NCBI GenBank assembly: GCA_017552965.1
Contig: JAFZNQ010000036.1
Coordinates: 1-35,753, forward strand
DNA: 35,753 bases
From: Abditibacteriota bacterium
Lineage (GTDB): Bacteria > Armatimonadota > UBA5829
Direction: 5' to 3'
In this document: in pieces, positions 1 through 35,753 of the stretch
Numbering within the stretch: position 1 is the stretch's first letter
Layout of the letters: the number at the start of each line of letters is the position of its first letter
The notes under the pieces: generated by a model
Databases searched by the model: none
What the model was told of the DNA's origin: nothing
Seen by the model: only the letters and a program-made list of their open reading frames with translations
Position numbers and translations under genes: made by a program

Positions 1-19
1 CGGGCAGAGCCCCTTTCAT

Positions 20-48
20 TTGTCTTTTCCGTGTGTTTATAGTATAAT
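20..48 (+). promoter_or_regulatory. Putative sigma-70 type promoter of the first operon
   Basis: A TTGTCT -35-like box at 20-25 is separated by 17 nt from a perfect TATAAT at 43-48. Transcription would start near 55, giving a leader of about 30 nt before the GTG start at 86. It lacks the TGTG extension found at the other promoters of this window. The upstream gene is outside the window, so readthrough cannot be excluded. Confidence 0.6.
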
Positions 49-85
49 AAATTATGAGTAAATACACGCGAACAAGGAGCATGCT

Positions 86-520
86 GTGGCCTCTGCCGAT
101 TTCTGCGACGACGACTATTGCTTTGCCTGCGGCACCAAAAACCCTGCCGGTCTCAAGCTGCGGTTTGTGATCGAGGGCGACCGGGTCTTCACCGACTTTT
201 GTCTGCCCGACGAATATCAGGGCTGGGCCGGGGTGGTCCACGGGGGCATCCTGACCCTCATCATGGACGAGGTGCAGGTCAACGCGGCCGCGGCCCGGGG
301 CTATATAGCCCCCACAGCCGAGATCACCTCCCGGCTGCTGGCGCCGGTGCGGACCGGGGCGCCCTACAGGGCCAGCGCCCGGATCACGGAGATCAAACGG
401 GACAGGCTCATACTCACCGAGGCAGAGATCACGGACCCGGAGGGGACCGTCTGCTGCAGGTCGTCCGCCCGGCTGATAGTCACGGACAGAGCAGACCCCT
501 CGGCCATGCGTTTGAAATAA
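86..520 (+). CDS. PaaI-type hotdog-fold thioesterase
   Basis: This 144-residue protein has the length and motifs of a small hotdog acyl-CoA thioesterase of the PaaI/YbgC kind. The N-terminal CFACGTKNPAGLKL signature (about residues 12-25) is common in this subfamily. The HGGIL stretch followed by an acidic DE pair (about 52-62) matches the active-site helix. The true substrate cannot be read from sequence; short or aromatic acyl-CoAs are typical of the family. The GTG start at 86 is chosen because AAGGAG at 74-79 lies 6 nt upstream, whereas an ATG at 81 is in another frame. It is first in a plus-strand operon and ends 4 nt before obg. Confidence 0.82.
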   Translation: MASADFCDDDYCFACGTKNPAGLKLRFVIEGDRVFTDFCLPDEYQGWAGVVHGGILTLIMDEVQVNAAAARGYIAPTAEITSRLLAPVRTGAPYRASARITEIKRDRLILTEAEITDPEGTVCCRSSARLIVTDRADPSAMRLK

Positions 521-524
521 AGAT

Positions 525-1802
525 ATGAAACTGATAGACAGCTGCGAGATCACGGTAAAGAGCGGCAACGGCGGCAACGGCGTGGTGGCCTTTCGCCGGG
601 AAAAGCACATTCCCCGGGGCGGCCCTTCCGGCGGCAACGGCGGCAAGGGCGGCGACGTGATCCTGCGGGCCCGGTCGGGCCTGAACACCCTCATAGACCT
701 GCGGCTCAAAAAGGAATACAAGGCCGGCCGTGGCGGCGACGGGGGCAGCAATGACAAGTCCGGCAAAAACGGCGAGGACCTGGTGATCAACGTGCCTCTG
801 GGCACGGTGGTCACCGACATGGAGCGCGGTCTGGTCATAGCGGACCTGACGGAGGACGGGGAGACCTTCACCGTCTGCCGGGGCGGCGACGGGGGCCGGG
901 GCAACGCCTGCTTCCGCTCGTCGGTGCTGCAGACCCCCAAATTTGCCGAAAAGGGCGAGGTCACGGACCCTCTCTCCATCCGTCTGGAGCTGAAGCTGCT
1001 GGCCGACGTGGGGCTGGTGGGCTTTCCCAACGCGGGCAAATCCACCCTCATCTCCCGCATCTCCGCAGCCCGGCCCAAGATAGCCGACTACCCCTTCACC
1101 ACCATCACCCCCAATCTGGGCGTGGTGCGGGTAGGCTGGGAAAAGTCCTTCGTGGTGGCGGACATGCCCGGGCTCATCGAGGGAGCCTCCGAGGGTCTGG
1201 GGCTGGGCCACACCTTCCTGAAGCATATAGAGAGGACCCGGCTGCTGGTCCACCTGGTGGACGCCTCGGGCGCCTCAGGCAGAGACCCTCTGGAGGACTG
1301 CCGCATCATCGACCGGGAGCTGGCCGGCTTTTCCGAAAAGGTGGCCTCCCTCCCCCGGATAGTCTGCCTCACCAAGGCGGACGTCTCCGGCGGCGCTCCC
1401 CCCGAGATCAGGGAAGCCCTGGAGGCAGAGGGCCGGGAGGTATGGGAAATATCCTCGGTCACCGGTCAGGGCATAGACGCTCTGGTGGGCCGCATCTCCG
1501 CCCTGCTGGACGAGCTGCCCAGACAGGAGCCGCCGGAGGAAAAGGTGCGGGTCTACAAGCCCGACAAGCCCGCCGCCCGCTACCAGATAGTCAAGAACGA
1601 CACCGGGGAATACGTGGTCCTGGGCAAGGAGATAGAGAACCTGGTCCGCAGGAGCGACCTGGACAACGAATACTCTCTGCGGCGGCTGGCCCGCCAGCTG
1701 GAGGGGGCGGGGCTCTACGACGCCCTGCGGGAAAAGGGCTGCTCCCACGGCGACACGGTCATCATCCTGAACTTTGTATTTGAATTTGACGAGAATTTCT
1801 GA
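525..1802 (+). CDS. obg: Obg family GTPase (ribosome assembly and stress GTPase)
   Basis: This 425-residue protein has the full three-part Obg layout. Residues 1-157 form the glycine-rich Obg fold, with repeated GGNGG and GGDGG segments. The G domain follows, with P-loop GFPNAGKST at 166-174, DMPG at 213-216, TKAD at 283-286 and SSVTGQG at 310-316. The C-terminal OCT domain spans about 340-423. Obg GTPases bind the 50S subunit late in assembly and respond to ppGpp in studied species. Length and motifs are normal, so it should be functional. It starts 4 nt after the thioesterase gene and ends 4 nt before proB, in an obg-proBA-nadD order known from many Gram-positive genomes. Confidence 0.97.
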   Translation: MKLIDSCEITVKSGNGGNGVVAFRREKHIPRGGPSGGNGGKGGDVILRARSGLNTLIDLRLKKEYKAGRGGDGGSNDKSGKNGEDLVINVPLGTVVTDMERGLVIADLTEDGETFTVCRGGDGGRGNACFRSSVLQTPKFAEKGEVTDPLSIRLELKLLADVGLVGFPNAGKSTLISRISAARPKIADYPFTTITPNLGVVRVGWEKSFVVADMPGLIEGASEGLGLGHTFLKHIERTRLLVHLVDASGASGRDPLEDCRIIDRELAGFSEKVASLPRIVCLTKADVSGGAPPEIREALEAEGREVWEISSVTGQGIDALVGRISALLDELPRQEPPEEKVRVYKPDKPAARYQIVKNDTGEYVVLGKEIENLVRRSDLDNEYSLRRLARQLEGAGLYDALREKGCSHGDTVIILNFVFEFDENF

Positions 1803-1806
1803 TCCC

Positions 1807-2934
1807 ATGAAACTCACAGCCAACAGTATAGTCCTTATCAAGATAGGCACCAGCTCCATCACGGACGCCACGGGAGCCATAGACCCGGACGCCATCAAAA
1901 AGCTGGCCCATCAGCTGTATCTGCTGACCCGCCGGCATATACGCCCGGTGCTGGTGTCCTCCGGAGCCATCCGGGCGGGCATGGAAAAGCTGGGCATCAA
2001 AAAGAGGCCCAAGACCCTGCCCCGGCTCCAGGCCTGCGCGGCGGCGGGACAGTCGGCCCTGATGGAGATATACAACTTCATATTCCAGATGTACAAGCTG
2101 CCAGTGGCCCAGATACTGGTCACCCGGGACGACTTCCGCTCCAGGGACCGGTTTTTCAACGTGCGCAACACCATCCTGTCCCTGCTGTCCCTGGGCTGCA
2201 TACCCATTATCAACGAAAACGACACGGTGGCCACCGAGGAGATCAAGTTCGGGGAAAACGACACCCTGTCCGCCATTTCCGCGGCGGCGGTGGGCGCCCG
2301 GCTGTTGATCAATTTGTCGGACGTGTCCGGCCTCTACACTGCTGACCCCCGCACGGACCCTTCGGCGGCCCTCATACCGGTGGTGGAAAAGATCACCCCG
2401 GAGATCACCGCCCTGGCGGGCCTTACGGGAGGAGACGCGGGCTCTGGAGGCATGCGGTCCAAGCTGAAGGCGGCCCTCATAGCCGTGTCCTCGGGGGTCA
2501 GCATGGTCATAGCCGACGCCTCCGAGGAGGACGTGATCACCCGGGTGGTCTCCGGCAGCGTGCCGGGCACCTTGTTCCCGGCGGAGGGGAAGCCTCTCCC
2601 GCCCCGCAAGTGCTGGATGGCCTTTGCCGCCAAGACCGACGGCAGCCTCACCGTGAACGAAAACGCCCGGCAGAGGATACTCCACGGCACCAGCCTGCTG
2701 CCCGTGGGCATCACCGGAGTGGAGGGCTCCTTTGACAGCGGCGATCTGGTGGACATCAGAGACGAGGAGGGCCGGGTCTTTGCCAAGGGCACGGTGTATT
2801 ATTCCTCCGGGGAGCTGCGCCTCATCATGGGATGCCACACCGGCGAGATAAAGGCGGCCCTGGGCTACAAGGCCTATGACGAAGCGGTCCACCACAACAA
2901 CATGGTCCTGACGGGACCCGGATATCAGGAGTAA
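1807..2934 (+). CDS. proB: Glutamate 5-kinase with C-terminal PUA domain
   Basis: ProB phosphorylates L-glutamate to gamma-glutamyl phosphate, the first step of proline synthesis. The 375-residue protein shows the amino-acid-kinase fold: KIGTSS near residues 12-17, SSGA at 51-54, NENDTV at 136-141 and a glycine-rich GSGGMRSK stretch at about 212-219. A PUA domain follows, about residues 275-360. The ATG at 1807 is preferred over an upstream in-frame TTG at 1774 that lies inside obg, because the protein then begins right at the conserved kinase strand. There is no clear Shine-Dalgarno sequence; coupling to obg, whose stop lies 4 nt upstream, is likely. proA follows after 4 nt. Confidence 0.96.
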   Translation: MKLTANSIVLIKIGTSSITDATGAIDPDAIKKLAHQLYLLTRRHIRPVLVSSGAIRAGMEKLGIKKRPKTLPRLQACAAAGQSALMEIYNFIFQMYKLPVAQILVTRDDFRSRDRFFNVRNTILSLLSLGCIPIINENDTVATEEIKFGENDTLSAISAAAVGARLLINLSDVSGLYTADPRTDPSAALIPVVEKITPEITALAGLTGGDAGSGGMRSKLKAALIAVSSGVSMVIADASEEDVITRVVSGSVPGTLFPAEGKPLPPRKCWMAFAAKTDGSLTVNENARQRILHGTSLLPVGITGVEGSFDSGDLVDIRDEEGRVFAKGTVYYSSGELRLIMGCHTGEIKAALGYKAYDEAVHHNNMVLTGPGYQE

Positions 2935-2938
2935 CAGA

Positions 2939-4186
2939 GTGACAATGATAGAAGAGCTGGCGGCGGGAGCCCGGGCAGCGGGCCTGCAGCTGGCGCAAAC
3001 GGATACATCGGTGAAAAACGCCGCCCTGCTGAACATGAGCGAGGCGATACTGCGTGAAAAGGACAGCATCAAGGCTGCCAACGGCAAGGACATGGCCTAC
3101 GCCCGGGAAAAGGGCATCACCGGCGCCATGCTGAAAAGGCTGGAGCTGACGGACGCCAAAATAGAGCAGATGTGCGAAGGCATCCGGCAGATAGCCGCCC
3201 TGCCCGACCCGGTGGGACAGGTCATCTCCGGCTCCAGGAGGCCCAACGGCCTGTCGGTCAGAAGGGTGCGGGTGCCTCTGGGAGTCATAGGCATCATCTA
3301 CGAGTCCCGGCCCAACGTGACGGCGGACGTGGCGGCCCTGTGCATCAAGAGCGGCAACGCCTGCGTGCTGCGGGGAGGCTCCGAAGCCCTGAACAGCAAC
3401 CTGGCCATAGCCGGCATCATCCGGGAGGAGTGCTCCCGGGCGGGAGTCCCGGACAATGCGGTGAACATAGTCTCCGTCCCCGACAGAGAGGCGGTCATGG
3501 AGCTCCTGAAGCAAAAGAAATACATAGACTGCATCATCCCCCGGGGTGGCAAGGGCCTGATCCGGACCTGCGTGGAAAACTCGGAGGTCCCCGTCATAGA
3601 GCATGGCGACGGCAACTGCCACACCTACGTGGACAGGGACGCCGACCCGGACATGGCCCTCAGGGTGGTCCTCAACGCCAAGGTCCAGAACCCCTCGGTC
3701 TGCAACGCCACCGAGTGCCTGCTGGTGCACCGGGACATAGCCGGCAGCTTTTTGCCCCGGGCCGCCCGGGCCCTGCAGGAGGCGGGAGTGGAGCTGAGAG
3801 GCTGCCCCGAGACCCTGCGGCTCCTGGATGGCATAGCCCCGGCCTCGGAGGAGGACTGGAGCACCGAATACAACGATCTCATCCTCTCGGTCCGGATAGT
3901 CCCGGACATAGAGGCGGCGGTGGAGCACATCCGGCGCTACGGCTCCGGGCACTCCGAGTCCATCCTCTCCGACTCCGTCTCGGCCGTGACCTATTTTCAG
4001 AACGCGGTGGACGCGGCAGCCATATTCGTCAACTGCTCCACCCGCTTCAACGACGGCTTTGAGCTGGGCAAGGGGGCGGAGATGGGCATCTCCACCCAAA
4101 AGCTCCACGCCAGGGGCCCCATGGGCCTGGAGGAGATCACCACCTACAAATATATAGTGTCGGGTCAGGGCCAATGCAGGGGATAA
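2939..4186 (+). CDS. proA: Gamma-glutamyl phosphate reductase
   Basis: ProA reduces gamma-glutamyl phosphate with NADPH to glutamate semialdehyde, the second proline step. The 415 residues cover the complete aldehyde-dehydrogenase-like fold. Visible landmarks are YESRPNVTAD at 121-130, LRGGSEA at 144-150, PRGGKGLI at 201-208 and the catalytic Cys255 in NPSVCNATE. The GTG start at 2939 sits 7 nt after AGGAG (2927-2931); an ATG two codons later would be spaced too far away. The gene overlaps nadD by 13 nt. ProB and ProA of this kind act as a pair, so the adjacency supports a proline biosynthesis unit. Confidence 0.97.
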   Translation: MTMIEELAAGARAAGLQLAQTDTSVKNAALLNMSEAILREKDSIKAANGKDMAYAREKGITGAMLKRLELTDAKIEQMCEGIRQIAALPDPVGQVISGSRRPNGLSVRRVRVPLGVIGIIYESRPNVTADVAALCIKSGNACVLRGGSEALNSNLAIAGIIREECSRAGVPDNAVNIVSVPDREAVMELLKQKKYIDCIIPRGGKGLIRTCVENSEVPVIEHGDGNCHTYVDRDADPDMALRVVLNAKVQNPSVCNATECLLVHRDIAGSFLPRAARALQEAGVELRGCPETLRLLDGIAPASEEDWSTEYNDLILSVRIVPDIEAAVEHIRRYGSGHSESILSDSVSAVTYFQNAVDAAAIFVNCSTRFNDGFELGKGAEMGISTQKLHARGPMGLEEITTYKYIVSGQGQCRG

Positions 4187-4752
4187 AGCGTCTGGGCGTC
4201 ATGGGAGGCACCTTTGACCCCATCCACGTGGCCCATCTGGCCCTGGCGGAGGCCGCCAGAGAGCGCTTCCGTCTGGACAGGATACTCTTCGTGGTCAGCG
4301 CCAATCCGCCCCACAAGCCGGGCAGCCGCCTCACTCCGGCGGAGCAGCGTCTGGAGATGGTCAGGCTGGCCATAGCGGACAATCCCGCCTTTGAGGCCTG
4401 CGACCTGGAGCTCCGGAGGGACAAGCCCTCCTACACGGCGGACACCCTGCTGGAGCTGAAGGCTCTGTATCCCGGCGCCGAAAAATATCTGATAGTGGGC
4501 ATAGACGAGGCGCAGATACTCCACCGCTGGCACGACTATGAGACCGTGCTGCGGGAGTGCACCGTGGCTGCTGCCTGGCGCCCGGGCTATCCTCAGGAGG
4601 ACCCCCGGCTGCCGGCGGTCCTGTTTCACGCCCCCGAGATGAACATTTCCTCCAGCGGCATACGGACCCGGCTGGCGGAGGGCGGCTCGGTCAGGTATCT
4701 GGTCCCCGGCAGCGTATGCGAATATATCAAAGACAAAGGACTTTACGTATGA
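4174..4752 (+). CDS. nadD: Nicotinate-nucleotide adenylyltransferase
   Basis: NadD transfers AMP to nicotinate mononucleotide to give deamido-NAD, needed for NAD synthesis. This 192-residue protein has the nucleotidylyltransferase signature GGTFDPIHVAH at 11-21 (the family usually has GxxH, here VAH) and the ISSSGIR motif at 158-164 that closes the ATP site. Length is normal. The gene starts inside the end of proA (13 nt overlap) and its TGA overlaps the ATG of the LCP gene in an ATGA junction, so translation is probably coupled. The obg-nadD-LCP-rsfS order is a recurring arrangement in Gram-positive bacteria. Confidence 0.95.
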   Translation: MQGIKRLGVMGGTFDPIHVAHLALAEAARERFRLDRILFVVSANPPHKPGSRLTPAEQRLEMVRLAIADNPAFEACDLELRRDKPSYTADTLLELKALYPGAEKYLIVGIDEAQILHRWHDYETVLRECTVAAAWRPGYPQEDPRLPAVLFHAPEMNISSSGIRTRLAEGGSVRYLVPGSVCEYIKDKGLYV

Positions 4753-6128
4753 CAAACAGAAACGGCAATTTGCTCCTCACGGCTCTCGTAGTGCTCCTGG
4801 TAGCGGCGGCAGGCTCGCTGGCAGGCTTTTACGCGGCCAAATATTTCGGCAAATGGTTTTCGGCCTTCAAAGAGACCAACACTTCCCTGACGGACGTGCT
4901 CAAAAAGGACACCAATCCCTTCGGCGAGGCTGACTACGTCAGGATACTGGTGCTGGGCACCGACAAATCCAGGCTGGACAACCCCAAGTCCGACAAGCAG
5001 GAGGAGAAAAACGGGCTGGCCGACACCATCGTGGTGCTGTGCATCAATACCAAGTCCAAGGAGATACGGGCCATCAGCTTTCCCCGGGACACCAGGGTCA
5101 CCATCCCCGGCCACGGCACTCAGAAGCTCAACGCGGCCCACGTCATAGGCGGCCCCCAGCTGGTGAAGGAGGTCCTGGAGCAGAACTTTCTGGACGGCAT
5201 CACCATCGACTACTATATCAAGACGGACACCACCAGCTTCCGGAAGATGGTGGACCTGGTGGGAGGCGTATATATACTGGTGGAGGAGAGGATGAAATAC
5301 ACCGACCGGAGCCAGGGCCTCTACATAGACCTGCATCCCTCTCCCGAAAAGCAGCTGCTGAACGGCAAGGACGCCGAGGGCTACGTCAGATTCAGAAAGG
5401 ACAGATACGGCGACACCAGCTTCAAGGTGGAAAACGGCGAGGTGGTGAACGCAGGCCGGATAGTCCGGCAGCAAAAGTTCATCGTAGCCCTCTGCAACAG
5501 GATCATCAGCATGGACTCCAGGACCAAGAGGGCCGACTTCATCAAAACCTGCTATCAGAAAGGCTACATCGAGTCGGATCTGAAGCTCACCGACTGGGAC
5601 GCCCTGGCGGACTACGTGCTGGGCTTCAACCCGGATCAGATGCTCATAGACGTGCTGCCGGGCACCCCCACGGAAAAGGGCGTCAGCTACTGGATCCCGG
5701 ACCGTGAAAAGATCACCGAGATAGTGAACAGGGACATGCTCTTCGTGGGTGAAAATCCGAAGATAGCCGAGGCGGCAGCCAAAAAGGCGGAGGCTCAGGC
5801 GGCCGCTGCGGCGGCCAAAGAGGCGGCGCAGGCCCCCGCCGCGGACAAGAAGGACTACAGGATCACCGTGCTGAACGGCACCTCCGTCACGGGGCTGGCC
5901 AAGAACGCGGCGGCCAAACTGGCAGCCAAGGGCTATACCAACGTGACAGCGGCCAATGCTTCGAAAAACACCTATGAGGAGACGGAGCTGAAGGTGAAGA
6001 CCCGGGACGCCAATCTGACGGCTGTCCGGGGAGTCATCGGCTGCGGCAAAGAGACGGAGCCCTCCTCCGGTCAGGAGTCGGATCTGGTGATCATACTGGG
6101 CGGCGATTACGCAAAGCGAGGCAAATAA
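4749..6128 (+). CDS. LytR-CpsA-Psr (LCP) family protein with LytR_C domain
   Basis: LCP proteins move lipid-linked polymers onto peptidoglycan or related acceptors at the outer face of the membrane. This 459-residue protein has a short cytoplasmic N-terminus, one membrane segment at about 9-30, an LCP catalytic domain at about 65-255, and a LytR_C domain at about 368-455. Likely catalytic landmarks are Asp92 (ADTIVV), Arg113-Asp114 (FPRDT) and Arg239 (GRIVRQQ). An Ala/Lys-rich linker at about 340-367 joins the two domains. The ATG at 4749 overlaps the nadD stop. A longer in-frame reading into nadD was discarded as antigen-free readthrough without a start signal. The exact polymer handled is unknown. 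Confidence 0.93.
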   Translation: MTNRNGNLLLTALVVLLVAAAGSLAGFYAAKYFGKWFSAFKETNTSLTDVLKKDTNPFGEADYVRILVLGTDKSRLDNPKSDKQEEKNGLADTIVVLCINTKSKEIRAISFPRDTRVTIPGHGTQKLNAAHVIGGPQLVKEVLEQNFLDGITIDYYIKTDTTSFRKMVDLVGGVYILVEERMKYTDRSQGLYIDLHPSPEKQLLNGKDAEGYVRFRKDRYGDTSFKVENGEVVNAGRIVRQQKFIVALCNRIISMDSRTKRADFIKTCYQKGYIESDLKLTDWDALADYVLGFNPDQMLIDVLPGTPTEKGVSYWIPDREKITEIVNRDMLFVGENPKIAEAAAKKAEAQAAAAAAKEAAQAPAADKKDYRITVLNGTSVTGLAKNAAAKLAAKGYTNVTAANASKNTYEETELKVKTRDANLTAVRGVIGCGKETEPSSGQESDLVIILGGDYAKRGK

Positions 6129-6129
6129 A

Positions 6130-6483
6130 ACGGATACAGAGACAAAAGTACACATCATCACCGAGCTCCTTGAGAGCAAAAAGGCGGTGGACGTGCAGGT
6201 GCTGGACCTTAAGGACAGATCCATCATGTGCGACTATTTCGTCATATGCTCCGGCACCTCCAACATCCACATCAGGACCCTGTGCGACACCCTGGTCCTG
6301 GACGGCAGAAAAAAGGGCCTCAAAAAGAGGAACGTGGAGGGACGGTCCAACGCCAAATGGATACTGGTGGACTTCAAGGACGTCATCGTCCACATATTCG
6401 ATCAGGCAGAGAGAGAATACTACAAGCTGGAAGACTTGTGGCAAGGCCTGCCGGAGGAGACAGAAGATGGAAACAAAGAGTGA
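6130..6483 (+). CDS. rsfS: Ribosomal silencing factor RsfS, non-canonical start proposed
   Basis: RsfS binds ribosomal protein uL14 and blocks joining of the subunits in poor growth conditions. The conserved core from VQVLDL through DYFVICSG and WILVDF to YKLEDLW is clear. The first canonical in-frame start is GTG at 6187 (98 residues), but this would remove the N-terminal helix that homologues have. The reading frame continues upstream with fitting sequence, VHIITELLESKKAVD, and no ATG, GTG or TTG before a stop at 6088. ACG at 6130, 8 nt after GAGG (6118-6121) and just after the LCP stop, gives 117 residues, close to the family length. ATT at 6106 is a second option. Function is well supported; the start is not. 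Confidence 0.85.
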   Translation, partial: TDTETKVHIITELLESKKAVDVQVLDLKDRSIMCDYFVICSGTSNIHIRTLCDTLVLDGRKKGLKKRNVEGRSNAKWILVDFKDVIVHIFDQAEREYYKLEDLWQGLPEETEDGNKE

Positions 6484-7048
6484 CATCAGAAACAGACGGG
6501 CCTTCACCGAGCACCTGACCAGGGCCCGGATCCTGACGGAAAAGGGCGAATACGCCGAGGCCTCGGCAGAGGCGGCGGAAGCGCTGAAGCTCAGTCCGAA
6601 TGATCCGGACGCCAGAGAGCTCACCGCAGACATACTGGCCGCTCTGGGCAAAAGGCAGGCGGCCGCCGAGGAATACAAGAAGCTCTTCACCGAGGACAAG
6701 TCCAGAGAGAGCGCCGAGGAAAAATACGCCCTCCTGATACTCAACCAGTATGACGACGACCGCAAGGCCCGGGAAGAGGCGGAGCCCAAGGCATCCAAAA
6801 AGCCCTCCTCCTGGACACTGCTCCTCACGGCCATAGTGCCCGGCGTGGGCGCCATGCTGCAGGAAAAATACCTGAAGGGCGGCATACTCTTTGGCCTGTG
6901 GCTCATATTCTTCTGCCTGGCGGCAAAGGGCATGGGCCGGACCGGCTCCGATCCTATGAAGATCTTTACGAGCCTGCCCTCCCTGGCAGCCTGCGCCGTG
7001 TGGCTGTATTCCTTCATAGACACCCTGGCGGGCAGCATCAAAAAATAA
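6467..7048 (+). CDS. TPR-repeat protein with C-terminal membrane segments, function unknown
   Basis: This 193-residue protein is not assigned to a named family. Residues about 15-80 form helix pairs typical of tetratricopeptide repeats (LTEKGEYAEASAEAAEALKL and the following DPDARELTADILAALGK). After a charged linker at 95-110 come two hydrophobic segments, about 112-150 and 168-187. The phrase AIVPGVGAMLQEKYLKGGI resembles the small membrane modules found in TM2/DUF5683-like proteins. It therefore looks like a membrane-anchored scaffold with a cytoplasmic TPR part. It begins 17 nt before the end of rsfS and ends the operon. About 40 nt downstream the groES promoter starts. Confidence 0.7.
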   Translation: METKSDIRNRRAFTEHLTRARILTEKGEYAEASAEAAEALKLSPNDPDARELTADILAALGKRQAAAEEYKKLFTEDKSRESAEEKYALLILNQYDDDRKAREEAEPKASKKPSSWTLLLTAIVPGVGAMLQEKYLKGGILFGLWLIFFCLAAKGMGRTGSDPMKIFTSLPSLAACAVWLYSFIDTLAGSIKK

Positions 7049-7091
7049 TCCTTCCCGCCCCCTTCTTTTTTGTCCCGGCCCGGCCCGGGGC

Positions 7092-7121
7092 TTGCCCGGA
7101 GGGGGCGGGATGTGCTATAAT
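7092..7121 (+). promoter_or_regulatory. groESL promoter with extended -10
   Basis: A perfect TATAAT at 7116-7121 is preceded by TGTGC at 7111-7115, forming an extended -10 (TGNTATAAT). A TTGCCC box at 7092-7097 lies 18 nt upstream and may act as a -35. The predicted start near 7128 falls inside the CIRCE operator. Confidence 0.8.
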
Positions 7122-7125
7122 AGTA

Positions 7126-7152
7126 TTGGCACTCCACAGCCGAGAGTGCCAA
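7126..7152. promoter_or_regulatory. CIRCE operator (HrcA binding site)
   Basis: A perfect inverted repeat TTGGCACTC-N9-GAGTGCCAA lies between the groES promoter and the groES start. It matches the CIRCE consensus (TTAGCACTC-N9-GAGTGCTAA) with one symmetric change in each arm. CIRCE is bound by the HrcA repressor, so groESL is probably heat-induced by HrcA release. hrcA itself is not in the window. Confidence 0.95.
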
Positions 7153-7176
7153 AAACAGTATATTCGGAGGAATATT

Positions 7177-9074
<1,898 letters not shown>

Positions 9075-9083
9075 TCTCACAGC

Positions 9084-9120
9084 AAAAAACGGGCGCCCCG
9101 AGGGGCGCCTTTCTTCATTT
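9084..9120. terminator. Bidirectional intrinsic terminator between groEL and the 511-residue gene
   Basis: The palindrome GGCGCCC (9092-9098) / GGGCGCC (9103-9109) forms a very GC-rich hairpin. On the plus strand it is followed by TTTCTTCATTT. On the minus strand the complement of the A-run at 9084-9089 gives TTTTTT. The two transcription units converge here, so one hairpin can end both. Confidence 0.88.
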
Positions 9121-9176
9121 CACTATCCGGCAGGCCGGCAGGGACAGAGGGTCCGTTTTTTGACGCGACATCTCTC

Positions 9177-9200
9177 CCGGATCATTTCCTGATGATCCGG
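9177..9200. repeat. Inverted repeat at the end of the 511-residue gene
   Basis: CCGGATCA (9177-9184) and TGATCCGG (9193-9200) form an 8-bp stem with an 8-nt loop across the minus-strand stop codon. No T-run follows, so it is more likely an RNA-end stabiliser or a chance structure than a terminator. Confidence 0.4.
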
Positions 9201-10717
9201 CATGCGATCAGGCCGTCTTCCGCATCTGCCGACAGCGGCCCGGAAAACCGTCCTTTTTCGAGCGCGAGACCATATTCCGCCGCGCCATACCGGACTATCA
9301 GCTCCTTTTCTCCGCAATAAACCGGCTCGGGCATATGGTCGTCCGACCTGCCGAACAGGTAAGCCAGCGAGAACTCTCCGTCCGATCCCACAGTGAAACC
9401 GTCTTCCCGGAGCAGGAAGGAAAAAGCGCCGCAATCGACCCTGGCAGTCCCGTCCCCGTTGTCCCGGAAAGCCAAAGGCCCGGCGGCAAGAGGCTTGCCG
9501 TTCCGCAATATCCGTATCCCGGCCACCGCGCCGTTTCCGCTGTGCCGGTTGCCGTCCGCCAGAGGAAGCGTCTCAAAAGCGGCTTCGTTGGATACGCAGA
9601 CCCTGTCCTCGAAGGGATCCGGCACCCGCTCGTCGAACACGTGCAGATCCCGGATGCGGAAATCACCGTGATCCGAGAAGAGATTGATCCGGTAGTGTTT
9701 CGTGCAATACCAGACGGAGCTCTTCCGGGGATCGTCATAGGCGGTGCGGGCGGTGATGGCCGAAGGCGGCGTATCGTCCCAGGTCTGACGGAACCAGCGT
9801 CCGGTCTCGCCGAGGGGCTCCACTTCGAGCCTGCCTTCGTCCCGGAGCTTTTCAAACAGCCCGAACTGATATTCCAGACCGTTTTTCATAGCGGGCCAGC
9901 CGAAGCTGTTTTCCTGCCCCGCCTGAGCGTAGCCAAAGGTCAGGCAGTCGCCGTTGAAGTTTTCCCTCACGAACCAGTCCACCCAGGCCGGGACGCCGCC
10001 GCCCCTGCCTTTATAGACCGGCTCCAGCGTGATGACGCCCTGCGTCTCTTGGGCGCCCGACTCCGCCGACATGCCGAAGTCATATTGATATACGGGATCG
10101 GAGCCGAGCATACGGAACAGCGGCACGGGAAGCCTTTCCGCCTCCGTCTGCGCGGGCATGAAGACGTTGGTCCGGCCGGGATAGTAGGCCTGTCCGTAAT
10201 AACCGCCCCAGAGCGTGTAGCCGTCCGTCCCGTACTGCTCCTTGCAATTGTACATAGCGTCGAGACCGTATTTGTCCGAAAGGTATCGCGCCGTGTGTGA
10301 GTCGAAGATCCAGGATCCGAAGACCCTGGGATAAGCCCCGAAGACCTCCCGGAACTTCTCAAACAGCGCATCCGCCAGGGCTTCCCGTTCCGGCTTCGCA
10401 TATCCGACCGGGAAACCGCATTGGGCGTGCCAGTCCCAGGAAAAACGCCCCCTCCAGGGGATCCCGGCGGTCCGGCATTGAGGCTCCACGATCTCGCACC
10501 AAACGCCGAGCTCAAACTGTTCGGACCCGAGGGCTCGCAGCATGTCCGTATAAACGGGATCGATGAGCGCGTCATACTGCAGAAGGAAGGTCCCGCGCAG
10601 CCGGTGTTTTTTCATCAGCATGATCTGCTGCCGCACAGGCTCGACAAGATCGACCGGTCCCCGGGGCTCCGTGTCCCGGATAAAGTTCACGATGTTGACG
10701 ATCTGCCGTTTTTTCAT
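9182..10717 (-). CDS. Uncharacterised 511-residue protein, possible glycoside hydrolase/deacetylase-type barrel
   Basis: I do not recognise a named family with certainty. The first half, about residues 1-300, has the feel of a NodB/glycoside-hydrolase-like alpha/beta barrel, with VNIVNFIRDTEPR at the start, then FLLQYDALID, GSWIFDSHTARYL and PAWVDWFVRENF. It lacks the TFDDG motif of true polysaccharide deacetylases. The second half is beta-rich and could be a substrate-binding module. There is no signal peptide, so it should be cytoplasmic. Its ATG overlaps the polA stop in an ATGA junction, which implies translational coupling to a DNA polymerase gene with no obvious functional link. Sugar or glycan metabolism is a guess. 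Confidence 0.6.
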   Translation of the reverse strand: MKKRQIVNIVNFIRDTEPRGPVDLVEPVRQQIMLMKKHRLRGTFLLQYDALIDPVYTDMLRALGSEQFELGVWCEIVEPQCRTAGIPWRGRFSWDWHAQCGFPVGYAKPEREALADALFEKFREVFGAYPRVFGSWIFDSHTARYLSDKYGLDAMYNCKEQYGTDGYTLWGGYYGQAYYPGRTNVFMPAQTEAERLPVPLFRMLGSDPVYQYDFGMSAESGAQETQGVITLEPVYKGRGGGVPAWVDWFVRENFNGDCLTFGYAQAGQENSFGWPAMKNGLEYQFGLFEKLRDEGRLEVEPLGETGRWFRQTWDDTPPSAITARTAYDDPRKSSVWYCTKHYRINLFSDHGDFRIRDLHVFDERVPDPFEDRVCVSNEAAFETLPLADGNRHSGNGAVAGIRILRNGKPLAAGPLAFRDNGDGTARVDCGAFSFLLREDGFTVGSDGEFSLAYLFGRSDDHMPEPVYCGEKELIVRYGAAEYGLALEKGRFSGPLSADAEDGLIACRIIRK

Positions 10718-13458
10718 ATATGCTGCCGTCCCGTTATCATTTCCGCAGGCCGCATATCTCCCAGATTATCTCCCAGCTTCACTTCGCAGGTAAGGGGCAC
10801 CAGCAGGGGATAGGCGTTTTCCATCTCCTCCCGGACCAGCCGGGCGATATCCGCGGCCTTTGCCTCGGGGGCCTCTACGACCAGCTCGTCGTGTATCTGC
10901 AGCAGCAGCTCTGCGTCCGTACCCTTCAGCCTGCGGTGCAGGTTGATCATGGCCAGCTTGATGATGTCCGCGGCGGAGCCCTGAAAAGGCATGTTCACCG
11001 CCGCCCTTTCCTCTGCCAGCCGCGCCGGCCGGGTACCGCCGTTGATGTTCGGCACGTATCTGCGCCGGCCCATGATGGTGCTGACCCAGCCCCTTTGTCT
11101 GGCTTTGTCCAGTATCTCTTCCTTGGTCTTTTTGACCAGAGGAAAGCGGTCAAAATACTCTCTGGTAAACTCCTTTGCCTCCTTCACGCTGCAGCCCAGC
11201 TCTCCCGCCAGGGTAAACTCCTGCATGCCGTAGAGTATGGCAAAATTCAGAGTCTTGGCCCGCCGGCGCATATCCGGCGTCACCTCCGACTGCTCCACCC
11301 CGAACAGGGTGGCGGCTGCCGCCGTGTGAAAATCCAGGCCCCGGCCAAAGGCCTCTATGAGCCAGGGGTCCCGGGTGATGTGGGCAAACAGGCGAAATTC
11401 CACCTGGCTGTAATCCGCCGAGATGAGGGTGTAGCCCGCCCCCGCCACAAAGGCCTTCCTGATCTCTCTCCCCTCCTCCGTCTTGACGGGGATGTTCTGA
11501 AGATTGGGGTCCGAGGAGGACAGCCTGCCCGTGGTGGTCAGAGTCTGATTGAAGCTGGTGTGTATCCGCCCGGTGGAGGGGTCTATGTTGTCCGCCAGGG
11601 CGTCGGCGTAGGTGCTCTTCAGCTTGGCCAGCTCCCTGTATCTCAGCACGTCCCCGCAGATGGGATACTCAGCCGCCAGAGGCGACAGTATTTCTTCGCT
11701 GGTGGAGTTGGCGCCTCCTTTTTTGGGATAAGGGATGGCCATCTTGTCAAACAGCACATCCCTCAGGATCCGGGGGCTGGCTATGTTGAAGGTCTCCCCG
11801 GCGGCTGCGTATATGCGCTCCGAGATCAGGTCCAGCTCCTGCTGAAAGCGGCCGGACATCTCCGTAAGGGCGGTCTTGTCCGCCTCTATGCCCCGGCGCT
11901 CCATGTCCCCCAGCACTGTGGACAGAGGGATCTCAATGCGGTCGCAGAGTTCCTTTTCCTCCTGACCGAGAGCTCCGTAATACCTGTCGAGCAGAGTCTG
12001 CAGCATAAAGGCGTCTCCCTTGACCTCGGCGCCGAAGGCCTCCTGCCACAGCCGCTTTATCACAAAGGCGTCCTCCCTGCCCCTTTTGCCCGGAGCGGGC
12101 TTTTTGTAGTCTCTGATAATGGCCGAAAAGGCGCCGCTGTCCTTCAGATAGGCCGCCAGCGACAGGTCGCTGTCGGCGCCCCGGAGACAGACCCTGCGGC
12201 CTATGAGGCTCTTGTAGAGCTGCTTGGCCGAATAGACCGTCTTCTTCAGCTCCGGGTCCTCCAGATAGGGCTTCAGCTCCTCCAAAGACGCCGCAAAGGG
12301 CTCGTCAAAGACCATCAGCCCCTGCCCGGTCCTGCCGGAGACCGGCAGCTCCCACAGCCGTCCCCCGGCGTATATGGACATCTCTCTCAGCTCCTCGTCC
12401 GCCAGCAGGGCTATGCGCCCGGCGCCGGCAAGGGCTTCCTTCAGCGCCCTGAGGCCGCCTTCACTGTCCACCCTCACCGTCTCCGGCCTCTCGGGAGGAG
12501 CCGGCTTGCCGGCAGCTTCCGGCAGGGCTTCCTCCGCAGCGGGGGCGGCAGCATCCGGCTCCGGGGCAGCCGCCCCGGGAGCCTCTTCGGCCTCCGCGCC
12601 GGCGGGGATGCGGTCCATGAGGCTCCGGAACTCGTATTTCCTGAACAGCTCCAGCAGAGCCCCCCAATGCGGCTCAGTATACTTCTCCGCCAAAGGATCG
12701 GAGTCCAGAGGCACCCGGGTATCGATCCGGGCAAGGGAGCACGAGAGCAGAGCCAGGCTCTTGTTCTCCACCAGACTGTCCTTCATTTTGCCGGGCTTCA
12801 GGCTGTCTATATTCTGATACAGACCTTCTATGGAGCCGTATTCCGCTATGAGCTTGGAAGCGGTTTTGTCCCCTATTCCCGGGACCCCGGGAATATTGTC
12901 CGAGGTGTCACCCTTCAGTCCTTTGAAGTCCACCATCCGGTCCGCTCCGATGCCGTAACGCTCCATTATGCGGTCGTTGTCGTACATCACTATTTCCGAC
13001 ACGCCCTTGACGGTATGATACACCCGGACCGACGGCTCCACCAGCTGCAGGGTGTCCAGATCGCCGGTATATATATGGGTCTCCATACCCTTCTCCGAAG
13101 CCACGCGGGCTATGGTGCCTATTATGTCGTCGCCTTCAAAGCCGGGCTTCTCTATGACCTGCAGGCCAAAGGCGGAGAGCAGCTCTCTGGCAGGCTGCAT
13201 CTGCTGCACCAGGGCGTCTTCGGGGGGCTTTCTCTGGGCCTTGTATTCCGCATAAGCCTCGTGCCTGAAGGTAGGCTGCGGGGTATCGAAGGCGGCTATT
13301 ATATAGTCCGGAGCATCCTTCTCCAATATGGAGAAGACCATATTGGACAGCCCGTAGAGGGCGTTGGTGGGAAAGCCTTCCCGGGTGGACAGGGGCCGGC
13401 CGGCAAAATAGGCGCGATACAGCAGGGAATTGCCGTCCAATAGCAGCAGCTTCTTCAT
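10714..13458 (-). CDS. polA: DNA polymerase I with degenerate 3'-5' exonuclease domain
   Basis: PolA processes Okazaki fragments and fills repair gaps. The 914-residue protein has a 5' nuclease domain at 1-285 (DGNSLLYRAYFA, GFEGDDIIG, GDTSDNIPGVPGIG). An Ala/Pro/Glu-rich linker follows at 286-325. The central domain at about 326-500 lacks the DxE and later Asp residues needed for proofreading. The polymerase domain at 500-914 has motif A ADYSQVEFRLFAH at 681, O-helix RRRAKTLNFAILYG at 731-744 and motif C LQIHDELVVEAP at 853. The ATG at 13456-13458 overlaps the sppA stop (ATGA). A longer open frame upstream is only the antisense-free shadow of sppA. Confidence 0.96.
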   Translation of the reverse strand: MKKLLLLDGNSLLYRAYFAGRPLSTREGFPTNALYGLSNMVFSILEKDAPDYIIAAFDTPQPTFRHEAYAEYKAQRKPPEDALVQQMQPARELLSAFGLQVIEKPGFEGDDIIGTIARVASEKGMETHIYTGDLDTLQLVEPSVRVYHTVKGVSEIVMYDNDRIMERYGIGADRMVDFKGLKGDTSDNIPGVPGIGDKTASKLIAEYGSIEGLYQNIDSLKPGKMKDSLVENKSLALLSCSLARIDTRVPLDSDPLAEKYTEPHWGALLELFRKYEFRSLMDRIPAGAEAEEAPGAAAPEPDAAAPAAEEALPEAAGKPAPPERPETVRVDSEGGLRALKEALAGAGRIALLADEELREMSIYAGGRLWELPVSGRTGQGLMVFDEPFAASLEELKPYLEDPELKKTVYSAKQLYKSLIGRRVCLRGADSDLSLAAYLKDSGAFSAIIRDYKKPAPGKRGREDAFVIKRLWQEAFGAEVKGDAFMLQTLLDRYYGALGQEEKELCDRIEIPLSTVLGDMERRGIEADKTALTEMSGRFQQELDLISERIYAAAGETFNIASPRILRDVLFDKMAIPYPKKGGANSTSEEILSPLAAEYPICGDVLRYRELAKLKSTYADALADNIDPSTGRIHTSFNQTLTTTGRLSSSDPNLQNIPVKTEEGREIRKAFVAGAGYTLISADYSQVEFRLFAHITRDPWLIEAFGRGLDFHTAAAATLFGVEQSEVTPDMRRRAKTLNFAILYGMQEFTLAGELGCSVKEAKEFTREYFDRFPLVKKTKEEILDKARQRGWVSTIMGRRRYVPNINGGTRPARLAEERAAVNMPFQGSAADIIKLAMINLHRRLKGTDAELLLQIHDELVVEAPEAKAADIARLVREEMENAYPLLVPLTCEVKLGDNLGDMRPAEMITGRQHI

Positions 13459-14432
13459 CTCAGAGTCATTTCCTTTGCCATGCTTTCGGCCAGACGGGAG
13501 ATCAGGGTCTCCGGGTCTATCCTCAGGGAGCCGAAGATGGTCCTGTAGAGATTGGGCTTGCCCTCCGACACCACCGTGTCGGGCTCGCTGCCCAGACCGG
13601 TCTTCCGGCCTATATCCGCCAGACAGTCGCTGCAGGTGCCTATCTCGTCCACCAGCTTTACCTTCTTGGCCTGCACGCCGCTGTAGACGCGGCCCTCCGC
13701 CAGCTGCCTCACTCTGTCGGGGGTCAGCTTGCGGCCCCGGGCCACCTCGTCTATGAAGGTGTCGTAGGTGGTGTTGATCATGGCCTGGAGCATCTGTTTT
13801 TCCTCGGCGGTCATGGGCCGGTCCATGCTCCCCACGTCCTTGTATTTGCCGGCCTTCACGGTCTGGGAGGTGACTCCCAGAGCCTTCATGAGCTCGCTCA
13901 CGTTGTAGCCGTGCATGATGACCCCGATGGAGCCGGTGATGGTGGTCCGGTAGGCGTAGATCTTGTCGCACCGGGCGGATATCCAATAGGCGGCGCTGGC
14001 GGCCTCATCCTCCATGCAGGCAAATACAGGCTTCCCCGCCTTTTGGGCCACGGCTATGGCCTCGGAGATCTCCTCCGCCGCCACGGGAGTCCCGCCGGGG
14101 CTGTTGATCTTCAGCACGATGCCCTTGCAGGAGCCGTCGTCCGCGGCCTCCCGGATCTCGGACGCTATCTGACCGCTGTAGGCGGCGTCGCTCATGCCCA
14201 GAAGGCCGCCCTCACCGTCGCCGGTGAGCATGACCCCCGTCACCCTGACCACGGCTATGTGGTCGCTGCCGGCAGTGGCGGGCAAGCCGGGCCCGGAGCG
14301 GGTCACCAGCACAGCCACCAGCACCATCGCCGCTATGAATATGGCGATCTGGACCCAGGTCTTTTGCCAGATGGTGGGCTTTTCTTCCGGAGGAAGCTTG
14401 GGCGCAAAGGAAGTGATCTCTTCTTGTTCCAT
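13455..14432 (-). CDS. sppA: Signal peptide peptidase SppA (S49 family)
   Basis: SppA degrades cleaved signal peptides in the membrane. The 325-residue protein is the short, single-domain type found in Gram-positive bacteria. A cytoplasmic N-terminus is followed by one membrane segment at about 27-44 and the S49 domain. The nucleophile is probably Ser146 in EDEAASAAYWIS, and the general base is a Lys in AGKYKDVGS (Lys196 or Lys198). LKINSPGG at 107-114 is also conserved. The residues after Ser146 are Ala-Ala rather than the usual Gly-Gly. GGAG lies 8 nt before the ATG. It is the first gene of an sppA-polA-511-residue operon. Confidence 0.93.
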   Translation of the reverse strand: MEQEEITSFAPKLPPEEKPTIWQKTWVQIAIFIAAMVLVAVLVTRSGPGLPATAGSDHIAVVRVTGVMLTGDGEGGLLGMSDAAYSGQIASEIREAADDGSCKGIVLKINSPGGTPVAAEEISEAIAVAQKAGKPVFACMEDEAASAAYWISARCDKIYAYRTTITGSIGVIMHGYNVSELMKALGVTSQTVKAGKYKDVGSMDRPMTAEEKQMLQAMINTTYDTFIDEVARGRKLTPDRVRQLAEGRVYSGVQAKKVKLVDEIGTCSDCLADIGRKTGLGSEPDTVVSEGKPNLYRTIFGSLRIDPETLISRLAESMAKEMTLR

Positions 14433-14452
14433 GATTGGTCTCCACAGTCTGT

Positions 14453-14467
14453 CCCGCCCGGGGCGGG
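14453..14467. repeat. GC-rich palindrome in the sppA leader
   Basis: CCCGCC-CGG-GGCGGG forms a short hairpin 21 nt before the sppA start, followed on the plus strand by AAAAG. A nearly identical core (CCCGGGCGGGAAAAG) occurs at 32463-32477. It could be a leader structure or a repeated intergenic element. Confidence 0.4.
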
Positions 14468-14482
14468 AAAAGATAAATATGC

Positions 14483-14518
14483 AAAAAAGCGGCGCAGCTT
14501 ACGCGATCCGCCGCTTTT
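14483..14518 (-). terminator. Intrinsic terminator of guaB
   Basis: On the minus strand AAAAGCGGCG and CGCCGCTTTT (14509-14518 and 14485-14494) form a 10-bp stem with a 14-nt loop, followed by a TTTTTT run (complement of 14483-14488). It lies 14 nt after the guaB stop. Confidence 0.85.
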
Positions 14519-14531
14519 ACAAGAGCCTTGT

Positions 14532-16046
14532 TTACTGAATGCCGAACTTGGGCGTCTGATAGGAGTAGAGCCCGTGGACGGAGCCTTCCGCCTGAGCGGC
14601 GGCGGTCCGATGCTCAAAGCGGAGCCGCTCGGACACCAGAGCCTCGTGCAGAGCCGTCAGGCTCCGGCAGCCCATATCCTGAAAGCTCTGGCTGAGCCCC
14701 TTCATGAGATAGGGCACGTAGTCCACCAGAGAGCCTCTGTCCAGCACGGTCCCGGAAACGCCCTGGGGCACCGTGACCTTGGCGCCGGCCTCATCCATAT
14801 ACCGCTTGTTGCCGCCCTTCATCATGGCCTCGGCGGAGGCCATGCCTCTGTAGCGCTTGACGCGCATGCCGTTTTCGTAGAAATACTCGCCGGGGGCTTC
14901 GCTGGTGCCGGCTATGAGATAGCCCACCATGACGCAGGAGGCGCCTACGGACAGGGCCTTGGCCATATGGCCTATGCCCTGGATTCCTCCGTCGGCTATC
15001 ACGGGCACTCCGCTCTCCATGCCGGTCATGGCGCAGTTATACACGGCGGTGGCCTGAGGCCTGCCCACGGACATCATGTTCTGGGTAATGCAGATGGAGC
15101 CGGGACCCATGCCCACTCTCAGGGAATCGGCCCCCGCGTCTATGAGGGCCCGGGACTGCTCCCGTGTCACCACGTTGCCGGCTATGACGTCCACGGAGGG
15201 GAACCGGTCCTTGATGTATTTGATCATGTCTATCTGGAAGGAGGAATAGCCCTGAGCCGAGTCTATGAGCAGTATGTCGGCGCCTGCCTCTACGAGAGCC
15301 GCAGCCCTGTCTCTGTCCTCGGGCTTGGTGGACACGGCCGCGCCTACCAGCAGCTGCTTGCCTGCGCTCTTGGAAGCATAGGGGAACTCCTTGTTCTTCA
15401 GCAGGTCCGTGCGGCTCAGCAGGGCCACCAGCTCGTCCTTTTCGTTGACCACAGGCAGCTTGCCCTTCTTGGAGGCCTTGAGTATCCGGTTGGCTTCCTT
15501 CAGGGTGACGCCCTTCATGGCCACCACCAGATCCTTTCTGGGGGTCATGACCTCGTGGAGGGGACGGGAAAGATCCTTCTCAAAGTCCACGTCCCTGCCG
15601 GTGACTATGCCCAAAAGACGGCTCTTCATGGTGCCGTCCTCGGTGATGGGTATGCCCGAGAAGCCCTTGGCCGCCCGTATCTCGTGGATATCCCGGACGG
15701 TGTGGTTGGGAGAGAGCACCGTGGGCTTCAGGATAAAGCCGTTCTCAAAGCTCTTGACCCGTCTCACGTGGCTCACCTGCTCCTCTATGGTGTTGTTGTA
15801 GTGGATGATGCCCAGACCGCCCAGAAGAGCCATATACACGGCCATCTTCCACTCGGTGACCGTATCCATGGGCGAAGAGATCATGGGTCTCTTCAGCTTG
15901 ATGTTTCTGGTGACGTAGGTCTCAAAGCTCACGTCTGCCGCCTGAAAATCGATGTAGCCGGGAAGCACGATAAAGTCGTCGTAGGTCAGACCCTTTCCCG
16001 CATTGAACAATTCGGCAGCCGACAAGCCGTCTCTCTTCTCTTGCAT
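14532..16046 (-). CDS. guaB: IMP dehydrogenase, eukaryote-like type
   Basis: GuaB oxidises IMP to XMP with NAD, the committed step of GMP synthesis. The 504-residue protein has the barrel with two CBS domains inserted at about 108-225. The catalytic Cys319 lies in [15 protein letters not shown] is at 351-356, and the flap region is KRYRGM (397-402) and QGVSGTV (428-434). Many stretches resemble animal and fungal IMPDH rather than typical bacterial Gua[37 protein letters not shown] and [20 protein letters not shown] at the end. The ATG at 16044-16046 has GGAGG upstream. It is the last gene of its minus-strand run, 64 nt after holB, with its own terminator. Confidence 0.96.
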
Positions 16047-16110
16047 CTGTTCCTCCGTATATAAATTCCTTATTTGCGCTTGGTATTTGCCCGGTCTCCC
16101 CGGGAGCCTC

Positions 16111-17250
16111 TCAGGCTTTTTTGTCCTTCATGCATATGTCGCACAGACGGCACATCATGCCCTCCGCGGACAGCCGGACGTTGGCGTTGGTCCCCAGCCT
16201 TTCCTGCTCCCTGTGGAGCTCGTCTATCATGGCAGTGACCGCGGCGGGGCTGCCGAAAGCCCGGGACTGCCGGACCAGCAGCTCGCGTCTGTCCCCGTTC
16301 ACCAATGCCTTTTCGGGTCCGCCGGTCATCACCAGCAGGACGTCCCGCAGCCACAGGGCCGCCAGCTCGCAAAACACCCCCAGATTTTCCGCCTGGGTGA
16401 GCCGGGGCTCAAAGGGCCTCATGAGGAAGTCGTCCCCCTTGTCGCGGATATCCTTTTCCTCCTCCTCGGTCACGTCGCCTGAGTTGAAGTCCAGAGCCAG
16501 GGCCCGTTCGGCAAGCCTCAGCAGGGTATAGACGTCTCTCTTGGCGCCGACCACTATGTCCGCCGCCAGATCACGGGCCTCGTCCAGACAGGCAGCTTCC
16601 ATCAGGAGCCTGGCCCTGCCTATGGATCCGCTGCAGGCAGCGGAGGCAAACTCAGCCCGGGGGTCGTCCCCGTACAGGCCGGCTATATGGCCTCTCACAG
16701 TCTCCGTGTCCAGAGGCTGCAGGGGTATGAGGAACGACCGGGAGCGTATGGTAGCCAGAGCGTTGGCCGGATTGTTGTACAGGATCAGGGTGATGAGATA
16801 CTCCGGCGAATCCTCTATGGTCTTCAGTATGCTGTTGGAAGCTTCCTCGTTGAGGGAGTCGCCGTCCTGTATCACGTTCACCTTGTAGCGGCTGCCCGCG
16901 GGGGCAAAGGCCGCCAGCTCGGTCAGATGCCGCATCTGGTCGATGGTGGTGGTCTGCTTTTTGCGGAACCAGTAGGCTATATTCATATTCAGCCCCGCCT
17001 GCAGGCTCCGGCAGGAATTGCACTCTCCGCAGGCCCCGCTGTCCGTGGGGGACTGGCAGAGCACGGCGGCAGCGTAGGCGTTGGCGCACAGGAGCTTGCC
17101 CACTCCCTCCGGCCCGGTAAACACCATGCTGTTGGGCTTGCCGGGTGACCGGACCAGCTTCAGCAGGCTCTCCTTTACCCGGCGGTGGCCGGCTATGTTG
17201 TCAAAAGAAAAACCGTCAGGCCTTTTCAAAGCGTTCCACGTCCACCACAA
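16111..17250 (-). CDS. holB: DNA polymerase III delta-prime subunit (HolB)
   Basis: This clamp-loader subunit helps place the sliding clamp on DNA. Up to 379 residues are encoded. The AAA+ domain includes a zinc module Cys65-X8-Cys74-X2-Cys77-X2-Cys80. The P-loop GPEGVGKLL at 46-54 has Leu where ATP-binding paralogues have Ser/Thr, and the SRC motif reads SRS at 170-172. Both fit a delta-prime rather than a DnaX subunit. The C-terminal helical collar spans about 270-379. The start is uncertain: ATG at 17250 overlaps darA by 35 nt, while TTG at 17229 would give 372 residues. The tmk-darA-holB order is well known in Firmicutes. Confidence 0.88.
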
Positions 17251-17545
17251 ACATCACGGCGCCGCCCACCCGTATCCGTACGGGAGCCATGACGCTGGCC
17301 GGGGTGCCCATGATGTCCAGAGGAGGCTGGGTCATGATCTGTTCTCTGGAGGAGCTGGCAGACTTGATGACGTCGATGATGTTGTCCACCTGATCGTCGT
17401 CGGCGCCTATCAGCAGAGTGGATTTGCCCTCTCTCAGAAAGCCGCCGGTGGAAGCCACCACCGTGAATCTCCAGTTGTTTTCCAGCAGCAGGTCGCAGAT
17501 GTCCTGCCTGTCTCTCTCGTGAACTATGGCTATGATCAGCTTCAT
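17216..17545 (-). CDS. darA: PII-like cyclic-di-AMP receptor DarA/PstA
   Basis: This 109-residue protein matches the DarA (PstA, YaaQ) family, a trimeric PII-like protein that binds cyclic di-AMP. Family features are MKLIIAIV at the start, the ASTGGFLREGKSTLLIG stretch at 31-47, the IMTQPPLDIMG loop at about 69-79, and [14 protein letters not shown] near the end. Its output pathway is unknown even in model species. The ATG overlaps the tmk stop (ATGA) and holB begins within its 3' end. Its presence implies cyclic-di-AMP signalling in this organism. Confidence 0.92.
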   Translation of the reverse strand: MKLIIAIVHERDRQDICDLLLENNWRFTVVASTGGFLREGKSTLLIGADDDQVDNIIDVIKSASSSREQIMTQPPLDIMGTPASVMAPVRIRVGGAVMFVVDVERFEKA

Positions 17546-18150
17546 ATCAGCTCCTCCATTCCCATTCGGATAAGTTTGTCTCGTATGATGTCCAGCTTCG
17601 CCTCCGGCGTCAGCCGGGCGTCTATCACCACTATTCTCTCCGGATCTTCGGCGGCCAGGTCCAGAAAGCCCTGTCGCACCCGCCCCAGAAACTCCGGGTC
17701 CCGGGAATAACGGTCCGGGTCCGTGTTCCTCTCCAGGGCCTCCCCGGGAGAGATGTCCAGCAAAAAGGTCACGTCCGGCGCCAGGCCCCCTGCGGCGGAC
17801 CGGCTCAGGGACTTCAGAAAGGCCCTGTCGCCTCCCAGTCCGCAGGCCTGATAGGCTATGAGGCTGTCCGAAAACCTGTCGCTGATGACCGTCTCCCCCC
17901 GGCCCAGGGCCGGCAGGATGCAGTCCCGGACGTTGGCCGCCCGGGATGCCAGAAACAGATATCCCTCCGCCTCCGGCGGCAGCTGACAGTCCGGAGCCAG
18001 CAGGAGCTCCCTGATGCGGTCGCCCGCCGGGGTGCCTCCGGGCTCCCGGGTCAGCAGGCAGGGCACTCCCTTTCGGAGCAGGACCTGCCGGAGAGCCCGG
18101 GCGAGAGTGGTCTTGCCCGAGCCGTCTATGCCTTCAAAGCTTATGAACAA
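17542..18150 (-). CDS. tmk: Thymidylate kinase
   Basis: Tmk phosphorylates dTMP to dTDP with ATP. The 202-residue protein has P-loop GIDGSGKTT at about 7-15, the TREPGGTP stretch at 34-41, and the DRFSDSLIAYQ motif at about 95-105 that carries the dTMP-binding residues. Length is typical. The start is a TTG at 18150, supported by GAGGA about 7 nt upstream. This start lies within the last 10 nt of the upstream R3H ATPase gene. The stop overlaps the darA start, so both neighbours are translationally linked. Confidence 0.96.
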   Translation of the reverse strand: MFISFEGIDGSGKTTLARALRQVLLRKGVPCLLTREPGGTPAGDRIRELLLAPDCQLPPEAEGYLFLASRAANVRDCILPALGRGETVISDRFSDSLIAYQACGLGGDRAFLKSLSRSAAGGLAPDVTFLLDISPGEALERNTDPDRYSRDPEFLGRVRQGFLDLAAEDPERIVVIDARLTPEAKLDIIRDKLIRMGMEELI

Positions 18151-19673
18151 TCGGTGTTCCTCGCAAAGATCCTCAGCCGCCTGTAGGGCTCGTTGCCTAT
18201 GGTCTCCGAGGCGATGCCCTGACTGGAAGCCAGCTTGTGCTGGATCCTCCTGATATAGGCGTTCCTGGGAGAGAGCTCTTCGGGGCTGCCGCTGTCCCTG
18301 CAGCGCCGGATAGCTTCCATCAGCTCCTCCACAGCCTCGTTTTCGTCGGTGATGTCCTCGAACTTGAAGATGACCTTCAGTATATTGGTGATCTGGGTAT
18401 TGGTGTTGCTCTTCACCGAATACACGGGCACGTCCAGCAGCCGCAGGTCCCGGATCACCGCGTTGTCCTGCTTTTGCTCGTAGTTCTTCGTGGTGATGGC
18501 GCAGTCGGCCTCGGTGTAGTGGTTCACTATGCGCACCGGCACCGCCAGGCTCTGGGCGGATCTCTCCAGCTTGTTGCGGCTGATGCCGTAGGGAAAGACG
18601 TTCACCACCCCGCCGTGTGTCGAGGGCGGCTCCCGAAGGGGCTCAGCCTTGATCTCCGGGTCCCGGCTCACCTTTTCTATGACGTTGGTCCGGCTGCGTA
18701 TCCGCAGCTCCGCTCCCGGAGTCACGCCTCTCAGCTGCTTGTCCACGGCGTTGGCCACGTCTCTGTAGATGGACAGCCTGTAGAGGTCATTCAGCTCTAT
18801 GACCACGTCAAAGGTGGGCTGGCTCATGCGCTCCTGTACGGTCTTCTGAGTGCCTCTCCTCTCGGCCTCGTCGTCGGAAAGGGTCACGGTCTGGATGCCC
18901 CCCACCAGGTCGTTGAGTGTGGGATTGATGATGATGTTTTCCAGAGTCTGTCCGTGGGCCGTGGCCACCAGCATGACTCCCCGCTCGGCTATGGTCCTGG
19001 CGGCGTGGGCCTCCGCCATGGTGGATATCTCGTCTATGATCACCACCTCGGGCATGTGGTTTTCCACTGCCTCTATCATGACTTCCTCCTGTCTGGAGGG
19101 AGAAGGCACCTGCATGCGCCTGGCATAGCCTATGGCTTCGTGGGGGATGTCCCCATCTCCGGCTATCTCGTTGGAGGTGTCCACCACGATGACCCGCTTG
19201 TCAAACTCGTCCGAGAGTATGCGGGCTATCTCTCTCAGCTTGGTGGTCTTGCCTACGCCGGGACGGCCCAGCATGAGTATGGAGCGGCCTTCCTCGATGA
19301 TATCTCTGATGACGTCCACCGTTCCGTACACGGCCCTGCCCACCCGGCAGGTGATGCCTATGATCCTGCCCGTACGGTTGCGTATGGCGGAGATGCGGTG
19401 CAGGGTCCTCTCGATGCCTGCCCTGTTGTCCTCGCAAAAGACGCCTACCCGGGCCACCACCCAGTCTATGTCCTGCTGTCCGATGATGACGTCGGTGAAA
19501 CGGCGGGTGGCTGTGGAATATCTGACCTCGGCCATGCGCCCCAGGTCCAGCACTATCTCCAGTATATCCTCCGATCCCGGCTCGGAGGTGATCCGTTCTC
19601 TGAGGACGGGGGGCAGCACCTCCAGCAGAGCAGCCGTATCATCCTGTATTTCTTCGTTCCTGACTCTATCCAT
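18141..19673 (-). CDS. AAA ATPase with C-terminal R3H domain (Ycf45/SpoIIIAA-like)
   Basis: This 510-residue protein combines a SpoIIIAA/Ycf45-like secretion-ATPase fold with an R3H nucleic-acid-binding domain. The P-loop GRPGVGKTT is at 136-144, Walker B VVIIDE at 210-215 and a sensor TAHG at 238-241. The R3H-like tail at about 468-506 has RRIQHKLASSQGI followed by EPYRRLRIF. Homologues are common in cyanobacteria and some other deep lineages, but their cellular role is unclear; single-stranded nucleic-acid handling is inferred from R3H. The ATG lies 1 nt after the rsmE stop and the end overlaps tmk by 10 nt. Confidence 0.85.
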   Translation of the reverse strand: MDRVRNEEIQDDTAALLEVLPPVLRERITSEPGSEDILEIVLDLGRMAEVRYSTATRRFTDVIIGQQDIDWVVARVGVFCEDNRAGIERTLHRISAIRNRTGRIIGITCRVGRAVYGTVDVIRDIIEEGRSILMLGRPGVGKTTKLREIARILSDEFDKRVIVVDTSNEIAGDGDIPHEAIGYARRMQVPSPSRQEEVMIEAVENHMPEVVIIDEISTMAEAHAARTIAERGVMLVATAHGQTLENIIINPTLNDLVGGIQTVTLSDDEAERRGTQKTVQERMSQPTFDVVIELNDLYRLSIYRDVANAVDKQLRGVTPGAELRIRSRTNVIEKVSRDPEIKAEPLREPPSTHGGVVNVFPYGISRNKLERSAQSLAVPVRIVNHYTEADCAITTKNYEQKQDNAVIRDLRLLDVPVYSVKSNTNTQITNILKVIFKFEDITDENEAVEELMEAIRRCRDSGSPEELSPRNAYIRRIQHKLASSQGIASETIGNEPYRRLRIFARNTDCS

Positions 19674-19674
19674 A

Positions 19675-20373
19675 CTATATCAGCAGGCAGGCGCACACAG
19701 CCGCTGCCGCCGTTTCCGAACGCAGGGTCAGTCCGCCGAGAGATATCTCTTCAAAACCCCTTTTTGCGAAATATTCCAATTCTTCCCCGCAAAAGCCCCC
19801 TTCGGGGCCCACCGCCGCTATGACGGCGACTGCCTCCGGACGCCGGGGAACGGGTCTTCCGGAGGGACCTGAGCACACCAGCTTCAGGTCGTAGGGAGCA
19901 GTGTCTGTGTCGCAGAGCTCCCCGAAGCTGATGTCGGGCACGGTCACTCTGCCGCACTGCTCAGCCGCTTCGCAGGCTATCCTGCGGAGCCTTTTGACCC
20001 GGGCCTCGGTATCCCGGGGCCGGGCCACGCTGCGCCGGGAGGGAGCGAACACAAAGGCCGCGGCTCCCAGCTCCGTGCATTTTTGCACCTGGGTCTCCGG
20101 CTTGTCACCCTTTGACAGAGCCAGCAAAAGGGTGAGCCGGACCGCCGGCTCCCTGGGGACCGTCACGTCCCGGAAAGGAGTCAGAGTCACGTCTCTGCCC
20201 TCAAAGTCCACTGTGGCCAGAAACTCCCGGCCGTTGGTCCCGAAGAGGGACACTGTGTCGCCTCCCGCCAGCCGGAGCACTCTGCTCAGCTGATACGCGA
20301 GAGACGGGCCGGCAATAAAACAACAGCCGGAAACGAGCTCCCGTTCCACATAAAAGCGATACTGACTCTTCAT
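19675..20373 (-). CDS. rsmE: 16S rRNA m3U1498 methyltransferase
   Basis: RsmE methylates U1498 in helix 44 of 16S rRNA using S-adenosylmethionine. The 232-residue protein has the family's N-terminal PUA-like part (YRFYV, RVLRLAGGD) and the C-terminal SPOUT knot. The knot shows QKCTELGAAAF, AVGPEGGF and LGGLTLRSETA, the last replacing the more usual LGPRILRTETA. The ATG at 20371-20373 is chosen because an upstream in-frame start at 20421 would extend 32 nt into hisI and add sequence unlike the family. It follows hisI after 16 nt. Confidence 0.92.
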   Translation of the reverse strand: MKSQYRFYVERELVSGCCFIAGPSLAYQLSRVLRLAGGDTVSLFGTNGREFLATVDFEGRDVTLTPFRDVTVPREPAVRLTLLLALSKGDKPETQVQKCTELGAAAFVFAPSRRSVARPRDTEARVKRLRRIACEAAEQCGRVTVPDISFGELCDTDTAPYDLKLVCSGPSGRPVPRRPEAVAVIAAVGPEGGFCGEELEYFAKRGFEEISLGGLTLRSETAAAAVCACLLI

Positions 20374-20389
20374 TTCCGGCTGCCCGCGA

Positions 20390-20770
20390 TCAATATTTAT
20401 CCTGCAGCTGTTCCAGCACAACGGTCATGTTGCCGCTGCTGTCCACTCGCCTGAAAAAGCAGCTGCGATATCCCTCGTGACAGGCGGCGCCTGTCTGCTC
20501 GACTTTGCACACGATACAGTCCCTGTCGCAGTCTATATAGAATTCCCTGACGCGCTGGACGTTGCCGCTGGTCTCGCCCTTGATCCAGAAGGTCTGGCGT
20601 GAACGGGACCAAAAACAGGTGCGTCCCGTCTCCAGGGTCTTCCGGACGGACTCTGCGTTCATATACGCCATCATGAGCACGTCGCCGTTGTTGATATCCT
20701 GCACTATACAGGGTATGAGTCCGTTGCTGTCGTACTTGAGGTACTGGACAAATTCGTTGATATTTGACAT
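20390..20770 (-). CDS. hisI: Phosphoribosyl-AMP cyclohydrolase
   Basis: HisI opens the adenine ring of phosphoribosyl-AMP, the third step of histidine synthesis. The 126-residue protein is the monofunctional form without the HisE domain. Conserved segments are [27 protein letters not shown] and the metal-binding run [26 protein letters not shown]. It is 17 nt downstream of hisF. No other his gene is visible, so the rest of the pathway, including hisE, must lie elsewhere. Confidence 0.96.
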
Positions 20771-20787
20771 ATAGCTCCGCCTACCCC

Positions 20788-21549
20788 TTAGAATACAGGG
20801 ATGCCTCTCTGTCTGAGGTATTCCTTGATCTCGGGAATAGGATGTATATTAAAGTGTACCATGCTGGCCACCAAAGCCGCGTCGGCCTTGCCTGCGGTCA
20901 GCGCATCATATACGTGTTCCAGTGTGCCGGCGCCGCCGGAGGCGATGACGGGAAGTCCGGTGGCTTCCTTGATGGCCCGGGTGACTCCCAGGTCATAGCC
21001 GGTCTGCTTGCCGTCGGTGTCCACGCTGGTGGGCAGCAGAGAGCCGGCCCCGTTGTTGGCGCAGGTCTTGGCCCATTCTATGGCGTCGATACCGGTCTTG
21101 CGGGTGCCGCCGTGGGTGTAGACTTCCCACTTGTCGGTGCAGCCCTCAAACAGAGCCACGTCGATGGCCACGCAGATCTTCTCCGAGCCGAACTTGTCGG
21201 CGGCCTGCTTCACCAGGTCGGGGTTGAACACGGCTGCGGAGTTCACGGAGCACTTGCTGACGCCCACGTCAAAGAGTCTCTGAAAGTCCTCTATGGTGCG
21301 GATGCCGCCGCCCACAGTAAAGGGAACGGTCAGGTTTTCCGCTACGCGGGCCGCCAGAGCCACTCTGGTCTCGCGGTTTTCCACTGTGGCGGCGATGTCG
21401 AGAAAGACTATCTCGTCGGCGCCCTGCTCCTCGTAGAACTTGGCCCGCTCTACGGGATCCGCCACGTCCTTGAAGTCAACGAAGTTGACTCCCTTTACCA
21501 CTCTGCCGTCCTTCATGTCAAGACAAGGGACGATCTTCTTTTTTTCCAT
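20788..21549 (-). CDS. hisF: Imidazole glycerol phosphate synthase, cyclase subunit
   Basis: HisF makes imidazole glycerol phosphate and AICAR from PRFAR with ammonia supplied by HisH. The 253-residue barrel has the catalytic Asp11 in [13 protein letters not shown] and the second acid in CVAIDVALF (about residue 130). GGGIRT and SGGAGTLEH phosphate-binding loops are present. The [13 protein letters not shown] segment differs slightly from the common TSMDRDGTKxGYD. GAGGTG precedes the ATG at 21547-21549. It is the first gene of a long minus-strand run behind its own promoter; hisH is not nearby. Confidence 0.96.
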
Positions 21550-21579
21550 AATTCACCTCACTATTTTTATTTACTATTT

Positions 21580-21609
21580 ATTATAACACATACAGAGGGC
21601 GTTTTTCAA
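21580..21609 (-). promoter_or_regulatory. hisF promoter with TGTG extended -10
   Basis: On the minus strand TTGAAA (21604-21609) is followed after 18 nt by TATAAT (21580-21585), preceded by TGTGT (21590-21586). Transcription would start about 24 nt before the hisF ATG. Confidence 0.8.
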
Positions 21610-21641
21610 GGGGCGAGCAGGGCTCCGGGACAAAAAAAGCG

Positions 21642-23120
21642 TCAGCGGACCCGGACTATTCTGAAGGCCTCCGTCTCAAAGGCGGTATCCTCCAGGTCCT
21701 CCCGGGCGTCCCGGGGCAGCACCAGTATATCGCAGCGGGGCTGCGCCCCCTCCAGGACCTTCATATATTCCCCTGTCCTGCGGGAATAGTCGGGAGTCTC
21801 GCTCCAGTGACCGTAATACACTCTCCTGCCCGTATAGCCGGGAATAAAGAGGGCCGTCTGGGGCGGAGCCATGATCACGTCCCCGGGGCCGGCATGGGCG
21901 GCTATCCAGTCCATGACTTTTTCCTCATCCCGGGACATCCAGGGGCTGAAGCGGGCCGCGGTGGTGCCCGCGGACAGCTCCGTCATATCCCTGTGAATAT
22001 TCGTCAGGTTGCCGGCGGCAAGGACCAGCACGGCCAGGGCGCACAGGGCTCTGCGGAGCCCTCCGGTCCGGGAGAGGCATTGAGCAAGAGCCGGCCCGGC
22101 CAGCAGGGACACGGGTATCATGTAGCCCATGATGAACTTGCGCTGCTGGCTGAAGGGGATGTATAAGATAGCCAGTCCCGCCAGGAGCCAGAACACCAAC
22201 ACGGGCAGCTGCCGCAGGGAGAGCCGGCCCTTTTTCACCATGATCAGGGCGGCGCAGGCCAGCAAGAGCGGCAGGCCGAAGCCCGCCAGCACGTACCATA
22301 TTTCCGGAGTGGAGATCACCGTGTCCACCCTGCTCCTGTATATGGGGTCACGGAGATATATGGCGCAGTTGACCGCCACGGACACGGCTCCCGCCGCGCC
22401 GGCGGCTATGTGCAGCAGAAGCCGGCGCAGGTCCCGGGTCCTGCCGTATTCCCACAGGGCGGCAAAGGCCCACAGCAGGGCCACTATCACCGTGTCGTAG
22501 GTGTGGACGTTGCCCAGCAAAAAGAGCCAGAGCCCCGCCTGCCACAGCCGGCCCCGGAGCAGGCTCCCGAGACAGAGCAGCATGAGGATCAGGGCCGCCG
22601 TAAACAGAGGATTCAGATAGGCGCTCATAAAGGTGACGGCTTCGGGCTGCCAGGCGTCCACGGCCCCGGGCAGGAAAAAGCCGAAGCCTCCCCCAAAGAG
22701 AAAGATGAGGGTGGCCGTCAGGCGGCTGCGTCCTCCGGAGAGGAAGAGCCCCGAAAAGGAGTAGAACACCCAGGGCAGGGCCAGGGCCTGCAGGAGCCGG
22801 GCCAAGTGGAGCACCGCCGTCTCCGGATGCCGGAAGAGACCCCCCGCCAGCCGGGCGGCAAAGCCCAGGACCAGTATATACACGTTGAACTGGGCCCCTC
22901 CCTGCTTGTCCTGAAAGAGATTTTCGGTCACTATGCTGCCCAGAGCCGTCTGCTTTACCCAGGACATATATACAGCCATGTCGTCTATGTTGCGGGTGTA
23001 GCCGATAAAGCTGCCGTCCCCGGGACACACGGTAAGGCCCCACAGATAGGGCACGGAGCCCAGCAGGACGAAGAGAGCCGCAGCCAGAGGCAGATATTTG
23101 TTCTTGTTCGCAGCCTTCAT
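21642..23120 (-). CDS. Polytopic membrane protein, possibly GT-C glycosyltransferase-like
   Basis: This 492-residue protein has a charged N-terminus and about 9-11 hydrophobic segments, then a soluble C-terminal part of about 120 residues. An early acidic loop segment NIDDMAVYMSW lies after the first membrane helix. That position and the overall shape resemble GT-C glycosyltransferases (PMT/ArnT-like), but the match is weak and no donor motif is certain. The ATG at 23120 has GGGGAAGG 7 nt upstream; a TTG at 23135 is less likely. It starts 1 nt after the PP2C stop, so it belongs to the kinase operon and may be a membrane partner or target of that system. Confidence 0.65.
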   Translation of the reverse strand: MKAANKNKYLPLAAALFVLLGSVPYLWGLTVCPGDGSFIGYTRNIDDMAVYMSWVKQTALGSIVTENLFQDKQGGAQFNVYILVLGFAARLAGGLFRHPETAVLHLARLLQALALPWVFYSFSGLFLSGGRSRLTATLIFLFGGGFGFFLPGAVDAWQPEAVTFMSAYLNPLFTAALILMLLCLGSLLRGRLWQAGLWLFLLGNVHTYDTVIVALLWAFAALWEYGRTRDLRRLLLHIAAGAAGAVSVAVNCAIYLRDPIYRSRVDTVISTPEIWYVLAGFGLPLLLACAALIMVKKGRLSLRQLPVLVFWLLAGLAILYIPFSQQRKFIMGYMIPVSLLAGPALAQCLSRTGGLRRALCALAVLVLAAGNLTNIHRDMTELSAGTTAARFSPWMSRDEEKVMDWIAAHAGPGDVIMAPPQTALFIPGYTGRRVYYGHWSETPDYSRRTGEYMKVLEGAQPRCDILVLPRDAREDLEDTAFETEAFRIVRVR

Positions 23121-23121
23121 C

Positions 23122-23856
23122 TCAGCCTTCCCCAAAGGTCACCAGCGCCGCCGACATATCGTCCCGGGAGCCGGCCTCCAGGGCTGCCTCCGTCAGGGCG
23201 GCCAGCCGGTCCGCCGGAGCAGTGTTGTCCGAGAGGAGCTGCTCCATCCGGTCCTGGGTCAGGTAGTCGTGGATGCCGTCGGTGGTGAACAGCAGAGGCG
23301 CCCCGGGGCCCTTGGGCAGGGGCTCCGACGTCACCAGATGCTCCAGCATGCCTTCGGAGCCGGCGCCCAGACAGCAGTATATCTCGCTCTTCGACACCCC
23401 CTCCGTGTCCATGCCGGCGCTCAGGAGCTGCTGATACACGGTGTGGTCCGCGGTGAGGGCGTCCAGATAAGAGCCGCCGTTCACCTTCCAGAGCCGGGTG
23501 TTGCCGCAGTGGGCCATCAGGCACCGGTCCCCGGTGAAATAGCAGCCCGTAAAGGCCGCCGCCATGGTCCCCAGCCCCAGGTTTCTGCCGTAGGCTATGA
23601 GCCGGGCGTTCAGGCTTTGCATGACCTCCCGCAGCTCCTCGGGGGACCCGGGCTTTTCTTCCATCAGGCGGGACACAGTAAAGGCCGCCGCCGGGCTGCC
23701 TCCGGGATTGCCTCCCACTCCGTCGCAGACCCCTATCCACAGGGGAAAATCCGCCGTGAGCTCTCCTGCCCCGGATATCACGGCGCAGGGGCCCGCCAGG
23801 ACCGCGTCCTCGCACAGGGCCTTGGCGCCCCGGCGCACTATGTAGCTGATCTTCAT
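23122..23856 (-). CDS. PP2C-type Ser/Thr protein phosphatase
   Basis: This 244-residue protein is a compact PP2C (PrpC/Stp-like) metal-dependent phosphatase. Metal ligands are visible as Asp17 (CEDAV), Asp45-Gly46 (VCDGVGG), Asp193 (TTDGIHD) and Asp232 (SRDDMSA). GLGTMAAAF at 94-102 and HCGNTRLW at 116-123 are the other family motifs, the latter replacing HxGDSR. It should remove phosphates placed by the kinase encoded upstream at 28351-30042. The ATG overlaps the stop of the AAA+ gene (ATGA). No membrane segment is present, so it is cytoplasmic. Confidence 0.92.
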   Translation of the reverse strand: MKISYIVRRGAKALCEDAVLAGPCAVISGAGELTADFPLWIGVCDGVGGNPGGSPAAAFTVSRLMEEKPGSPEELREVMQSLNARLIAYGRNLGLGTMAAAFTGCYFTGDRCLMAHCGNTRLWKVNGGSYLDALTADHTVYQQLLSAGMDTEGVSKSEIYCCLGAGSEGMLEHLVTSEPLPKGPGAPLLFTTDGIHDYLTQDRMEQLLSDNTAPADRLAALTEAALEAGSRDDMSAALVTFGEG

Positions 23857-25778
23857 TGCGCTTCTTCCTCTGTCTCTTTCTCCGTCAGAGGGGTGACGGA
23901 GCAGGTCATGGTCCTCAGGGGATCCTCCTCGTCTATCCGCAGCACCTCGATCCGGGCGTTTCTGAACACCTGCGCGTCAAACATATATCTGGCCAGAGGA
24001 TTGACGAACATGCTCTCCACTATGTTGCCTATGCCTCTGCCTCCGTTTTCCAGATTGGCGAGAGCGTTGCGGCGCAGAGCCTCGTAGGCCTCCTCGGAGA
24101 CGGTCAGCTCTATGTCCTTGTCCTCCCTCAGGTTGTCCGCTATCTTGCGGAGCTTGGCGTCCAGTATCCTGGTGGCCGCCTCCTCCCTGATGAAGTCAAA
24201 GACCACTATGTTCTCCCCTATCCTGTTGAGTATCTCGGGGCGGCCCAGCTGCAGCTTGAAATAGGTCTCTATGCCTTCGCGCACCTGCTGCCGGACCTCC
24301 TCGTAGTCCATCTCGGGAAATACCACCTGCTCCCTGTGGCCCGTCTCGTTCACGGCGTATATGCCCAGGTTGCTGGTGAATATGATCACCGTCTCGGAAA
24401 AATACACCGTGTTGCCCTGGCCGTCGGTCATCCTGCCGTCCTCCAGTATCTGCAGGAACTTGTCCAGGATAGAGGGATGGGCCTTCTCTATCTCGTCAAA
24501 GAGCAGGATGGAAAAGGGGTTGTTTTTCACGGCGTTGGTCAGCTGGCCTCCCGCCTCGTAGCCTACGTAGCCGGGAGGGGCTCCCAGCAGCTTTTGGTCG
24601 CTGTGGGGCTGGCCGTATTCGCTCATGTCAAAGCGGATGCAGGCGCTCTCGTCGCCGAAAAGCTTTTCCGCCAGGGTCTTGGCGGTCTCCGTCTTGCCGG
24701 TACCGGTGGGACCGGCAAAAAACAGCACTCCCTTGGGCTTGCCGTGAGACGAGGACTGGATGTCCGTCAGCCCGGTCACCGCCCTTTTGATCACGTCAAG
24801 TGTCTTGCTGAGGGCGTAGTCCTGCCCCTTGACCCTCTTTTCAAAGTCGGCCTTGGCGTCGGCCCAGTCCCGGTAGTCTATGGCCTCCCACTTGTTTTCG
24901 GAGATGCCGAACTTGTAGAGGTCTATCACCTTGCACAGGTCCTTCATCTCCAGGCCTTCGTTGCGGCACAGGTCCCCCAGGCCGTAGAGCTCCGTGTTGG
25001 TGAAGCCCTCCGTGAGCCCGGTGAAGCGGTCCCTCAGCTTGTCCAGGTCCGCCTCCCTGTCCCTGTAGAGCTCCATGCCCTCTCTGTACTTGTCCGGGGA
25101 AAAGAATTCTTCAAAGTTGACGCCGCTGACGTAGGCCCTCCTCTCCTCCTTGGTGGGAGTGCCCACGTGGATAGTGCTGACCGAGGGGTTGTCCAGATAG
25201 AACCAGGCGGGTATGTCGTTGACCTTGTTCACCAGATACACGGTGAGGTTTTTCAGTCTCCTCTTGTCGTTTTCCCGGTCTATCATGGGCTCCCGGCTGT
25301 CCAGGGAAGCCCTCAGCAGTCTGGTGTAGGCGTCTATCTCCTGCTGCTGCATGGCCGGCCCCGGCTCCCCCGTATAGTGGCTGGCCAGGTCCAGTATGGC
25401 GGCGCAGGGAGCCTTTTCCTGAGTCATGGCCCTCTCTATGGCGAAGGCGCAGCTCCTGTCGCCGGCTCTCTGGGGGATAAAGGGAAACGGCAGGGCGTTG
25501 GGGTCCCCCTTCTCTCCTATGAGGTCGGCGAACTTTTGCACGTATTCGCCGGAGACTGCGTCCGTGTCGTTGAAAAAGCCCCTGATACTGTCGTAAAAGA
25601 TGATGTTGGGATAGCCCAGACTGCGGAAATAATAGTGGAGATATTTCCTGAGCCTGTTTATCCCCGCCCCGGGATAGGTGAACATATCCAGCACGTTGCC
25701 TTCCATGATGATCACGGGCTTGATCTTGCGGAATATATCCAGCTCCCGATGCCACTTGGGCACTGCGGTCTTTGTCAT
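23853..25778 (-). CDS. Clp/ClpB-like AAA+ ATPase with an inactive first AAA domain
   Basis: The 641-residue protein has a C-terminal ClpB-D2-like engine. Walker A GPTGTGKT is at 356-363, pore loop GYVGY at 403-407, Walker B LLFDE at 425-429, sensor 1 TSN at 468-470, arginine-finger segment RPEILNRI at 513-520 and sensor 2 GGRGIGN at 579-585. Residues about 15-230 look like a second AAA domain without a P-loop: a Walker-B-like AILDL at 127-131 and a sensor-1/second-region-like stretch NKVNDIP...PTKEERRAYV. It lacks the Clp-N domain and the ClpB middle coiled coil, and has no ClpP-binding loop I can identify. It is probably an unfoldase or remodeller. It begins 3 nt after the radical SAM gene. 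Confidence 0.88.
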   Translation of the reverse strand: MTKTAVPKWHRELDIFRKIKPVIIMEGNVLDMFTYPGAGINRLRKYLHYYFRSLGYPNIIFYDSIRGFFNDTDAVSGEYVQKFADLIGEKGDPNALPFPFIPQRAGDRSCAFAIERAMTQEKAPCAAILDLASHYTGEPGPAMQQQEIDAYTRLLRASLDSREPMIDRENDKRRLKNLTVYLVNKVNDIPAWFYLDNPSVSTIHVGTPTKEERRAYVSGVNFEEFFSPDKYREGMELYRDREADLDKLRDRFTGLTEGFTNTELYGLGDLCRNEGLEMKDLCKVIDLYKFGISENKWEAIDYRDWADAKADFEKRVKGQDYALSKTLDVIKRAVTGLTDIQSSSHGKPKGVLFFAGPTGTGKTETAKTLAEKLFGDESACIRFDMSEYGQPHSDQKLLGAPPGYVGYEAGGQLTNAVKNNPFSILLFDEIEKAHPSILDKFLQILEDGRMTDGQGNTVYFSETVIIFTSNLGIYAVNETGHREQVVFPEMDYEEVRQQVREGIETYFKLQLGRPEILNRIGENIVVFDFIREEAATRILDAKLRKIADNLREDKDIELTVSEEAYEALRRNALANLENGGRGIGNIVESMFVNPLARYMFDAQVFRNARIEVLRIDEEDPLRTMTCSVTPLTEKETEEEAQ

Positions 25779-25781
25779 ACG

Positions 25782-26396
25782 TTATATCCTTGTGTCTTCC
25801 TTCGCTTGTTTTTCCGTGAGCCTTCTCAGGAGCTCCTCCCTGTAGCCGGGCTTGTGGATGCCCGCGGATATGATGCCGTTTTCGGTGGCAAAGTTCTGCA
25901 CCTGCAGGGGCTTGCCCCGCAGATATTCCTCGTAGAGAGGCCTGTATTCCTCTCTCAGATAGCGGATGGTCTGATTGTCCGAGCCCTTCAGCAGGGAGCC
26001 CCGGTTCAGCTCCTCCACGTATTCGCCGTCTATGAGCACGGCTATCTGCTCCAGCAGCTCCGGCCGGGACGCGGCCAGCTCCTCGTATTTATATCCGGTA
26101 TAAACCAGTATGTCGCCGGTGATGCCGTTCAGCTCCGGCAGCAGCTCAGCCAGGGCCTCCGGCTGATAAAAGGGATCCCCTCCCGACAGGGTAAAGCCGT
26201 CTATGGGCCCGGCGGCCTGCACCCGGCTGACGAGCTCCATGACCCCGGACAGAGTGACCTGTCTGCTGTCATCCTGCTCCCACAGCTCGGGATTGCTGCA
26301 GCCCCGGCACCGGCGGGGGCACCCCTGAAACCATATGCCCAGTCTGTCTCCCGGTCCCAGTACCTTCACGGGATACAATAGTCGCGCCACATACAT
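25782..26396 (-). CDS. NrdG-like radical SAM / 4Fe-4S activase-type protein
   Basis: This 204-residue protein resembles the activating proteins of glycyl-radical enzymes. It has the cluster motif Cys26-X3-Cys30-X2-Cys33 in WFQGCPRRCRGCSNPELW, the SAM-binding SGGDPF at 71-76, the ILVYTGYKYEEL strand at 96-107 and LKGSDNQTI at 136-144. In NrdG the partner is the anaerobic ribonucleotide reductase NrdD, but no glycyl-radical enzyme is encoded in this window. The ATG at 26394-26396 shares one base with the FHA gene stop (TGATG), so the two are coupled. A longer in-frame reading up to 26828 lies inside the FHA gene and is not real. Its reaction here is unknown. Confidence 0.87.
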   Translation of the reverse strand: MYVARLLYPVKVLGPGDRLGIWFQGCPRRCRGCSNPELWEQDDSRQVTLSGVMELVSRVQAAGPIDGFTLSGGDPFYQPEALAELLPELNGITGDILVYTGYKYEELAASRPELLEQIAVLIDGEYVEELNRGSLLKGSDNQTIRYLREEYRPLYEEYLRGKPLQVQNFATENGIISAGIHKPGYREELLRRLTEKQAKEDTRI

Positions 26397-27013
26397 CACT
26401 TGATCTCCACCGTCACCACATAGACCCCCTGGGCGTCCGGAGCCTCCGGATCCCCGGCCAGAGCCAGCCGCGCCCCGTTTTCCGCCGGGCGCTCCTCGCA
26501 GCCCAGTCTCTGTCCGTTGAGCCAGGTGCCGTTGGTGGAGCCCAGATCCCTGACGCTCAGTCCCTGAGGCCCGGGTATCAGCTCGCAGTGCCTGCGGCTG
26601 ACGTAGGGCCGGTCCTTCAGGACCTCCCTGAGGGCGCCCTCTCTGCCCAGCACCGTGTTTTCGGTGACGGGGAAACGGGAGCCGTCGGGCAGCAGCAGGG
26701 CGCAGGCCTTTGCCCCGGGCGCCCCGGCGGACGATTCCGACGGCCGGGTCATGGGGATATCCATCAGCTCCCCGCCGCACCGGCGGCACTTCCGCAGGCT
26801 CACCGGGTTGCTTTCGCCGCAGGGGCACACCCTGACGGGCATGGGCGACGGCGGCGTCTCGGTCTCCTCCGGAGACTGCAGGGTCTCCCGGCGGCTCTCT
26901 ATCTCATCGTCGGTGGCGCTCACCAGAGTCAGGTCCCGCCCGCATTCCGGGCAGCGGCGCTTGGCGGGATCTGCCTTACAGCCGCAGTCGGGGCATAGCT
27001 TGTACCGGTCCAT
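26396..27013 (-). CDS. FHA-domain protein with two zinc ribbons
   Basis: The 205-residue protein has zinc ribbon 1 (Cys7, Cys10, Cys21, Cys24), a Thr/Ser/Pro-rich linker, zinc ribbon 2 (Cys63, Cys65, Cys76, Cys79) and a C-terminal FHA domain at about 103-203. FHA hallmarks are Gly123-Arg124, Ser139-Arg-Arg-His142 and STNGTWLNG at 159-167, so phosphothreonine binding should be intact. FHA proteins next to kinases usually read the kinase product. Candidate ligands are the Thr motifs at the N-terminus of the kinase in the same operon. It starts immediately after the stop of the coiled-coil gene. Confidence 0.92.
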   Translation of the reverse strand: MDRYKLCPDCGCKADPAKRRCPECGRDLTLVSATDDEIESRRETLQSPEETETPPSPMPVRVCPCGESNPVSLRKCRRCGGELMDIPMTRPSESSAGAPGAKACALLLPDGSRFPVTENTVLGREGALREVLKDRPYVSRRHCELIPGPQGLSVRDLGSTNGTWLNGQRLGCEERPAENGARLALAGDPEAPDAQGVYVVTVEIK

Positions 27014-28354
27014 TTAGTCTGCCGTCCTGCTCTTTTTTTTCGCGCGGACCCTTTTGGTCTGCTGCTTTCTGACGAGCACCGCGTTCTCCGTGTGCTCGTA
27101 GTCCTCCAGATTGATGATGGTGGCGTAGGCCGGCTGGGGAGGCAGAGAGCTGAAGGAGGAGACGTCTATACCCTTTTCCGCCAGCTTGCGGGCTATGGTC
27201 TCGTAGTCTCCGCAGAAGGACTCCATGTCCTCGGTCAGCTGCCGCTGCTCCTCGGGAGCCGGCTCCCTGTCCCGGGTGTCCAGACCACCCAGCTCCATGG
27301 TGATGGCGCCCTCGGAATTGTAGGTCACGTCCACCGCGGTGCCCCCCTCCAGCTGATAGAGGCGGCCGCTGAAACGGGCGCCGGTCTGTCCCACGGTCTC
27401 TCTGGAGCCTATGCGGGTGTAGCCCATTTCCTCGAACACCTCGTCCACGGAACGGGCTATATATTCCTTTTCCTGCTGCCTGACAAGAGCGGCCCTCAGG
27501 GCCTCGTTGGCCACCTTCAGGTCCTCCATGCCCTTCTCCGTGCAGGGGTAGAGCCGGCGCTCCGCGCCGGTCATGTCCGACAGCCAGGCGTTTTCCACCG
27601 TGAGATCGGCGTATTCCTCCCGGATGCGGGCGTATTCGTCGGCCTCCTTTTCCAGAGGCTTCAGGGTCAGGCTGCAGAGGTCCCGCAAAAAGCTCCTGTC
27701 CGTGACGCCGTCGGCGGCCTTACGGGCCGCTGCCACCCGCTCCTCCAGCTCCTCAGGCAGCTCAGCCAGAGACAGCTTTTCCAGCAGGCTCCACACCCGG
27801 TCGTATTCCGCTGTGTCCTGAGCCTCTTCGGGAGCGGCGGGATCTTCCTCCCCCAGGTCCACAATGCCGCCAGAGATACGGCCGGCCACCTTCTCGGTGC
27901 ACTGAGCCTTCAGCTTTTCGAGAGAAGCAGAGGTCCTTTCGGCCTTTTCCGCCAGGGCAGCCAGCCGGCTGTTCACCTGCTGTATGTCGCTGACGGTGCT
28001 GTGCCGGGGCAGGTCCCGGAGGGTCTCCGCTTCCTGCATGGCTTTCACCAGACCCTGTTCCAGCGCGGCCAGACGGCCCGAGTATCCCTCACCCTCAAAC
28101 AGTGTCTTCAGGGCCTTCATGCGGGCCTGACAATCCCGGCCTCTCGCCAGCGCCTTTTCTGCCAGGACCCCCTTCTGGCTCTCGGCAGTGTCCAGCATCT
28201 GCTGCAGCCTGAGGAGGGCTGCCCTCTGGGTGGCCAGGACCCGCCGGTCCTTTTCGTTGCGTATCTCATCGGCTATCTGGGCCGCGGTCTTGCCGGCCCA
28301 GGCTGCCAGCAGCACGGGCATGAGGGCGGGTATGATGATGATCTCTGCGCTCAC
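27014..28354 (-). CDS. Coiled-coil protein with hydrophobic N-terminus, function unknown
   Basis: This 446-residue protein matches no family I know. The GTG start at 28354 overlaps the kinase stop in a GTGA junction and has AGGAG 9 nt upstream. It begins with a strongly hydrophobic stretch, EIIIIPALMPVLLAAWAG, that may insert into the membrane. Residues about 25-330 are mainly charged heptad-rich helices (coiled coils). A more globular part follows at about 330-415, with GYTRIGSRETVG and TAVDVTYNSEGAITMELGG. The C-terminus is very basic (KQQTKRVRAKKKSR). It could be a scaffold or kinase substrate at the membrane. Confidence 0.75.
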   Translation of the reverse strand: MSAEIIIIPALMPVLLAAWAGKTAAQIADEIRNEKDRRVLATQRAALLRLQQMLDTAESQKGVLAEKALARGRDCQARMKALKTLFEGEGYSGRLAALEQGLVKAMQEAETLRDLPRHSTVSDIQQVNSRLAALAEKAERTSASLEKLKAQCTEKVAGRISGGIVDLGEEDPAAPEEAQDTAEYDRVWSLLEKLSLAELPEELEERVAAARKAADGVTDRSFLRDLCSLTLKPLEKEADEYARIREEYADLTVENAWLSDMTGAERRLYPCTEKGMEDLKVANEALRAALVRQQEKEYIARSVDEVFEEMGYTRIGSRETVGQTGARFSGRLYQLEGGTAVDVTYNSEGAITMELGGLDTRDREPAPEEQRQLTEDMESFCGDYETIARKLAEKGIDVSSFSSLPPQPAYATIINLEDYEHTENAVLVRKQQTKRVRAKKKSRTAD

Positions 28355-30042
28355 TTTTGCACTCTCCTTTTCCAGGCGTCCAGCTCCCTGCTCTTGCCCA
28401 TGGCCACCAGCCATGCCTCAAAGGAGGGCTCCAGCCGGCTGTTGCTGTCTATGAGGGACAGGCACACCTCGAAGAAATCGTCATAGGACTTCCTGAAGGC
28501 CTTCTCCAGACAGTCCACCACCTCGGCCGGGTCCTTCACGGTCCTGCCGTCCTTGAGCCTGAATTCTTTCATTCCGGACAGCGAATAGCCCAGGACCCAC
28601 AGGGAATAGGTCCTGTTGCGGGAGCCCTGCTCCGAGCCTGTGTAGAGCTTCTCTATGTCACGGGCCAGGTCCGCCTTTTCCCGGGAGCCGCCGGTGCAGT
28701 CCAGATAGGAGGACAGCACTCCGGCCCTGAGTATGTCGTCGAAAAAGGCGGGGGTCTCTCCGGCAGCCAGGCAGCTCATGAGCTGCAGGCCCAGATCCCG
28801 CAGGCTGTCGTATCTGGAGCCCTTCCAGTAGAGGGCCTTCAGGTCCGGGTCCAGCCTGTAGAGGGTGTCGAAAAAGCCGGCGTCCGCATCGGCAGTGCTC
28901 TCCGTGGCGTCGTCGCACACGGTCTGGAGGTCCGGCCTTCCCGAATCGCCGAAATGCCTGGACAAGTAGCCTCTGTAGAGCTGCTTTTTGCCCTCCTCCC
29001 AGTTGGCAGCCATGGCCTGGACCAGGGAATGCATATCCCCGTAGGTCTTGCCGGCGAAGGGATAGGGCTTCCAGCCCGGGGTCCGCGCGTCGGCTTCGCC
29101 GCTGCCGGGAAGGGGCTGGTCTATACCCTTGAGCCATTTGGCCACCTGCTCGTAGCCCCAGCGGCAATTGGGATTCTGCTTCTCGTGCCGGTGGGAGATA
29201 TCCTGATAGAGCAGGGCTCCTATCAGGTCCTTCAGCTCCTGCTCCATATTATCCGGGAAGGGCACAGTGGACATGAGCCTGTATTTGGGTATCTCCGCCT
29301 CGGGTATATCCTTCCAGGGCACCTGGCCGCAATAGAGCTCATAGAGACAGATGCCCAGAGAATAATAGTCCGACAGGTCCGTATAGACGTCGCTCAGGGC
29401 TTCGAGGGAGGCATACACGGTGGTGAGGCCGGTGCTGGTGGCCACGGAGGTGGCTCCGTCCCGGGCCACGGTGCTGACTCCGAAGTCTATGATGACCACT
29501 CTGGACATGTCGTCGGACAGCATCATGTTGGCGGGCTTCAGGTCCTTGTGAAAGACCCCCGCGCTGTGCATGGCCTTCAGGCCCTCGTTGACCGAGGGGA
29601 TCACCAGCCGCTTCAGCTCCTTCAGGCCGAAGCGCTTGCCGGCCAGACTGCCGTTTTTGTAGTATGGAAGTATGACCCAGGGATAGCCGTCCAGATAGCC
29701 GGAGGCCAGATATCTGGCCACAAAGGGCGAGTCTATCTTCAGTATCTGCTGCACCACTTCGGGCTTGACGGCGGCCCGGCGCCGGAAGATCTTGGCCACA
29801 CAGGTCCTCTGACCGTCGGTGCATTTGTAGAGGTCGGCTTCGCCGGAGGCGGTCTCCATAGTCTCTGTGACTGTAAAGCCGCCCAGCACAGCGCCCAGAG
29901 CGCTGCCGGGGCCGGCGTTGCCGCGGACTTTCGTGGCGGGTTCGTCGTCGTTGTGGGATACACGGGTGGCCGGAGCGCCATTTATCTGCGTGACCTGAGT
30001 CTCGCCGCGCACCCGGGTACGGGGGGTTTCGTTTTCTGCCAT
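28351..30042 (-). CDS. Ser/Thr protein kinase with TxV-rich N-terminus and unknown C-terminal domain
   Basis: The 563-residue protein has a Hanks-type kinase domain at about 55-310. The catalytic Lys is Lys84 (VAKIF), the catalytic loop is HKDLKPAN at 165-172, with Lys in place of the usual Arg of HRD, and DFG is at 186-188. ASLEAL stands at the APE position. The glycine loop is degenerate. Residues 5-41 contain repeated Thr-Arg/Lys/Gln-Val motifs: TRVRG, TQVTQ, ATRVS and ATKVRG, plausible autophosphorylation and FHA-docking sites. The C-terminal 250 residues form an unassigned helical domain. No membrane segment is visible. AAAGGAGG precedes the ATG. It is the first gene of the operon. Confidence 0.9.
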   Translation of the reverse strand: MAENETPRTRVRGETQVTQINGAPATRVSHNDDEPATKVRGNAGPGSALGAVLGGFTVTETMETASGEADLYKCTDGQRTCVAKIFRRRAAVKPEVVQQILKIDSPFVARYLASGYLDGYPWVILPYYKNGSLAGKRFGLKELKRLVIPSVNEGLKAMHSAGVFHKDLKPANMMLSDDMSRVVIIDFGVSTVARDGATSVATSTGLTTVYASLEALSDVYTDLSDYYSLGICLYELYCGQVPWKDIPEAEIPKYRLMSTVPFPDNMEQELKDLIGALLYQDISHRHEKQNPNCRWGYEQVAKWLKGIDQPLPGSGEADARTPGWKPYPFAGKTYGDMHSLVQAMAANWEEGKKQLYRGYLSRHFGDSGRPDLQTVCDDATESTADADAGFFDTLYRLDPDLKALYWKGSRYDSLRDLGLQLMSCLAAGETPAFFDDILRAGVLSSYLDCTGGSREKADLARDIEKLYTGSEQGSRNRTYSLWVLGYSLSGMKEFRLKDGRTVKDPAEVVDCLEKAFRKSYDDFFEVCLSLIDSNSRLEPSFEAWLVAMGKSRELDAWKRRVQK

Positions 30043-30068
30043 ATTGGCCTCCTTTAGATAGTTTGCCG

Positions 30069-30085
30069 GCGGCCCGACGGGCCGC
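30069..30085 (-). promoter_or_regulatory. Leader hairpin of the kinase operon
   Basis: GCGGCCC (30079-30085, minus sense) and GGGCCGC (30069-30075) form a perfect 7-bp GC stem with a 3-nt loop. It lies between the predicted transcription start (about 30099) and the kinase ribosome site. There is no T-run, so it is not a terminator; it may protect the mRNA or bind a regulator. Confidence 0.5.
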
Positions 30086-30105
30086 TTCGATTAGTATATA
30101 TACCT

Positions 30106-30134
30106 ATTATATCACAATTGCCGGCCTTATGCAA
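30106..30134 (-). promoter_or_regulatory. Promoter of the kinase-FHA-AAA operon
   Basis: On the minus strand TTGCAT (30129-30134) is followed after 17 nt by TATAAT (30106-30111), preceded by TGTGA (30116-30112). It sits in the 97-nt gap between the DUF6273-like gene and the kinase gene, so the kinase operon can be transcribed on its own. Confidence 0.82.
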
Positions 30135-30139
30135 AGGCT

Positions 30140-31366
30140 TCAGAGCTGTATCATCATCACGGGCCGCACCCCTATGTTGGTGGAGGCCACGTCCTGGCCT
30201 GTGAGCACGCACTCTCCCTTGACAAAGGTGGCCAGGGAGGTGGCCTCCGTGGAAGCGATGCGCCCCTCAAAGGGCGCCACGAACACGGCTGATTCTCTGC
30301 CCAGTCCCGGGGTCCTCAGCCACCAGCCCGCGTGGCCCGAAGGCACGGCTATGCCGTGGGACTCGGCAAAACGGGTGGGATAGCACAGCCGGTCATTGTT
30401 GCGGGGCATATACCGCATGGCTTCTTCGTAGGACAGGATGAACACCCTGTCCACAGTGTCCGCCCCGCCGGGAATGAGATAGGTGGGATTTTGGCGGGCC
30501 TCCACTTTGGTATTGAGGATCAGCCTTTTTTCGGCGGAGGAGAAGACCTCGTTGTAAAAGGGTCCACCCAGCCAGGCCCTCAGGGCGCAGTGTTCCCAAT
30601 CAGTGGGGGCGGCCTGGTCGTGATAGGAGGTGCACTCCAGCACAAAACGGCTGATGAGGAGGGCCCGGGCGCCGGACACGCTCAGCACTATCCATTCCAC
30701 CGGGGACTTTTTGGCCGCCGATTCGATGTAATAGGAGCCCAGGAGCACGGTCATGCCCGCCTTCAGTACCCTGGACCTGATGCCTTCCAGCAGCTCGGGG
30801 CTGTCCTTGTAGTCGCCCAGAGCAGAGAGGAGCCTGTAGGCCTCGGGATATCGCTTGGAGTTGGCCGCCACGATGGCGTCGTTGTACATGGCGTTCAGAC
30901 GGGCCTCCTCCTTGCCCAGGGCCCGGGACAGCTCCATGAATTCGTCGCTGATGACGTGGGGGACCTGCTCTATCTTGTCCATATCCCGGGAAGCGATGAT
31001 CAGGTCCAGAGGCCTGTCGGCGTTTTCGATGCGGCGGACTATCCCCGAGGCCAGGTCAGACTGCTTTTTCATCTCCTGGGCCATGATCCTGAGAGACTGC
31101 TTTTTCTCCGGGGCGGCGGCTGCCAGCAGGACCAGCAGCTCATAGGAGCTGCCGGTAACGGCCTGATACTTTTGCAGATCTCCCGGCACCTTCGGTCTCT
31201 GATAATTGACCGATTCCTCCGGGCGGAGATCCACTGCCCCCCTGAGGGCCTTGGTGTCCGCGGGGATATGGGGCCTGGTCTGCCGCTGCCGCCCGGAAGG
31301 CGTCTGCAGGGATTGCAGGGAACAGAGCCCCAGGACCAGAAAGAAGATGAATATAGCCACCCACAT
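30140..31366 (-). CDS. Membrane-anchored protein with DUF6273-like C-terminal domain
   Basis: The 408-residue protein starts with one hydrophobic helix (residues 3-20) that probably anchors it with the rest outside or inside the cell; topology is unclear. Residues about 60-205 are helical. The C-terminal half, about 215-408, resembles DUF6273, a domain seen in secreted or surface proteins of Firmicutes. Matches to the pattern as I recall it are VEWIVLSVSGARALLIS, HCALRAWLGGPFYNEVFSSAEK, DRVFILSYEEAMRYMP, GWWLRTPG and GVRPVMMI. Its function is unknown. It starts 9 nt after the metallophosphoesterase stop and lies just upstream of the kinase operon promoter. Confidence 0.72.
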   Translation of the reverse strand: MWVAIFIFFLVLGLCSLQSLQTPSGRQRQTRPHIPADTKALRGAVDLRPEESVNYQRPKVPGDLQKYQAVTGSSYELLVLLAAAAPEKKQSLRIMAQEMKKQSDLASGIVRRIENADRPLDLIIASRDMDKIEQVPHVISDEFMELSRALGKEEARLNAMYNDAIVAANSKRYPEAYRLLSALGDYKDSPELLEGIRSRVLKAGMTVLLGSYYIESAAKKSPVEWIVLSVSGARALLISRFVLECTSYHDQAAPTDWEHCALRAWLGGPFYNEVFSSAEKRLILNTKVEARQNPTYLIPGGADTVDRVFILSYEEAMRYMPRNNDRLCYPTRFAESHGIAVPSGHAGWWLRTPGLGRESAVFVAPFEGRIASTEATSLATFVKGECVLTGQDVASTNIGVRPVMMIQL

Positions 31367-31375
31367 GGTCAGCTG

Positions 31376-32359
31376 TCAGAACCTGTATTCTCTGTCTATG
31401 CCGCAGCCTATGCGCCGGACCCGGATGATCCTGCGGCGGGGGTCCACCGTGAAGACGTCCAGCACCTGTTCGTTGATGGTGCCGTCGGGACGCAGGGGAT
31501 ACATGTGATCCCAGTAGGACGCCTGAGCTCCGCGGCCCGCGTCGCAGGTGGTGGATATGACGGGATAGCCCTTCTTGCTGTAGATGGCGTGATCCATGTG
31601 CACGTGCCCCGACACCACGGCGGCTATGCGGGCCCGGGCCTTGTCGTACACGCTGTCCAGGATGCCTAAGGTCACGTTGGCGGGACGGGTGAGCCAGGGA
31701 CCGCCCTGATCCCCCTTGTGCACGGGGCCGTAGTCAAAGAGAATGTGCTGAAACACCACTATGTTCCAGCCTTTGGGAGTCTGCAGCACCGTCTTTTTGA
31801 GCCAGTCCTCCTGCTCCTTTTCCAGGCCCTCTCCGGCCTCGTCGCCCGTGTCCAGCAGGATGTAGCGCATGCGGGCCTTTTTGTGATCTATGTAGTAGTA
31901 GAGCTTGTCCTCGCCCTGATAGGCCCCGGGAGACACCCGGCGCACTATTTTGGCGAACTCGGAGGCGGGCAGGCGCTCCCCGCCCTGATAGTTGGTGTCG
32001 TGATTGCCCCTCAGCACCGCCGGCTGAGTAAAGCCGTAGAGGGATATGACGTCGCCGATGGTCTCCGCCGCCTCTTTGGCGGTGGTGTTGGCGTTCATGT
32101 AGTCGCCGCCCAGCACCACCAGCTCTATGCCGGTGGCCTTCATCACGTATTCGGCCACGGCGGGGCTGAACAGAGGATTGTCGGGCCTGTGACAGTCGGT
32201 GATGAACAAAAAGGAATCGCCTGCCGGCGCCGACTTCATGTCCTGCCTGACCGCCTCCACCCGCCCGGGCAGATAGTCCGTCCAGTAGTCCGGCAGTCCG
32301 GCGCACAAGGCGGCTCCGCAGACCGCCAGCAACAATAAGGCCATACACAACTTGCGCAT
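31376..32359 (-). CDS. Secreted calcineurin-like metallophosphoesterase
   Basis: The 327-residue protein has a signal peptide (about residues 1-20, ending near CAALCAG-like small residues) and a calcineurin-like fold. Metal ligands are visible in order: Asp55 and His57 (ITDCHRP), Asp86 (GGDY), Asn119-His120 (RGNHD), His205 (VFQH) and His252/His254 (SGHVHMDH). The substrate cannot be told; nucleotides, phospholipid head groups or wall teichoic-type esters are all possible for secreted members. AGGAG lies 8 nt before the ATG. The TGTG-type promoter at 32417-32427 drives it away from the oxidoreductase gene. Confidence 0.88.
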   Translation of the reverse strand: MRKLCMALLLLAVCGAALCAGLPDYWTDYLPGRVEAVRQDMKSAPAGDSFLFITDCHRPDNPLFSPAVAEYVMKATGIELVVLGGDYMNANTTAKEAAETIGDVISLYGFTQPAVLRGNHDTNYQGGERLPASEFAKIVRRVSPGAYQGEDKLYYYIDHKKARMRYILLDTGDEAGEGLEKEQEDWLKKTVLQTPKGWNIVVFQHILFDYGPVHKGDQGGPWLTRPANVTLGILDSVYDKARARIAAVVSGHVHMDHAIYSKKGYPVISTTCDAGRGAQASYWDHMYPLRPDGTINEQVLDVFTVDPRRRIIRVRRIGCGIDREYRF

Positions 32360-32416
32360 ATTTTACTCCTGTGGGCGCCCCGGAGACCCGGCTCCGGCGC
32401 CGTCGTTATCATATAA

Positions 32417-32427
32417 ATTATACCACA
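32417..32427 (-). promoter_or_regulatory. Metallophosphoesterase promoter, extended -10
   Basis: On the minus strand TGTGG (32427-32423) precedes a perfect TATAAT (32422-32417). No good -35 box is seen at normal spacing, consistent with an extended -10 promoter. The leader would be about 50 nt. Confidence 0.7.
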
Positions 32428-32462
32428 ACCGGCCCCTTATCCGCCACAAAAGCCGGAGCCGC

Positions 32463-32503
32463 CCCGGGCGGGAAAAGCCGGGGACAAAGGGGCCGCCGGC
32501 GGC
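32463..32503. repeat. GC-rich palindromes in the divergent promoter region
   Basis: The gap 32360-32587 (228 nt) holds two divergent promoters. Between them lie CCCGGGCGGGAAAAG (32463-32477), close to the sequence before sppA, and the palindrome GCCGCCGGCGGC near 32492-32503, followed by seven A residues. They may be operator or transcript-end structures. Confidence 0.4.
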
Positions 32504-32519
32504 AAAAAAAGGGAGATAA

Positions 32520-32530
32520 TGTGCTACAAT
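32520..32530 (+). promoter_or_regulatory. Oxidoreductase operon promoter, extended -10
   Basis: TGTGC-TACAAT at 32520-32530 is followed by AGTAGT and closely copies the groES promoter (TGTGC-TATAAT-AGTATT). No clear -35 is present. Transcription would start near 32537, 50 nt before the ATG. Confidence 0.65.
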
Positions 32531-32587
32531 AGTAGTGACAGACCCGGCATCCGCCCGCGGAGGCGCTGCCGGCAAACAGGAGGACCA

Positions 32588-33817
32588 ATGAGCAACAAGA
32601 TCAAGGTAGGCGTCTTCGGAGCCGGCCGGGGGCAGACCATGGTGTCTGTGCTGTCGGGGCATCCGGACGCAGAGCTGACGGCAGTCTGCGACAGCTGGCA
32701 GCCGGCTCTGGAGAGCTGCAGAAAAAAGGCGGAGGAACACGGGGCAAAGGTGGAGCTCTACGAGGACTTTGACCGGTTTCTCGAACATGACATGGACGCG
32801 GTGGTGCTGGCCAACTACGCCAACGAGCACGCGCCCTGCGCCGTCAGATGCCTGCAGTCCGGCCGGCACGTGGTCAGCGAGGTGCTGTGCATGCAGAATA
32901 TGGCCGAGGCAGTGGAGCTCATCGAAGCGGTGGAAGAGTCCGGCAAGGTGTACACTTATGCGGAAAACTATTCCTACTTCCGCACCACGGCGGAGATGCG
33001 GAAGATCTACCGCCGGGGAGACATAGGCGAGTTTCAGCACGGCGAGGGCGAATACGTCCACGACTGCTCCTCCGCCTGGCCCCAGCTGACCTACGGGGAC
33101 AGGGACCACTGGCGCAACCTCACCGCCGCTCCTTTTTACTGCACTCATTCCGTGGGCCCCGTGATGACCATAACCGGCCTGCGCCCGGTGAAAGTGGCTG
33201 GCTTTGAAAGCCCCAATCTGAACAACCGCCTGCACGGCAAGCTGTGCGGCGACGGCTGCATGCTGTGCGTGCAGTTTGAAAACGGCGCCACCGGCAAGTT
33301 CCTGCCCTGGAACAACGGCTTCCGGCGCAGCCAGGAGGCCATCTGGTACTGCATCTACGGCACCAACGGCCAGATGGAGACGGACCGCTTCGGCGAAGGC
33401 TCGAACATGCTGCACCTGTGGATACAGGACAAAGGGGAAGACAGGTATTACAAGCCCGAGTTTGCCGACACCGGCGAGCTGGCCAGGTCTGTCAGCGGCC
33501 ACGGAGGCTCCGACTTTTACACCATGCAGTATTTTCTGGACGCCATTCTGGGCCGGGAAGGCGGAGAGAACGCCATCGACGTCTATACCGCCGTGGATAT
33601 GACCATGGTGGGCGTGCTGGGCTACAGGTCCATACTGGAGGGCTCTGCCTCCATCCCCTGCCCCGACCTGCGGATCAGGGCCAACCGGGACGCCGTCAGG
33701 CACGACCGCCTGTGCGCCGACCCCCGGGTGGAGGGCCACGGCCCCGCCTGCTCCTGGGGAGACCCGGAGATCCCGGACAGCGTGTACGAAGAGACACGCC
33801 GGCAGCAGTCGCGGTGA
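32588..33817 (+). CDS. Gfo/Idh/MocA family oxidoreductase
   Basis: The 409-residue protein is a dinucleotide-dependent sugar or cyclitol dehydrogenase. The N-terminal Rossmann fold has GVFGAGRGQ at 8-16 and the acidic CDSW at 34-37. The usual EKP signature, whose Lys joins in catalysis, reads EVLC at 98-101, so the Lys is absent. The C-terminal beta-sheet domain includes THSVGPV, the likely active-site His segment. The ATG at 32588 follows AGGAGGA (32578-32584); an upstream in-frame start at 32519 would overlap the promoter and is rejected. It lies 6 nt before a secreted-protein gene, suggesting joint sugar metabolism. Confidence 0.88.
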   Translation: MSNKIKVGVFGAGRGQTMVSVLSGHPDAELTAVCDSWQPALESCRKKAEEHGAKVELYEDFDRFLEHDMDAVVLANYANEHAPCAVRCLQSGRHVVSEVLCMQNMAEAVELIEAVEESGKVYTYAENYSYFRTTAEMRKIYRRGDIGEFQHGEGEYVHDCSSAWPQLTYGDRDHWRNLTAAPFYCTHSVGPVMTITGLRPVKVAGFESPNLNNRLHGKLCGDGCMLCVQFENGATGKFLPWNNGFRRSQEAIWYCIYGTNGQMETDRFGEGSNMLHLWIQDKGEDRYYKPEFADTGELARSVSGHGGSDFYTMQYFLDAILGREGGENAIDVYTAVDMTMVGVLGYRSILEGSASIPCPDLRIRANRDAVRHDRLCADPRVEGHGPACSWGDPEIPDSVYEETRRQQSR

Positions 33818-33823
33818 GGAAAC

Positions 33824-35753
33824 ATGAAAAAGATATATCTGACTATACTTATATTAGGACTTGGAATCATGACACACACTTTGTCAGCCTCGGTGTATGA
33901 CTTTGACGGCACCATTTCCTGCGAGACTCTGGAAGCCTATCTGTCCAGAGCCATAGTGATGAGCGGCATGTGCAACGAGGGCGTGGGCTACCTGGACGAA
34001 AACGTGCGGGCCATAACCAACGTAAAGGCCAAATATCTGGGCAGGGCCGCCCTGGCCTGGGCCTGCCCGGCGGATGACGAACGCCACTTTGCCTCCGCCC
34101 GGGCAGGGGCGGAAAGGATACACGCCATAGACCCCGACATCATACTCCAGGCCTGCGTGTTCGAAGCCGTGTATTCCTGTAAGAGCCCGGAGGGCATCAA
34201 GTCAGGCAGGACCGCAGGGGTAGAAAACATACCCATACCCGCATGGGTGTTCGAAGCCTTCGGCCTGCCTGTGGAAAAGCGCAATTTTGACTATGAGGCC
34301 ATGCTGTTCCCCGACGGGTATCTGCGGAACATGTGGGCCGACGGCGCCTCCGTGCCGGACGTGACTCAGCAGGAGACCCAGCTGTGGTTTTACTACAGGG
34401 CCCGGCGCTATATAGACGCGGGCTACGAATCCATCCATTTCGGCCAGGCGGACCTGGTGGGCTCCCGGGACGAGGGGCGCAAGGTGTGGACACGGCTCCT
34501 TACGATGGTGCGGGAATACGCCAGGGAGCACGCCCGCAGGCACTACGTGCTGTGCGACGCCCACTTTTTCGCCCGCAACGCCAAGGTGGGAGACAAATAT
34601 CTGTGGGACTTTTTCGCCTTTCCCCTGAGGCCGGTGTCCGGCACAGTGCCCTTTGAAGCATATCTGGCCATAGGCCACGGAGACGCGGGCTACAGGACCA
34701 TGCCCCCGGGCATCCATCCCGCAGGCTGGAGGTGCGACGTGATCCCCCAGCTCTACGAGGTGGACAACTTTTTCGGCGGCATCGACGGCGCGCCCTTCAA
34801 CAACGTGTGGGGCGCCGACGAGATTGGCTGGTTCGCCAACTGCAGCGAGGAATACCGCAACCGCTGGCTGGCGTATGCGGTGGACTGGCTGAAGGAAAAC
34901 TCACCCCGGGGCTACATGTCCATGCCCGGGCTGCGCGGCGCCACCGTGCCTTTGGGTGTAGAGCCCCGGCGTGGCGTCACCTACAGGTTCAACACCAAAA
35001 GCGACGCCTGCCCCGAAGGCTTCAGCCAGGAGGAGACGGTAAAGGAGATCTTTGCCCGCCCCTTTGAGTGGCTCCCCCTGGGCAGCGTGAAGCCCGAAAA
35101 GACCGGACGGAGAGAGCTGCTGGGCTTCAGGCCGGGCAAGGCCACGCTGGACGAGACCTTTGACGCGCCTTATTTCTCGCCCAACACCATATACACCGAC
35201 GAAGGCCTCGGGCTCCTCTACAAGGCCTACGGAGCCTTCAGCCCCGCCGACACGGCGGCGGCAGCCAAAAAGGAAATAGAGGAAAAGGGAGTGCCCCGAA
35301 GGGAGCCCCTGGTGACAGAAGAAGGCCTGAGCTTTACGGGCAGCCAGACCCTGAGCCTCGACGCCCACACCGGCCCCGAGTTCAGCCTGTTCGTCACCCT
35401 GCGGCTGGACGACAAGGCCTTTGAGGAAGACTTTATGCTGCTGGGCACCGGAGAGTATTTGCAGAACGGGTATTATATCAAATACTACGGCAAGGACGAC
35501 CAGCTCTACGGCGAGGCGGCCGACGGCACCGGGGAGCGCCGGGTGGCAGACTTTGCCTATCCCAAAGACGGGCGGGGCCATACCATCGGCCTGATCTGCG
35601 ACGGCAAGGAGCTGACCGCCTGGCTGGACGGCCGGATCCGCTCCCGGATCCCCTGCGGTCCCATGAAGGAGAGCGGCAACAATCTGAACTTTGGCAACGG
35701 CCTGAAGGGCTGCCTGATAAAGGACATGAAGCTCTACAACTACGCCGTGACCG
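33824..35753 (+). CDS. Large secreted protein with LamG-like domain, incomplete at window end
   Basis: The reading frame is open from the ATG at 33824 to the last base (643 codons), so the stop lies beyond the window. A signal peptide is visible (KKIYLTILILGLGIMTHTLSA). Residues about 20-390 form an unassigned domain, perhaps a glycoside-hydrolase-like barrel, with YDFDGTIS, WACPADDERHF, SIHFGQADLVG, VLCDAHFF and VDNFFGGIDGAPFNNVWG. From about 500 to the end a concanavalin/LamG-like beta-sandwich is recognisable (FSLFVTLRLDD, GYYIKYYG, AWLDGRIRSRIPC, LKGCLIKDMKLYNYAV). It starts 6 nt after the oxidoreductase with GAGGAAAC before the ATG. Extracellular glycan binding or breakdown is inferred. 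Confidence 0.75.
   Translation, partial: MKKIYLTILILGLGIMTHTLSASVYDFDGTISCETLEAYLSRAIVMSGMCNEGVGYLDENVRAITNVKAKYLGRAALAWACPADDERHFASARAGAERIHAIDPDIILQACVFEAVYSCKSPEGIKSGRTAGVENIPIPAWVFEAFGLPVEKRNFDYEAMLFPDGYLRNMWADGASVPDVTQQETQLWFYYRARRYIDAGYESIHFGQADLVGSRDEGRKVWTRLLTMVREYAREHARRHYVLCDAHFFARNAKVGDKYLWDFFAFPLRPVSGTVPFEAYLAIGHGDAGYRTMPPGIHPAGWRCDVIPQLYEVDNFFGGIDGAPFNNVWGADEIGWFANCSEEYRNRWLAYAVDWLKENSPRGYMSMPGLRGATVPLGVEPRRGVTYRFNTKSDACPEGFSQEETVKEIFARPFEWLPLGSVKPEKTGRRELLGFRPGKATLDETFDAPYFSPNTIYTDEGLGLLYKAYGAFSPADTAAAAKKEIEEKGVPRREPLVTEEGLSFTGSQTLSLDAHTGPEFSLFVTLRLDDKAFEEDFMLLGTGEYLQNGYYIKYYGKDDQLYGEAADGTGERRVADFAYPKDGRGHTIGLICDGKELTAWLDGRIRSRIPCGPMKESGNNLNFGNGLKGCLIKDMKLYNYAVT

Follow-up and report, generated by a model that had tools for sequence, protein, structure and literature searches.

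The 35,753-nucleotide stretch analysed here (the window) comes from a rumen bacterium of the Abditibacteriota with a genome of 2.78 Mb, in which it lies on contig C36; a relative of the same genus comes from the yak rumen. Seven consecutive open reading frames run on the minus strand from 30042 to 21642. All were confirmed, and they overlap or abut exactly as an earlier, sequence-only reading had described. The first six form a tight operon encoding a Ser/Thr kinase (563 aa, 28351-30042), a coiled-coil (CC) protein (446 aa, 27014-28354), a zinc-ribbon and FHA phosphothreonine-reader protein (205 aa, 26396-27013), an NrdG-like radical SAM protein (204 aa, 25782-26396), a Clp-type AAA+ protein (641 aa, 23853-25778) and a PP2C-type phosphatase (244 aa, 23122-23856). 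The kinase and CC genes share GTGA at 28354-28351, the CC and FHA genes are in TAA/ATG contact (27014/27013), and the FHA and radical SAM genes meet at TGATG (26396). A 3-nt gap precedes the AAA+ gene at 25778, which is joined to the PP2C gene by ATGA at 23856-23853. The PP2C gene and the seventh gene are 1 nt apart, provided that the latter starts with the ATG at 23120. The operon had also been said to lie behind one promoter, and a single promoter-like site, TTTGCA-18-TATAAT (30106-30135, minus strand), is present upstream, as a consensus match only; a consensus scan of the region returned four such sites against 2.2 expected.

The seventh gene (21642-23120, minus strand) is co-directional with the operon and encodes a membrane protein without a Pfam family. 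It adjoins the system only in one same-genus genome (G170), and a homologue occurs in a genome with no detected copy of the system (G081). For these reasons we judge the membrane protein to be a local neighbour outside the system. The proposed seven-member operon is therefore reduced to six genes that are conserved as a set, with the membrane gene as a bystander.

Proteins of the operon

The assignment of the kinase, FHA, radical SAM, AAA+ and PP2C families was borne out by Pfam and NCBIfam. The kinase (Pfam Pkinase, 1e-26) has intact catalytic motifs, HKDLKPAN and DFG. The HxD motif is present in all 11 kinases sampled, and the DFG pattern in the kinases of type I loci, the type to which the window belongs. 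The N-terminal tail of ~42 residues contains repeated T-x-V/I sites (TRV, TQVTQIN, TRV, TKV). In type I kinases (window positions 29917-30042 and the homologues L052, L062-L067 and L069), the motif T-x-[VIL]-N occurs 23 times in 450 tail residues, compared with twice in 5082 residues of the kinase bodies. These repeats are predicted autophosphorylation sites and a likely ligand for the FHA domain. They form arrays of up to five per kinase tail, where their density is ~100-fold that elsewhere in the proteins. The FHA protein (Pfam FHA, 6e-13) also has a weak Pfam match to a double zinc ribbon and retains the motifs LGR, VSRRH and STNGT; the GR motif and most of the SxxH motifs are present in the FHA proteins sampled. 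The phosphatase is recognised by NCBIfam (Stp1, 7e-21) and has a constant place in type I loci. Its Pfam match is weak (PP2C_2, 1.4e-3, under the cut-off), and its motifs are DGVGG and TDG, with DGxGG in those sampled.

The AAA+ protein (Pfam AAA_2, 4e-49, and ClpB_D2-small) had been called a two-domain protein. Two AAA modules are present, one a dead and the other a live ATPase module: a pseudo-ATPase D1 (residues ~1-300) and an active-type, ClpB-like D2 (~310-617) with a GYVG pore loop. The predicted structure (mean pLDDT 72) matched ClpC/ClpB over both AAA modules in a structure search. The Walker A motif of D1 is absent from 28 of 28 AAA+ proteins, all of which retain the Walker A motif, pore loop, sensors and arginine finger of D2; the Walker B pattern was found in 27. 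The IG[FL] ClpP-docking loop, sought between sensor 1 and the arginine finger in these AAA+ proteins only, is absent from all 28. From this pattern of motifs we infer that the protein would be a D2-driven threading unfoldase acting without ClpP. It resembles ClpB, ClpC and ClpA in its two modules, as found by structure search, and in the D2 motifs and pore loop. It differs from them in having lost the D1 Walker A motif, in lacking the ClpP loop and in its NCBIfam scores, which are far below every Clp equivalog cut-off. There was no match to MoxR (AAA_3), the best Pfam family being AAA_2.

The grouping of kinase, FHA reader and PP2C eraser with a Clp-type AAA+ protein is reminiscent of the threonine-phosphorylation pathway of the type VI secretion system (T6SS), PpkA-Fha-PppA (PMC5995506, PMC3953482), and of ClpV. 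The operon could be a leftover or relative of this pathway with a ClpV-like ATPase, as the same four activities (kinase, FHA, PP2C, Clp AAA+) are found in both. However, the ClpV1 model TIGR03345 gave 231.6 bits, far below its cut-off of 884.95, and ClpB scored higher. The best match to the contractile sheath (TssB/VipA) in the genome reached 22.4 bits, short of the required 24, in a search that gave a positive E. coli control, and none of the neighbourhoods read contains contractile genes. The window system also differs from the T6SS in having no sheath or baseplate genes and an inactive D1, and in adding a radical SAM protein and a CC core protein. A T6SS remnant was rejected on the ClpV and sheath scores, and we regard any such descent as very improbable.

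The radical SAM protein (Pfam Fer4_12/radical SAM, 4e-30) shares with the NrdG activase the CX3CX2C cluster, the GGDP and GSxNQ landmarks and a core of the same size. CX3CX2C, GG[ED]P and GSxNQ are present in 14 of 14 radical SAM sequences, with invariant cysteines. It differs from NrdG in scoring 102.5 bits with the NrdG model, below the cut-off of 126.1, and in having no adjoining NrdD. Since the true NrdG of this genome is located beside NrdD on contig C15, the operon protein is a paralogue. A housekeeping NrdG was ruled out by the sub-cut-off score and the separate NrdG-NrdD pair. NrdG-type radical SAM activases load radicals onto large glycyl-radical enzymes; no glycyl-radical protein is encoded in the operon.

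The CC protein has homologues in type I loci and no Pfam family. Its predicted structure (pLDDT 78) consists of long helices followed by an alpha-4beta-alpha C-terminal domain. A fold search gave nothing with E <= 0.001, and a profile search of the PDB returned generic coils only. Many CC proteins start with MSG at the N-terminus.

Conservation of the six genes in two phyla

A plasmid-collection search with the AAA+ protein found the arrangement in Aristaeella lactis: kinase, hypothetical protein, FHA, 4Fe-4S protein, AAA+ and PP2C, with an AAA+ protein that is 62% identical. A genome scan with the N-terminal domain of the AAA+ protein gave ten Bacillota loci; the query for the genome-contig scan was built from three close sequences and is biased towards close type I relatives. 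Five of the loci are complete, with kinase, CC, FHA, radical SAM, AAA+ and PP2C genes in this order (L062, L063, L065, L066 and L071); two of them are near-identical, and four have an extra small gene before PP2C. The six-gene order is thus common to Lachnospiraceae and Aristaeella. Of the remaining loci, L064 contains the final five genes of the set. In Clostridium drakei the order is CC-FHA-radical SAM-AAA+-PP2C, and the kinase is encoded a few genes upstream of these. The AAA+ and radical SAM genes are swapped in L069, and L068 and L070 are partial. In L070 (1492-2502), from Merdivicinus, the AAA+ frame ends early, and in L068 (219-2749), from Ruminococcus UBA4383, the CC gene is shortened and the FHA and radical SAM genes are missing; both may be assembly artefacts. 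Cultured hosts that carry the kinase version include Cuneatibacter caecimuris, C. drakei and A. lactis.

The neighbourhood is therefore not unique to the window's genome. The sequence-only reading had named, as support for a system, the recurrence of four or more of its seven families together in unrelated genomes, and six recur in this way, in A. lactis and the five complete Bacillota loci. This recurrence of order and content in unrelated genomes places the operon far beyond chance: the six genes form a conserved system, shared between two phyla by bacteria of the gut and the rumen. The flanks of type I loci are mostly unrelated and include tRNA synthetases, RecQ, a sugar kinase and a GmrSD restriction protein. 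The GmrSD-type protein is encoded ~300 bp upstream of the kinase in a Lachnospiraceae genome (L071, 283-2556), a place where the near-twin L066 differs.

A tree built from 22 AAA+ proteins places the window protein inside the Bacillota clade as the sister of Aristaeella (supports 99/95 and 100/97). This nesting points to transfer across phyla, with Bacillota as the simplest source. The system is present in two of the three genomes of the genus, and the third carrier among the 15 genomes of the family has a type II relative. Within type I, the distance matrices of the AAA+, radical SAM and CC proteins correlate at 0.82-0.96. Genes that move together should correlate in this way; the common ancestry of the hosts accounts for part of the correlation.

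A core of three proteins with varying partners

The combination of CC, AAA+ and radical SAM genes also occurs in other families of the window's phylum, in a cyanobacterium and on proteobacterial plasmids. Its partners vary, being kinase/FHA/PP2C/vWA in some loci and an SF1 helicase with a PIN domain or an endonuclease in others. HMMs made from the system proteins were run on the collected loci. Type II, from six genomes of the phylum (L043-L048), has the order radical SAM, CC, AAA+, vWA, (FHA), PP2C, kinase; no radical SAM gene was seen in two of these loci, L045 and L046, both of which run up to a contig edge. A Geminocystis plasmid (L056) has type II-like CC and AAA+ genes with a radical SAM gene 8.7 kb away, and repeated paralogous hypothetical genes lie between the AAA+ and radical SAM genes (601-9165). 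Type III (L040-L042) reads CC, AAA+, radical SAM, FHA, PP2C, kinase. Type IV, on plasmids of Moellerella, Acinetobacter, Photobacterium, Polaromonas and Leisingera, reads SF1 helicase, PIN, CC, AAA+, radical SAM, and the helicase that accompanies PIN on these plasmids is MkoA-like. Type V (Rhizobium, Caballeronia) has AAA+ and radical SAM followed by kinase/DUF4011 helicase/MTES_1575 nuclease, with a DUF4011/MTES_1575 helicase-nuclease in Rhizobium; no CC protein was recognised in type V loci.

The C-terminal domain of the CC protein is common across types in profile-profile comparisons (types I-II, E = 1e-6; II-IV, 1.6e-8; I-III, 2.5e-4). A direct hhalign comparison of types I and IV fails (E = 0.31), and these two are linked indirectly, via type II. 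The CC protein itself belongs to the core and recurs in different phyla. Radical SAM and AAA+ genes are adjacent, usually overlapping or touching. By hand count, in a set that includes some close relatives, 28 of 32 loci have a radical SAM gene no more than about three genes away from the AAA+ gene. The exceptions are the two type II loci at contig edges, the Geminocystis plasmid and L068, which has no radical SAM gene between CC and AAA+. Among 201 genomes of the phylum, seven contain the type II CC protein. Six of these coincide with the six genomes that have a type II AAA+ protein (Fisher, 8e-11); the seventh match is at the edge of a contig, in a genome of 73% completeness.

If the operon were a chance neighbourhood of unrelated genes with an ordinary NrdG, neither gene order across phyla nor strict co-occurrence would be expected, nor a separate true NrdG beside NrdD, and we regard this explanation as refuted. 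Together, the loci show a conserved, horizontally moving system. Its core consists of a CC adaptor, an NrdG-like radical SAM protein and a Clp-type AAA+ protein in which D1 is dead and D2 live. Second, divergent relatives of the AAA+ protein are found in two genomes, G097 and G068 (L049, 1629-3485, and L050, 8863-10767), where the conserved neighbours are different ones and the distance to a radical SAM gene is ~5-6 kb; they may belong to a sister system.

No full-length AAA+ protein was found in 50,697 phage records or in a scan of viral contigs, and a phage-borne operon was rejected because neither source contained copies. A PHROGs search gave generic Clp and NrdG families only. A search for the type IV cassette in E. 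coli genomes returned, among the matches listed, only ClpB-like matches covering at most 9% of the query.

Known systems and possible role

No model in Pfam, NCBIfam or PADLOC describes the gene set. PADLOC 2.0 gave no hit for the radical SAM, CC, FHA and PP2C proteins, and only generic domain hits for the AAA+ protein and the kinase. A literature search, which covered open-access papers with preprints outside its scope, found no description of the gene combination. The earlier statement that this is not a described system agrees with these searches; given their scope, and the use of the PADLOC release of 2023, novelty here means 'not found', which is short of 'proved absent'. A mention of radical SAM in the Dnd literature is unrelated to this system.

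Besides the T6SS pathway, the nearest known systems are the NTP-dependent conflict systems described in 2020 by Kaur et al. (PMC7159879), which include a MoxR-vWA ternary system and an FtsH variant with a radical SAM effector, and which count kinases and FHA domains among their effectors. As in those systems, an AAA+ chaperone is accompanied by accessory effectors, and a vWA protein, absent from the window operon, is present in the type II relatives. In contrast, the AAA+ protein is of the Clp/AAA_2 type rather than MoxR or FtsH, and radical SAM is a near-constant partner rather than an occasional effector. There is also a link to the SF1 helicase/nuclease defence genes Mokosh, Hhe and the PADLOC candidate PDC-S37: in Aristaeella and in loci of types IV and V, their helicases or relatives of these adjoin the core; however, the core genes match none of these models, and the window operon has no helicase.

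The sequence-only reading had proposed that the operon may encode a phosphorylation-gated machine for protein modification or unfolding. This idea remains a proposal, now with better support, since the catalytic motifs are intact, the pore loop is present and the kinase tail carries threonine repeats. A trigger would cause the kinase to phosphorylate the threonine repeats in its own N-terminal tail. The FHA protein would then bind the phosphorylated tail and dock the CC adaptor and the AAA+ ring, and the D2 motor would pull on and unfold a client protein without ClpP. Unfolding might give the radical SAM enzyme access, so that a radical is installed or the exposed chain modified, before PP2C resets the switch.

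Of the roles considered, defence or conflict with mobile elements is the most likely. The core occurs on plasmids, its presence is patchy (3 of 15 genomes of the family), and SF1 helicases, PIN domains or an endonuclease can take the place of its other partners. The helicase neighbouring the system in Aristaeella matches the PADLOC candidate PDC-S37 with 1308 bits, which also favours this role. Against it stand the ordinary metabolic genes that surround most type I loci, including the window, with no adjoining helicase or nuclease. The same flanks suit a proteostasis or stress module, a phospho-regulated disaggregase that would rescue or repair damaged proteins, whose radical SAM enzyme repairs or modifies proteins and which is not directed at phages or plasmids; a ClpB-like D2 with a pore loop and without a ClpP loop would fit this. 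Yet the very patchy distribution, the transfer between phyla, the plasmids and the nuclease and helicase partners are unlike a housekeeping chaperone, and we consider such a module unlikely. Alternatively, the AAA+ protein and its adaptor could open one particular partner for the NrdG-like activase to load with a radical or another modification, with the kinase circuit setting the time, in a metabolic or assembly role with no conflict involved. The retention of all NrdG landmarks and the tight coupling of the radical SAM and AAA+ genes speak for a maturation machine of this kind, but the operons contain no constant client gene and the flanking enzymes vary between loci, which makes it rather improbable. 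We infer the order defence or conflict, stress response, dedicated protein maturation.

In the window's type, the core is wired to the kinase, FHA and PP2C proteins. Our preferred reading, which we hold tentatively, is that the system carries out phospho-gated unfolding and radical modification in defence or conflict. The lack of phage and viral-contig copies and of a glycyl-radical client in the operon counts against this as the best explanation, as does the indirectness of the link between the CC proteins of types I and IV. With somewhat greater reserve, we can envisage a new and widespread class of bacterial machine that serves conflict or stress. Its Clp-type unfoldase, the first ring of which is dead, would pass proteins on to the NrdG-like radical SAM enzyme, and a dedicated phosphothreonine code, made up of the repeat tail on the kinase, the FHA reader and the PP2C eraser, would gate the process. 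Clp motors refold or degrade proteins, and to our knowledge no earlier system couples ATP-driven protein unfolding to radical modification of a protein. If the reading is correct, the Clp-type motor is paired across several phyla with a radical SAM enzyme of the activase type for new chemistry on unfolded protein; in the window's type, a phosphorylation circuit that is both local and complete would control the pair. The versions on plasmids, with helicase and PIN partners, make the defence role directly testable in laboratory strains, and the operon would be a compact model for the writing, reading and erasing of threonine phosphorylation in bacteria.

Directly upstream of the operon and in the same direction are genes for a DUF6273 protein (30140-31366, minus strand; Pfam DUF6273, 7e-22) and a calcineurin-like phosphoesterase, together spanning 30140-32359. 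A DUF6273 gene directly follows PP2C in Aristaeella and is found in none of the other type I loci; the C. drakei cluster contains two DUF5050 proteins. The DUF6273, calcineurin-like phosphoesterase and DUF5050 proteins are possible sensors or accessories of the system.
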